Below are positions 1 through 64,000 of a DNA stretch of 64,000 nucleotides, piece after piece (position 1 is the stretch's first letter; each line of letters begins with the position of its first letter). Position numbers and translations under genes: made by a program. The notes under the pieces were generated by a model, which ran no database searches, had not been told where the DNA came from, and saw only the letters and a program-made list of their open reading frames with translations. The DNA is from Paragorgia papillata (lineage: Eukaryota; Cnidaria; Anthozoa; Scleralcyonacea; Coralliidae). The stretch spans positions 302,501 through 366,500 of the forward strand of contig JAWNZC010000367.1 in NCBI GenBank assembly GCA_035771165.1, read 5' to 3'.

Positions 1-1143
1 TGATCTGAATATTTATTTGTATACATGTGTGGACGGACCATGCGCGGTTAAGATTGTGGGGCACTGGGGACAATATAGTTGACAAAAAGATTTGAACTAA
101 CAACATAATTTATTCTTGACAAAAAGACTTGAGAACGACGTATATATCACATTTGAAAGAACAGAAACAAATCAACGTCTACGTATAAAGCAAAACAACG
201 TCTTGAGTAGAAGGAAACTCATCAAACCGAAACTCTAAAGGAGGAAAAAGTAATAGTAAAACTTGAAAACTGACGAAGAAATAAAGGCCTGCGAAAACTT
301 TAAGTTTACGGTTAAAATATAGAGTAGCCGCTCTCACTAATCACGAACATTTAATAGCAAAACTGTTCGAGTTTCCCTGTTTAAATACATCCTATCACTG
401 TTAATTTTGTTTTCTTTTTTGTGTGTCTTTAAAGTATTTTAAACGTATCCATTGCATGTTAGTTTGCTTGCCTGTTGTATTTTTATCTGTGGCTGCCGTC
501 TTAATATCTTCTTTTAAATAGTTTTCTTTTTGTAAAACCACTTGTGACTTAACGTAGCTTGTCCATATTAAATTGGCATAAAACTCGGAAAAAGAGCAAT
601 TTTTCTTCTGTAAAACCATGGATAGTAAAAAGTCCTTTTACAATCCATGCCTCCATGATTAAACGTACAAATGCTGTTGAAATATTTATTAACATGCAGG
701 TGAAAACAGTTTCAACACTTCAGATTTCGAAATGAAAAATTGTTTTTGCTAATGGCTTAAAGGAATTTGGAACGCCATAAATATAGCCTTATTAATATTT
801 TGACAACATTTTTACGCCTGCCTCTGTAGCCTATTTCCAGGCCCCCAATAAAAAAGAGGGCAAGGGGGTTGCATTAATGTTTTCTAATCAGGGGGTATTT
901 ACAAAAATTCATGTAAAATCGGGCGAGGGGTTATTGCATTTATGTATTTCTAGTTGATTTATTAAATCTTCGCTATGATCACGAAACACACGAACAAGGT
1001 TTTGATGTTCTATTTCAGTTTCTTTCAGCACTATTTATTCGCACAGACAAGTAAACGAACGCGTATCGAAGCGAGTTCAACAGTTTTTCAACCCAGCCCA
1101 TGTGATCGCCCATTAGTTATGTGTTAATTTCGTCTTCTTTTAG
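1..1143 (+). other. Intron of DIS3L upstream of the interrupted exon
   Basis: No coding exon was recognised here on either strand. The next upstream DIS3L exon should encode the RNB active-site region and was searched for without success, so it must lie before the window. The stretch is AT-rich and ends in a pyrimidine-rich acceptor (cttcttttag) just before 1144. Confidence 0.6.
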
Positions 1144-1192
1144 GTCGACAACTGTCTATTTAGCGGATAGACGATACGACATGTTACCCGCC
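1144..1192 (+). CDS. DIS3L: DIS3L interrupted exon, 5' piece
   Basis: After a good acceptor (cttcttttag) one base completes a codon from the previous exon; the next residues read [16 protein letters not shown], the conserved RNB-domain block. Coding sequence stops at the element junction: the next element codons are AGT AGA TAG. Joining to 8530-8573 gives 93 nt, entering and leaving in phase 2. Confidence 0.9.
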
Positions 1193-4100
1193 AGTAGATA
1201 GGCCACAGGCATAGCACACTTTTTTCCGGAGCTCTTACCCCTAGTTTTTAGTTACCAGGTTGACCGTGTGAGCCCTGTGCGCGCGCATGTGAACCGGAAA
1301 TACGTTTTTGAATAGAGAAACCGGTTTTTGACAAGTATGATTGTTGTCAGACAATGGTTTAAATGAATAAAGAAGCTGCTTAATGAAACAAACGTGCAAT
1401 GCTTACGGTCACTGTTTATTTAGTCAGTGTGTTTGTGAACTGGTTGAAGAAACGTGGTAAAGAGAAGCATGGCACATCTGTTTGAGCAAATGTATGTCGA
1501 CGAAGTTGATTTTGAGGACATTCTAACTTTTGAGCAGATTATTGATCTCGTTTCTACCGAGTTTGTCCATAGACAGATTGAAGAGTTGGAGGAGCTAGTG
1601 ACATGTGCCAAGGAGATGGAGTTGGAGATGGAGGAGGTGGATGGTAATCAATGGACTACCGTGAGAGAGCCTTGTGAAATTTCTGATGAAGAGCATCGTT
1701 GGATGGCCTACACAAACCAAGCTATTTCAATGATTGACCGTGAAAATATTTGGAGGGCAATCGCGGAGACCTGCAGGATTTTATCGTTTCCTAGTCCTTC
1801 CACTTTATGCAGACAGTATTTTGACAGTTTATTTAATCTGAGCTGGTTTATTTGGACTAAGATGTACGCTGAGACCTCAAGAACAATGAACATTAATAGC
1901 TTAATGGACTATATAATGTGTACATGCAAACTTAAGTGCCATTCAACTGTGTAATTAAAATTGTGTGAATAAAAAAGTTTTTTAAAAACCTAATGCATTG
2001 GTCTACTTTCTTCATACTATACATTGTTGCTTGTGGCGACAGTGGTGTACGGTTTAGAGAAAATTTCCAAATGGAGGCTTGTTATAGCAGATCACAAAAT
2101 GACAGAACCAAGAGAAATAAAAATCATAACAGACAGAAAATGTTTAGAATCGGTGTTACGTTTGGTCGTAACAATTTAAATTTAGAGGGTCGTCTGCAAA
2201 TGGGATATAATAGAATGGTTATCGAAATTGACACTGGAGAATCCGTAATATTGTTTCATTCCAAATATGGCGCAACAAATTAATAAAAGAACCAGTCTGG
2301 CTATACACTGTGAACGACGTTTGAAAATGCGCCATTCCGACAAAAGTGAAGGTAGATAAATAGAACTTGAAGCAAAGATCATTGAAGCGTTTATGAATAA
2401 GTTACAAGGGAAAATTAATTACCTGTCAAATGACTTTTGTTTTCTGTACAATTTCATTTGTTTTGCTTTTATATATTTATATTGTACACTGTATCATGCG
2501 AACGTGTTAATTAGGCACAATTTATGTTCGCATTTGCTCCTTGAACTCGTATTTAAGTTATCATTGTCTTTCTAGGGGGTCCCGAAAACTCGATGTTTCC
2601 TAAGGGGCCAGTCAACGTATGCCGTAAGGGATAACTTAATGACAAAGATCGTACTAATAATTAAACTGTTTAATTAAAAGTTAAATGACTAAATAACACA
2701 ACTTGTGTTTTAAAATGGATTTATTTTGTAGATTAACTTATGAACGCACAAACAATTATTACTCTGTCCCGGTGTTCATGTTACCGGCCATAACGGTTTT
2801 GTATCCCAACATTCGTTGTAGAAGGAATTTTCTTTGATTTATAGCCGCATTTATACTTTCATCTTCATCGTAGCCTTCTTCATCCATTAAACGTTTCATT
2901 GTTTTCATAATTTTCTTGTGGATACTGTCACGTTGAAGCTCCTTTACTAATCGAATGTACTTTTTGTATGATTTTGCCATTTCTCTGGTATATTCTGGAA
3001 CCAACATAGCGTAGGCATGTTTCATAGCTTCGTCAACAGTAATGTTGTTTTATTGCATTGTTATTTCGACCAAAGCATTTCGTTTAGGATCCACCTTTTC
3101 AAAAACTTCATTTAATATATATTCCCAGAGTGTGTCGTTTTCTTCATCTTCCTCGCATTTGGACTCTTCAGAATGTTCGCTAGTACTTTCCTCATCGATG
3201 GACAAGTTGTCTTCCGTCAGCGATATGCTGTTTTCTTCTTCCGTCGACAGTATGATGTTTTTTCCGTCTGTACAAGAGTCGTCTTCTCCATCTTCCTCCG
3301 ACTCATTGCTATTTTCTTCATCGCTGTATGCATCCGTACAAGAGTCGTCTTCTCCATCTTCTTCCGACTCATTGCTATTTTCTTCATCGCTGTATGCATC
3401 CGTACTTTCATTCTCCATCACTACATCGTTATGCTTATCTGGATCGTATTCTCCCTCTGAAATATCTGAAATGTCACCTTGTTCCACCAGAAGCGGATAA
3501 TCAAAACAGATGGCTTGATGTGGTCTTACGTTATACGCAGACGAAAAACGCTTCATACACTGGTTACACTGATAACAATTACCCATACTATCACCAGCAA
3601 AAATTGAGGAGAAATGAAAAAACTAGCAGAGAGAAATGACTATATATTACAATATATTGCCTAGTTAACATGTGGTACAGAAACGTTGCCGTGAATCGTG
3701 ATGCATTGTTTGATTGGACATGCACACTCTCGTAAATGTTTTTTAACAGGCAATATAGATCTTCGAACAAAATCGATATGCGAATTTTGCTCATTATGTT
3801 CTCATTTTGCTCATCATGCTTGCGCATTTTGCTCAGTCACATTCGCATTATGCTCATTGCGTGCGCATTTTGCTCATTCATATTCTCATTATGCTCATCA
3901 TGCGTGCGCATTTTGCTGATTCACATTTGCATTATAATCATCATGCTTTCGCATTTTGCTCATTCACATTCGCATTATGCTCATTGCGTGCGCATTTTGC
4001 TCATTCACATTCGCATTATGCTCATTCACATTCGCATTATGCTCTTTGAGTGCGCATTGTGCTCATTCACATTCGCATTGTGCTCATAACACTCGCGTAC

Positions 4101-7100
4101 TTTACTCATCACGCGCGCATTGTGCTCATTTACATTTTGCTCATAACACTCGCGTACTTGTTGAAACAACCAAATCGCTTGGTTTAAAAATTGATGAGAC
4201 ACTGACCTGGAGTGAGCAAGTTGAACATATTACAAAAAAGGTTACTACTGGTCTGAGCATACTAAGGAGAATAAGAAATTTTGTTGACCTCAATACACTT
4301 CTTACAGTGTACCGGTCCATTATTCAACCATATTTTGAATATTGTTCTCCTGTGTGGGCTGCTCTTGGTAAAACACTTTCCCTAAAACTCCAACGATTGC
4401 AAAACAGAGCTGCTCGCATCATTACAAGAGATACTTATGACATCTCTTCTGTTGAATGCTTAAATAAATTAAAACTAATCAATTTAGAAACAAGGAGGGA
4501 TCAACAACTCTCCATATTAATGTATAAAGTGAGTCATAATCAGGTACCAAGCGAATTAGGAAAATTATTTAAGAGAACAAATCAACAACATGACTACAAT
4601 ACTAGGCAGGCTGAACATGATTTCGTTCCACCTAAACCCAGTACAAATTATCTGAAAAGGACGTTTGGTTACAGAGGCTCAGTGGTTTGGAATAATTTAT
4701 CCGATGAAATCAAGAGTTCATCGTCACTTACAATTTTTAAAAGTAGATTAAGAAGTTATTGTGTAAATAATAGTATATAGTTGTTCTTTTCTATTTATTC
4801 CTTTGTTGTTTTGTATTTATTGTATTATATATAGTAGACTTGTACATACTTTTATATTTGTAACTACTGATGTGAACACACGGCCTTTTGGAAGATCACC
4901 ATGCATGTAATTAGGTGAAATAGTACCGTGTTTTTAAATAAAGTTGAAGTAAGTAAGTAAGTAAGTAAGTGCTTTGCTCATTACGTGCGCATTGTGCTCA
5001 TTCGCATTATGCTCATTGAGTGCGCATTGTGCTCATTCGCATTATGCTCATTGAGTGCGCATTGTGCTTATTTACATTCGCATTATCCTCATTCACATTC
5101 GCATTTTGCTCATAACACTCGCGTATTTTGCTCATTACGTGCGCATTGTGCTCATTTACAGTCGCATTGTGCTCATTCACAACATTCGCATTATGCTCAT
5201 TGAGTGCGCATTGTGCTAATTTACAGTCGCATTGTGCTCATTTACATTCGCATTGTCGGTTCCCAGGGACTTAAGGGACATAAGGTTTGTCTATCTATCT
5301 ATCTGAGTCCGGGGGGGGGGGACTTATGGGACGTAAGGGAACACAATGCGACTGTAAATGAGCACAATGCGAATGTAAATGAGCACAATGCGCATTCAAT
5401 GACCATAATGCGAATGTGAATGAGCACAATGCGACTGTAAATGAGCACAATGCGCACGTAATGAGCAAAATACGCGAGTGTTATGAGCAAAATGCGAATG
5501 TGAATGAGGATAATGCGAATGTAAATAAGCACAATGCGCACTCAATGAGCATAATGCGAATGAGCACAATGCACACTCAATGAGCATAATGCGAATGAGC
5601 ACAATGCGCACGTAATGAGCAAAGTACGCGAGTGTTATGAGCAAAATGTAAATGAGCACAATGTGCGCGTGATGAGTAAAGTACGCGAGTGTTATGAGCA
5701 CAATGCGAATGTGAATGAGCACAATGCGCACTCAAAGAGCATAATGCGAATGTGAATGAGCATAATGCGAATGTGAATGAGCAAAATGCGCACGCAATGA
5801 GCATAATGCGAATGTGAATGAGCAAAATGCGAAAGCATGATGATTATAATGCAAATGTGAATCAGCAAAATGCGCACGCATGATGAGCATAATGCGAATA
5901 TGAATGAGCAAAATGCGCACGCAATGAGCATAATGCGAATGTGACTGAGCAAAATGCGCAAGCATGATGAGCAAAATGAGAACATAATGAGCAAAATTCG
6001 CATATCGATTTTGTTCGAAGATCTATATTGCCTGTTAAAAAAAATTTACGAGAGTGTGCATGTCCAATCAAACAATGCATCACGATTCACGGCAACGTTT
6101 CTGTACCACATGTTAACTAGGCAATATATTGTAATATATAGTCATTTCTCTCTGCTAGTTTTTTCATTTCTCCTCAATTTTTGCTGGTGATAGTATGGGT
6201 AATTGTTATCAGTGTAACCAGTGTATGAAGCGTTTTTCGTCTGCGTATAACGTAAGACCACATCAAGCCATCTGTTTTGATTATCCGCTTCTGGTGGAAC
6301 AAGGTGACATTTCAGATATTTCAGAGGGAGAATACGATCCAGATAAGCATAACGATGTAGTGATGGAGAATGAAAGTACGGATGCATACAGCGATGAAGA
6401 AAATAGCAATGAGTCGGAGGAAGATGGAGAAGACGACTCTTGTACAGACGGAAAAAACATCATACTGTCGACGGAAGAAGAAAACAGCATATCGCCGACG
6501 GAAGACAACTTGTCCATCGATGAGGAAAGTACTAGCGAACATTCTGAAGAGTCCGCATGCGAGGAAGATGAAGAAAACGACACACTCTGGGAATATATAT
6601 TAAATGAAGTTTTTGAAAAGGTGGATCCTAAACGAAATGCTTTGGTCGAAATAACAATGCAAGAAAACAACATTACTGTTGACGAAGCTATGAAACATGC
6701 CTACGCTATGTTGGTTCCAGAATATACCAGAGAAATGGCAAAAACATACAAAAAGTACATTCGATTAGTAAAGGAGCTTCAACGTGACAGTATCCACAAG
6801 AAAATTATGAAAACAATGAAACGTTTAATGGATGAAGAAGGCTACGATGAAGATGAAAGTATAAATGCGGCTATAAATCAAAGAAAATTCCTTCTACAAC
6901 GAATGTTGGGATACAAAACCGTTATGGCCGGTAACATGAACACCGGGACAGAGTAATAATTGTTTGTGCGTTCATAAGTTAATCTACAAAATAAATCCAT
7001 TTTAAAACACAAGTTGTGTTATTTAGTCATTTAACTTTTAATTAAACAGTTTAATTATTAGTACGATCTTTGTCATTAAGTTATCCCTTACGGCATACGT

Positions 7101-10100
7101 TGACTGGCCCCTTAGGAAACATCGAGTTTTCGGGACCCCCTAGAAAGACAATGATAACTTAAATACGAGTTCAAGGAGCAAATGCGAACATAAATTGTGC
7201 CTAATTAACACGTTCGCATGATACAGTGTACAATATAAATATATAAAAGCAAAACAAATGAAATTGTACAGAAAACAAAAGTCATTTGACAGGTAATTAA
7301 TTTTCCCTTGTAACTTATTCATAAACGTTTCAATGATCTTTGCTTCAAGTTCTATTTATCTACCTTCACTTTTGTCGGAATGGCGCATTTTTCAAACGTC
7401 GTTCACAGTGTATAGCCAGACTGGTTCTTTTATTAATTTGTTGCGCCATATTTGGAATGAAACAATATTACGGATTCTCCAGTGTCAATTTCGATAACCA
7501 TTCTATTATATCCCATTTGCAGACGACCCTCTAAATTTAAATTGTTACGACCAAACGTAACACCGATTCTAAACATTTTCTGTCTGTTATGATTTTTATT
7601 TCTCTTGGTTCTGTCATTTTGTGATCTGCTATAACAAGCCTCCATTTGGAAATTTTCTCTAAACCGTACACCACTGTCGCCACAAGCAACAATGTATAGT
7701 ATGAAGAAAGTAGACCAATGCATTAGGTTTTTAAAAAACTTTTTTATTCACACAATTTTAATTACACAGTTGAATGGCACTTAAGTTTGCATGTACACAT
7801 TATATAGTCCATTAAGCTATTAATGTTCATTGTTCTTGAGGTCTCAGCGTACATCTTAGACCAAATAAACCAGCTCAGATTAAATAAACTGTCAAAATAC
7901 TGTCTGCATAAAGTGGAAGGACTAGGAAACGATAAAATCCTGCAGGTCTCCGCGATTGCCCTCCAAATATTTTCACGGTCAATCATTGAAATAGCTTGGT
8001 TTGTGTAGGCCATCCAACGATGCTCTTCATCAGAAATTTCACAAGACTCTCTCACGGTAGTCCATTGATTACCATCCACCTCCTCCATCTCCAACTCCAT
8101 CTCCTTGGCACATGTCACTAGCTCCTCCAACTCTTCAATCTGTCTATGGACAAACTCGGTAGAAACGAGATCAATAATCTGCTCAAAAGTTAGAATGTCC
8201 TCAAAATCAACTTCGTCGACATACATTTGCTCAAACAGATGTGCCATGCTTCTCTTTACCACGTTTCTTCAACCAGTTCACAAACACACTGACTAAATAA
8301 ACAGTGACCGTAAGCATTGCACGTTTGTTTCATTAAGCAGCTTCTTTATTCATTTAAACCATTGTCTGACAACAATCATACTTGTCAAAAACCGGTTACT
8401 CTATTCAAAAACGTATTTCCGGTTCACATGCACGCGCACAGGGCTCACACGGTCAACCTGGTAACTAAAAACTAGGGGTAAGAGCTCCGGAAAAAAGTGT
8501 GCTATGCCTGTGGCCTATCTACTCCCGCCATACTTATCGCCGACCTTTGCTCACTTCTTAGCGGAGTTGACAGGTTTGTACGTACGTTTGTTATATATAA
8601 GCTTTAATCTGTTGTTAGATATCGTTTTGTGCCACTGGCCCACTGCATGCCATCGGTCAGGCACTACTATAAAACTAAATAAAAATTTTATTTTTATCTA
8701 CAGGGCAAGAATTTCAGGACATTTTGCTTTTCGCCGCCTCCACCTTTTGTTTTGTTTTCCCTTTGTGTAGTTTAGTTTAGTTTAGTTTAATTTAGCTTTG
8801 CTTTGCCTTGGCTTGGCTTGGCTTGGCTTGGCGTGGCGTGGCTTAGCTGGACTGGACTGGATGGACTGGACTGGATCGAATTGGATTGAATCGGGTTGGG
8901 TTGGGTTGGGTTGGGTTGGACTGGGTTGGACTGGACTGGACTGCATCGGATTGGGTTGTGTTGGGTTGGACTGGGTTGGACTAGACTGGACTGGACTGGA
9001 CTGGACTGGATCGCATTGGGTTGGGTTGGGTTGGACTGGGTTGGACTGGGCTGGATTGGGTTGGGTTGGACTGGGTTGGACTGGACTGGATCGGGTTGGA
9101 CTGGACTGGATCGAATTGGATTAGATCGGGTTGGGTTGGGTTGCACTGGGTTGCACTGGACTGGACTGCGTTGCGTTGCGTTGCGCGGCACAGCACAGCA
9201 CAGTAGTCAATAGTGTACTTAGATTTATTTAACCTTTATTTTATTTTATTCCCATTCTTATTTTCATTTCCAACTATGAATTGTCTTATTCTTCATTGAA
9301 CCACTGATTGAACATCATATTACAGAGAGTTCAAGATGTTTAAACTATATTTACACTTACAAATTACATGCAGTAATATAAAGTTCAGCAATTGTTTTTA
9401 AGTAATTGAATTTGAAGTAACGTATTTAGGTTTTCACGTGATTTTATTACAACGTTATCCAGGTATGCTGTGAGTGTCTTATGGATTCTGGATAGCGAGA
9501 ACTACGAAGTGAAGGATGTTTGGTATGGAAAGACCATTATTCGTTCGCGTTATAAGCTGTTTTACGAGGTAAGCAATATCTCCTTTTCACCGATGGGAAA
9601 TAACTTCTCAAGTAAAAATGAAGATAATTATTAATTTTATTGTTGTTTTAGATTGCCCAAGCCATTGCGGAGGGGAAAACGAGCAATAGTGAATTAACTG
9701 AAAATGTTCCTGAATTACAGGACTGTACGACTGAAAGCGAACTTAATACAAGGTATGTCGGTTATTGCTTGAACGTTTAGCTCTCATAACTCTTTAAAGG
9801 TCAACTCAAGGCAAATTACATTTTTCGCTTTATATATGTATTAAAGCACGTAGGATCCGAATATGATGAAAACAAATTGAATTGAAATTTTTGGGATGTT
9901 GAATCGACGAATTTTGAAGTATTTTTATAAAAAGCTGTGTTATATAAAGAGTCTGGCACTAGCAAGTGTGTGACGTAAACAGAGGAACGATTATACAATC
10001 CATTAAAGTAAACACACTCAAAAAGTGTCAAATACTTTAATACATGTGCGGTTGGAAACTGCACAAGTTATATTCATCATAAATCAGCTTTTTTTATGAT

Positions 10101-13100
10101 TTCAATCGTCCAGGTTCAACTGTTTATGTCACAAACTTGCTAGTGCCAGACTCTTTAAACAACACGGCTTTTTTTAGAATACTTCGTTAAAAAATTCAGA
10201 AATCAACAAAAAGTACGGTTTGCTTCAAATTTTTATCACTATTTTCGTATTCTCCATACTTTGGCGCATATAACAAACCGGGAAAATAATTTGCCTTGAG
10301 TTGTACCTTTAAATGTTAAATGCCCAGAAAGCATTATAATGTGCACAGTTATCAGTTTTAAGTCTGAGTAACTTCAAACGATGTCTTAGGCCCTGTTTAT
10401 ATGAAGCGGATTGAGTGTTCAAGTCAAATCTCGCATGTTGTTTCTCCTTGTTGTGTTTACATGAAGAAGATTGAAAGTTTTCGATCTGATCAAAATGGAC
10501 GGCTGAAGTCAATCCACGCATGCAGTGGAGTGGATTGAATTGAGATTCAAGCTAGGACCGACTTGAATGTCTCCAATCTGGTTCATCTAAATACGGTTTG
10601 ACTTGAAAATGACTTGATACGCATGAGTGAAGTTAGTGCGTGTTGCAAACATGGCGGACATAGAGGAAAGCCCAGAAAATAGTGTCGAAAAAACCGCTTA
10701 CAAAAAGCAAAAACCGATCGGATTCTCCATGTAAACATGTGCCCGAATTGACTTCACTCGCGTTTTTCGATTCGATTGGACTGTCAATCCGCTTCATGTA
10801 AACAGGGCCTTAAACTCTAAATTGAACAAGTTGAAGCTAAGGAAGTGCCGAATACTACTTTTAATTACTGGATACTGGATTAAACCGGATGTGTATTTAT
10901 TGAATACCAGATAGTACCAGATATTGGATATACCAGGTTTAAATACCTCTAATAATTTCCCAAAGTAGCAGTCCTTTCGAAAGTAACTCGTTACATTTAA
11001 CCGATATAACTTTTATCTGAAACGATGCTTACAAACAGTAATGGACTGATATGATTCCTCTAGCCACAAATCCCGAAAGCTTCAGAAACCACGGTATATA
11101 ATATAAACACATGGATAAAGTCATGTAATATAAGGTTTTAAATACACAGTTCAAATTCGTGTTCTTGTATAACTAAACAGAAACAAACTCGCTAAATAAG
11201 CATGTGTTGTAATTTATTTGTATATTTGCATCATATAAGTATATGAAATATCTGGCTGTCATATCACTACTTTTTTACCACCCGAAAATAAGCCCCCCCC
11301 CCCCCCCCCCTCGAAAGTAGCGGCTAACCGAAAGTAACGGGGGATGCTGCTTTGGGAACTTTACTGTATAAGAATAGGGGGTGTTTATACGTGGGGCTGG
11401 CCCGAACTCAGGCGGACTCAATTTTTCATTTTGGGTTTTGTTTACATGAGGCTGGTCTTGAAATTACATGGCCTTGGTTCCTATTACATCGGTTAAAAAG
11501 CGGGGGTTTTTTGTAGTCCGAATCGCTTCGAATTAGACTTATAGATCCTGTTTACATGTCAAGCCGATCTGGAGTTAGACCATCCTCAAAATTTCAGTTC
11601 GGTCAGTCTAGCCTACTCCCTTGGATAATGAGATAACAATACTATTGTCAGTGTAGCTTACACTTGAAACTAAAAAAAGAAAAGAAAGTGTTTTCATTGA
11701 TTAAATAAAATTGGAGCAAGTCTATAGTAGTCTAAAGAATGTGTCACTCGTTGAACCAGTCAAAATATAGTTTAACTCATTATTGTCCAAGAGCTTTCCA
11801 GAGGTGAATAAAATCGTCTGGCGTTAGTCAGAATAAAATTCGGACAGGAAAGAGTTAGAGAGATAGTTTGTAACTCATTCCTGTCTGTTAGCCAGAATAA
11901 AATAGTAAAGACCGATTCGGGGAGGAAAGAGTTAAGCTCTCGTTTATTTATTTACACAAGTTTCACTAATCCAAGAACTGTAGTAGTATATGGTAAATAT
12001 ACTGTAACATTTTACAGGATACCTGATACTACATGCAGGATAGCGGAATTTTATCGTGTACCAGTATCCTGGACATCCCTATAGTCGAAGCTATTTATAT
12101 ATTTGTTAAATTTGTTCTAACTAAACGTTCTTTTATAGAGTAGAGGAATTACGTTGGGCAGTTATAAAGCTGATGGATATTGCAAGGAAATTAAAGTCGA
12201 AACGAACAAGTCAAGGTAGATTCTCTTTCTATAGATTCCAGTACTAACTAAAACTCTACAGTCTTTGGACTTGACATGGTTGGTTGACATACATGTCAGT
12301 CCCAAAACTTTAAGAGCTTTTTGATTATTACTTTAGGATTTTCAACTTGAAGTTAGTAAAGTTTTCTTAGTTCTTGCTGTACAAGATATCGTAAGTTGTC
12401 AAAACTCAGAAGGACTTTTAGCTCTGGTTAGGACTCGAATCCCCAACCTTCCGAATGCTAGCATACAGACGCTCTAAGTAAAGAGCCATTAGAATCAGAT
12501 ACCCTGGTCCCAGAGGTTTTCTCTCCCGTAATTTAATTATAGCGGTAAGATGAGAGAGGAGAGAAAACCTCTGGTAGAAAGCGGTACGATGATTGATCAA
12601 ACCGCTCCAATAGAATTCTAGCTGAACAGAACGTGTTCACTATCTCTGATTGGATAACTCTCAAACAGAGTTTTGATTCGCTAAACTTCTTATTACTAGG
12701 GTGATATGATTTGTTAAACCTGTATCAGATCAGCCTATGAGATTTGTAGCCAAGTATAGCCTGAATTACATGAAAGTGAGGTTCATACCACTTCCTACCA
12801 GAGGTTTTCTCTCCTTTCCTGCATGTCTTACCACTATAACATTACGGGAGAAAACCTCTGGAACCAGGGCAGAACCAGTGAATTCTATATAAGGACTGGA
12901 ACGATACCTACAAACCAAATTTTGAAGCCGTCATGGAGGCTGACATGCAGGGCAGCCCCAGTCCTCTTTATATGCAACAAAATCTTTATTTTTTTAAGTT
13001 ATATTTTGTTATGAACCAATTACAAAGAAATACAAACATGCTACAGTAATAGATATTGCGGTGCCCTGAAAGTTAGCTTGCGGGCGCAGCTAACTTTCAA

Positions 13101-16100
13101 ACCGCTGTATATTCTGTGTGTGATTGAGTTTCTCAATTTGTGTTGTGCTGATGCGGATTTTAGGAATGCGGTAGTCAAATGGAGCGACGAGGACCTAAAA
13201 CCAATAACAAGATGCACATTTGAACATCTACACACGTATTTGCTTACATGAAGTACATATTGTAAGTAACGTACGAGTTCGTTCGTTAGTTCAATCGTTC
13301 GTGCGGAATCAGTTGGCATGGCACTGCCCTTTAAGGTTCTGCCTATGAGTTCGTTCGGTCGTTCGTTCGTAGCGGACGAGTTCGTTCGTTCGTTCGTTCG
13401 TTCGTTCGTTAGGAATCAATAGCAAGCGACATTTTTGACGGGATATTTTTAACGCGATGTTTTGAACGCCACAGGGCACCGCTTTGTAGCACTGTGTCCA
13501 GTTTCTTCTAAAGTCTTTTAGCAGCAAAAACGTATCTTGAATATTTGACAAAAAAAAACAATTTGAGTCCGAAAACGCGCGGATCTCTTGATTTTTTGTA
13601 TGGTAGCTCCAAGTGTCGAGGTATCAAAAGTCAAGGAAAAAGTCTATGAACTGTCTTGAATCAAATAAAGATAGCATTACTTTTACGTGGTGTTTCCACA
13701 AAACTTATTTATATTAATCAAGTTCTTTAAAGCCTACTGAAATCTAGTGGCTATAATCTGTCCGGCATATGGATGCTGACATGATCAATAAAAACCATAA
13801 ATATTAAATTTTCTGAACAGTCCAAAAAATCAAACAAAACACAGAAATACGAACCGACAGTGTTTTAAAGGCATGAAAGATAAAAAATATACGTGGTCTT
13901 ATAATGATTCAATAGGTATGAGGAGACTATTCATAAGAGCAAAGGCACAGCTTGACAGAGTTGCAAGAATTCATAAAATAAAGACGAATAAATACTAAAT
14001 AAAACCTGAATTTTCGTCAGGAGTCTCCATCAATCCAAGCAAAATTTTGCTTTCGTTTGGCAATATATTCCCTCCTTCAATCTATTTTTGCCAGCAAATA
14101 TACCTCAGACAGAAAGGACAATGATTCTAATACATACTGGCTTCGTTATATCAATTCTAAAGAAGTTCAACTACAAAAAAATATTTTCTACCGCTCCTTG
14201 GACGTTGGTCATACGTTAATGCGTTGCCCGCAGCAGCCGGAAGTTTGGCATCATCCAATCATAAGGCCGGCCTTATGGAGGTAGCGTTCCAGTCCTTATA
14301 TAGAGTTCACTGGGTAGAACTCAGACGCCAGACCGAGGTTCAATGTATCTTGAACCGTACGTGTGTGTGACAAGTGCTTGTTGGGCTACAAATCGCAACA
14401 TTTGTTTCAGCTAGTTTCCAATGAGGGGATGCGGGTTACACTTACCTCCTACCTATTCTCTTCGTCTCCGGAGGGAAATAAGGCCGTGACAACCTCTCTC
14501 CAATTTGTCTTATCTTTGACAACGTTTTGTGCTTCACCCTGTGTCGGTCCCATCTTTTGCAGCTCAGCCATTACTCTCTGTCTTACGCCAGGTAATTTTT
14601 GGTGTGTCTAGATTTCGCCAGTCTGTTGGAGTCCAGCGGAACTCTTCATCTCATTGATAACCTGAGTTGCCTTTAACAGACGTTTGGTAGACGTTCGTCA
14701 AGCTCAATTACTCAGAAAAGATCTCTGAGAATGACCGGTTACTGTAGACGTTCTAACCATCGAGTCACTGAGGCTCAGATTGAAAGCTAAGGTTGCAAAC
14801 TCAGTAATATTTGCTCCTAACTTAACCGTCTATACCAAACATCTGTTAAATTACACCAAGCTCGCAAACGTACCACATGCACTACATGAATACGTACAAC
14901 TTATCATGTCACTTTAACAACAACATGTGGCAAACGCTACCACTTAGGAGCACATATGACTATGAATTTGCAACCTTAGTTTTCCATCTTTGTCTCATGC
15001 AGTGGCTCAATGGTTAGAACGTCTAACCGGTCATAAAAAGCTTGCAAGTTTGAACCCTTTCTGGGGCTCAGACATCTTTTCTGAGTGTTTGAGCTTGATG
15101 AACGTCCACCAAACGTCTGTTACATTACACCAAGCCCGCATTTCGTCTGAACTTTCACCGTCAGTCTCCCTGTTTGGTTAACCCTTTATTGGCCACAGTT
15201 GCTATTTGTCTACTTATTGATTTTACTCTAGCTAACGCCTGACAATTTTACTCTGGCTAACGCCAGACAATTTTACTCGGGCTAATGCCAGACGATTTTA
15301 CTCGTCAAGGGGAGAGCTCCCGGAAACCTGGTCAATAAAGAGTTAAACCTGCTGGTGTAGCCCTTAAGGTCATCGAGATACACAAGCCATTCCAACGCGA
15401 CAAGGTCGCAGTCCCTTTTGGAATGAGTAGAGCTCAGAGCTTTTCTAAGTATTAACAATTTACGACAGCTTCTACACAAGACATGTAGATGTTAATTAAA
15501 TGAGCACTCTCTTTGTCAATTCTATCCAGGTGCTTTGGAGCTTGAAGGTGTGGAAGTACAAGTTCAACTTGGCGACGAGAAAGAAATTGAAGATTTAGTT
15601 CAAAAATTGTATGAAAACTATTTAACGATTTTTATGATAAACTTTTTTAGATGTCTTATTACCCAAATTTGTAGAAATACTAGAGGGCATTCGTATGCTG
15701 CATACCTCTGATGGCGAGTTGTCGTCTTGAATATACGTTTGAGATATCCTGCTACTCCTTTCTTCCTTCCTTCTTTCCTTCCTTCCTTCCTTCTTTCTTT
15801 TCTTCCTTCTTTCTTTCCTTCCTTCCTACCTTCCGTCCTTCCTTCCTTCCGTCCTTCCTTCCTTTCTTCCTTCCTTCCTTCCTTCCTTCCTTCCTTCCTT
15901 CCTTCCTTCCTTCCTTCCTTCCTTCCTTCCTTTCTTTCCTTTCTTTAACCTTTCTCTCCTCTCTTTCTTTTCTCTTTTTACTTACAACTTTTGTTTCAAT
16001 ATCTACTCTTGTATTTAACCTTTCTTAGCCTCTAGAAGTCCACGAAACTATTGCTGAAAGCATGATATTCGCTAACCACTGGGTTGCCAAAAGGATCTTA

Positions 16101-16888
16101 AAGAGTTTTCCCAACTCGTCTCTTGTAAGTAACGACAAAAATACATTCCTTCACATAACAGTTAAAACTAAACTCAGGGAGTTTTTTAAAGATGAAAACT
16201 GCGATATCGTTAATAATTTAAGATATTAAACAATTATTGGATGAGAGTTTTTTTGATATCAAGAATTATCAAGGTCGAAGTCTGTGTTATCTGCCAAAGC
16301 CGAAGGCTGAGGCTGATAATGCGGTCTGAGACCTTGATAATTCTTGCTATAAAAAAAGTCGAATTCAATAATTGTTTTATTATACATTTCAGTTGAAAAT
16401 ACAAAGAAAATCACTCCCTCAGAACCGAAAAATGCAGTCCAAAGACAGTTTATTTTCCCCGCGGTTTTCTTATGTTTGTCAGCTCGTCAGTGGCGACACG
16501 TCAGCACATGCATGATAAGTCTTTTTTCTACAGATATATACCTCCAGAAACTACAGATAATAGCATTGTGGGCTCAGAATCAAACAATTACAGCGGCAAA
16601 TACAACTAAATGTGCAGATATCGACAATTCTTACCAAGTTTCTGACCAATTATAATCAAGGATTCGAAGAAAATGTATAATAATAGCAATGATACGTTTT
16701 TCTTTTATTAATTTTAGAATGTAAATAGAACATTGCTATAGATAATTTTAAAGTTTGTTATTACGTAATTTTATCAGAACACAGCTTTATTAAAATTAAC
16801 ACTTTATAGTTTTTTACTCCTAAATTTTATTGTATTTGTAATTGTATTCTAGTTAGTTGATGGGCTACCGTCACTAGATAAAGTTCAA

Positions 16889-16931
<43 letters not shown>

Positions 16932-19900
16932 GCACTTTGACAAAATTCTAAACACGATCGGTTTCGCATGGGAATTTCTATCTCGTTAATGCTGTATTCT
17001 ACCATTTACTTGTATGGTTTTATTTGTTTGTTTTTCAGCTTCGTCGCCATCCGTTGCCTCGCCAAGAACAATTCTCGAACGTTATTACTTGCGCTAAGTC
17101 AAAAGGATTTATTGTAAATACAAGGTTGGTTGATTACATTTGAATTTGTTTGTTTTTTTCAAATCATTAAGTCATATATGTGAATGATGCTGAATTGGAT
17201 GATAGAATATTGAGTGTTTGGTATTTAAAAAGTATCCATAATCCTGATAATTAACAATTGTTGAGGATACAAACGTTTGGTAGACGGGGAGCACGGGTGG
17301 CGTGCGTCGCCTCTCGTCACTGTAGTCCAAAGTTAAACCCGGTTGGACGGGTTAGTACTTGGATGTGTGACCGATTAAGTTTCCATGTTATGTGAAACTT
17401 TTTAAAATGTTCAAAATGTTCGTAGCAATGTTCGTAATAATATAACATTTACTTCTCACAAATATTATAGAATTTCAAATATTTTTTTTATTCAACTACG
17501 TAATGTACAACCTTGAGCGATATGTCGAACAAAAGCAATTGAAGAATGATATCTGGGAAATTAGCGAAACGGAAAGTATTTAAAAAATGGGAAAACATAG
17601 GCCATTTTGGTATAGTTCGCACGAAAGATGGTGGCGAATACGAGCCTAAGTTTTCACAGAACGTTTATAACACTTGTAGTCATATCATAAACTACTTATT
17701 GACCTCACGCTCGGTCAATAAGTAGTTAATCACATTTTTTTTATTAAGAGCTCCGATCAAAGTGAAACGTGATGTAAAAGTATATTTAGTGATTGCATAC
17801 AGCTAATCACGACTGTGTTGTAAATGACTAGTGTGTGACTAAATTAATGTGTTTTTCTATTCAGCTCCAACAAATCCTTAGCGTCATCATTGGATAGTTG
17901 TATGGATCCTCACGACCAAACTGTCAATAAGGTAACAATATTTCGTTCCTTCTCCACCCCCACCCCACTTCTTTCTTTCTTTCCTTCCTTCCTTTATCCC
18001 TCCCTCCTTCCTTCCTCCCTTCCTTCCTCCCTTCCTTCCTCCCTTCCTTCCTCCCTTCCTTCCTCCCTTCTTTCCTCCCTCCCTTCCTTCTTTCCTTCCT
18101 CCCTGCCTCCCTTATTTTATAAATAGTAATAGCCATGTTGTTGTCCAAAAATATAATTCATCTCTTCACCACTTTAATTGTGATCATCCACAGATTATAA
18201 CCATTGTCATAAATCACTTGCATCTAGTGATTTATCCCACTTTTACTTAGTTCTACAACACACTTAGTATATCTTTTTTGACTCTGATAATTTGCTTGTC
18301 AGTTATTTTGCATGTAATATTTATATTTTTATTTCTTATTTTGTTCTCACACATGTTAAAGGGTATGGGCAACAAAAACAAAAAACCAATGACATGAAGA
18401 TACAATCTAGTGTGTTATTTAGACCCAAATTATTATAATAAATCAACTTATTTGCACTTTTAAAGTTACTAATCTGAATCACTATCAGGCATCTTGGATA
18501 CATTTTTTATATGCATGTGACGTCACAAGCTAGGTAAAACCAAGACTTTAGTTAGCCATACTTTCACATATGTAAGTTTGAAACTCATTTGTTGTAGATG
18601 ATTTTCATTCTTGATTAAACTACAACACTTTAAAAACATACCACAGAAATTCAGTTGCCAGAAGAATAAGTTTCATCATGTTTATCCAGCTTGTGACGTC
18701 AGTTAATTAGGCAAGGTCTTACAACAAGTTGGCGAACGGCAAGATTGTCTTTTGTCAAAATTAGTGATGTTGCAAGATTGTTTGGCACAAGAGTTGTTTT
18801 GTTTACTTGGATTACCATCGCAAGAAAGTTTGTTAATCAGAAATTTTAAAAATTGTACTTTTTGTTACTCTTACCCTTTAAAAGCAATTTAAAGCCCTAG
18901 TTATAACTCCTGTAAATATATAGTGATAGGTTTTCTGACTCTTGTAAATAGTGATAGGTTTTCTGACTCTTGTAAATAGTGATAGGTTTTCTGACTCTTG
19001 TAAATAGTGATAGGTTTTTTTTTCACTTGTCTGAAGATGATTTTGAAATGGTCGAAATATTACAATTTCACAGTAGTTCCACTTGTTTTAACTCATATCT
19101 TGAGTAGTTTCAGGATTGCATTATTTTTCGGAATATGTTTTATTCTATATATTATGTCATGTCATATCATATCTTTCTTATTTTCTTTAGATAATACGAT
19201 CTCTTACAACCCAAGCAATGTCAAATGCGGTGTATTTCTCCACTGGAGCTGTTTCTCAAGATCAGTTCTTTCACTATGGACTTGCTCTTGACAAGTATAC
19301 GCACTTCACATCACCTATAAGAAGATATGCTGATGTAATAGTGAGTGATCAACGAGAATTGTAATTGTAATTTGGAAAAATTTCAGAAAGACGTTGATTC
19401 TGTAATTTATCTTTTTTAATTCATGTCCTGTCACGTCGGTCACGTCATGTCTTGTCATGTCACGTCATGCCACGTCACCGGCCATTCCATGCCCCGTCAC
19501 CGGCCATTTCATGCCACGTCACCGGCCATTTCATGTCAAGTCTAGTCTCCTTCGCAGACGAGGAATCTATGTCATGTCATGGCACCGCACGGCATTCCAT
19601 TCTATTGCATTCCATGCCATTCTATTCCGATGCATCCCAGTACAGTACAGTACAGTACAGTTCAGTTCAGTTTTCTAGTCTAATGTTTAGAAGGTGGGTT
19701 GAGTAATCTTAGTACTTTGGGTAGAATTTCAATCTTTAGTTGTTTTTAATGGCAATTTTTAAGACGCATCTTTTTTATCCTTGCTTAGGTTCATAGGCAA
19801 CTAATGGTGGCTATTGGATATGACCAAGGTGAAACTATGTTTTCAAACCAAGAACTGCAAGAAGTGTCAACGAATATGAACTCAAAGCATCGAGTAAGTA

Positions 19901-20124
19901 GATGTTACGCGAATTAGAAATCATAAGTATCACCATTATCGTCATTACCTTCATCATCATCGTCGTCATCGTTATAATCACCATCATCATAATTTTTATT
20001 GTCATCATCATATCATCATGTGCATTATCATCATGATCGTCATTATCATCATCATTATCATCATCTCGTCATCATCGTTGTCATCGTCGTCGTCACCATT
20101 GTCGTCGTCATCGTCGCCGTCATT

Positions 20125-20183
<59 letters not shown>

Positions 20184-23100
20184 TTTTTCGTTTTTCTCTT
20201 TCTTTGTGCGGTTGTGTCATCTAGGAATCTCAAAATGCTCAAAGAGACTCAGTGCAGTTGTTTCAAGCTCTTTATTTCCGCGATCTCGACGAGAATGACG
20301 AACGTCGCTTTGCTGAGGCTGTTGTATTCCAAACACGTGAAAATGCCGTCCTCGTGTCTATTGAAAGGTAAAATATGTGAAACTTGTCGAATAATCCCCC
20401 TGTTGTTAAGGTGCTATTGTAAATAACCTTTAAGAGAAAATAATGAGACGGGGGGAAATCAGGTCGTTGCCGGAGTCACGTGATCGAATTTCACAAACGT
20501 TATTGCGCTCGGGATGTTGGTAGGGTACAGCATTTTCATTCATTACAAAATCCCTTATACTTCCTACGAACGAACGGACGAACGAACGAACGAACGAACG
20601 AACGAACGAACGAACGAACGAACGAACGAACGAACGAACGAACGAACGAACTAACTAACTAACTAACTAACGAACGAACCATCAAACGAACGAACCAACC
20701 AACAAACAAACCAACCAACCATCGACGAACTGTCGAACTAAAGAACGAAGCAACGAACTAACGAATGATTTGGTCAGAATTCAGTTGATCGCAGATGTTA
20801 TGTAATGCTAGACTTTCTGGACTTGTACTAAGCAAGTTGCGCCCAGTAGCAAAGTTCATTGATTCTCTCTCCGAAACAGAGAACGTAGGAGTCTAACGTT
20901 ACGAGCGAAGGCCCTTCGTCAGAGAGAAACGTTAGACGAAGGGTCTTCGCTTCTTCCTACGTTCTCTGTTTCGGCAGTATATCTAACCTTACTGTATTTC
21001 GATTGTTGTTTCAACACTGCCTACGCAGCACGGTACTTTAATCTAAAGGACAATCTGGCATGGGTCCTATAGGTTACGCAAGTGGCGAAATATCTCAGCT
21101 TCTTATATTGCAACTTCAACCATCAGTGCGGAATATGTCCAAACACACTCTTTTTTAGTTTTTTGCTTTCATTACAGATATGGACTAACACACTCTATTT
21201 TTGTTTTTTGCTTTCATTACAGATATGGACAAAGATGGCGTGGAATACGTTCCAGGCAAGTCTTTCGAAATATTTCGTTATGTTTTCTTAGGTCCTGTTT
21301 ATGTATGAAGCGGATTGACAGTCGAATCGGATCGATAAACGCCAGTTAAATCAATTCCACAGATGTTTACATGGAAAATCCGATCTGTTTGGAACACTGT
21401 TTTCTGTGCTTTCCTCAATGTCCGCCATGTTCCACGACACGCACCAACTTCACTCATGCTTATCAAGTCATTTTCAAGTCAAATCGTGTTTATATGCCCT
21501 GGTTAGATACATTCAAGCCGATTCTTGCCTGAAGCTCAAGTGAATCAAGTCAATCCACTCAAATTCGTGGATTGACTTCAGCCATCCGTTTCGATCAGAT
21601 TGAAAACTTTCAATCTTCTTCGTTGTAAACACAACAAGGAGAAACAACATGCGAGATTTGACTTGAACACTCAATCCGCTTCATGTAAACATGGCCTTTT
21701 TTAAAGAAGTTATTAATTTTACAGTATAACTATAGAGTACCTCCACTGCATGATATCTGTATAAACTGGATAGGGCTGCATTCCCTAAGGGAATTCTATG
21801 GCAAGCAGTCAAAAACTTTCCACCACTGGCCACCATCTTACGTAGTGGAACACATCAGGCATTGCTGCCTTTGAATTTGTACAAAGATGGCGTGTCAACT
21901 CAATTCTGTAGTTGACTTGCAAAAGCAATCTTGATGTCAGCGTGGTCAGATTAATCGGGTGCACGGCACAGAATATAAAGTAATTCTATACCAAACTCGG
22001 AAAAGTTTTCACTGCATGTCCACAACAAATATAGCCGAGAAATGTAAGTAACAGATTTTGCATTTTGTCATTTTCTTTTCCTTGCTTCGTTGTTGAGATA
22101 TTTCAGGTTGTTTGGTATGCAAAGCCAGCAATGAAAAACTGCAAAAGATGTTACTTTGTAATTTTCAGTGTTCTTTCAAATGAGACAGACTTAATTTTCG
22201 TTTCATAGACACTTTAAAGGGCAACTATACGTTTCTAGTTTATTCTATTTTCCGTTTAAAGTCGGAAAAGTTCAATCTAAAACCGAAGAAATAATTAAAA
22301 CTAGTCACTCTGTTCCACTTTTATGAACTGTCTAAGTTTGAGTTTTTGCTCCTTTTGCTGAACTCGTGTGAACGACGACCGCGTCGAAATAAAGACTGGT
22401 ATTAGTAACTTGTGATGTCATACCAGTAACAAACAACAAGGTGATTGGTGGGTTTTACCGGTGTGACGTCAAAGACAATGGAGTACCCATTCTCCTAGAA
22501 ACGCGGTTATGCTTCAAGAGGACCTAAGAAGGCTTCGCTGATAAATTATTTGCTTTACCTCGAAATTCATATTTTTCTTTACTTTTGTTAAGTTAGATGA
22601 TAACCCTTTCAGAAGAAAATATAACTTCGAAAGGTTTAGTTAACCTTTAAGGCATTTAAAATTACTACAAAGATACAATTTAAGAAATTTAAATAATAGA
22701 CACTTCCCGAATTTGCTTCGATGCCTATGAAACAATGGCACGAACTCGGGGTTAGCCACGAAATCGTAATGCATTCACTATTATCCTTCGTATCCAAACT
22801 CGATTTCAAACCATTGTTCGCGCCCATTGAAGCAAATTCGGGAAGTGTCTATTGTAAATAAATAAATAAATTTGTGCAAAGCTCCTGTACAGTTACCCTG
22901 CAAGTCAGAGCCCCTTTCAGACCTACGCAGGCTTCGGGGGAAAGTGGGCTCTGCCAACAAACTCGATATCTGCCCCAAGTTTGGGGCGAGTCAATCAGGT
23001 TTTGAACTGGTCAAACGAGTTCTAGTTTTTGAGCACCCACAAGCAGGAAAATAGCAAGTAACGCGTTAGAGCCTGGACCCAAAATAGTATCTTGGCAACC

Positions 23101-26100
23101 GTTCGCGCACGCTCAAAAAGAAATATCGAGTTTGTTGGCAGAGCCCACTTTCCCCCGAAGCCGGTCGTGGGTCGGAAGGTCGAAGTTAAAAGGGGCGACT
23201 CAAAAGGACCTGTCCATTCCTTTCGCGGCTTTTCCAAAATATGTCGTCAAATTTGTTTTTCCCAAATTTGTTGCCAAGCTTCAGTGAGTCTCAGAATTTT
23301 AGCAATCTTTTCGATCTCCTAACCACAACATAAACCCTAACCCTAATCATAAATCTGGTTTAACCCCTAGCTTTTTGAGAAAAAAACCCATTTAATGACA
23401 AAAGCTGCGAAAGGACTGGACGGGTCCCTTTGAGTCATCCCTTATAGCCGAAACCAGGTCGGAAAGGGGCTCTGACTTACATGGTACTGTACAGTAAATG
23501 GTCCAATACTTTTGTGAGCAATCTACTAAATCCCATGCATCAAGATTCGAAAAATTGCCAGTGTCAACGTTCTAAAAGACGAACGTTCTGGTGGTCATGG
23601 ATTGAATTATGCTTTGGATTTTTCACCATAGGTACGCTTACGAGGGATGACCTTAACGTGACAGTCAAGAACAGTTGTGGAACTTTTTGCTTTCGACTGT
23701 TTGATCATTTAAAGGTATAGTAAATCGTTTACAATAGGACTTTTTCCAATGTCAGCGTAATAATGAGTATAGACTTTCGACACTCTCATTTGCTATACCA
23801 GAGAAAAAAAGTATTGCCTCGGTTTTCTAATTGGTTGTACTTTTTTTAGCCTAGTTTCTATGCCTTCCTCGATTGACACGTTTCGGAAGTAATCCGAACG
23901 GGCCAGCTGGGGAAGGCCTAGCAAAATTCGTAAACACTTTCACTTTACAGCTCAGTTGTTTATTGAGGAAGAATTGTGATGTTATGACGTCCTAAGTGTT
24001 TCCCGACACTTACTATTCCATCTGCATAAAATAATACAAGCCTACTCACCTCGGATCGACGAAGGTTCACTGGCCTAGCTTTCTTATCACTAGCTTTCCT
24101 TCTGCAACCGCCAAAAGTTGAAAGTTAAACAGTTAAATTTTCATTTCGAGCTCCAATTGGAATATATTCCATAATTTCCTTCTTTCGATCGCCAAGATCT
24201 TTGGTAAAATCTTCGCAGACATCCTTATGCTTTTATGCTATTATATTATATATAATATACTGTCGCTACGCTAGATCCCAGGAACACTCGAAGGGCCAGT
24301 ACGATTCTGGGCAGGACCTTTTTACGAATGTTGCTAGGCCTTCTCGTTTCCAGTCTCTCCCCAGTCTTCCCAAGAACCCAAACCGACTACGCGGCCAAGC
24401 TCATGGCGGAAACGAAAGGCCTAGAAACTAGGCTAGCCTTTTTTAACGCACAAACCATTTCCCCGTTAAAGGGTCTATGAAACGAAAATTAAGTTTGTCT
24501 TATTTGAAAGAACACTTCAAATTATAGAGTAACATCTTTTGCAGTTTTTCGTTTCCTTGCTTCGTTCGTAAGATATTTCAGTTTGTTTGATGTAAATGTC
24601 ACATGTCGCGACGTCAAACGTGCATAATGAGTTATCGAAAACGTTATATATCTTTGCTATTGTCAGATATAGTCACTTGGAAATCTACATGTTTAGTGTT
24701 CTGGGCGAAACACACGCACATGCTTCCCTCGAATTATTTTGGTTTGATAATAGCAAAGATATCTAACTTTTTTCAATAACTCATTATGCACATGTGACGT
24801 CAAGTTGTTTAATTTGCATATCAAACAAACTGAAATATCTCAAGAACCAAGCAAGGAAACGAAAAACTGCAAAAGCTGTTACTCTATCATTTTAAGTGTT
24901 CTTTCAAATAAGACAAACTTAATTTTCGTTTCGTAGGCACTTTAAAGGGCTTATGCAGCGAAAAATAGGTTCGAGAGAGACTCTCTTATTTCAAAGAACG
25001 TTTGAAGTTATAAAGATTGACGTTAGCAGCTCTTCTATATCTCATTTCGTTCTTTTGATATTGAGATTTGCGTGATATGCAAATAAAATCACTTAGACAT
25101 CACACTGTATAATGACATGTTGGAAAATCATGTCTATTCTTGCAATAATTCAAGTAAATCACTTGAAACGTTTCATGCTTAGTGTCCTGCGATACAAAGA
25201 AGCACGTGCACAGTTAAAAGTGATTTCGTTAAATAATCTCAAATTGATATTCAAGATTTTCCAACAAGTCATTATACAGTGTGACGTCTAAGTGATGTTA
25301 TTTACATATAAAACAAATCGCAATATCGAAAGAACGAAATGAGATATGGAAGAGCTGCAAACGTCCATCTTTATAAATTCAAAAGTTCTTTTAAATAAGA
25401 GAGTCTCTCTGAAACTTTTTTTCGCTGCATAACCCCCCACATGAATTGACACCCCCCCCCCCCCCCCCCCGAGAAAGTCCCTTTTTCCTGGGTACAAACA
25501 AATGAACAGAGAATTAAGCGATAAGAATATAAAGGAAAATTTCGGACTTAGTTTTGAAGAAGGAATATCTATATAATTAACTCACCCCCACTTCTTGTTT
25601 TAAACATTTGAAATTAAAATGCTTAAATAAGTAAGAATCTTGTCCAGCATTTCTATTGATGTCGTGATATTAACTGTTCTTTTACTAAAATTAATGTACC
25701 TAACTAGAAATACATGAACGCAACAACCCCTCGCCCGCTTTATATGCATTTTTTAACCCCCCTCCCCTCCCCCCCCCCCCCTCCCCTAATTTCTGTTTTT
25801 TGTTGTATTAATGACACACAGATCAGAAAACATCCCAGAAAATTAGTTAGCAAGGTTCATCTGTAGTCATGTATTGACACACCGAAAGAACATGCAAAGT
25901 CAATATTAAAAAAAACAAAACTATTTCGTAATCATAAATTATAATTTGCTGACGTAAATTTAAATAATTTGAATAATTTAACAGGTTAGTTACCAGTACC
26001 CTGCTATTCGAACTGCGCAAGTTGTGGATTTGATAACATATATACAAACAGGTTTCAGAATTGCTTTCAGCTTTTCATCTCGCGTGTAAAGTGGACTCCA

Positions 26101-26802
26101 CGCACGTCGAGATAAGCACCCTCACCGGGCTCCGGGCCTTCGACCCTCCGCCCGGGCTCGGGGATAAATGTTTCCATGGGACAGTCCTAACAGTACCAGT
26201 ACTGCCTTAATATGTTTGCCATGCTGATGAGATCTGACACAGCAATGCAGTCAGAAATGTGTTGTATTTTAACTGGGTTTTTATGACATTTTACAACCTT
26301 TTACAACCTCGCATAGGCGGGGTAGCTCAGTTGGTAAAGTCACTTTGCGATCAAAAAGGCCTGGGTTCCAGGTTCAATCCCAGTCGATGTCAACTCAGTC
26401 TTTCATCCGTCCGAGGTCGACCAGTGAAAGGAGTTTTACTCACCCCTACCTACTTGTAGGTAGTAGCAAATGAAAGAGGAGCATTCGTGTCACCTCCGGT
26501 TACGGCCGACTACTTACTTACTCCTAACACAGACAAACTACCAATGACCAACCACCATTCCAACAACGACAAGTTATGAATGACCAACTGCCATCAACGG
26601 CCAATTACGAACGGCAAACTACCAATGACGAACTACCAACAACGACCAACTACCAATCAATAACCATCCACCAGTTCACCACCAAAGACCAACAACGACC
26701 AACTATCAACTACCAACAACGAAAACTACCAATGACCAACTGCCACTAACGGCCAACAACAACCAACTGCCAATGACGGCGGACTACCACCGACGACAAA
26801 AC

Positions 26803-26834
<32 letters not shown>

Positions 26835-29800
26835 CAACAACAACAAACTAATACCACCATCGACGACAAACTACTAACACCACCAATGACAAACTACTAC
26901 TACCACCACCAATGACAAACTACTACCACCACCACCAACGACAAACTACTACCACCAACAACAACAACAACGGACAAACTACTACCACCAACAACGACAA
27001 ACTATTACTACCACCACCAACACCAACACCAACACCAACAACGACAAACTACTACTTGGCACCACCACCAATGACAAACTACTACCACCACCAACGACAA
27101 ACTATACCAATGACAAAATAACAGACTACCCACCGACCAACAACGGCCATCTATCATTTATCAATTAACAACCACCAACTACCATCAAGCAACGACCAAC
27201 AAGCAAACAACAACTAACAACTATATCAATTGAGATTGCTATTGGTTTTTTGTTTTTGTTTAAAACTTCTAGACTAACTCTATTGCAGGTACGGATTGGT
27301 GTATCTCATTCACGAACACATGGCGACTCAGTTAAGCTTGAGCTAGCTTCTTGCTATCCTTATAAGTTGTCAAAATCATGTTCCATGAGCGAGGAGGAAA
27401 TCAAGCTTCAAAAGAAACGGCTTATTGAGGTTTGTTGTGCAAATCCACTTTTGTAGCATATATTATTTATGTACGTATATACGTTAGACCGGGATTAAAC
27501 GTCGCACTTTACATATGCCGTACTTAATATCTATTTTGTGGAACCCTAGAGAAGATTAGGTTTTTGATTGATACCATGTTGGTGACTATATACACTATTT
27601 AAACTTAATAAAGATTATCGTACTGTACTGCACGGCGCTACCCTGCGCCGCGTTGTACTGGGCTACAATGTGTTGAGCTGCGCTATCTTGCGCTGTGCTG
27701 TGATGTGCTACGCTGGGCGGGGCTGGGCTGGACTGAGCTGAGCTAGGTGTTGCTTTGTGTCGTGTCGTGTTGTGTTGTGTTGTGTTGTGTTGTGTTGTGT
27801 TGTGTTGTGTTGTGTTGTGTTGTGTTGTGTTGTGTTGTGTTGTGTTGTGTTGTGTTGTGTTGTGTTGTGTTGTGTCGTGTTGTCCTGTGGTGTGGTGTGT
27901 TGTGTTGCTGTTGTGTTGTGTTGCTGTTGTGTTGTGTTGCTGTTGTGTTGTGTTGCTGTTGTGTTGTGTTGCTGTTGTGTTGTGTTGCTGTTGTGTTGTG
28001 TTGCTGGTGTGTTGCTGGTGTATTGCTGGTGTGGTGTTGTGCTGTGTTGTGCTGTGTTGTGCTGTGTTGTGCTGTGTTGTGCTGTGTTGTGCTGTGTTGT
28101 GCTGTGTTGTGCTGTGTTGTGCTGTGTTGTGCTGTGCTGTGTTGTGTTGTGTTGTGTTGCGTTGCGTTGCGTTGCGTTGCGTTGTGTTTTGTTATTGTTG
28201 TTGTGCTGTTTTGCATGGGCTGTGTTGTGTTGATTCCATTCCGAAGTACAGTGCAGCGCACCGCAGTGCATTGCATTGCAGTACAGTACAGTACAGTACA
28301 GTACAGTACAGTACAGTACAGTACAGTACAGTACAGTACAGTACAGTACAGTACAGTACAGTACAGTACAGTACAGTACAGTACAGTACAGTACAGTACA
28401 GTACAGTACTAATTTAAAGTCTAGTGTAGTATTTTATGGAAAACTCCAGTGGCGGACACTAGGGGGGGGGGGGGGGGGGGCGAGGGGGGGAGATCCCCCC
28501 CAATAATTTTAGCTGAAGCTTTCATTTTGAAAAGTGGAAGCACAAGAAAGTTTTCATTTGATATACATGCATATATAACGTATCTTCTGACTCTTCATAA
28601 AAGTATAAAACTATAGTATTTAAAGTTGTTGATCATACCTAAAGTGGTGGTTCATTAATCGTTACTTATATCTAATTTACTACGGACTATATCTATATCT
28701 ATAGTTATGAATTTTCAAGCGTTCTCTGGTTTAAATATTTATTACTGCGGATTCAGGTTGATTAATGCGAATAATTTATCGCGTTCGTTGCAACAGTTGC
28801 GTGATGACGTTTCTAGGCAGGTTGATTGACGTTGCTACGGTGTCGACGTGTCGTTTGTACAATAACAACCTAATTATCACCATATAAGGCTATAAGCTAA
28901 TAGAATTGTTCAACTATAAACGGAATAAATTAATATCAAAATTCCGTTACACATTTCATTTCAAAATTCAATGCCTATAAACATGTTTCTCGTACAAATA
29001 AAAGTAGAATTTCTACTTTTATTTGTACGAGAATAGAATATGTTAACGAAACAAAAGCGTGCGCAGAACGGAGTCATAGACGAACTATGCATAGACTGAT
29101 CAAATTCTGATATTTATTTATTTTAAAAGAAATATGTGGATTTCACTCGCTTAGCGAATAAATTTTACATTGTCATTGGCGTGTTAATTAAACCACCTTG
29201 CAATTCCATTCACAAATGTAGATAATCATCTAGAATATTTTCTCTGAAATGTTGTTTTTTTATGCTTAGCATGTGATTTATAACAAAATGCACCATTAAA
29301 ATAGTGTTTTGAAAACCTAAAATTTTTTACAAACTGTGTTCTCAGAATGCTGCAAATGCCATTTCAGAGATCCAAATTTTAAAAATTTTCCGGGCGCATG
29401 TCCCCGCACCCCCCTAGAAGGCTCGTGCCTTCGGCACTCGCCCCCCGAATATTTCGTCAAGTGTCCGCCACTGGAAAACTGTAAGACATCTTACACCAAC
29501 AACTTATAGATTTTTATAATTTAGACTTGTTTTTTTTATGAAATCAGGTAAAAACGTAACGTCGTACCCAGTGTCTTATCTACGCTTGCCCCCGCCCCCA
29601 CGGTGGCGAGCGGAGATAAGACCCTGGGTACGAGGTTGGTTAAAACGTAGTACTCAAGTAGTGTTTATATCTTTACAAAACCTTTATTGAGTAGTTGTAT
29701 CTTATGCTCATTATCATTTCTTTAGGACGTAAAAGAGTACAACGAAGGAAACAGCGCGAAGTCTGAGGACGAGAACGATCTAAGTGACTTTCGTCAATTG

Positions 29801-29884
29801 ACATCGCTGTTTGGTCAAACCCACAAAGACGTGAGTCTCTACTGCCTTCTTAATGACTTTAAAGAGCTCTCCTTGCGTGAATAG
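1144..29884 (+). CDS. DIS3L: DIS3L (DIS3-like exonuclease 1), 3' half, exon interrupted by a mobile element
   Basis: This is the C-terminal half of the cytoplasmic exosome 3'-5' exoribonuclease DIS3L. Fifteen exons are read: 1144-1192 joined to 8530-8573, then 9463-9568, 9652-9752, 12139-12215, 15530-15606, 16029-16124, 17039-17124, 17865-17931, 19191-19340, 19789-19893, 20225-20367, 21223-21255, 23632-23714, 27289-27429 and 29726-29884. Splice phases agree except at two junctions described in the findings. Recognisable blocks are [44 protein letters not shown], the ribonuclease II family signature [20 protein letters not shown], and a C-terminal S1-like part (LFDHLK, VRIGV) ending [16 protein letters not shown] and PLEVHE match DIS3L rather than DIS3. 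The N-terminal PIN-like and cold-shock domains and the RNB aspartates lie upstream of the window. As sequenced, reading hits TAG two codons into the inserted element, so this allele should not make full-length protein. Confidence 0.9.
1187..1192. repeat. Target site duplication, left copy (CCCGCC)
   Basis: CCCGCC lies immediately before the element's terminal AGTAGATAGG and is repeated at 8524-8529 immediately after the terminal CCTATCTACT. A 6-bp duplication is the length made by Polinton/Maverick integrases (established knowledge). Confidence 0.92.
1469..1954 (+). CDS. Element gene 1, left copy, 161-aa unknown protein
   Basis: Unrecognised protein of 161 residues from the first ATG (1469); the frame is open 15 bases upstream but without an ATG. 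The sequence is acidic and probably helical, with [20 protein letters not shown] near residues 36-55, a Trp-rich middle and several Cys near the end (CTCKLKC). There is no signal peptide or membrane segment. AATAAA at 1968-1973 lies 14 bases after the stop. It is the gene nearest the element end and is mirrored at 8247-7762, with a Pro/Ser and a Thr/Ser difference. Low copy divergence and an intact frame in both arms suggest a real gene. No function is assigned. Confidence 0.6.
   Translation: MAHLFEQMYVDEVDFEDILTFEQIIDLVSTEFVHRQIEELEELVTCAKEMELEMEEVDGNQWTTVREPCEISDEEHRWMAYTNQAISMIDRENIWRAIAETCRILSFPSPSTLCRQYFDSLFNLSWFIWTKMYAETSRTMNINSLMDYIMCTCKLKCHSTV
1993..2283 (+). CDS. Element gene 2, left copy, 96-aa unknown protein
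   Basis: The 96-residue frame starts at a true ATG 38 bases after gene 1. The first 14 residues ([14 protein letters not shown]) look like a signal peptide or membrane anchor. A basic, Asn/Arg-rich middle follows ([12 protein letters not shown]), then a segment with the alternating pattern of beta strands ([24 protein letters not shown]). The stop codon overlaps an AATAAA at 2282-2287. It is identical in sequence to the mirror copy. Family not recognised. Confidence 0.5.
   Translation: MHWSTFFILYIVACGDSGVRFRENFQMEACYSRSQNDRTKRNKNHNRQKMFRIGVTFGRNNLNLEGRLQMGYNRMVIEIDTGESVILFHSKYGATN
2284..2758. other. Convergent gap between gene 2 and gene 3, left arm
   Basis: Genes 2 and 3 converge on this 475-bp stretch. 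A 60-codon hydrophobic frame (2393-2575) is present and mirrored at 7140-7322, but the mirroring is expected from the palindrome and it has no other coding sign. AATAAA for gene 3 is on the minus strand at 2720-2725. Confidence 0.5.
2759..3586 (-). pseudogene. Element gene 3, left copy, zinc-finger acidic protein broken by a nonsense codon
   Basis: Same gene as 6195-6956. It is broken by TAA at 3050-3052, where the right arm has GAA. It also carries an extra in-frame 66-bp copy of the acidic block ([20 protein letters not shown] occurs twice), so the acidic region is 22 residues longer. The frame is otherwise open on both sides of the stop, indicating recent inactivation. Confidence 0.8.
3790..4159. 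repeat. Element minisatellite, left arm, proximal part
   Basis: Tandem 20/21-bp units of the form GCTCATT + CACATTC, GCGTGC or GAGTGC + GCATTNT. Units alternate between these variants. All frames through it are open only because the unit lacks stops (HSHYAH-type peptides), so no gene is called. Confidence 0.9.
4160..4780 (+). pseudogene. Reverse transcriptase C-terminal fragment
   Basis: About 206 codons remain, ending in TAG at 4778-4780. Diagnostic post-catalytic motifs are [45 protein letters not shown] and [10 protein letters not shown] near the end. The polymerase core and endonuclease are absent, so it is a dead 3' fragment. The open reading frame upstream runs into minisatellite by chance. 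Confidence 0.88.
4160..4971 (+). mobile_element. 5'-truncated LINE (CR1/L2/Jockey-like) in the left-arm minisatellite
   Basis: The minisatellite is interrupted after CGCGTACTT and resumes at CTTTGCTCATTACG; the right arm has the uninterrupted version (CGTACTTTGCTCATT). The insert encodes the C-terminal part of a non-LTR reverse transcriptase, then a 3' UTR and a tail of (AAGT)n preceded by AAATAAAG. Severe 5' truncation and a microsatellite tail are typical of non-LTR retrotransposition. Confidence 0.9.
4972..5256. repeat. Element minisatellite, left arm, distal part
   Basis: Continuation of the GCTCATT...GCATT units after the LINE, up to the central spacer. Confidence 0.88.
5257..5341. other. 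Central spacer of the palindrome
   Basis: This 85-bp segment is the only part of the element that is not mirrored. Both sides start GTTCCC where the arms end. It contains three to four CTAT units, a run of about 10 G and GGGAC(T/G)TAAGGGA-like words. It marks the fusion point of the two arms. Confidence 0.7.
5342..5995. repeat. Element minisatellite, right arm
   Basis: Inverted, uninterrupted counterpart of the left-arm minisatellite (about 654 bp). Order and variants of units mirror the left arm, showing that the array existed before the arms were duplicated. Confidence 0.9.
6195..6956 (+). CDS. Element gene 3, right copy, 253-aa zinc-finger/acidic protein
   Basis: Intact 253-residue protein. 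Residues 5-25 form a C-x2-C-x12-H-x3-C zinc finger (YQCNQC...RPHQAIC). Residues about 45-135 are an extremely acidic Glu/Asp/Ser tract, and residues about 140-240 are a basic helical region with repeated KKYIRLVKE and [10 protein letters not shown] type patterns. This layout suits a DNA-binding or DNA-packaging regulator, but that is inference. A TATA-like TATATAG at about 6135-6141 lies 55 bases before the ATG, and AATAAA is at 6990-6995, 34 bases after the stop. It reads towards the right terminus, convergent with genes 1 and 2. Confidence 0.65.
   Translation: MGNCYQCNQCMKRFSSAYNVRPHQAICFDYPLLVEQGDISDISEGEYDPDKHNDVVMENESTDAYSDEENSNESEEDGEDDSCTDGKNIILSTEEENSISPTEDNLSIDEESTSEHSEESACEEDEENDTLWEYILNEVFEKVDPKRNALVEITMQENNITVDEAMKHAYAMLVPEYTREMAKTYKKYIRLVKELQRDSIHKKIMKTMKRLMDEEGYDEDESINAAINQRKFLLQRMLGYKTVMAGNMNTGTE
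7433..7723 (-). CDS. Element gene 2, right copy, 96-aa unknown protein
   Basis: Inverted copy of 1993-2283 with the same translated product, placed 38 bases downstream of right-arm gene 1. Confidence 0.5.
   Translation of the reverse strand: MHWSTFFILYIVACGDSGVRFRENFQMEACYSRSQNDRTKRNKNHNRQKMFRIGVTFGRNNLNLEGRLQMGYNRMVIEIDTGESVILFHSKYGATN
7762..8247 (-). CDS. Element gene 1, right copy, 161-aa unknown protein
   Basis: Mirror copy of the 1469-1954 gene, intact, transcribed away from the right terminus towards the centre. It differs by RESCEIS instead of REPCEIS and IWSK instead of IWTK. Function unknown. Confidence 0.6.
   Translation of the reverse strand: MAHLFEQMYVDEVDFEDILTFEQIIDLVSTEFVHRQIEELEELVTCAKEMELEMEEVDGNQWTTVRESCEISDEEHRWMAYTNQAISMIDRENIWRAIAETCRILSFPSPSTLCRQYFDSLFNLSWFIWSKMYAETSRTMNINSLMDYIMCTCKLKCHSTV
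8524..8529. repeat. Target site duplication, right copy (CCCGCC)
   Basis: Second copy of the 6-bp duplication, directly followed by the rest of the DIS3L exon. Confidence 0.92.
8530..8573 (+). CDS. DIS3L: DIS3L interrupted exon, 3' piece
   Basis: In the frame continued from 1192 the codons read [14 protein letters not shown] plus AG, then a GTTTGT donor. Human DIS3L has the equivalent SADLCSLLGGVDR followed by YAVS, which is exactly what the next exon supplies. Confidence 0.9.
8762..9198. repeat. Pentanucleotide array (GGACT/GGGTT/GGATT)n
   Basis: About 440 bp of 5-bp units in a DIS3L intron. Long frames on both strands are repeat artefacts. Confidence 0.95.
9463..9568 (+). CDS. DIS3L: DIS3L exon, RNB domain ([10 protein letters not shown]...YKLFYE)
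   Basis: Acceptor ttatccag, donor GAG/gtaagc. One base completes Arg, then 35 codons including [10 protein letters not shown]. Ends in phase 0. Confidence 0.95.
9652..9752 (+). CDS. DIS3L: DIS3L exon, RNB domain (IAQAIAEG...ESELNT)
   Basis: Acceptor tgttttag, donor AG/gtatgt; 33 codons plus two bases. An acidic linker poorly conserved in animals but in the expected place (VPELQD aligns to human IPEFKD). Confidence 0.93.
9793..10313. mobile_element. TTTAAAGG-terminus hairpin MITE, copy 1
   Basis: Inverted ends AAAGGT(C)AACTCAAGGC and inner inverted pair AGAGTCTGGCACTAGCAAG. The inner arms carry GTGACGTAAAC / GTTTATGTCAC, a decayed TGACGTCA. Confidence 0.75.
10389..10809. mobile_element. MITE with TTA duplication (GGCCCTGTTTAYATGAAG ends), copy 1
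   Basis: Inverted ends GGCCCTGTTTATATGAAGCG / its complement, flanked on both sides by TTA (10386-10388, 10810-10812). A 3-bp TWA duplication is typical of PIF/Harbinger-related MITEs. Confidence 0.8.
11771..11936. repeat. Dispersed TTAACTC...GAGTTAA palindromic repeat, copy 1
   Basis: Contains GAATAAAATCGTCTGGCG / TTAGCCAGAATAAAAT core twice, bounded by TTAACTCAT and AAAGAGTTAA. Confidence 0.7.
12139..12215 (+). CDS. DIS3L: DIS3L exon, RNB domain ([19 protein letters not shown])
   Basis: Acceptor ttttatag, donor CAAG/gtagat; enters phase 2, leaves phase 1. An inverted frameshifted copy of this exon and its flanks lies at 32403-33081. Confidence 0.95.
12502..12869. mobile_element. Fold-back element with CAGAGGTTTTCTC ends
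   Basis: Ends CCCTGGT(C/T)CCAGAGG are inverted copies, and each end is itself a hairpin (CAGAGGTTTTCTC ... GAGAAAACCTCTG). Confidence 0.65.
13364..13410. repeat. (TTCG)n microsatellite
   Basis: Runs of GTTCGTTC within a wider GTTCG-rich segment (about 13265-13410). Confidence 0.85.
14669..14810 (-). mobile_element. tRNA-derived SINE-like copy, inverted
   Basis: The complement has a tRNA-like head (GATGGTTAGAACGTCTA) followed by the same GAGCTTGA(T/C)GAACGTC tail as the copy at 14990-15145. It lies in the same DIS3L intron in the opposite orientation. Confidence 0.5.
14990..15145 (+). mobile_element. tRNA-derived SINE-like copy
   Basis: GTGGCTCAATGGTTAGA resembles a tRNA A box and GTTTGAACCC a B box, spaced as in tRNA genes, followed by a non-tRNA body. 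The acceptor stem does not pair, so it is not a functional tRNA gene. Confidence 0.55.
15530..15606 (+). CDS. DIS3L: DIS3L exon ([13 protein letters not shown]), donor uncertain
   Basis: Acceptor tatccag; reads [20 protein letters not shown] then DLVQK, matching human DIS3L up to the residue before PLEVHE. No GT follows the expected last codon (AAA TTGTAT). The only in-phase GT is after TTA at 15597, which would drop VQK. The 3' border is therefore uncertain. Confidence 0.85.
15752..15960. repeat. (TTCC)n microsatellite
   Basis: About 200 bp of CTTC units with TTTC variants, lying between the uncertain donor at about 15600 and the acceptor at 16028. Confidence 0.95.
16029..16124 (+). CDS. 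DIS3L: DIS3L exon ([21 protein letters not shown])
   Basis: Acceptor ctttcttag, donor CTT/gtaagt, 32 codons in phase 0. PLEVHE and ANHWVAK are near-invariant in DIS3L. Confidence 0.95.
16223..16380. repeat. 158-bp hairpin in DIS3L intron
   Basis: AACAATTATTG...AGAATTATCAAGGTC on the left pairs with GACCTTGATAATTCT...CAATAATTGTT on the right. Confidence 0.75.
16890..16931. repeat. (AAAT)n microsatellite
   Basis: Perfect AATAAATA run of about 42 bp, following AAAGTTCAATAAATA, which looks like a retroelement 3' tail. Confidence 0.85.
17039..17124 (+). CDS. DIS3L: DIS3L exon (LRRHPLP...[11 protein letters not shown])
   Basis: Acceptor tttttcag, donor AG/gttggt; matches human LLRQHPPP...CAKAKGFFIDTR. 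Ends phase 2. Confidence 0.95.
17393..17740. repeat. Dispersed repeat ending in AACTACTTATTGACC palindrome, copy 1
   Basis: Similar over about 300 bp to 44470-44950 (TTTCCA.GTT..GTGAAA, CAAAAGCAATTGAA, CGGAAAGTA). Ends in AACTACTTATTGACC...GGTCAATAAGTAGTT. Confidence 0.65.
17865..17931 (+). CDS. DIS3L: DIS3L exon ([22 protein letters not shown])
   Basis: Acceptor tattcag, donor AAG/gtaaca. Matches human [21 protein letters not shown]. Confidence 0.95.
17963..18112. repeat. (CTTC/CCTT)n microsatellite
   Basis: Imperfect pyrimidine-only tetranucleotide array starting about 30 bases after the preceding exon's donor. Confidence 0.93.
18355..18884. mobile_element. TTTAAAGG-terminus hairpin MITE, copy 2
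   Basis: Ends TTAAAGGGTA / TACCCTTTAA. Exact TGACGTCA at 18518-18525 and 18694-18701, in inverted halves that also share ACAAGCT. Confidence 0.75.
18915..19018. repeat. 28-bp tandem repeat, about 3.5 copies
   Basis: Unit GTGATAGGTTTTCTGACTCT plus TGTAAATA, nearly perfect, in a DIS3L intron. Confidence 0.9.
19191..19340 (+). CDS. DIS3L: DIS3L exon with RNase II family signature
   Basis: Fifty codons, phase 0 on both sides (ttctttag / ATA gtgagt). Contains [12 protein letters not shown] and [20 protein letters not shown], the diagnostic RNB motif with the substrate-contacting Arg pair and the Asp just after. Confidence 0.97.
19424..19680. repeat. Degenerate pentanucleotide array (GTCAT/GTCAC, CATTC, AGTAC)
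   Basis: Blocks of CATGTCACGTC, CACCGGCCATT (three copies), CATTCTATTC and (AGTAC)n succeed each other. Confidence 0.85.
19789..19893 (+). CDS. DIS3L: DIS3L exon ([14 protein letters not shown]...NSKHR)
   Basis: Acceptor ttgcttag, donor CGA/gtaagt, 35 codons in phase 0; completes the RNB signature (DVI|VHRQL). Confidence 0.96.
20103..20183. repeat. (TCA)n microsatellite
   Basis: About 80 bp perfect trinucleotide run within a wider TCATCG-rich region (19940-20183), ending 40 bp before the next exon. Confidence 0.95.
20225..20367 (+). CDS. DIS3L: DIS3L exon ([20 protein letters not shown]...VLVSIE)
   Basis: Acceptor tgtcatctag, donor AG/gtaaaa, 47 codons plus two bases. Aligns to human [20 protein letters not shown]...VLLFIPR. 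Confidence 0.95.
20566..20690. repeat. (GAAC)n microsatellite with CTAA variant
   Basis: About 80 bp of GAAC units, then CTAA units and decayed AAC-rich sequence to about 20765. Confidence 0.93.
20871..20975. repeat. 105-bp hairpin in the intron before the short DIS3L exon
   Basis: CCGAAACAGAGAACGTAGGA pairs with TCCTACGTTCTCTGTTTCGG; inner parts GCGAAGGCCCTTCG and CGTTAGACGAAGGG also pair. Confidence 0.8.
21142..21231 (+). repeat. 45-bp tandem duplication of an intron/exon border
   Basis: Two copies (21142-21186, 21187-21231) of ACACTCT(N)TTTT...TTTTTTGCTTTCATTACAG/ATATGGAC. The acceptor and the first 8 exon bases of the next DIS3L exon are duplicated; the second copy joins the real exon. 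Confidence 0.85.
21223..21255 (+). CDS. DIS3L: DIS3L 33-nt exon ([10 protein letters not shown]), GC donor
   Basis: Read in the phase demanded by the next exon it gives [11 protein letters not shown], aligning with human NKDG...WKPG; the donor is GCAAGT, a GC-AG intron. The upstream exon ends in a different phase, so a short exon for the RYG/FGIKG...YLK segment is missing or the frame is broken. Confidence 0.7.
21291..21696. mobile_element. MITE with GGYCCTGTTTA ends, copy 2, opposite orientation
   Basis: Same family as 10389-10809 but reversed: its right arm (CACTCAATCCGCTTCATG) matches the left arm of copy 1. Left flank TTA, right flank TTT. Confidence 0.75.
22085..22212. mobile_element. 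Partial arm of a TTTAAAGG hairpin element
   Basis: One arm only, ending GACTTAATTTTCGTTTCATAG then ACTTTAAAGG; closely similar to the right arm of 24465-24949. It directly abuts the next element. Confidence 0.65.
22213..22651. mobile_element. TTTAAAGG-terminus hairpin MITE, copy 3
   Basis: Ends TTTAAAGGGCAACTATACG and TAGTTAACCTTTAA. TGATGTCA near 22412 and TGACGTCA at 22463. Same subfamily as 54685-55121. Confidence 0.78.
22695..22854. repeat. 160-bp hairpin
   Basis: ATAGACACTTCCCGAATTTG pairs with CAAATTCGGGAAGTGTCTAT; inner parts pair imperfectly. Confidence 0.8.
22885..23494. mobile_element. Fold-back element with CTGTACAGT...CAGAGCCCC ends
   Basis: Inverted ends AGTCAGAGCCCCTTTC; an inner pair (GGGGGAAAGTGGGCTCTGCC and its complement) repeats the theme. 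A two-unit CCCTAACCCTAA stretch at about 23335 is incidental. Confidence 0.7.
23632..23714 (+). CDS. DIS3L: DIS3L exon, S1-like domain (TLTRDDLNV...FRLFDHLK)
   Basis: Acceptor ttcaccatag, donor AAG/gtatag, 27 codons. CFRLFDHLK aligns with human TFHLFDHVTV; enters in phase 1. Confidence 0.92.
23846..24436. mobile_element. Fold-back element with TAGCCTAGTTTCTA ends
   Basis: Left TTAGCCTAGTTTCTATGCCTT and right AGGCCTAGAAACTAGGCTAG are inverted copies; a further GGAAGGCCTAGCAA / TTGCTAGGCCTTC pair lies inside. Confidence 0.7.
24465..24949. mobile_element. TTTAAAGG-terminus hairpin MITE, copy 4
   Basis: Arms share GAAACGAAAATTAAGTTTGT and CATAATGAGTTA. CGACGTCA at 24609 and TGACGTCA at 24795. 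Its right end is shared with the next copy. Confidence 0.78.
24942..25438. mobile_element. TTTAAAGG-terminus hairpin MITE, copy 5
   Basis: Left TTTAAAGGGCTTATGCAGCG; right CGCTGCATAACCCCCC. Inner arms carry ACATCACACTGTATAATGAC and GTCATTATACAGTGTGACGT. Followed by poly-C (25451-25470). Confidence 0.72.
26316..26524 (+). mobile_element. tRNA-derived SINE
   Basis: GGCGGGGTAGCTCAGTTGG matches a pol III A box and GGTTCAATCCC a B box about 55 bases later, in a tRNA-like head. A body (GTCCGAGGTCGACCAGTG) and a short (CTTA)n tail follow. The head folds poorly as a tRNA, so a SINE is more likely than a tRNA gene. Confidence 0.75.
26540..27215. repeat. A/C-rich degenerate array (ACCA/CAAC units)
   Basis: About 680 bp built from CCAACAACGAC, ACAAACTACTACCACC and (CAA)n blocks, strongly strand-biased in composition, in a DIS3L intron. 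Confidence 0.9.
27289..27429 (+). CDS. DIS3L: DIS3L exon ([20 protein letters not shown])
   Basis: Acceptor tattgcag, donor GAG/gtttgt, 47 codons in phase 0. Aligns to human VRISIQASRCHSDTIRLEI, then a Glu/Lys-rich helix. Confidence 0.93.
27753..28196. repeat. (TGTGT)n pentanucleotide array
   Basis: About 130 bp nearly perfect GTGTT, then TGCTGTTGTGTTG and GTGCTGTGTT higher-order variants, then TGCGT. Cys/Val- and Thr/Gln-rich frames over it are artefacts. Confidence 0.95.
28279..28409. repeat. (GTACA)n pentanucleotide array
   Basis: About 26 perfect units. Confidence 0.97.
28447..29473. mobile_element. Non-autonomous hAT-like element with 8-bp duplication
   Basis: Ends CAGTGGCGGACACT / AGTGTCCGCCACTG, flanked by GAAAACTC and GAAAACTG (8 bp, one mismatch), the hAT duplication length. 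No transposase frame. A perfect 43-nt palindrome with 21-nt arms and one central base lies at 28989-29031. Confidence 0.8.
29562..29632. repeat. Short hairpin CGTACCCAG...CTGGGTACG
   Basis: GTACCCAGTGTCTTATCTACGC pairs with the complement at the right end; an unpaired relative of the word occurs at 39713. Confidence 0.7.
29726..29884 (+). CDS. DIS3L: DIS3L terminal exon (DVKEYNEGN...[11 protein letters not shown], stop)
   Basis: Acceptor atttctttag. A GTGAGT after 29830 could serve as donor, but reading on gives [17 protein letters not shown] and TAG, matching the human C-terminal RSLYTLLEEIRDLAL. The terminal exon is therefore taken to the stop. Confidence 0.88.
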   Translation, partial: DVKEYNEGNSAKSEDENDLSDFRQLTSLFGQTHKDVSLYCLLNDFKELSLRE

Positions 29885-30071
29885 CTGAAATTTATCTGGC
29901 TTCATGCATTCAAACTATGTCTCCGTGGCTTTGACTCTAAGACCTCGTTTACAAGATGCCGGTACGGAAGCATAGCGGCAGATTATCGTTACGTTCCTGA
30001 CAACGGTATCGAATGTGTCCACACGACTCCGGAACATTCTTGTGTCCATCCAGTATTACCGAGCTGTGCGC

Positions 30072-30536
30072 CGTTTAAAGGGTATTGGCAATAAAAATTA
30101 AGTTTGTTTAATTTGAAAGAACTCGTGAAATTGTAATAGAAGATCTTTTACAACTTTTTCGTGTCTTTCTTCGTTTGCAAGATATTTCAATTTGTTTAAT
30201 ATGTAAATGAGATGGTCTCTGACGTCAGGAGCAGGGTGCAGTATTTTTACACAAAGCAAAATCAGTTATGAAATGTTTAGTGTCACAAGGCGGTTTTATG
30301 TGCACAGTTTCAAGTGATTTCGTTGAACAAATTTAGAGATATAATTGATTTTGCTACGTGTGAAAATGCTGTGCCCTGCTCCTGACGTCAGAGATCATCT
30401 CATTTACATATTAAACAAATTGAAGTATCTTGAAAACGAAGAAAGATACGAAAAAATTGTAAAGGATCTTTATAACATTTTTATGAGTTTCTTCAAATTA
30501 GACAAACTTAATTTTTGTCGCCAATGTCCTTTAAAT
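30072..30536. mobile_element. TTTAAAGG-terminus hairpin MITE, copy 6
   Basis: Ends GTTTAAAGGGTATTGGC / GCCAATGTCCTTTAAA. Exact TGACGTCA at 30220-30227 and 30383-30390 inside longer inverted words (GAGCAGGG / CCCTGCTC). Confidence 0.8.
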
Positions 30537-30557
30537 AACCATGTCTCGTCAAACGTA

Positions 30558-31300
30558 CATTACCAGAAATTGATGACAAATTGGCCGCCGCTTAAGGGCT
30601 AATTTACATATAGTCCTTATAAAATGGCATCCAATTTTGAACAGTAGATATATAGAGGGGAAATATTAAAATGAAAATTCTGCTAATTGAGTATCTCGCC
30701 TACTATTTGCCGACCTCGCTATTTAAGCAACAGCGATTTTCAAATTATTTACTTCCTTAGTTGTTTAAATCAGGTATACCTACGATCTGCCAAATAACTA
30801 TATCTCTCGAGCTATCGTTTGTCACTGTTTGAGCCTCTATCAATCATGGTGTGTTCAAAATGCATATTTTCTTGTTGTCATTACAAGTCGGGTAGTTGTT
30901 GAATTGGATGTATACAACTTCAGCCAATTTGGTCAATATGTAATCTATTACATGCAAGATAAATGTTCCTCTATCAACTCTCGAACATTTGACCAAAGAC
31001 GATTTCGAAAGTATCAAACAAAATCCTACCGCAATCCAGTGGTGCATGACTTGCTTATTTGTTTACTATTTTCAACACAATTTGGCAGATCGTAGATATA
31101 CCTGATGCAAATAAATAGGTGACTGAATGATTGGATAATGGTTGTTGTTTAGATCAGGAGGGCGGCAAATAGTTGGCAAGCTACTCAATAAGCAGAATTC
31201 TCACTTTAATATATTCGCCTTATATATTTACTGTTCAAAATGGGACGCCATCTTCTAAGGAATATATGTAAATTGGCTTTCAAGCCAATTTCTGGTAATG
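30558..31300. mobile_element. Fold-back element with about 230-bp inverted ends
   Basis: CATTACCAGAAATTG and CAATTTCTGGTAATG bound two diverged inverted arms sharing CATTTTGAACAGTA, AATTCTGCT and GATCTGCCAAAT. Confidence 0.72.
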
Positions 31301-31457
31301 AAATGAAAACGAGGAGCAATTCAAAGAATATTATCCCACCAAAGCGTAGTGCATTCTAGGTTTACAATTTAAGTCTCTCTGTTAGGAACTTGCCTTATTG
31401 ACTTGATCTTCTCCGTTTCCACTGGTTAGTCAATTTGCGAAACAGCAGTGCAAGTTC

Positions 31458-31820
31458 TTAGCAGCAGTTTTCTAAGTCAAGAACACAAAGAAAGTTTTCC
31501 ATCTCTGAAACAAACGTAGCCTCCTCCGCAGGCAATTCTGTGTCTTCCCAAACGGCGGACTCCAAATTCCCAATGTTGTGGCTTTGAAAGACAAACGCTA
31601 GTCGCCAAATTATAGGAGCTGTAAATTTGCGAATTGGATCGTAAAACGGAGCGAAAAAGTACGGGATCTTGTGTTCACACAACACCGCCAACGATTCCGT
31701 TTTCATCTTGCAGAAATTGTCGGGAGCGACGACAAAACTCACCAAACGTGGTCGAAATTGTATGAAAACGTCACTCAAACCGGAGCTATTTGATTCACCG
31801 TGCGTTTTTGTTCCATTCAC
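31458..31820 (-). CDS. Unassigned 120-aa open frame
   Basis: Single-exon frame from ATG to TAA with balanced composition, not repeat-derived: FIQFRPRLVSFVVAPDN, HKIPYFFAPFYDPIRKF and WRLAFVF look like globular alpha/beta protein. No family recognised. An acceptor-like CATTTTCCACAG just upstream of the ATG leaves open that this is the last exon of a gene running in from the right, or a retrocopy. No AATAAA seen close downstream. Confidence 0.35.
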   Translation of the reverse strand: MNGTKTHGESNSSGLSDVFIQFRPRLVSFVVAPDNFCKMKTESLAVLCEHKIPYFFAPFYDPIRKFTAPIIWRLAFVFQSHNIGNLESAVWEDTELPAEEATFVSEMENFLCVLDLENCC

Positions 31821-32058
31821 TGTGGAAAATGTTGTTGCATTGCACGGCTCTGTCGCATTAATTTAAATCCAGTCTTTCTAAAACCTTGCTAAGGTTATTA
31901 CAAAACGTTTTAAAACATTACTAAATGAATAACGAGGATGGAACATTCCACCTCATCAAGATATGTTTACCATTGCACTCATTCATTATTTGTATAATAT
32001 CCGCTCTCATTTGGTCAACATAAAAGATAACAAACTATATATAATTTTAATGCTCGCG

Positions 32059-32222
32059 TTATGTCTGTCTGTCTGTCTGTCTGTTTGTTTGTTTGTTTGT
32101 TTGTTTGTTTGTTTGTTTGTTTGTTTGTTTGTTTGTTTGTTTGTTTGTCTGGCTGGCTGGCTGTCTGTCTGTCTGGCTGCTTGTCTGGCTGCTTGTCTGT
32201 CTGCTTGTCTGTCTGTCGGTCG

Positions 32223-32282
<60 letters not shown>

Positions 32283-32309
32283 GCCTACCTGCCTGCCTGC
32301 CTGCCTGCC

Positions 32310-32382
<73 letters not shown>
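32059..32382. repeat. (CTGT)n/(TTGT)n microsatellite
   Basis: About 320 bp with GGCT and GCCT variants; its right edge abuts the inverted duplication carrying the DIS3L exon copy. Confidence 0.95.
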
Positions 32383-32671
32383 GATTCAAATGACTCTATA
32401 GTTAGAGCGTCTGCATGTTAGCATTCGGAAGGTTGTGGACTCGAGTCCTATAACCAGAGCTAAAAGTCCTTCTGAGTATTAACAACCTACGATATATTGT
32501 ACAGCAATAACTAAGAAAACTTTACTAACTTCAAGTTGAAAATCCTAAACTAACTAATCATAAAGCTCGTAATGTATAGTTTGCGGACTGACATGTATGT
32601 CAACCAACCATGTGAAGTCCAAAGACTGTAGAATTTTAGTTAGTACTGGAATCTATAGAAAGAGAATCTAC

Positions 32672-32752
32672 CTTGACTTGTCCGTTTTGACTTTAATTTC
32701 CTTGCAATATCCATCAGCTTAATAATTAACTGCCCAACGTAATTCCTCTACT
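32672..32752 (-). pseudogene. Dead copy of the DIS3L VEELRWAV exon
   Basis: 81 nt against 77 in the functional exon: four extra bases around GTTAATTATTAAG replace GTTATAAAG, so the frame is broken. Acceptor (TATAG) and donor (GTAGAT) are still present. Confidence 0.88.
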
Positions 32753-32940
32753 CTATAAAAGAACGTTTAGTGCGAACAAATTTAACACATGTTCCGGATA
32801 CTGGTACACAGTAAAATTCCGCTATCCCGTAGTATCCGGTATCCTGTAAAATTGTACAGTATATTTACCATATACTACTGCAGTTCTTGGATTAGTGAAA
32901 CTTGTGTAAGTAAACATACTTTGACATTTGGAACGAGAGC

Positions 32941-33040
32941 TTAACTCTTTCCTGTCCGAATCAATCTTTAGTATTTTATTCTGGCTAACGCCAGACGATT
33001 TTATTCACCTCTAGGGAAGCCCTCGGTCAGGAATGAGTTA
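32941..33040. repeat. Dispersed TTAACTC...GAGTTAA palindromic repeat, copy 2
   Basis: TTAACTCTTTCCTGTCCG ... TTCTGGCTAACGCCAGACG ... CAGGAATGAGTTAA. Confidence 0.8.
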
Positions 33041-33118
33041 AACTAGGTTTGACTGCTTCAACGAGTCACACATTCTTTATTTTATTACCTCCGCCAGGAG
33101 GTTATGTTTTTACCCCGT

Positions 33119-33412
<294 letters not shown>

Positions 33413-33700
33413 TGACCCTGAAACGAGGTTGCATTGGTAGGAACACGTTTGAATTATTTTGAACAAAAAAACTTTTCCCATGCGCAGTTTTTTGTTTCGG
33501 ATTTTATTTTGTTTCTTGAAAAGATGACCGAACGTACGAGGCTACATTTTGTGGGTTGTCATTTAGGATTACTCAAAGTATTTTCCGTTTCTTTTGTGAA
33601 CCGCTGGCGAAATGTGGTTTGCTTGCGGACACCCAAAGAACCCTATAGTAATTAGTTTACCAAAAGCCTGAGCATGGTTTAAAACGGCTTGTTAACAGGC
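33413..33700. other. Intergenic, no gene recognised
   Basis: A 73-codon plus-strand frame (33434-33655) has no recognisable feature; left unannotated. Confidence 0.5.
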
Positions 33701-36700
33701 TTAAACAACATTGCTTGGCCAGCGTGAACAACGTTTGTGCTGATCAGCATGAACAACATTGTGTTGGCCAATATGAACAACATTGTGCTGGCTACAGTAG
33801 CATGAACAACATTGTGTTAGCCACAGTAGCATGAACAATATTGGGTTGGCTAACACGAATAACATTCTAAGACCTTGCGTTACATTGTGAGTTATTGCAT
33901 TACATTGTCAGACGCATTGTGAGACCTTACGTTACATTGTGAGACCTTACGTTACATTGTGAGACCTTATGTTACATTGTGAGACCTTACGTTACATTGT
34001 GAGACCTTACGTTACATTGTCAGATGCATTGTGAGACCTTATGTTACATTGTCAGATGCATTGTGAGATCTTACGTTACATTGTCAGATGCATTGCGAGA
34101 CCTTACGTTACATTGTCAGATGCATTGTGAGACCTTGCATTACATTGTGAGACCTTATCTTACATTGTGAGACCTTATCTTACATTGTCAGATGCATTGT
34201 GAGACCTTGCATTACATTGTGAGTCCTTACGTTACAATTGTCAGACGCATTGTGAGACCTTGTGTTACATTGTGAGACCTTACGTTACATTGTGAGACCT
34301 TACATTACATTGTGAGTCGTTACGTTACATTGTCAGATGCATTGTGAGTCCTTGCATTACATTGTGAGACCTTATCTTACATTGTGAGACCTTATCTTAC
34401 ATTGTCAGATGCATTGTGAGACCTTGCATTACATTGTGAGTCCTTACGTTACAATTGTCAGACGCATTGTGAGACCTTGTGTTACATTGTGAGACCTTAC
34501 GTTACATTGTGAGACCTTACATTACATTGTGAGTCCTTACGTTACATTGTGATACCTTATGTTACATTGTGAGTCCTTACGTTACATTATCAGACGCATT
34601 GTGAAACCTTGCATTACATTGTGAGTCCTCACGTTACATTGTCAGATGCATTGTGAGACCTTGCATTACATTGTCAGTCCTTACGTTACATTGTCAGACC
34701 TTACGTTACATTGTGAGACCTTACATTACATTGTGAGTCCTTACGTTACATTGTCAGATGCATTGTGAAACCTTGCATTACATTGTGAGTCCTCACGTTA
34801 CATTGTCAAATGCATTGTGAGACCTTGTGTTACATTGTGAGACCTTACGTTACATTGTGAGACCTTACATTACATTGTGAGTCCTTACATTACATTGTGA
34901 GTCCTTACGTTACATTGTGATACCTTATGTTACATTGTGAGTCCTTACGTTACATTATCAGACGCATTGTGAAACCTTGCATTACATTGTGAGTCCTCAT
35001 GTTACATTGTCAGATGCATTGTGAGACCTTGTGTTACATTGTCAGATGCATTGTGAGATCTTACGTTACATTGTCAGATGCATTGCGAGACCTTACGTTA
35101 CATTGTCAGCTGCATTGTGAGACCTTGCGTTACATTGTGAGACCTTATCTTACATTGTCAGATGCATTGTGAGACCTTGCATTACATTGTGAGTCCTTAC
35201 GTTACAATTGTCAGACGCATTGTGAGACCTTGTGTTACATTGTGAGACCTTACGTTACATTGTAAGACCTTACATTACATTGTGAGACCTTACGTTACAT
35301 TGTGACACTTATGTTACATTGTGATTCCTTACGTTACATTATCAGACGCATTGTGAAACCTTGCATTACATTGTGAGTCCTCACGTTACATTGTCAGATG
35401 CATTGTGAGACCTTGTGTTACATTGTGAGACCTTACGTTACATTGTGAGACCTTACATTACATTGTGAGTCCTTACGTTACATTGTCAGATGCATTGCGA
35501 GTCCCTACGTTACATTGTGAGACCTTACGTTACATTATGAGGCTTTACATTACATTGTGAGTCCTTACGTTACATTGTGATACCTTATGTTACATTGTGA
35601 GTCCTTACGTTACATTATCAGACGCATTGTGAAACCTTGCATTACATTGTGAGTCCTCACGTTACATTGTCAGATGCATTGTGAGACCTTGCGTTACATT
35701 GTCAGTCCTTACGTTAAATTGTCAGACCTTACGTTACATTGTGAGACCTTACATTACATTGTGAGTCCTTACGTTACATTGTCAGATGCATTGTGAAACC
35801 TTGCATTACATTGTGAGTCCTCACGTTACATTGTCAGATGCATTGTGAGACCTTGTGTTACATTGTGAGACCTTACGTTACATTGTGAGACCTTACATTA
35901 CATTGTGAGTCCTTACGTTACATTGTCAGATGCATTGCGAGTCCCTACGTTACATTGTGAGACCTTACGTTACATTGTGAGTCCTTACGTTACATTATGA
36001 GGCCTTACATTAAATTGTGAGTCCTTACGTTACATTGTGATACCTTATGTTACATTGTGAGACCTTACGTTACATTATGAGACCTTACATTACATTGTGA
36101 GTCCTTACGTTACATTATCAGACGAATTGTGAAACCTTGGATTACATTGTGAGTCCTCATGTTACATTGTCAGATGCATTGTGAGACCTTGTGTTACATT
36201 GTCAGATGCATTGTGAGATCTTACGTTACATTGTCAGATGCATTGCGAGACCTTACGTTACATTGTCAGCTGCATTGTGAGACCTTGCGTTACATTGTGA
36301 GACCTTATCTTACATTGTCAGATGCATTGTGAGACCTTGCATTACATTGTGAGTCCTTACGTTACAATTGTCAGACGCATTGTGAGACCTTGTGTTACAT
36401 TGTGAGACCTTACGTTACATTGTAAGACCTTACATTACATTGTGAGACCTTACGTTACATTGTGACACTTATGTTACATTGTGATTCCTTACGTTACATT
36501 ATCAGACGCATTGTGAAACCTTGCATTACATTGTGAGTCCTCACGTTACATTGTCAGATGCATTGTGAGACCTTGCGTTACATTGTCAGACCTTACGTTA
36601 CATTGTGAGACCTTACATTACATTTCAGAGTCCTTACGTTACATTGTCAGATGCATTGTGAAACCTTGCATTACATTGTGAGTCCTCACGTTACATTGTC

Positions 36701-38204
36701 AGATGCATTGTGAGACCTTACGTTACATTGTGAGACCTTGCATTACATTGTGAGTCCTCACGTTACAATTGTCAGACGCATTGTGATACCTTGTGTTACA
36801 TTGTGAGTCCTTACGTTACATTGTCAGATGCATTGCGAGACCTTGCGTTACATTGTGAGTCCTTACGTTACATTGTCAGATGCATTGTGATACCTTGCGT
36901 TACATTGTGAGTCCTTACGTTACATTGTCAGATGCATTGTGAGACCTTGCATTACATTGTGAGACCTGATGTTACATTGTCGAACGCATTGTGAGACCTT
37001 GCATTACATTGTGAGTCCTTGCGTTACATTGTCAGATGCATTGTGAGACCTTGCGTTACATTGTCAGACCTTACGTTACATTGTGAGACCTTACATTACA
37101 TTTCAGAGTCCTTACGTTACATTGTCAGATGCATTGTGAAACCTTGCATTACATTGTGAGTCCTCACGTTACATTGTCAGATGCATTGTGAGACCTTACG
37201 TTACATTGTGAGACCTTGCATTACATTGTGAGTCCTCACGTTACAATTGTCAGACGCATTGTGATACCTTGTGTTACATTGTGAGTCCTTACGTTACATT
37301 GTCAGATGCATTGCGAGACCTTGCGTTACATTGTGAGTCCTTACGTTACATTGTCAGATGCATTGTGATACCTTGCGTTACATTGTGAGTCCTTACGTTA
37401 CATTGTCAGATGCATTGTGAGACCTTGCATTACATTGTGAGACCTGATGTTACATTGTCGAACGCATTGTGAGACCTTGCATTACATTGTGAGTCCTTGC
37501 GTTACATTGTCAGATGCATTGTGATACCTTGCGTTACATCGTGAGACCTTGCGTTACATTGTCAGATGCATTGTGATACCTTGCGTTACATTGTGAGACC
37601 TTACATTACATTGTCAGACGCATTGTGAGTACTTGCGTTACATTGTCAGACCTTACGTTGCATTGTGAGACCTTACATTACATTGTGAGTCCTTACGTTA
37701 CATTGTCAGATGCATTGTGAGTCCTTACGTTACATTGTGATACCTTACGTTACATTGTGAGACCTTACGTTACATTGTGATACCTTACCTTACATTGTGA
37801 GACCTTACGTTATATTGTGAGACCTTACGTTACATTGTGAGACCTTACGTTACATTATGAGACCTTACATTACATTGTGAGTCCTTACGTTACTTTGTCA
37901 GATGCATTGTGAGTCCTTACGTTACATTGTGATACCTTACGTTACATTGTGAGTCCTTACGTAATATTGTGAGACCTTACGTTACATTGTGATACCTTAC
38001 GTTACATTGTGAGACCTTACGTTATATTGTGAGACCTTACGTTACATTGTGAGTCCTTACATTACATTGTGAGACCTTACGTTACATTACCAGACGCATT
38101 GTGAGACCTTACGTTACATTACCAGACGCATTGTGAGACCTTACGTTACATTATCAGACACATTGTGAGACCTTACGTTACATTGTCAAATGTATTGTGA
38201 GACC
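33700..38204. repeat. 4.5-kb minisatellite, 20-bp and 32-bp units, higher-order structure
   Basis: Starts with a decayed GTTGGC.A..ATGAACAACATT array (33700-33870), then a 20-bp unit TTACATTGTGAGACCTTACG and a 32-bp unit made by inserting CAGATGCATTGT. Two higher-order duplications are visible: 1160 bp offset (34991 and 36151 onward, including GTGACACTTATG at both) and 478 bp offset (36621 and 37099, marked by CATTTCAGAG; 36981 and 37459, marked by CGAACGCATT). Confidence 0.95.
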
Positions 38205-38325
<121 letters not shown>

Positions 38326-38339
38326 AAGATACTTTATTT

Positions 38340-38610
38340 CAGGCCCTTACGTTACCTTGTGAGATCTTACATTACATTGTCAGATCTTACGTTACATTGT
38401 GAGACCCTACGTTACATTGTGAGACCTTACGTTACATTGTCAGATCTTACGTTATATTGTGAGACCTTACGTTGCATTGTGAGAACTTGCGTTACATTGT
38501 GAGACCTTGCTTTACGTTGTGAAACCTTACAGTACATTGTGAGTCCTTTTGGTACATTGTCAGATCTTACTGTACGTTACATTGTGAGTCCTTATGTTAC
38601 ATTGTGAGAC
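38340..38610. repeat. Distal, decayed part of the minisatellite
   Basis: Same GTTACATTGTGAGACC words with more variants. Confidence 0.9.
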
Positions 38611-39111
38611 CAAACATTTGGCGAAAAGTATGTTGCAAATGAGTGTAATACTTGTATATTCTTGTAAAGAAACTAATAAATTTACATGCATGACATTACA
38701 GGTGATAGTTTATTGACGCTGTCAAAGGATGTTACCCATTATATTGTTCCAGATTGTCAGGTAGTGTTGCATTGATTCATTTATTCATTCATTCAATCAT
38801 TCGTTCGTTTGTTTTTTATTCGTTTCATCGAGATTTCATCATGTTTCATCGAGATTTTCTCAATGTCGCGTAGATTTCAAACGAGTAAACTCCACTCTCT
38901 ATATCTGAAACGCTATATCTTCAGTTATTCACAGGCCTCAAAGTCAAGTTAAGATTTGGTATCTATTATATCGGTTTCGGTCACTGACCTATATATAACT
39001 GGACTGCGTGCTCCTATTACCTTTGAGATAGGAAAAGTGTCCCCCGAATAGTTTTCAAAATGGCAGCATTTATGGGTCTTTTGGTAATGGTGAAATGTCG
39101 CCGTCCACGTT

Positions 39112-39943
39112 ATTGTACGGAACGGAACGGAACTTGTCGTCGCATTATTTTACGGAACGGAACGCTGCTAATGTTTGCAATGTAATTTGATGCTGTAACG
39201 CTCAGGAATCTGGGATTTTTTAAGTTCAGTTGAATTGAATTTCCAAGAGATAACTCTGATTGTCTTTTTATTTGACAAATATAACGTAATTGTAGTACTA
39301 GTATGGTTACGAATAGACTAGTATACATGTCCCCCGGTTTAGTAATTGGGTAACTTTGCTGGATGGGCAAATTCGCTCTACTGATGACATGCAAATATAC
39401 AACAGACATCTTATGCACAATTTTTTGTTTTCAAAGGAGTCACTAAAAGGATTACATTTATTTCGGTTACCAAAAATGACCATAAAACGCCATCTAATAT
39501 ATTGGCTGGAAAATTGTTACCGGGGGAGGTGACAGTATAATTTATTCACGGTATCTAAGAAAGAAGAACGGTTTATGAATTTACTTGACATGATATATGA
39601 ATCTTAAAACTGATAAAAAATGTAAACGTTTGTTGTATTTTTTGTCTAAAAAACTGTTTTTCTGTTCCAGTCCTTCTAAAGTGTCATTTTTTCCGGTCGG
39701 CGTTTTCTTCTCGGAGATAAGATCCTGAGTACGAGGTTGGTCGACAGACAGTTCTAAACACTGTTTTATAGACGTTTTGGCGATTTGCAGTTGTATTTTT
39801 TTATTTGTATAAAGTTTCTTTATTTAATAGATATGCTGCGGTGTTATTGAATTATCATTACTGGCAGTTATATGCACTCCGACAAAGAAAGTGTCGTTCC
39901 GTTCCGTTCCGTAAAATAATGCGACGACAAGTTCCGTTCCGTT
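39112..39943. mobile_element. Fold-back element with GTACGGAACGGAAC ends
   Basis: Ends share ACTTGTCGTCGCATTATTTT flanked by (GGAAC)n, inverted, about 830 bp apart. Confidence 0.78.
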
Positions 39944-40661
39944 CTACCAAGGTCGCTGACCGATACCTATGAACCGGACTGATGACACATGTTTTTAAAA
40001 CTGCCTGTATTTTGTTCGGTATTCAGTCGAATTATATTAGCAGACGAGAAACTTGTCAGTTGTCAGGTGTTTTAAAATCCGGTAAACGACGAGTTTTCTA
40101 TCTTCCATTCGTCCGTCTATTTTCCCGTCGCTAAGACAAGAAAGCCGGACGACAAACTATATCAGACTGGGGCAGTGGAAGACCGTCAAAACCCGTCAGT
40201 CAGAAAGCTTTCGTCTTCTAACATGAAGACTTTATCGAGTTATAAATAACAACACTTGAAAAAGGTTGATAAAGACTCTATTAAGTAGAACTCGGCTACG
40301 CCTCGCTTCTCTACGATTTTCTCGTGATCTTCAGCGATTCTTTATAGAGCTGGCGACTTCATAAAACGAAATGTTTGTAGATTTCCATGACCATGTGTAT
40401 TGACAGTCTTGTTTATTTTATTGCCAAGTGTTCGTGCCGTACGCCGGCCGAAACGTCTTTAACTCACTAGACTGTCAGAAAGCTACAACAGTAAATGTCT
40501 AGGAGTTATTGTAGTTCAGAACTACAATAAGACTCTTATCATGAAAAACGTCCCGGGTCGCTTGGCAACAAACATATATAATATACATGGAAAAACCACC
40601 GAAATATTTTGTTTACACAAACTCGAGATCATGTTCTACTGATATTCCTATTTGGTCAGAC

Positions 40662-41249
40662 TCAATCTCGTTCCCAGAGCCCACGTTCCCCACCCGGGAA
40701 ACGAGAGACTCTGGGATAATCCGTTTCAAATCGTTACGTTATTGGCTGAATAGTGAGCATGAGTTGGTCTGAAGTGACCGGAAGTAGAATTAATAAAACC
40801 AAAATAACAAAGATGTCGGACGACAAGACTCCAGTGAAGACGTTGCCGCGATCGATTCCTTCGCCGTATGTGTGTAGATGCTGTAATTCGAGTTTCGCCA
40901 GCAACCCCATTGACTTGTTTAGGGAAAAGTCAAACAAGGAGAACATACTATCCAGATTCCGCTTGGATATTTACGCATGCGTACCTCAACCGGAATTACA
41001 AGAATCCTGTGATTTGAAACGGATTATCCCAATCTCGTTCCCAGAGCCCACGTTCCCCTTACCCAGCGGGCGGGAAACGAGAGGCTCTGGGATAATCCGT
41101 TCACGCCATCACAGGATTCTTGTTATCCGGAAGAAGAGTTATATAGAGTTCACTGTGTTCATCAGCCAATGAAATATCGATGTGAAACGGGTTATCCCAG
41201 AGTCTCTCGTTTCCCGGGTGGGGAACGTGGGCTCTGGGAACGAGATTGG
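40662..41249. mobile_element. Insertion with CAATCTCGTTCCCAGAGCC ends
   Basis: Inverted ends (T/C)CAATCTCGTTCCCAGAG, flanked by GTCAGAC and GTCATAC (7 bp, one mismatch); copy B of the host repeat has the uninterrupted GTCAGAC. The end sequence also occurs a third time internally (41030-41105). Confidence 0.82.
40813..40998 (+). pseudogene. Possible captured gene fragment with Cys-rich (ZAD-like) motif
   Basis: From ATG the frame reads MSDDKTPVKTLPRS then YVCRCCNSSF...IDLFREKS..KENILSRF. A C-x2-C followed by DLF and a helix resembles the N-terminal half of ZAD-type zinc-binding domains. It runs into the element's own repeat, so only a first-exon-like piece is present. Confidence 0.35.
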
Positions 41250-41326
41250 GTCATACTAATAATTCAGTAGGCCTCTTGAGTGGTTCCACAATAAATAAAA
41301 TTAACAATGACCAACCGTGCATACAA

Positions 41327-41425
41327 TTAACTCTTTCCTGTCCGAATTTGTCTTTAGTATTTTATTCTGGCTAACGCCAGACGATTTTATTCACCTCTGG
41401 GGAAGCCCTTGCACCGAACGAGTAA
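41327..41425. repeat. Dispersed TTAACTC palindromic repeat, copy 3
   Basis: Nested in dispersed repeat copy A; core TTCTGGCTAACGCCAGACG. Confidence 0.75.
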
Positions 41426-41597
41426 GAAAATCGCTTTGTATGTACCTAAATATTACTTTTTCTTGCGATAAGTACATGTCAGTGGTCGCTACCATTAGCA
41501 GAAGGACCTAAAATTGATAAATGCCGCCATCTTGAAAGTGAAAATGGGGACACATTTTTTGGCAGCTCCCGCGGTCCAGTTATATATAGGTCAGTGG

Positions 41598-43410
41598 TGG
41601 GGGATGTGAAACATATTAAAATGTAAAAAAAAAATTATAATTACAAATGTAGATATTCAGTAGAAATCTGTTTTGAGCGCATGTTACACGACATGAAAAA
41701 TTTCCCTCTTAAACCACTGATCTTTATATAACTGGATTGCTCATCCAGCTTCAAAAATGAAGCCACCGGAGATGCATGAGGAATTTGGAGTACCAAGATG
41801 GCCGCCACAAAAAATTTGTATGTTTTCGTAGCACGAAAAGAGAGGAAAAAAGCCACATTAAAAATATTTCGGCCATTGGTATCAGACATAGTAGACTGTA
41901 AAAGCCTTACAAGCTTAGTTTTTGTGACTACCGCTGACCTGTCAGCTGACCTGTCGGCGTGATCTTGCTTAAATAAATAAAGGACTGGGGCTAATCATTT
42001 AAACCGCTATCAAGAAGATACAACGGCTGTGTGATGCTGTCGGCTTGGTCTTATTTTTAAGTGGGTACTATCTTACGCGCTAGCTACAATCTTGGACAAA
42101 AGTATTCGGACACAACAACACATACTTCACTTATAACATTTCATTCTGCTTCAGGGGGTTCTGCTTGAACGATCGATGCCTAGCAACCCACACCTCCCTT
42201 TCAATGTTGTTCACTGCATCAAATATAATGTATTTTCACGCATAATTGCCATTTATATCCGTCAACATTGATTAGGGGGAGGGGCTTCGTTGCTTTATGT
42301 AAATTTTTGCGTAAACATGAACGTGCGCGTGGCGCGTCCCAATGACTTTTGTCCAAGATTGTAGGTGTGAAGTTTTGAAAATCTGAAACTGACCGAAATC
42401 CGACAACATCGCGATTAACGTTAATTGACTTAGGCCAGTTTCAAACAACGAAGTTCAATACTCATAGCAAATTGATCGGTTTAGTTCTATGTCGTGGCCA
42501 GACGCCATACACTAGAAGTAGTCGGCTGCTATAGCCAAATGCGAAAACCAGACAGCATCCAAATAGTCATTCGCAACAAACACTTTTAGACCACACCAGT
42601 TCATGCACCTATACCATTTTGACATACAACGCTAAGATTTAGAATTTTATTTAGATTTATTTACATTTAGATTAGCTGAACTGGTTGAAAACCTCAGTGA
42701 AGGATTTTAAAAATAAGCGAATATGCGTCGCATGCCCATTGCCTTGGTGCGAAAATATTATTTAATTGTATTGTTTAAGCAGTAAACAGAATTTGAGAAC
42801 GTATCAAATTCCGAATCTTACACGCGACCAAGTTAAGTGTTTCGTTGACAAGTTAGTTGTTCCGATCCTATTAATAAGGCGCCTTGGTTTATGCATCGCC
42901 CAAGATAAACTTGTGAATGTATGTCGTACACACGAAAAAAATGTGAATGAAAACTTAACTGATGACATTCATACAGTTTGGAAATATGTCATGTTGATTA
43001 TACTTCGATTTATCTTTCATTTTACTTCGTTGAAACCCATTCTGCTATTAATCACACAAGATAGCTAGGCGACGTCGCGACGACGGCCAGCACTTAGAGT
43101 CCCGGTCGATGGCACTTGGTCGCGAACAGAATACAGACCTATTTAAATGTTCCAGTAAACTTGCGTCCGAAAAAACAACAAACGAAAGTCATATTGTTGT
43201 TGCACTATTAAACATAAGCGATGACCAAAGACGAAAAGTCAATACTTACGTATCGCTTCCTGGAACCTGATACAACAATTTGGGTCACGCTCTGACTGCT
43301 CACAACAGACGACGTGCACAGAAGCAGCCTCTTATAGATCGAGCTGTTTATTGATTACAAGCGGCTACGAGCGCCCAGAAATAGAAACAATCTAGACTCT
43401 AAGATTTAAT
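41598..43410. other. Intergenic, no gene recognised
   Basis: Contains a repeated phrase ATCTTGGACAAAAGT / CTTTTGTCCAAGATTGTAG at 42091 and 42347, inverted, suggesting another fold-back element of about 270 bp. A 100-codon frame at 42766-43068 shows no recognisable feature. Confidence 0.45.
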
Positions 43411-44050
43411 ATAGAAACTACTGTGATAATGCAGCTAAACAATGCGTACCAATGTCATTAACCGCTATAATATTCAAACACATTAAACAACATAGTGACA
43501 CCTGGGATTCTTCTGATTTAAATAATATTTTGTATCATGGTAACTGTCTATACGATTGTATCGAATGTTCTGTTAAAAAAAGACTTCTAGTTGTTGACTG
43601 ATGTTCCTGCTATGGTATCAAGAAATGGGAAAACATATTATCAAACCTATAGTGGGGAATCGTTAACTGGTGAATTATTTATGACAGATAATAACGGGCC
43701 TTATATCTCCTTAAAAAATGCATTTAAAAAGATATTTTTTGGGGGGAGAAACAAATTGTAAGTGTTGCTTGTTAACTATTGATTGTAACACAGTTGCAGT
43801 GTTTAACATGTTGAACAATAGTTGTAGAATCTTTGATTCTCACTCAAAGCACATGCATGGCATGGCGAGTTATTCTGGAACATGTGTCTTGCTGACAGTT
43901 GATGGCCTTGAAAACTTAGTTGCATTTTTTCAGATTACTTCTTATGGTATTTTCCATGATTTTCCGCAACATTTAAATCATTGTCATCTCTATGCATTTT
44001 CTATAGAACTATTTAGTCCAAGTTTTGAAATGTCTGATAGCTCACTATGA
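43411..44050 (+). pseudogene. Frameshifted transposon-type cysteine-peptidase-like relic
   Basis: Continuous protein similarity style but in three successive frames: QCVPMSLTAIIF...NNILYHGNCLYDC (frame of 43413), then TDVPAMVSRNGKTYYQ...DNNGPYISLKNAFK (frame of 43594), then NCKCCLLTIDCNTVAVF...CRIFDSHSKHMHGM...GTCVLLTVDGLENLV (frame of 43718). QC near the start and FDSHS later recall the Cys and Asp/His motifs of deubiquitinase-like peptidases carried by animal transposons. Family naming is tentative; two frameshifts make it dead. Confidence 0.5.
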
Positions 44051-44469
44051 CTTTAATCATGCTGACTTGAATTTGTCCCCGAATTTTTCAAGTTTGCGTC
44101 TTAGTGACACTGTGCCTTTAAGCCGCGTTAGAAGCAGTACAATGAGCGGTAGTCACATGCACGCTTAGCGTGTCTATTTTTGCATTTGTTGGTATTATTT
44201 AGCAGTAAAATATGTTATTATATGGCAGGAGCGCTGAGAGGTCCAAATACGGAAATCCTGTAATTTGATTGGTTCATAAGCGGTCGGATATTTCCCGTAT
44301 CCGCCCGCTCAGAGCGGAATCTGCCGTTCGGGACCGTAAGTTAATTTTATAAACAAAATGGCAGTCATGTCAGTATATCGGCAACAAGATCGATTATAAT
44401 TTCAGAACTACTCATTGTTGAAATATATCGTGCAGGTATGTTGTTAGAAATTTTATAAGCTTTCATTTG

Positions 44470-44950
44470 ATGTATAGTTCGAGTTTCCACGTTTTGTGAA
44501 AGTTTTTAAAATGTCCAAAACGTTCGTAACATTGTTCGTAATAACATTTACTTCTCACAAGTATTAGAATTCCAGATGATTTTTTATTCAAACTACTTAA
44601 CGTACGATCTTGAGCAATATGTCAAACAAAAGCAATTGAAAATTACTATTTGGGGTAGAAAGTTCAGGATTCTTGCTCAACGGAAAGTACTTTAAAAATG
44701 AGAAAATGTCTGCCATTTTCGTTTAGTTCGCAAGAAAGATGGATCGAGTTTCACAGAACGTTCACAAGATTTATGGCTATATAATAAACTACTTATTGAC
44801 CTCGCTTGTTCGGTCTGTACTAGTGAAATATCGGACCTCTGTTTTTTGCACAGGCCTCAACTCGCTGCGCTCGTCTCGGTCGGTACTAAAAAAAACATCG
44901 GTCCGATATTTCACTAGTACAGACCTCACGCTCGGTCAATAAGTAGTTAT
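44470..44950. repeat. Dispersed repeat with AACTACTTATTGACC palindrome, copy 2
   Basis: Related to 17393-17740; here the palindrome has an extra arm pair GTCTGTACTAGTGAAATATC around an 80-bp loop. Confidence 0.7.
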
Positions 44951-45472
44951 TATTTTGTAGTTTTTTACTCTGCCCGTTAATCGATAAACTTGCCTATATT
45001 ACAAAACTCGTAAAAATCCGACTAAATCAATCAATAACATCATTATAAAACTATCTATATACCTTTGGTAGTAAAACATGGCTTTACAAAGCCCTGAAGT
45101 ATGTAGTTGACAATTTTGGTGTACAAATGTCCATGCAATACATTCGTAAGTCAATCCATTCGATCACATCAGTCAGGAGGAGAAAAATCGCAGCAAAAAT
45201 CGCCTGTGTAAACGAGCCTTTAGAAAGGCGTTATAACTTTTGGAACTTTGCGGTACATAGATATGCAGAAATTTTTGAAAAGCGTTAAAACTAATTTAAG
45301 AGTTAGATGCACTTTAAACAAAGTGAATGAGAAGATTTTTTCCAGACGATGCAATGTAGTAATGTGCGAGTACTATTTTCTACCTTAATCAACTTTACAA
45401 ACATTATTTGTTTAATTAACAGAATGCATGTTTTACTTTAATTTTAGTAATTCTTTAAAGGCGGTTGACAGT

Positions 45473-45792
45473 TTAACCAAAGTAAAAGACTTCTACTTCA
45501 GATGGAGTGAAATGATAACTGCCAGCCAAGAGAGCTCTGGTGTTGCTGCTGCCATAGCTGTAGCCAGATGGAGGTTGGTATGCGTAACCAAAATATGTGT
45601 AAGAGTTTGTTGACGAGTGAGCGTTGTTGGCGATGTAGAGATCATGACTTCCAAAGGTGGGTCCGTAACCAGAAGTGTCGTAAATTGCGTGCTGACTGTT
45701 TCGGTAGACTGGAGCTTTAAATGGCTTCAAATTGTCTTTATTTCGGAGGGAGAAAAGAAACGCATTCGAGCTTGATTTCCAATAATCTGATC
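45473..45792 (-). CDS. TLDc gene exon 13 (C-terminal TLDc half, stop)
   Basis: Acceptor ttcctttttag, 105 codons then TAA at 45473-45475. Reads SDYWKSSSNAFLFSLRNKDN and ends EVEVFYFG. A minus-strand ATTAAA (45437-45442) may be the poly(A) signal. Confidence 0.93.
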
Positions 45793-48700
45793 CTAAAAAG
45801 GAAAGAAAATAACAAATAGTTGCAAACTGTTTTCAAATACTAAAATTAAAGGCCTGGGGCTATGTCGCGCTATTTTTAGCCTCGATTTTCTTATGTTGAA
45901 ATTCTGAGCTGCAAACTTCAAAATTAAAGCTGTACATTAATTCGATTATGGCCTGGCCAAACGCTTTCAACATCGCATTCAACATCATTCAAGATTGTTG
46001 AACGATGTTGAATAATATTGAAAGCTCGAGTGACCAAATGAATTCAACATCGTTCAACATTCATGAATGACAATATTAATTGAACGCGGGCTACTGCAAA
46101 AGTCGGAATCGAGCCTAGGCGGCAAAACTAGTTTGAATGAACATGGCAAATGTATTTATATCAAAGAAGACGCTGTGTCGCAGTGCTTTCCATCCTGGGG
46201 TTCCTTCGATTCTCGTTTTTAGTGCAAAATTCACACGATACAGCGAGTAAACATTTCGGGGGGGCGGTTTATCGGTTTTGCGACGGAATTTAATACTTGT
46301 TTGTGATGAGACGATATATAGTGTAAACTTTCACTAGAGACACTAGTATTAGTCTTTCATATACGACAAATATTTATGTCGCTTAAAGCTCCTAAGCCCG
46401 AAAGAGTGATAACAGATAGGTCTGTATCTTATCTATGGGTATTTCTTGAATGCATAATAATTTATATCTTAATACTGTAATATATCGGGAATGAAAGAAG
46501 TTTCCCCCCGAAGTAGATTAGAATAGCGCTGCGCACGCGTTGGTTTTGTTTGCAACTGGCGAATACAACTTAACAATGGCGGAGAAACACAAAGGAGCGA
46601 TCAATCTTCTTCTCGAAACAACGACTATCTAGACTTAGCTGCATGGCTAATTAAATATGGTCTGGACGAAAGGATTTATTGTCTGCCTAGCAGAAGGCGT
46701 GAATTAATATTAAAAGCTTCACATTCAACTTTAATATGACCTGGCATGTTGACGATGTTGTGAAGTTGGACCAGTCGGTGAGTAGAGTGTTGTTGGTTCG
46801 TGTTTATTTAATATATTTTACACGAGTGGCGCTCGAGCAGTAGCTTAATAACAAAATCTGTATACTGGAGATTGTAGACTGTTTTGGTGTTCATAAACAA
46901 CTGTACAAAGAACCCTGGCCATAGATTATTAAAACGTGAATGTAGAATGCTTAAAATATTCTACAAATCGTTCTATCCGTTAGCCCGTGATTCGGCAGAC
47001 GATTTGCACGACTCATAACGTGAACCTAGCAACATAATCATCAGACGATCATAAATACAAAACAATTAATTTGTAAAGGCGACAAAAACTTATGTACCTT
47101 TACATCCATTTGGCAGACTTTACTCAATTTTGATCTGGACCGACTGGACATCACACGATACGTATTAATATCGGAATTCTTGTGATGCGCCAAGCTTTTT
47201 CGGCCAAAATTTTGAGGAGTTAAAAAACTTGATCTTGTTGTATTAATGAAGACTGAAGCAGAATGCGAAGTGCACAAAAGACGTCAGTATTCATGTTTGT
47301 TGGAGTTTATCATTTTTTTCTTTATTGACAAGAGAAAATGACTCCTTCAAGAATCCGTCGAGATTCTATTTTGGCTTGTAACGTAGCAAAACTTATTATC
47401 TTTGACTGGAAACTTTGCACTATCCTTGGGATCTAGTTTCTTTTTCTTGCTACTTTATTTCCATCTCCTTATCAACGTTTTCTATACTCTGGGTGCCAGC
47501 GGTTTTTCAACGCTCGTGGTGGATAACGGGGACACACGAGGAAGCCATGTGGTAGGGGCCAACCCGGAAGGCGAGCGCGAAAAACCTCTGGAACACCGAG
47601 CCATACTGCCGTACCCGAGGGTCGTACGGGTTAATGATATTTTAACAATCCGGAGTCAACTCTATTTTGTATTTCTCAAGCAAGTAATAATGCTATCGCC
47701 TCGAGTCTTCTATACATTAGACCACTAAGAATTGCTCAAATTTAACAAAACTGGTTTGATTTTAGTTCGGGTGACGTGACGCTGCCCGATATTCACTATA
47801 ATGCAGACACTCAGACAGTTATAACTTCCAAACTATGCATTGTTGAACGCTATCTTGTACGTATGTTGTTATAAATTTCATAAGCTTCCCTCTGATGTAT
47901 GGCTTATGTTTCTGGGTTATATGGAACTTTTTCAAATCCAGAATGTTCACTCAATAATAATTAAATATTTATTTACTTAACGTCTCACATGAAGTCGGTT
48001 TACTCGGTTATAGAATTTCAGATACGCAGGAACTTGAACGACTTGAACTACACTTCAAATGAAAGCTTATAGATTTCTAACAACATACTTACAGGATATA
48101 TTTCAACGATGCTAACTGCATCTTCTAGGCCATGTTACTCATGTTATTAATAGAGATGTGCGATAGCGAATGAAACTTATTGTTAAAAAATGATCCTTTG
48201 CTTGACCCATCGACGTCTTACGTCCAGATTTTGGAACGTAACCTTTTCATAGGCTCGGCGCGATCAGAGAAACGGCTCGGTGTTCCAGAGGTTCTTCCCG
48301 CTCGCCTTGCGAATTTACCGCCTGGCGTCCTTCCAGTATCCCCATTGTCCCTACGAGCGTGGAAGAACCTCTGGTACCCAGGGTACGTTTTCTACGGCTA
48401 GCATTTCTACTTTGGCCGTTTTGTCGAGTACAACTTACTAGGCTCGATTTCCAGCCTTATCTCAACTCGCGGGACTTTACCCGCCCTCTATGAACGGCTG
48501 GACGCGTGAGCGGCTTGTTATGTCTGTGACGTAATGCATAATTTTCACACGGAAAAGATATTTTTGTCATTCATCCAACCAACACTATAAACACAGTCAG
48601 TGAACGATAAATCGCAGATGTTTGAAATGGCAGAAATACAGCAAAGACACGACTCAGTGAGCTTCGTGAACTGAAGCAAGGTGCAATCTTTTCTTATAGA

Positions 48701-51700
48701 CATCCTTAATCAACAATTAGGCCCGCCATTTCACGAAGGCACAAACGGTATTAATGTAAATGAACAATCTGACATTCACCAGGTTCAATTCGCTTTTTAG
48801 CATCTTCGTCGTTCTATAAATCGTCGCCGAACTCTGCCGTGATTCAAATTGACTTGAGAAACCGCATCTGATCATCTTCCATGAAAGAAATCAAAGGCGA
48901 AATCGCAGTTGTGATTGATTTCGAGTTAAGTTTTACGATATCAACAAACTATTGACGCTGACTGAAATATCAGTGATTTTCCTGACCTAGTCGGCTAAAT
49001 GGCAAACACATCTTGGCCACTAATCGTCACGTTGCAAATCTTTTAAAAAAATAATCTTCAAAAGTTTCGAAAATTCGGTCGTACGCCTCGCTTATTAGCT
49101 TTCCATTGACCGCTAATATATGCCTGCTGAAAATGTGCAGGCGCGTTTGTGATTGGTGGAAATTCACAATGACAAGCTCACGAGCCCAGCCGTGATTTCG
49201 GGGGCAGGTTGCAGCCAGAAATAAGGCTGGAAACCGAGCCTAACAACTTACTTGCCCCAGGCGCTCACCCTGACAATATCCCGCATGGCGCATGTCTCTG
49301 TTTAACAAAGTTGAATGAAATGTGGCCAAATGCGTTCAACACCTTTCAACATTTTGAGAACAACAGAAATGTAGAACGCGTGTTGAATGAAAATTTGAAC
49401 ATGTTCAAATATCGTTCAACATCATTCAACACCATCAACAACGTTCAACATCATTCAACAAAGGTGGCCAAAAGCTTTCAACATGTTGAATTCAACAATG
49501 TTGAATGAAATGTTCAAAGCCTTTGGCCTAACCCGTTAACAACTATGGAAGATTTTTGAATTTGTAACTTTTTACACAAATTAGTCTAAACTTGATTACT
49601 GCCAAGCCAACAGAAATCAAGATGTTACATTTGCAATACCCTTCAATCTCGCCTTAATTTTTATTACCTGTACTTCTATGCAGGTTTCTAGTGTCTGTTT
49701 CATATATTATATATATCCGTTATTACAAAATTTTGTGCAATTTTAGGTTTCTGTAAGAATGGCTAAAAATAGGGCGAGCCCCTTTAGATTATTGAAATAT
49801 TTTTACAAACCAAACGTTGAACAATAGTACTCTCATACCAAATTATGAACTACTTAACGGAGAGCAAGGTCATTACGGTACAATATCAAACTAAGGTCTT
49901 GTTGTCTAGACTGAGAGATAGCGAGGTTAATACGTTCCAGGCCGAGGTTTCATACTTTACAGTAAAGACAAAACGGTCGAGGTTATTAAGTAGTTTATTA
50001 TATGGCGCTTTTTACTCAAAAGTCAATCCTGTATTTTCTGGTCTCCGCTTCCTTTAACTTCGTCAAAATGCAGAACTAGGGTTCTGCTGTTTATTTTCGT
50101 CTCAATATTAAAATTTACTTTTAAAATGTTAGTAGTCATCCATTTCAGATATTTTGATTGTTTTGAGGTAATAAAAGTTTAAGCTGTGTTTTTCTTAGAA
50201 TTTTGTTGTTTGTTTTCAAACGTAAGGCGTTACCAATTCACCTCAGCAACTAATCACAGCGCACGATTTCACCGGAAGTAACCTGTGCCTTGTAATCACT
50301 GATCTCTATACTAACTGCATGGGCGGTCTAGAACAAATCGCCTTGCGAGGTTTGACCACCGGCAGCCATGTGGGTACACCCAAAAGATCCTTTCAACCAA
50401 TCCAAATGCAGTAATTTTATCATGCATATTATAAATAATGATTATTGTCTTAATACAAGATGGACGCCAGGTCAGGAGTTCGGGGAGTGAAATGGCCGAA
50501 ATCTCTAATTCACTCAGGATTTTAAGCACCAGAAATTGCATAATCATTGCAAAACCAAATTTGAAACTCGAGCTAGCTATCTGGACCAGCCTGGTGGAAT
50601 ATTGCAGTCTTTGATCGAAGCAAATTAATTTTATTTAGTTCATGTTCTTTTCGTTCTTTTGGGTGAACCAACATGGCCGCCGGTGAGGTCAATTGGTAGA
50701 TAGTTCCCGCCTATCCAGTTAGTATAGATATCGTTCTTTAATATCCTTTATCATTTTATCAAACAACACTCACGTCTTAAGGTAGCCATTATCTCTGTAA
50801 GGCTTTAGATCATTGCGATCTTTGGAGCATCTCGAGAAGGAAATACAATGATTTACTAGTTACTGACAGAGCTTGTGGTCTGTACTAGTGCAATATTGCA
50901 TGGAGGATTTTATAGTATAAGAATAGCTATCCGTTCTTCTTTGTTTGGAAAAAACTAATTAGCTTTCGCTGCGGAATTTACTTATTTAAAACAGAAACGG
51001 AGCATTGACGTTTAAGCCAATCAGCAGCTTCGTCCTGATTCAGGACGAACTCTACGTCATCAGTACGGAAGTTTACTCTCATAACGCAGACGTCTCTCTC
51101 GAAAGTCCCCGATGTGAGGCGGCTGTATTCGCAGGCTATCTTATTATCAAGCTGCATTCAGTTTGAAAGAACATTAACTCGTTTTACTCAAAAATGCATA
51201 ACCAAAACAGTGTTACTCCTACCTGTCCAAGAGACGTCAATATAACCTCCAAAGATGTATTGTCCCACACGAACAATGGTAACGGTGGCACCTTTATTGT
51301 TACATTTTGAATGAAATGTAGCTGCTAGCCATCCATCTCGAGAAGTGCGCCAACAAAGATGCCAAGGAGTCTTGACAGGAAGCCACTGTTCAATTTGTTG
51401 ACAAAAGTCTGGTCTACCAACTAAGATAACCGATGAAAAATCTAAATAACGTTGTAAGGCAAAACAAAGTTAATTAGGATGTTAATAATTTGGTAACAAT
51501 AAACGTAACAATAACGCTTTTATTTTCTGCTTAACACGTTCGGAATGAAGCAAAGTGGAAGGGAAAATATACTTGAATTGAACCAAAATAAGTGGTAAAA
51601 ATGAGTTAACAAAGGATGATATAGATTTTCTATAGACTTGTGTTACTACAACAATTTAAGAATTTTGGAAATATATAATCGCCGAAAAACTAACCCGGTA

Positions 51701-54700
51701 CCCCAGTTTTTCTCTTTCGAAAATAATCATAATACAAACAAAATATAAATAAGGCAAAGTTAGACTGCTAAAATAAATATTTGTACATATTAAGTATATA
51801 ACATTTTTTTCGTATGTTTTTGCTGAATATAAGACTTGGTTAAAAATACGTAACAATAACGTTTGCTTTTATTTTTCTGCTTGACTATCGCATGTACATG
51901 TTCGGAATGAAAAAAAGAGAGAAATTGGAAGATAGAATATAACTAAATTGGACTACTAACATTTTGAGAACTAAAGTTATGCTAAAGAGTAATATGCTAA
52001 AACAGTCATACACTAAATAGTCATATAAAGCCATAAAAGCCAAAACGACAGTATTTCGCTTTCTAAAGTCTCAACAGCTCACCGCCTTTAAGATTTCCTA
52101 TACATCGTAGCACACTACCTACACAGCACTCTACTCTTATATTACTCCATGATTTAGTCGGATAAATACTAACCTGAAGTTAATGCGTTTATGACTTTAC
52201 GCAAAGTTTGATTCTGGTTTCTCAGCTTTGTCTCAACTCGAGATAAATGATTCTCTAACCGCGTCTCAAGTCGACTAAGACTTGTGTTTAATATGTTAAC
52301 CACCTTTGGAGACAAAACAGAATTTGAGAAATTTATATGGCTAAAGAAAACGGTTATCTTACCAACAACCACCTCAAACACAATTCACGCTGTCTTTTAA
52401 AGCAAATATGAATGTACCTTTTGATTTTGATTCTCAAGCTTTTTCTTAAATTGTTTGTTTAGATTGAGGGCAAGGGTGGTGGAACAGGGGGCTATGGGAG
52501 CTATAGTCCCTCCAATATTTCTAGCAAGGGGCTAACCCCCCTCCCAAAAAAAAATATACAAAAAGAAGAATGTAAATTAATAAATAACTTAAGGTGTGGC
52601 TAAGAAAGAGCTAAAATTTGCTGGGGAAGGCAAAACACACTCTATCATTCTATTGTAATTGACGAATAGGATTACAAATAGGAAATCTCGCGCATGCGCA
52701 TTGTATTAAAAACGCACCATTTAAAGTTAATTAATACAGTACCTTGTCCTCTTCAGCAACTACATTCCAAGTTTTATTTGCTCTTACATAAAGTTTCTTG
52801 TTATCTTTACGATATTCCAAAAGTCCTGGAACGGATGGTATCTTTTTGGCTGCAGCGCTATCGGGGACAACGGCAATCTAGAAAAAAGAAGTTGTCAGTT
52901 ATTTTTTTCAAAAGAAAACACTATATACAATGCGCTGCCCACGCAGCACTCTACCTTTGAACCAACTATAGTCATTATTACTCGGGCTACCTGTGGTAGA
53001 CGAGTCTAGGTTTCGGCTCCGTTATTTTTATTATTTTTTTGTCTATGTTTCGAAATGGCAATCATTACGTCATCCCGTCAGGCTTTGCGAAACTGATGCG
53101 TGCTAAAATTCCATACGTTCTTTCTATAAATCTTCTCTTTCCTGATGTCTGATCAAGTTGTTTGAAGTGAAGTGTTCTTTCTTGGACATGTTCAGTGTGT
53201 TCACAGACGTAGTTATTGTTCAGTAATTTCGCTGGCAGGTATCTTGATACAATCGCTGATTAAACATGATCGTGCTGTGTTGATATTTAACACCCGAAGG
53301 GACTCGACATATGAACGCTGTGTGGAAATATTACCTTAAATACAGGCAATAGTGTTTTGTGTATTGCGAATTGTGTTTTCTATCGGAGAATTAGATAGTG
53401 CTTTGACTATTTTCGGTGACGAATGACGTTTAGACTTTTATAAGTAATCTTGCTGACAAAGTTTGTCCATGAAGATAGAATAGACGAAGTTATTACAGAC
53501 ACAAAAAAATGCCGTATTGATATCAGTATACTTGAGGACGAGGGACACAAGAAAGGGCCACAGTATATTAAATAAAAGAACATATACGTGCTGTTTACCT
53601 TAGTAAGCGCTTTCTCCTGTTTGTTGACATTGATCACGACAGTATCTTTATATTTTTGCATATTATTTATGTGCTTTATTACTAAACGAGTTTTATATTT
53701 GTTATGCTGAGTAGGAAACTTGTATACAAATGTATGTTCTGTGTGACATTAACTACAGTACTAGAACTGCAGAGTTGCAGAGCCTTCCCAACATGCTCTA
53801 AAGCAAAAACATGGAATCAGGGTTCATGTTGTATGAAGATATTGCACAGCATAGATGTGGGGTGCGGGTATATTTTACTAGTCACCTATTGCATATTTGC
53901 TAGTGCATCTGTACCGGCCCACTCCCAGTCTCCCACCTCTTTGCTCGCGCGTTATAGAGACCTCTGCACTTTCCAGTAGCCCGAGTGAACACCTGACCCA
54001 GGTGTCTTGTTTATAACAGTTAGGCCTGCGCTAAACGTCGCACAATAGACGAATTTAATTCAGACGAATTCTAATTCTAATTAACTTTGTCGGTAATGCG
54101 ACGTAGATTTCGACGACGAGTTAAACGTCGAATTTCAGTCGAATTTAATTGTTTTTACTTGGACTCGTGGAGCCTGAAAATGACTTCTTGAAAACACGGT
54201 GCCGAATTGTCACAGACAGAAGAGAAACATTTAATTCGACGCGACGATAAATCGTCGTGTAACTCGAACACGCATTATCCGTCTGACTCAGACGAATTTA
54301 ATTGCCGAGACGAATTTAATTCGTGTGTGGAATTTAATCGAGTTATACGTCGCAGTTTCGTCGAATAAAATTCAAACAATTAAATTCGTCTGAATTAAAT
54401 TCGTCTATTGTGCGACGTTTAGCGCAGCCCTTACTCGCAACCACGCATGAATCAACTTAATTGCCCGGGCAAATATAATCACGAATGTGTTAAAGGATTT
54501 ATCATCGCGACCGAAGTGTTTTTAGGCAAAATAACTGACGTAGTTACCTCGGATTCGGTAACTAACCTATACTAGCGGCCGTTTACATGGACTAAAAGTT
54601 TGCTCGGGTAAGAGGGACACCCTACCCCCCGAGACAACTTTGTCGTGTGTTTACATGAGGAATTAGATTATGACTTCTGAATCGGTTTAAAGGGCAACTA

Positions 54701-57700
54701 TACGTTTCCCGGTTATTCTATTTTCCGTTATAGTCGGAAAAGTTCAATCTAAGACCGAAGAAATAATTGAAACCAGTCACTCGGTTCCACTTTTATGAAT
54801 TGTCTAAGTTTGAGTTTTTGCTCGTTTTGCTGAACTCGTGTGAACGACGACCGCGGCGAAATAAAGACTGGTACTAGTACCTGTGATGTCATACCGGTAA
54901 CAAACAACAAGCTGATTGGTGGGTTTTACCGGTATGACGTCAAAGACAATGGAGTATCCATTCTCCTAGAAACGCGGTCGTGCTTCAAGAAGACTTAAGA
55001 AGTCTTCGCTGAGAAATTCTTTGCTTTACCGCGAAATTCATATTTTTCTTTAATTTTGCTAAGTTAGATGATAACCCTTTCAGAAGAAAATATAACTTCA
55101 AAAGGTATAGTTGACCTTTAAGCCTGCAGGACTGGGTATAGTTTAATGCATCTAATTTAAGATGGCTGATCGTCGGGAAGAAACTGTAACTTACTGTTAG
55201 AATTAAACGATAGAATTAAACTCACAGAAGCTTTTATAGTTCTTCAGGTCAATTATCAGGTTTTCAACCATTGTTGGAGACCAAGACCATTTTTTTCGCT
55301 TCGTATTTGCTGCTCTATCAATTGTTACACATTCTGCCGCCATTTTGTTTCGCAGTTTTGCCTTGGGTAGGCGAGTCAACTTTATCTCGCCCCCCTATGG
55401 TAACCCTACCTCGCAAAGAGGGTGACCCTACCCCCACGGTGACCCTACTACCCGAGACAAGTATGAAATTCTCCATGTAAACGCTCGCTGTCGAGACTAA
55501 GTAAAATGAACACAAAGTTGGCTCCCCCAGGGTAGCTCGGGGGGCAGGATGACCCTTCTACCAGGGACAACGTTTGTCCATGTAAACGGCCCCTTAGTCT
55601 TGTATTAATTGTCTTTCGATTAACGGATACTTAAAAATAATAAAGCAGAGTCAATCAAGATATGGTCTGGAAATCCGGAAAACTTCAAAGCGCCTATAAT
55701 GAGCTGTGATTTTATGTTGAGACGGTCCTCACCGTGCAAAAACATTTTGTTTTTTGCTCATTAATCTTTAAATAGCACGGTTGAGCAATTGAACCAAACG
55801 CTGCTATTGGATAAGTGCTTCATTATACCAATAAACGTGAACAAAAAGATAGAACAAAGACTTTAAAATTTGCTGAGTTTCCAGACCATCTATCAATAGA
55901 CTATGAATAAAGTGACTAAATCTCTTCAGTTCTTCAATTCTGAATGCAATCGAATTTAGATTAATTGATAATTTGCAGTAGGTTTATTAGAAGGTAATTC
56001 AATCTATTCCGTTTCAAACACTTACTCCATCATTCAGAAGAACTTCGTTTTTGGAACAACGACCCTAAATAAGAAAAGTATTATAAATATAGTATCATAC
56101 CTGTCTGATCAATAAAATATACTTGTTTAGAATACTCATTAATAATTCATGAAGGAAACACTATAGTAATGTTACTGTCTTAATTTGTATGCTGTATATC
56201 GGATACAACATCGTCCTAGTTTGCAAAAACCTCTTCCTCGATTTACTCAGTTAAGTGGCTTGAAGATGCAGCCGCAGCCGAACTGTATGGGATTTACTAA
56301 CGTTTGTCTTTGGCTCGCCTTGTAAATCCCATACAGTTTAGCCGCTCATAGCGTATCTACTGCTTAATAGATTAAAAACAGTTAAGTTTGTTTCAAATAT
56401 ACACTTAAAAAAGTACGTAAACTAAAAAGAAAATATGGACAATTATTGACTTTGAGAACTAGTAGCATTTATGCCATAAAGTTAACCTAACCTTTTTTGG
56501 TACTCCACTTCCATCTTTTAACTTGTACCATACAATATCTCCATTATCTGCAGTAACCTGGTACTCCATGCATTTGCTCCAGACTCTTTTCGGAAGAGTA
56601 GATCTCACCCAAAACCATGTATACACATTCTTTGTAACGGTTCCTCCAACTTTAGCTTGGCAATCATTACCACAGTAATTTCCCGTACCACCCAATGGAC
56701 CATAACAAGCACAACACTAAAAATGTTAATGCTTAAAATAACTAAAATTGAGAAGAAAATTATAGGTCTACTATACAAGTCAATTCTTAGTTATTGAAAA
56801 CACTTACCTTATTGTCGCAACCGACGAACGCTGTTGAATCATGGTGAATCCCAGAAATATTTCCAGTAACACTGTAACTGTTCCAAGAAAAACAAGTTTT
56901 AACTTCATTGTCAGTTTTTGTCTTTGTTTCATGTTATAATATGATTTAGTCGGTTCTTTTTAATGTACTGCAGTTTATTGAACATTTTTATTTAATCATG
57001 TTATAAACCTTCCAACCCTATGCAAACTCGCAATAACAATAAAGCCATTCTTTTTGTTTAACTACTAATTTAAATATATTATATACGTTAAACTTGTCTC
57101 CACAAGCAATTTTCATATTGAATTCTTAAGAAAACCTCCTTGATCATGCTTGTTATCAATAGGTTTCGCCCTCAGGATTCTATATCGCAAGTAAACTTCG
57201 GGTTAGGTGCTTAACATACACTTATTGTTGCTAGGTTACCTGAAGGCTCCTGAAGTGTCAGTCTGATACTTAATGTTAGGGAGATCAAGAAAAGCAAAAC
57301 CATTCGAACATGGTTTTTGGAAGCAGGAGTTCATCATAGACTGTAAAATATAATTTTTAACACAATTAAAATATTTATAAAACAATTGAAAAAATATCGA
57401 TCACACAAATTAAACAAGAGGTACAAATATCCTAGAATGAAAGAAATGTATAATTATATTAGAATAGTTCAGGATAACAAAATATTGTCATGCCAATCAA
57501 ATTTGTTTGCAGTTTATAATAATAAAGAACACACTGATAAAAAAGCTTACCCATCCAAACTTTAATGATGGCTGATGGGCCAAGCCAAATTTTGAACATT
57601 GGAAATTTGTAGTGACAATACTTTCTGTCTGCAAATCTTTTACATATGCAATGTTTCCAATCCCTGCTGAACTTTGGTCACATCCTCCTTTGTCAATTAC

Positions 57701-60700
57701 CAAAAGATTCTTTAATAGACGTTTTGCTTTTAGTCTAAAAGACCTTAAAGAATGAAAAGAAATCGGTTGTTGATGCTGCTGTTGTTGTTGTTTTTGGTGG
57801 TGGTGGTGGTGGTGGTGTTTGTTGTTGTTGTTGTTGTTGTTGTTGTGTATGTGGGTTTAATTTTATTTGTGTCAATTAATTAATAGCAAAATAATAGCAT
57901 TAAGTAGTCAGACAAAAAAATATATATGGTTAGAAACACCAACGAAACAATAGCAAGAAATGGCGGACTGTTGGCAGCACGGTACATGCAACCCCGAACA
58001 AAAAAACCAATCCAAATCAGTAAGCGAGTTTAACAATTTAATCTGTTTTTCCAAACGCTTTCGACCGAATTCTATTTTCTTTGTGTATCCTTCTTAAGAT
58101 CGTAAAGGGAAGCAAACGTTTTTTACCAAATCCCCTGCAGTTATCAATTGCACTGCTCTTGGTAAAAGCATTGTCGGAATTTAAATGCTAAAAATAGGAA
58201 AAGTCCGAGTATAATAGTCTGGTGGCCCGTGTTAACTAGTCAGGGTAATTAAAATAGTCTGGTGTTGGAGTAAAATATCAAACAAAGTAACAATGCGCTA
58301 TAAATATCTTAATGAAAGGTTTAAAATGTTTGTCACAAACCAATGAGCTTTTGTGTCTGAAAAGCTTTCTTTTATAGCCATCTGTACCCTGAAGTCCAAA
58401 ACTGGGGCATCACCGAAAGCACTTGTCCAATGAGGAGAACCAAAAGGCGTAACTGTTTCATCGTTTGAAGGAACTGACCACATGGATGCGTTTCGTTTTC
58501 GTCCAATAAGCATGTATCCTCCTCCGTCGGTAGTCATGTCACACCACACCTTTAAAATGTAAAAGATAATAAACAAAGTATTCTTTGTGATTTAAAAACA
58601 AAACAACAATTTTTTTTTCACAGTTCTAACACGAACAAAAATACGTAGGTTTTGAGAGGCAATTTCTTTGTATATTACATTATTTAGTTTATGCGTACAT
58701 ATATACGTTGTAAACTGTATGCTTGACTATATAGTATATAATACCAATAACAGTTAAATTGACCGATCGAACGAGAGCCGGTGTGGTATAATTTCCCCCC
58801 CTCCCCATTTCTCTCCTGACTTTTGCGCGTGGGTTATTTCCATATACTGCGCAGGCGTTAGCATTTCTTCATCAAATTTTCACATCCGTAAAAGGTCAGG
58901 TTAGTGCTATAAGCTAAGTGTGATAAGCTAGTTGTAAACACGTTATTGGGTTAGGTAAGTGTATAAGCTAGAAGGTAAAGCCACTTACTGATTAGGGTTA
59001 GTGTTTTTGTTAGAGCTAAACGACCTGTGTAATTAACTTACAATCTTACATTGACTATTGAACAATTATCAAATACTGAATTGGAAATATAGGAACTAGA
59101 TGTTGGCGATTTTATCATTTTCTAATTTTAAGCAAAACTTAATTTGGGATGGGAGATGTAATTATTAGTATATGGCGGTTTATCAATACATATATTGGAT
59201 CAAATAAGGGGACAATATTTCACGGGAAGCAAAATATCACAGTTGTAGTTATGCGATTTTGTTGATATGGGTTGTAACACTGATTGACTTTAGAAAACAA
59301 GTAATATTTAATTTTACATAGATACATTTTTAAATCAGATATAAATTGTATTTTTTTAAAAATCCACCTTTCTTGGCTTGTTAGCAATCCCAAAGTTTAT
59401 CCAATAAAATCCATCTCTAGCATCATTGACGTTGTTCAGAACATCAGAGCAGTCGTAGGCAGGATCGAAAAATTCTCCTCGTGACTGGGATCCTGTAATG
59501 TACAATGTCCTAAGTTAGGATGCAATGTTCTTAAACTTAAACTTAAACATCTAAACAGCGTATTTATAATAATCTGTCCGATATTTCCCACAAGGTTTCT
59601 AAAGAACGTTGGCACAAAAAGTCATTGTGATACATTAACAGGACTTTGATAGTAAAATAGTTTGGTGTTAGGAAGAGTAAACTAGTCTGGTGTTAGAGTA
59701 AAATTGTTTCGTGTTAGACAGGGTAAAATAATCTGGCGTTAGACAGAATAAAATAGCCTGGTGTTAGACAGAGTAAAATAGTCTGGTGTTAGACAGAGTA
59801 AAATAGTCTGGTGTTAGACAAAGTAAAATAGTCTGGTGTTAAACAGAGTATAATAATATGGCGTTAGAGTCAGGGTAAAGACATGCACTGGGTTTCTTAA
59901 AATTGGAGAAACGTGCATATTGTTTATTAAAGGAAACAGTTTCACCATGCAGTTATTTTTGTTGATTAAAAATAGTAACGCATTTGAATTAGCCTAATGT
60001 AGCCGGATAACCCGGACGAGGAGTTGTTTCGAAGACGTATTTCTAACATAAGCTATTACTGTCAAATTTTACGTACCATCAACTGCTTTCCAGCTGTAAA
60101 AACCATGGTCGGCGGTACAAAATAGAAGTTTGTCGTTGGATTGTCGGTCTTTAAACAACTTAATCTTACCATGGTTGGTTTTGTTACAAGGTTGTGGGTT
60201 AAAACTTTTATCGTCTACAATAGTCTTTGAAAAGAAATAATGATACAGTAAAAGTAAAATAATAATGCACAGTTTTCAGGAGTGGAGAAAATGTTCTCGC
60301 TTTCATAGGTTTTTCAATCTTCAAGAAGTAGAAGGTTTCTGCCACGCATTTTTTTCTTTCATTCTAAGTCGGCTTAAACTTTTGTCATTTTTTGTTGTTG
60401 TGCGCTTAAATTCAGTAATATATTAGGAAGCTATATAGGATCACTCGACGCGGTCGTCTATCACATATTATTATACTATTCTATAGCTTCTCACCTAAAA
60501 GGTGAATAACTGTTATTTCTTGAGTATACTCAAAACGAATTTCGTTCCATTTGCTACGCAACTGGATGGATGAGAGCATTTCGACGTTTTCTTGGCAACC
60601 TTTCAATTTACAACGTCAGTAAAAGATTTAGATAACCATCTAGCTATGGTGATTACAACGAATTTACTGTTATCAATTGGAGCTCCGCTGAACACTATAC

Positions 60701-61857
60701 CGCTAGAAAAATAGCATATCTTTAAGGATACCGATCTAAGATACGGGCAAACAGTTAGATTAATCATGAGAACACTTCCAAACGAAGCCTGTATGTGCTC
60801 CCCGGCCTCTCTGCTTATATCTAGTTCAACCGCTTAAGCCATCGCATTACCTTAACTCATTCCTGACTGAGGGCTTCCGCAGAGGTGAATAAAATCGTCT
60901 GGCGTTAGCCAGAATAAAATACTAAAGACCAATTCGGACAGGAAAGAGTTAAGCATGGAACCGAATCTATTGTGAAATTGGAGCCTCGATTATTTTAGGG
61001 GGCCTTTACACGAGGCCGGGTTGAGAGCCAACCCGGGTCAACCCGTCTACGAATAAACCCCGTCTTTCCGGGTTGGAGAGGTGCTACGGTGCGGAACTTT
61101 TGTCAATTCCTTCGTGTAAACACGGATTGACTTGACCCGGGCTCGTGTAAAGTGTTGGCAATATGATAATTTGTGTTGAGAAAAGCTGACCCGGGTTGGG
61201 AAAAAAGCAGCCAACCCGGGTTCATTTAAACACGAAAAAAGAATAATCAGGGATGGCGAGCTGATCCGGGCTGGCACTCAACCCGGGCTCGTGTAAAGGC
61301 CCCCTTAGATAACCAATATCCTTAGCCCACTACCTAGAGCTGCTTATAAGTGTTTAGGGAAAGAGAAGAGAGCATATATAAAACCGTTCATTAATTAAGG
61401 TTTAAAAGCCAGGTTGAAAATGCAAACATTTTTTCGCTATTGGCATCCTAATTTTTATTCAATTGTAAGACTTTCAAGATCTTTAAAATGGAGCGGAAAA
61501 TGAAGTGCCGGTAACTTTAGAATTTATTATTTAAAATTTAGAATTTATGTTTAAAAATAGAAAGAACAACCCTTGTCCTTGAATTTGCGTAACGATTTGA
61601 CTTTTTCGGCGGAGAAAAGGAAGAGAATTTTAAGCAAAGCTTCCAATATTTAGTCTTCGTTGAGTTCCACCCATAATGTATGGCTACACATAGTTTCTTT
61701 ACTGTTCAATATCTTTGTGTATTTAAACCGTTGTTGTCAAACTGTTAAAATAATCAAAGACTATAGTTTTTACTTAAAGCCTGCCTTACCTTGGAAATAG
61801 AACAATCAACCAATGACAAACAGATCAAGAAAATCTTGAAATACATTTTATAATTGT
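45473..61857 (-). CDS. Secreted fibrinogen-like/coiled-coil/TLDc protein, 656 aa
   Basis: Complete gene with 13 coding exons whose phases all agree (1971 nt including stop). Residues 1-16 form a signal peptide (MYFKIFLICLSLV). Residues 20-68 hold a short motif G-x-I...NDKLLFC...W. Residues 69-300 are fibrinogen-like (DGFYWI, VWCDMTTDGGGYMLIGRKRN) but without a canonical fibrinogen C-terminal half. Residues 302-376 are Cys-rich (CCACYGP, YCGNDC). Residues 390-434 have a second small motif (KKLYVRANKTWNVV). Residues 435-477 form a coiled coil (LSRLETRLENHLSRVETKL). Residues 478-656 are a full TLDc domain (FHSKCNNKGATVTIVRV, FGGY, HDLYIANNA, LLAGSYHFTPSEVEVFYF). It is probably an extracellular oligomeric lectin-like protein; a TLDc domain is unusual outside the cell. 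No symbol is assigned. Confidence 0.88.
45945..46080. repeat. TTCAACAT-rich hairpin, copy 1
   Basis: GGCCTGGCCAAACGCTTTCAACATC and many ATGTTGAA/TTCAACAT words in both orientations; GGCCAAA.GCTTTCAACAT recurs near 49470. Confidence 0.65.
47484..48390. mobile_element. Fold-back element with CTCTGGGTGCCAG ends
   Basis: Left CTCTGGGTGCCAGCGG...CAACGCTCG and right CGAGCGTGGAAGAACCTCTGG are inverted; GGCGAGCG and CACCGAGCC also pair across the element. Confidence 0.65.
48436..49248. mobile_element. Fold-back element with AGGCTCGRTTTCCAGCC ends
   Basis: Left GGCTCGATTTCCAGCCTTAT and right ATAAGGCTGGAAACCGAGCC are inverted copies. Confidence 0.65.
49277..49530. repeat. TTCAACAT-rich hairpin, copy 2
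   Basis: Dense TTCAACAT / ATGTTGAA words and GGCCAAATGCGTTCAACA. Confidence 0.65.
51223..51441 (-). CDS. TLDc gene exon 12 (N-terminal TLDc half)
   Basis: Acceptor cgttatttag, donor ACAG/gtagga. Reads FSSVILVGRPDFCQQIEQWL, CWRTSRDGWLAATFHSKCNN and YIFGGYIDVSWT, the hallmark TLDc order. Confidence 0.95.
52174..52303 (-). CDS. TLDc gene exon 11 (coiled coil)
   Basis: Acceptor tctccaaag, donor CAG/gttagt. Leu/Ile heptads over about 35 residues (LSRLETRLENHLSRVETKL), likely oligomerisation. Confidence 0.88.
52743..52877 (-). CDS. TLDc gene exon 10 (small KLYVR...W motif)
   Basis: Acceptor ttttttctag, donor AAG/gtactg, 45 codons. VPGLLEYRKDNKKLYVRANK then TWNVV resembles small beta-hairpin motifs that precede coiled coils in collagen-type trimers; a related pattern is in exon 2. 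Confidence 0.88.
54023..54430. mobile_element. TTA-flanked MITE with GGSCTGCGCTAAACGTCG ends
   Basis: Inverted ends are nearly identical for about 50 bp (CTGCGCTAAACGTCGCACA), TTA on both sides. Confidence 0.85.
54575..55593. mobile_element. MITE with GGCCGTTTACATGGAC ends
   Basis: GCGGCCGTTTACATGGAC and GTCCATGTAAACGGCCCC are inverted; flanks CTA and TTA. Interrupted by a TTTAAAGG hairpin element. Confidence 0.75.
54685..55121. mobile_element. TTTAAAGG-terminus hairpin MITE, copy 7 (nested)
   Basis: Very similar to copy 3 throughout (GGGCAACTATACGTTTC, GTGAACGACGACCGCG). TGATGTCA near 54883 and TGACGTCA at 54935. Confidence 0.82.
56026..56064 (-). CDS. TLDc gene exon 9 (39-nt micro-exon)
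   Basis: Acceptor tcttatttag, donor GGA/gtaagt, 13 codons GRCSKNEVLLNDG in phase 0. Confidence 0.8.
56492..56716 (-). CDS. TLDc gene exon 8 (Cys-rich segment)
   Basis: Acceptor acatttttag, donor AAG/gttagg, 75 codons. CCACYGPLGG, YCGNDCQAKVGG and WSKCMEYQV; probably disulfide-bonded. Confidence 0.92.
56808..56877 (-). CDS. TLDc gene exon 7
   Basis: Acceptor tcttggaacag, donor AAG/gtaagt. YSVTGNISGIHHDSTAFVGC. Confidence 0.9.
57240..57340 (-). CDS. TLDc gene exon 6
   Basis: Acceptor atattttacag, donor CAG/gtaacc. SMMNSCFQKPCSNGFAFLDL. Confidence 0.9.
57551..57743 (-). CDS. TLDc gene exon 5
   Basis: Acceptor cattctttaag, donor TGG/gtaagc, 64 codons. Contains GIGNIAYVKDLQTESIVTTN and QCSKFGL. 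Confidence 0.92.
57776..57843. repeat. (GTT)n/(GGT)n trinucleotide array
   Basis: Alternating GTT and GGT tracts starting about 30 bp upstream of exon 5 in gene direction. Confidence 0.93.
58341..58549 (-). CDS. TLDc gene exon 4 (fibrinogen-like signature)
   Basis: Acceptor acattttaaag, donor CATTG/gtttgt. VWCDMTTDGGGYMLIGRKRN is the classic fibrinogen-related N-subdomain signature. Confidence 0.95.
59368..59492 (-). CDS. TLDc gene exon 3 (fibrinogen-like start)
   Basis: Acceptor acattacag, donor AAG/gtggat. AYDCSDVLNNVNDARDGFYW precedes the CDMTTDGG strand as in fibrinogen-related domains. Confidence 0.92.
59650..59880. repeat. About 26-bp tandem repeat (AGTAAAATAGTCTGGTGTTAG)
   Basis: Eight to nine units in intron 2 of the TLDc gene; the unit is the core of the dispersed CTGGCGTTAGCCAGAATAAA palindrome, so the array grew out of that element. 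Scattered units occur at 58215-58270 and 15225-15300. Confidence 0.85.
60077..60224 (-). CDS. TLDc gene exon 2
   Basis: Acceptor tttcttttcaaag, donor GATG/gtacgt, 49 codons. Gly-x-Ile...NDKLLFCTADHGFYSWKAVD. Confidence 0.92.
60853..60953. repeat. Dispersed TTAACTC palindromic repeat, copy 4 (inverted)
   Basis: TTAACTCATTCCTGACTGAG ... GAAAGAGTTAA, in intron 1 of the TLDc gene. Confidence 0.8.
60998..61304. mobile_element. TTA-flanked 307-bp MITE with GGGGGCCTTTACACGAG ends
   Basis: Inverted ends GGGGGCCTTTACACGAG and CTCGTGTAAAGGCCCCC flanked by TTA at 60995 and 61305. The inside is built of CAACCCGGGT words in both orientations. Confidence 0.88.
61790..61857 (-). CDS. TLDc gene exon 1 (start codon and signal peptide)
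   Basis: Acceptor ctttcgcgttcag, 11 bases of 5' UTR, ATG at 61846-61844, then MYFKIFLICLSLVDCSISK and donor AAG/gtaagg. Confidence 0.9.
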
Positions 61858-62072
61858 CTGAACGCGAAAGAAAAGTATGATAACATGGAGCCCGAAGATA
61901 TTAAAACACAAAACAAGGAATTAACATATAAAGAAAATTCAAACAGAAATTAATCAGCCAAACAAACTAAAACAGCTAAACATTTCAGATCAAATAATGT
62001 AACAAAATGTAGGCCGACATGCTAGGAAACAAGAGTTAAAAGTGTACATATATATGAATAGGTTTGCTTTAC

Positions 62073-62150
62073 CTGTATTAAAGTATCCCGTAAATGTCTT
62101 CGTCTTCGTGACTTGGGTGTTTATGAAGTCAAGCACGACAAGCCAACGTT
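62073..62150 (-). other. Probable 5' UTR exon of the TLDc gene
   Basis: A good donor (ATACAG/gtaaag at 62073) pairs with the exon 1 acceptor. The upper boundary (transcription start) is a guess. Confidence 0.45.
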
Positions 62151-62822
62151 TTTATATGTCAACATCTGATTAGTAATGACAATGTGAAATCCCACTGAAA
62201 GCTTTCATTTTTTCATTTTATTTGTATATATGTTATATGTTATACGACCTCGTGCTTGCATTGCATGTTTTCAAGTGTTTGGAACCATATGAAACATGAA
62301 CCACGAGTTATTACTCTTTTGATTTCTGGTTTTTGAACAACAATAGGAATATAATTATCAATCAAACACCAATCAAATTTAAGCAGGAAGTTTTTCATGC
62401 AATACGACGGTAATTTCTTGAGTTCCATCACTTTTCAGAAAACAGAGCTCTCGTAGGACGGGATTACCAAGGTGTGGAAAATTTATTCACATGAACCGAC
62501 GTTATTTGTCTGTGAAGATCCAAAGCCAAAGCACTTGAGTTTTTCGTTTAATGAAAAATTGACAAATTCTTTCGATATTTCGAGATACACGTGCATAAAT
62601 AACTTTGAGACGCATTCAGTCATGAATTTGAAAGTTAAAACCAGAAACAAAATACCTTAATTTGATAGTGCATGCATGGTTTGACTTATGGGCAGCATGA
62701 CTGTGCTAGGATTAAGGAAAGGACATGTGTGGCAACGGAAACGACCGCAAGAAAATATTCCCTCTAGTTTCGAAGTATTTTGTTTTAGGGCACTATATGT
62801 ACTAGCTACATGTTTTTATTAC

Positions 62823-63348
62823 GACTGCTAGAAAGCTACAACAGTAATTGTTTAGGGATTATTGTAGTTCAGGACTTCAATAAGCCTCTTATCATGAAAA
62901 CGTCCCGGGCCGCTCAGCAACAAACATAAATAATATACGTGGAAAAACCACCGAAATATTTTGTTTGCTCAAACTCGAGATCATGTTCTATACTGATATT
63001 CCTATTTGGTCAGACAAATAATTCAGTATAGGCCTCTTGAGTCGTTCCACAATAAATTAACAATGACCAACCGTGCATGCATGAACTCTTTCCTGTCCGA
63101 ATTTGTCTTTAGTATTTTATTCTGGCTAACGCCAGACGATTTTATTCACCTCTGGGGAAGCCCTCGCGCAGAAACGAGTTAAAGTAAGAAAATCGCTTTG
63201 TATTTACATAAATATTTTTTCCTGGGATAAGTACATGTCAGTTGGTCGTTACCATTAGCAGAAGGACCCATAAATGTCGCAATTTTGAAAATGAAAATGA
63301 GGACACATGTTTGGGCAGCACCCGCAATAGTTATATATAGGTCAGTGG
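62823..63348. repeat. Dispersed repeat copy B (empty site)
   Basis: Uninterrupted relative of 40471-41597; shows GGTCAGACAAATAATTCAG where copy A has the 588-bp insert. Includes a TTAACTC-type palindrome at 63083-63183. Confidence 0.85.
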
Positions 63349-63519
63349 CCTAAAAATACGCGTAGCTTGTATTCGCTAATGATCTCATTCTCATGAATCA
63401 TTAATAGGCGAATGCGAGGGTTTTTCGGCCTCGTGCTTTCATTATTATTTCTCGTGTTTAGAAAGCGCAGTGAGTCATAAATTGTCTTACATTTAAGCGT
63501 AGTGGCGTTGGAGGGAGAT

Positions 63520-63905
63520 CTTTTACTGTATGAACAATAAAATTATGGAACAGTTTTCCGGTTGACATTAAAAAATGAACACTATACACTCCTTTAAGGC
63601 AGCCTTGAGGCAATTTTTTGTAGACTCTTATAAAGATATCGATAATTTTGAAGTCCTATTATAATGTACATATATTATATTATTGCACTATATTATACTA
63701 TATTGTTAGTTGTTTTTATGTGATTTAAGTGCATTTAGGATAATTTTTTATTGCAAATTTTAAAAATTGTTAAGTTTTTCTTATTCAAAATTCTATATTG
63801 TGATATTGGTAGTTATAGCTAGGAGACCCACGGGTTTGTCAGTTTTTTTAGCTGTTATATATGCATGCAAGCCTCATTAAATAAAGTTATTATTATTGTT
63901 ATTGT
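63520..63905 (+). mobile_element. Decayed 3' end of a LINE
   Basis: KLWNSFPVDIKK followed, after a frameshift, by SFKAALRQFFVD recalls the LW..LP..IK / FK..L motifs at the C terminus of CR1/L2-type reverse transcriptases. The 3' end is CCTCATTAAATAAAGTTATT with a TTATTG-type tail. Confidence 0.65.
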
Positions 63906-64000
63906 TACCACGAGTTGTTGACATAGCTTCTTAACCGATCACGGTTTTTAGACTTTTTACACGCGTGCGTGACGGCAAGAGAAATGTTCCTAAAATAATG

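What the first reader, a model, noticed from the sequence alone, without database searches (positions are those of the whole stretch)
1144..8573. Polinton-type insertion inside a coding exon of the exosome nuclease gene DIS3L
The exon is split after GCC at 1192 and resumes at 8530. The element has AG...CT termini and a perfect CCCGCC duplication. Deleting the element and one duplication gives a 93-nt exon with matching phases and the conserved order [14 protein letters not shown]. With the element, translation ends two codons in (TAG), removing the RNB signature and S1 part. A clean large insertion in a conserved gene is either a very young allele, or the gene is dispensable or duplicated in this animal.
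Basis: partly seen in the sequence, partly recalled or inferred. Interest (0 to 1): 0.92.

Follow-up and report, generated by a model that had tools for sequence, protein, structure and literature searches.

The report
Palindromic Polinton satellite splits DIS3L exon
A mobile DNA element that is almost its own mirror image, a trimmed relative of the virus-like Polintons, has jumped into a coding exon of an RNA-decay gene, in a genome where the same mirror-image form has copied itself to other places.

Summary
The insertion is real. Window 1193-8523 (7,331 bp), with AGT...ACT ends and a perfect CCCGCC duplication, splits a 93-nt RNB-domain exon of DIS3L. It is not an ordinary Polinton. It has no polymerase, integrase or capsid gene and is a near-perfect palindrome: two ~3.2-kb arms, about 0.6% apart, around a unique ~85-bp centre. 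The same genome holds 14.5-16.8 kb Polintons and 7.5-8.2 kb satellites with the same ends; the satellites' TIRs are only ~147 bp. The window arm is the integrase end of the satellite, head to head. Its centre matches 18 places (at least 87% over at least 106 nt); arms lie inverted on both sides in 10 of 12 fetched centre loci. So the palindrome is a transposing lineage, not a one-off rearrangement. Of five palindromes compared, the DIS3L copy has the most similar arms (99.5% against 96-98%), so it is probably the youngest. No empty site was found. A diverged second DIS3L could not be sought because that search did not complete. Snap-back origin is inferred.

The parts
1144..1192 (+). left half of a DIS3L coding exon (RNB domain), including the first TSD copy
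1187..1192 (.). target-site duplication CCCGCC, left copy
1193..8523 (.). palindromic non-autonomous Polinton relative, 7,331 bp
1193..5256 (+). left arm (with nested insertion and a 66-bp expansion)
1454..1954 (+). ORF1, left copy, 166 aa, all-helical by prediction; also found near the integrase end of long copies
1993..2283 (+). ORF2, left copy, 96 aa
2759..3586 (-). ORF3, left copy, interrupted by a stop near 3052
4157..4971 (+). 815-bp insertion in the left arm only; looks like a LINE 3' end with TAAG-type tail (by recall; no Pfam match)
5257..5341 (.). unique ~85-bp centre of the palindrome, shared with other palindromic copies
5342..8523 (-). right arm, about 0.6% different from the left
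6195..6956 (+). ORF3, right copy, 253 aa, acidic, with a sub-threshold C2H2 finger; not found in the ten stretches of long copies
7433..7723 (-). ORF2, right copy, 96 aa
7762..8262 (-). ORF1, right copy, 166 aa
8524..8529 (.). target-site duplication CCCGCC, right copy
8530..8573 (+). right half of the DIS3L exon; codon 8536-8538 reads Ile where readable relatives have Ser

Best explanation
The insert is one copy of a palindromic satellite lineage of a Polinton family resident in this genome. Shown: the genome has 14.5-16.8 kb Polintons; 7.5-8.2 kb satellites that share both ends with them; and a third class in which the integrase end of the satellite (~3.2 kb) is present twice, head to head, around one shared centre. 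Shown for the complete copies: integration with a target duplication, of 6 bp where perfect, as in Polintons. Inferred: helper Polintons supply PolB and integrase in trans; the palindrome first arose when a protein-primed, displaced strand was copied back on itself (snap-back), and it persisted because a linear molecule with the terminal origin and integrase site at both ends can replicate and integrate; folding of displaced strands into a hairpin with the ~85-nt centre as loop tends to keep the two arms alike. Inferred: this copy makes a DIS3L null allele, as no plausible splice was found that removes it in frame.
For: Palindrome. Two ends with TSD: window CCCGCC, C3 CATATA, C455 (a form without the centre) TGGCTG and C103 5 of 6 bp. 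Satellites non-palindromic with TIRs of 146-150 bp: 6 of 6. The arm is present at one end of 6 of 6 satellites (two lack ~170 nt of it), but only its first ~0.9-1.05 kb in the five long copies. C11 has PolB 1.5e-20 and 4.2e-11 in two ORFs, rve 5.7e-12 and chromo 1.2e-10. The centre is absent from L010-L015 but matches 18 places at 87-100% over at least 106 nt, among 48 rows from 40 scored of 47 candidates; inverted arms lie on both sides, over 200 nt each, in 10 of 12 fetched loci. Window and C103 arms group at 98/95. Arms more alike within than between copies in window (99.5) and C3 (96.5, 201 nt), and in 1,117 nt of C338 (97.1). Splice removal: 3 frame-keeping combinations (donors 1151-1260, acceptors 8001-8560), best score -14.7, against +6.7 (acceptor) and +1.7 (donor) for the exon's own sites.
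Against: No extrachromosomal DNA, RNA or read data were available. Snap-back origin cannot be told from head-to-head joining of two molecules, or from end-joining as favoured for AAV snapback genomes (passages of PMC8235507). C103 and C455 do not show within-copy likeness: the left arm of each is closer to the window's right arm (C103 97.2 against 96.5 within; C455 97.1 against 96.0 within), and a 513-nt piece of C338 is slightly closer to C3 (98.1) than to its own other arm (97.9). The C455 ends carry two different terminal variants. L044 has arm on one side of the centre only, L045 only 111 nt on one side, L042 only 212 nt on one side. Only one end was seen for C302 and C338, and no second end of C441 and C128. 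The grouping of palindromic ends is weak, with C128 and C441 outside. Helper action is not shown.
Confidence: 0.75

Rival explanations
1. An ordinary long-TIR deletion derivative: a parent Polinton had 3.2-kb TIRs and lost its middle.
For: The outcome (two long TIRs with little between) would look alike; TIRs up to 1,447 bp are reported for vertebrate Mavericks (passages of PMC8097293).
Against: The six satellites that carry the arm have it at one end only, with TIRs of 146-150 bp; in the one I annotated, C258, the other end bears the 138-aa ORF found at the PolB-side end of C11.
Confidence: 0.12
2. Assembly artefact: a palindromic read or mis-join produced the mirror arms.
For: Palindromic chimaeric reads are a known failure of some long-read libraries (recalled). 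No reads were available to check.
Against: Arms differ by 19 substitutions outside the centre, an 815-bp insertion and a 66-bp expansion. Two different host flanks with a perfect TSD meet the ends. The same centre with inverted arms recurs at other loci, one of them complete with its own TSD.
Confidence: 0.03
3. The DIS3L locus here is a pseudogene or a dispensable copy; the insertion is tolerated because a second DIS3L or another RNB nuclease does the work.
For: No empty allele in the assembly. Ser to Ile at a position that is Ser in 80 of 80 readable relatives, 8 of 88 not readable. The insert is old enough for one arm to hold an 815-bp insertion.
Against: Nine downstream exon hits are open over the matched stretch and 40-73% identical to the recalled human query. 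The joined 93-nt exon finds only its own two halves in the 618-Mb assembly, so no close second copy by DNA.
Confidence: 0.3
4. The insert is a segregating null allele; the assembled haplotype carries it and the other haplotype is intact but absent from the assembly.
For: Most similar arms of five palindromes compared. Downstream exon hits open. A 0.6% arm difference is within allele ages met in large outbred populations (recalled; the host is not known).
Against: No empty haplotype in the assembly.
Confidence: 0.6

Closest known systems
Polinton/Maverick elements
   Same: 6-bp TSD, AGT...ACT ends, first ~0.9-1.05 kb shared with five long copies in this genome, one of which (C11) carries PolB, integrase and chromodomain by Pfam; AGT/ACT end motif and 6-bp TSD as in PMC8097293 (passages).
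   Different: No PolB, integrase or capsid gene; 7.3 kb; palindromic over the whole length instead of TIRs of 46-1,447 bp (vertebrate range in PMC8097293).
Palindrome-containing Polinton-1 insertion upstream of Chinook salmon gh1 (PMC2584663)
   Same: A ~20-kb insertion with a 10-kb palindromic sequence that is part of a Polinton-1 (passages only).
   Different: One locus in the passages seen, not described as a lineage; here a shared centre marks several copies and the target is a coding exon.
Snap-back defective genomes of adenovirus (recalled) and AAV (PMC8235507, abstract and passages)
   Same: Inverted duplication of one genome end, symmetric or asymmetric.
   Different: Those are products of infection; this form is integrated and has spread in a genome. 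AAV is not protein-primed (recalled).
Mu killer of maize (PMC3440606, abstract in search listing)
   Same: Inverted duplication of transposon sequence beside a transcribed gene, proposed there to give a ~4-kb hairpin RNA.
   Different: No RNA or silencing data here; the insert lies inside an exon and belongs to a mobile lineage.

Membership tests
Polinton/Maverick | 6-bp target-site duplication | tested here: met
   CCCGCC; also perfect in 10 of the 13 other elements read at both ends (C103 5 of 6 bp; the two duplicate C72 loci none) and in C3
Polinton/Maverick | AG/AGT 5' end with CT/ACT 3' end | tested here: met
   motif in PMC8097293
Polinton/Maverick | terminal inverted repeats | tested here: met
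   whole element
Polinton/Maverick | protein-primed PolB gene | tested here: not met
   no ORF of that size in the element; DNA_pol_B_2 in relative C11
Polinton/Maverick | RVE-type integrase gene | tested here: not met
   ORF1, ORF2, ORF3 and the LINE-like frame do not match; rve 5.7e-12 in C11
Polinton/Maverick | capsid genes, ATPase, protease | tested here: not met
   none among the element's ORFs by Pfam. In C11 ORFs of 442, 265 and 214 aa sit where capsid and ATPase genes are expected (recalled); Pfam gives nothing for the first and only sub-threshold matches for the others
non-autonomous Polinton derivative | same ends and adjoining end sequence as long copies in the same genome | tested here: met
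   91.6-96.1% over the first ~0.9-1.05 kb in five long copies; only C11 was shown to carry PolB and integrase
non-autonomous Polinton derivative | mobilised in trans by the autonomous copies | not testable with these tools
   only indirect: terminal variants shared across classes
snap-back defective genome | inverted duplication of a single genome end around a loop | tested here: met
   arm = integrase end of satellite; ~85-bp centre
snap-back defective genome | made by strand copy-back during replication | not testable with these tools
   no replication data
hairpin-RNA silencer (Mu killer kind) | read-through transcript and small RNAs | not testable with these tools
   no RNA data

The most novel reading that the evidence does not exclude
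Palindromic Polintons are a stable life form of their own: self-complementary satellites whose displaced strands fold into a hairpin around a shared loop and so need no second-strand priming. They have spread through this genome for long enough that their centres now differ by more than 10%. Sitting in transcribed genes such as DIS3L they would yield long hairpin RNA against the helper Polintons, acting as a natural silencing trap.
Probability: 0.2. Interest if true: 0.85.

Novelty: new variant of a known kind. Interest (0 to 1): 0.6.

Why it matters
Polintons are thought to replicate by protein priming, but direct evidence in animals is scarce (recalled). A lineage of integrated palindromes made from one Polinton end is a footprint that such replication could leave, and it suggests that an element with little more than the terminal signals can move. 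The DIS3L copy gives a testable case of a Polinton satellite interrupting a conserved exosome nuclease.

Tried and rejected
Assembly artefact: rejected because the arms differ, the flanks differ, and the centre recurs at other loci. Long-TIR deletion form: disfavoured by the 146-150 bp TIRs of 6 of 6 satellites. Ginger elements: their ends follow TGTNR (passages of PMC2836005), unlike AGT here. Element spliced out as an intron: with donors scoring at least 2 no combination kept the frame; with all donors at 1151-1260 and acceptors at 8001-8560, 3 did, all with very poor scores from recalled consensus tables. Exon skipping would keep the frame (93 nt) but drop 31 codons of the RNB domain (inference).

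Led nowhere: ORF1, ORF2 and ORF3 against Pfam, nothing above cut-off, and PHROGs, best E 0.076; ORF1 and ORF3 relatives in viral contigs, none confirmed in 3 scans; ORF3 in phage records, no match; fold search of the ORF1 model (mean pLDDT 76.7) against viral structures, 0 of 63 matches at E <= 0.001; DIS3L exons in the 10 kb left of the window, no hit in the 5 kb readable. Selection: pooled pN/pS 0.42 for ORF3 (10 rows, C-terminal 165 codons) and 0.53 for ORF1 (9 rows) from few changes; pairs with the window range from 0.26 to 1.60, and the two window arms differ by non-synonymous changes only (4 and 2); not strong evidence. I chose those rows; other copies seen were left out. Literature: no paper holds any of six phrases such as non-autonomous or palindromic Polinton/Maverick; 44 papers hold both 'polinton' and 'palindrom', 25 were listed, and I looked at passages in two, one of them irrelevant.
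Full report
What was claimed.

The insertion. Joining 1144-1192 to 8530-8573 gives a 93-nt exon reading [30 protein letters not shown]; the element is 1193-8523, 7,331 bp, with CCCGCC at 1187-1192 and 8524-8529, and translation into it stops after two codons. With the next exon the peptide matches Pfam RNB at 4.7e-18. Relatives read straight through this site: 88 proteins match the joined peptide (88 of 91 candidates, short ones only by the tool's length rule), one named DIS3-like exonuclease 1, and 76 of the 88 hold ADRRYDMLP or AERRYDMLP.

The element is a palindrome. Inverted arms 1193-2327/7389-8523, 2324-3339/6376-7391 and 3333-4159/5622-6448 run almost end to end. Aligned arm to arm, 3,222 columns hold 51 differences, of which 32 fall in the central ~85 bp (5257-5341), leaving 19 outside it, about 0.6%; there are also indels of 1 and 3 nt. 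The left arm alone has an 815-bp insertion (4157-4971, a LINE 3' end by its look and TAAG tail, recalled) and an extra 66-bp repeat. Each arm has ORFs of 166, 96 and about 253 aa; the left copy of the last has a stop. None matches Pfam above cut-off.

Three size classes in one genome. The window lies in a 618-Mb, 473-contig assembly of an unnamed organism; that it is an animal is my inference from the gene and its relatives. The 112-nt terminus matched 40 places (40 of 229 candidates scored, so a lower bound), many in facing pairs. Pairs of 14.5-16.8 kb (C473, C234, C11, C339) and one of 12.1 kb (C124) share only the first ~0.9-1.05 kb of the window arm, at one end, at 91.6-96.1%. I annotated only C11: PolB in two ORFs (1.5e-20, 4.2e-11), rve integrase (5.7e-12) and chromodomain (1.2e-10), with an ORF2-like frame and the 166-aa ORF1 beyond the integrase. 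Capsid names for its 442- and 265-aa ORFs would be recall, not Pfam. Six copies of 7.5-8.2 kb (L010-L015) carry the 3.2-kb arm at one end, at 94-96% over the first ~2.15 kb and 85-87% in the tandem-repeat part, two of them (C72a, C280) lacking ~170 nt of it. Their TIRs are 146-150 bp and they are not palindromic, 6 of 6. The one I annotated, C258, has a 187-aa ORF and, at its other end, the 138-aa ORF of the PolB-side end of C11. ORF3 was found in satellites and palindromes and in none of the ten stretches L016-L025 of long copies. So the window element is the satellite's integrase end twice, head to head.

The palindrome is a lineage. Its ~85-bp centre is not in L010-L015 but is in C103 at 97.5% and twice in C128 at 94%. 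A genome search with 121 nt around it gave 48 rows (40 of 47 candidates scored); 18 rows match at 87-100% over at least 106 nt, the window included. Of 12 loci fetched around centre hits (L034-L045), 10 have arm sequence inverted on both sides with over 200 nt each; L044 has it on one side only and L045 has 111 nt on one side. C3 is complete, 3552272-3558292, with TSD CATATA; for C302 and C338 only one end was seen in the stretches read. C103 has a 5-of-6-bp duplication; C455 is a 2.4-kb form with asymmetric arms, no centre and TSD TGGCTG. C441 folds back but has no second end in the stretch read, and C128 has two centres and no second end recognised. In a tree of 20 integrase ends the window and C103 arms group at 98/95 and the C455 arms at 98/95; their union (81/92) and the deeper forks are weak, with C128 and C441 outside.

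Age. Arms within a copy: window 99.5% (2,148 columns), C338 97.1 and 97.9%, C3 96.5% (201 nt only), C103 96.5%, C455 96.0%. If arms are alike at insertion, the window copy is the youngest of these five. Arms are closest to each other in window and C3 and in the larger piece of C338; a 513-nt piece of C338 is slightly closer to C3, and the left arms of C103 and C455 are closer to the window, so homogenisation is only partly borne out. Terminal variants recur across classes: GGCCACA and TGTCACA in long, satellite and palindromic copies, GAGTGCA in long C339 and palindrome C3, as expected if they replicate together (inference).

State of DIS3L. Searched with the joined exon, the genome gives only its own two halves, both in C367. 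No plausible in-frame splice removing the element was found. The downstream exon hits are open over the matched stretches. Codon 8536-8538 is Ile where 80 of the 80 relatives in which the position could be read have Ser; 8 of 88 could not be read. That may mark relaxed constraint after the insertion. The RNB-family search that would show a diverged paralogue did not complete (last try), and the 5 kb left of the window were withheld.

Mechanism. Shown: palindromic structure, shared centre, integration with target duplications, kinship with Polintons in the same genome. Inferred: copy-back of a displaced strand during protein-primed replication made the first palindrome; helper enzymes move it; hairpin folding with the centre as loop tends to keep arms alike. 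Snap-back AAV genomes, symmetric and asymmetric, are a described parallel, though their authors favour end-joining (passages of PMC8235507); adenovirus parallels are recalled. The vertebrate Maverick survey gives 6-bp TSDs, AGT/ACT end motifs and TIRs of 46-1,447 bp (passages of PMC8097293), so whole-length arms are outside that range. The only precedent I found is a ~20-kb salmon insertion with a 10-kb palindrome that is part of a Polinton-1 (passages of PMC2584663). A transcript through the insert could form a long hairpin, as proposed for Mu killer (abstract of PMC3440606 in the listing); nothing here tests that.

Verdict. The finding is a new variant of a known kind: a transposing palindromic satellite of Polintons, whose copy with the most similar arms among those compared breaks DIS3L.

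Noticed in passing
8536-8538: Ile codon in the DIS3L exon at a position that is Ser in 80 of 80 readable relatives.
   Followed up: partly
4157-4971: LINE-like 3' fragment nested in the left arm only; its copies elsewhere were not dated because the search did not complete.
   Followed up: partly
L031 1764-1884 and 4326-4446: The C128 palindrome holds the centre twice, about 2.56 kb apart, and no second end was recognised.
   Followed up: partly
L013 and L014: Two C72 satellites with the same flanking bases and no TSD: probably a duplicated locus.
   Followed up: no
L010 4420-4983: 187-aa ORF in a satellite, without Pfam match.
   Followed up: no
33863-38611: Large minisatellite of a 20-nt unit CATTGTGAGACCTTACGTTA (also read as 52 and 72 nt); its wording resembles the edge of the palindrome centre.
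   Followed up: no
27747-28232: Array of a 5-nt unit GTGTT just past the last DIS3L exon hit (27289-27378).
   Followed up: no
15220, 32973, 41359, 63114: Dispersed repeat around TTTTATTCTGGCTAACGCCAGACGATTTTA, several copies and an inverted one near 60852.
   Followed up: no
22249-22651 and 54721-55122: Pair of ~400-nt repeats, 92-93% alike, 32.5 kb apart.
   Followed up: no
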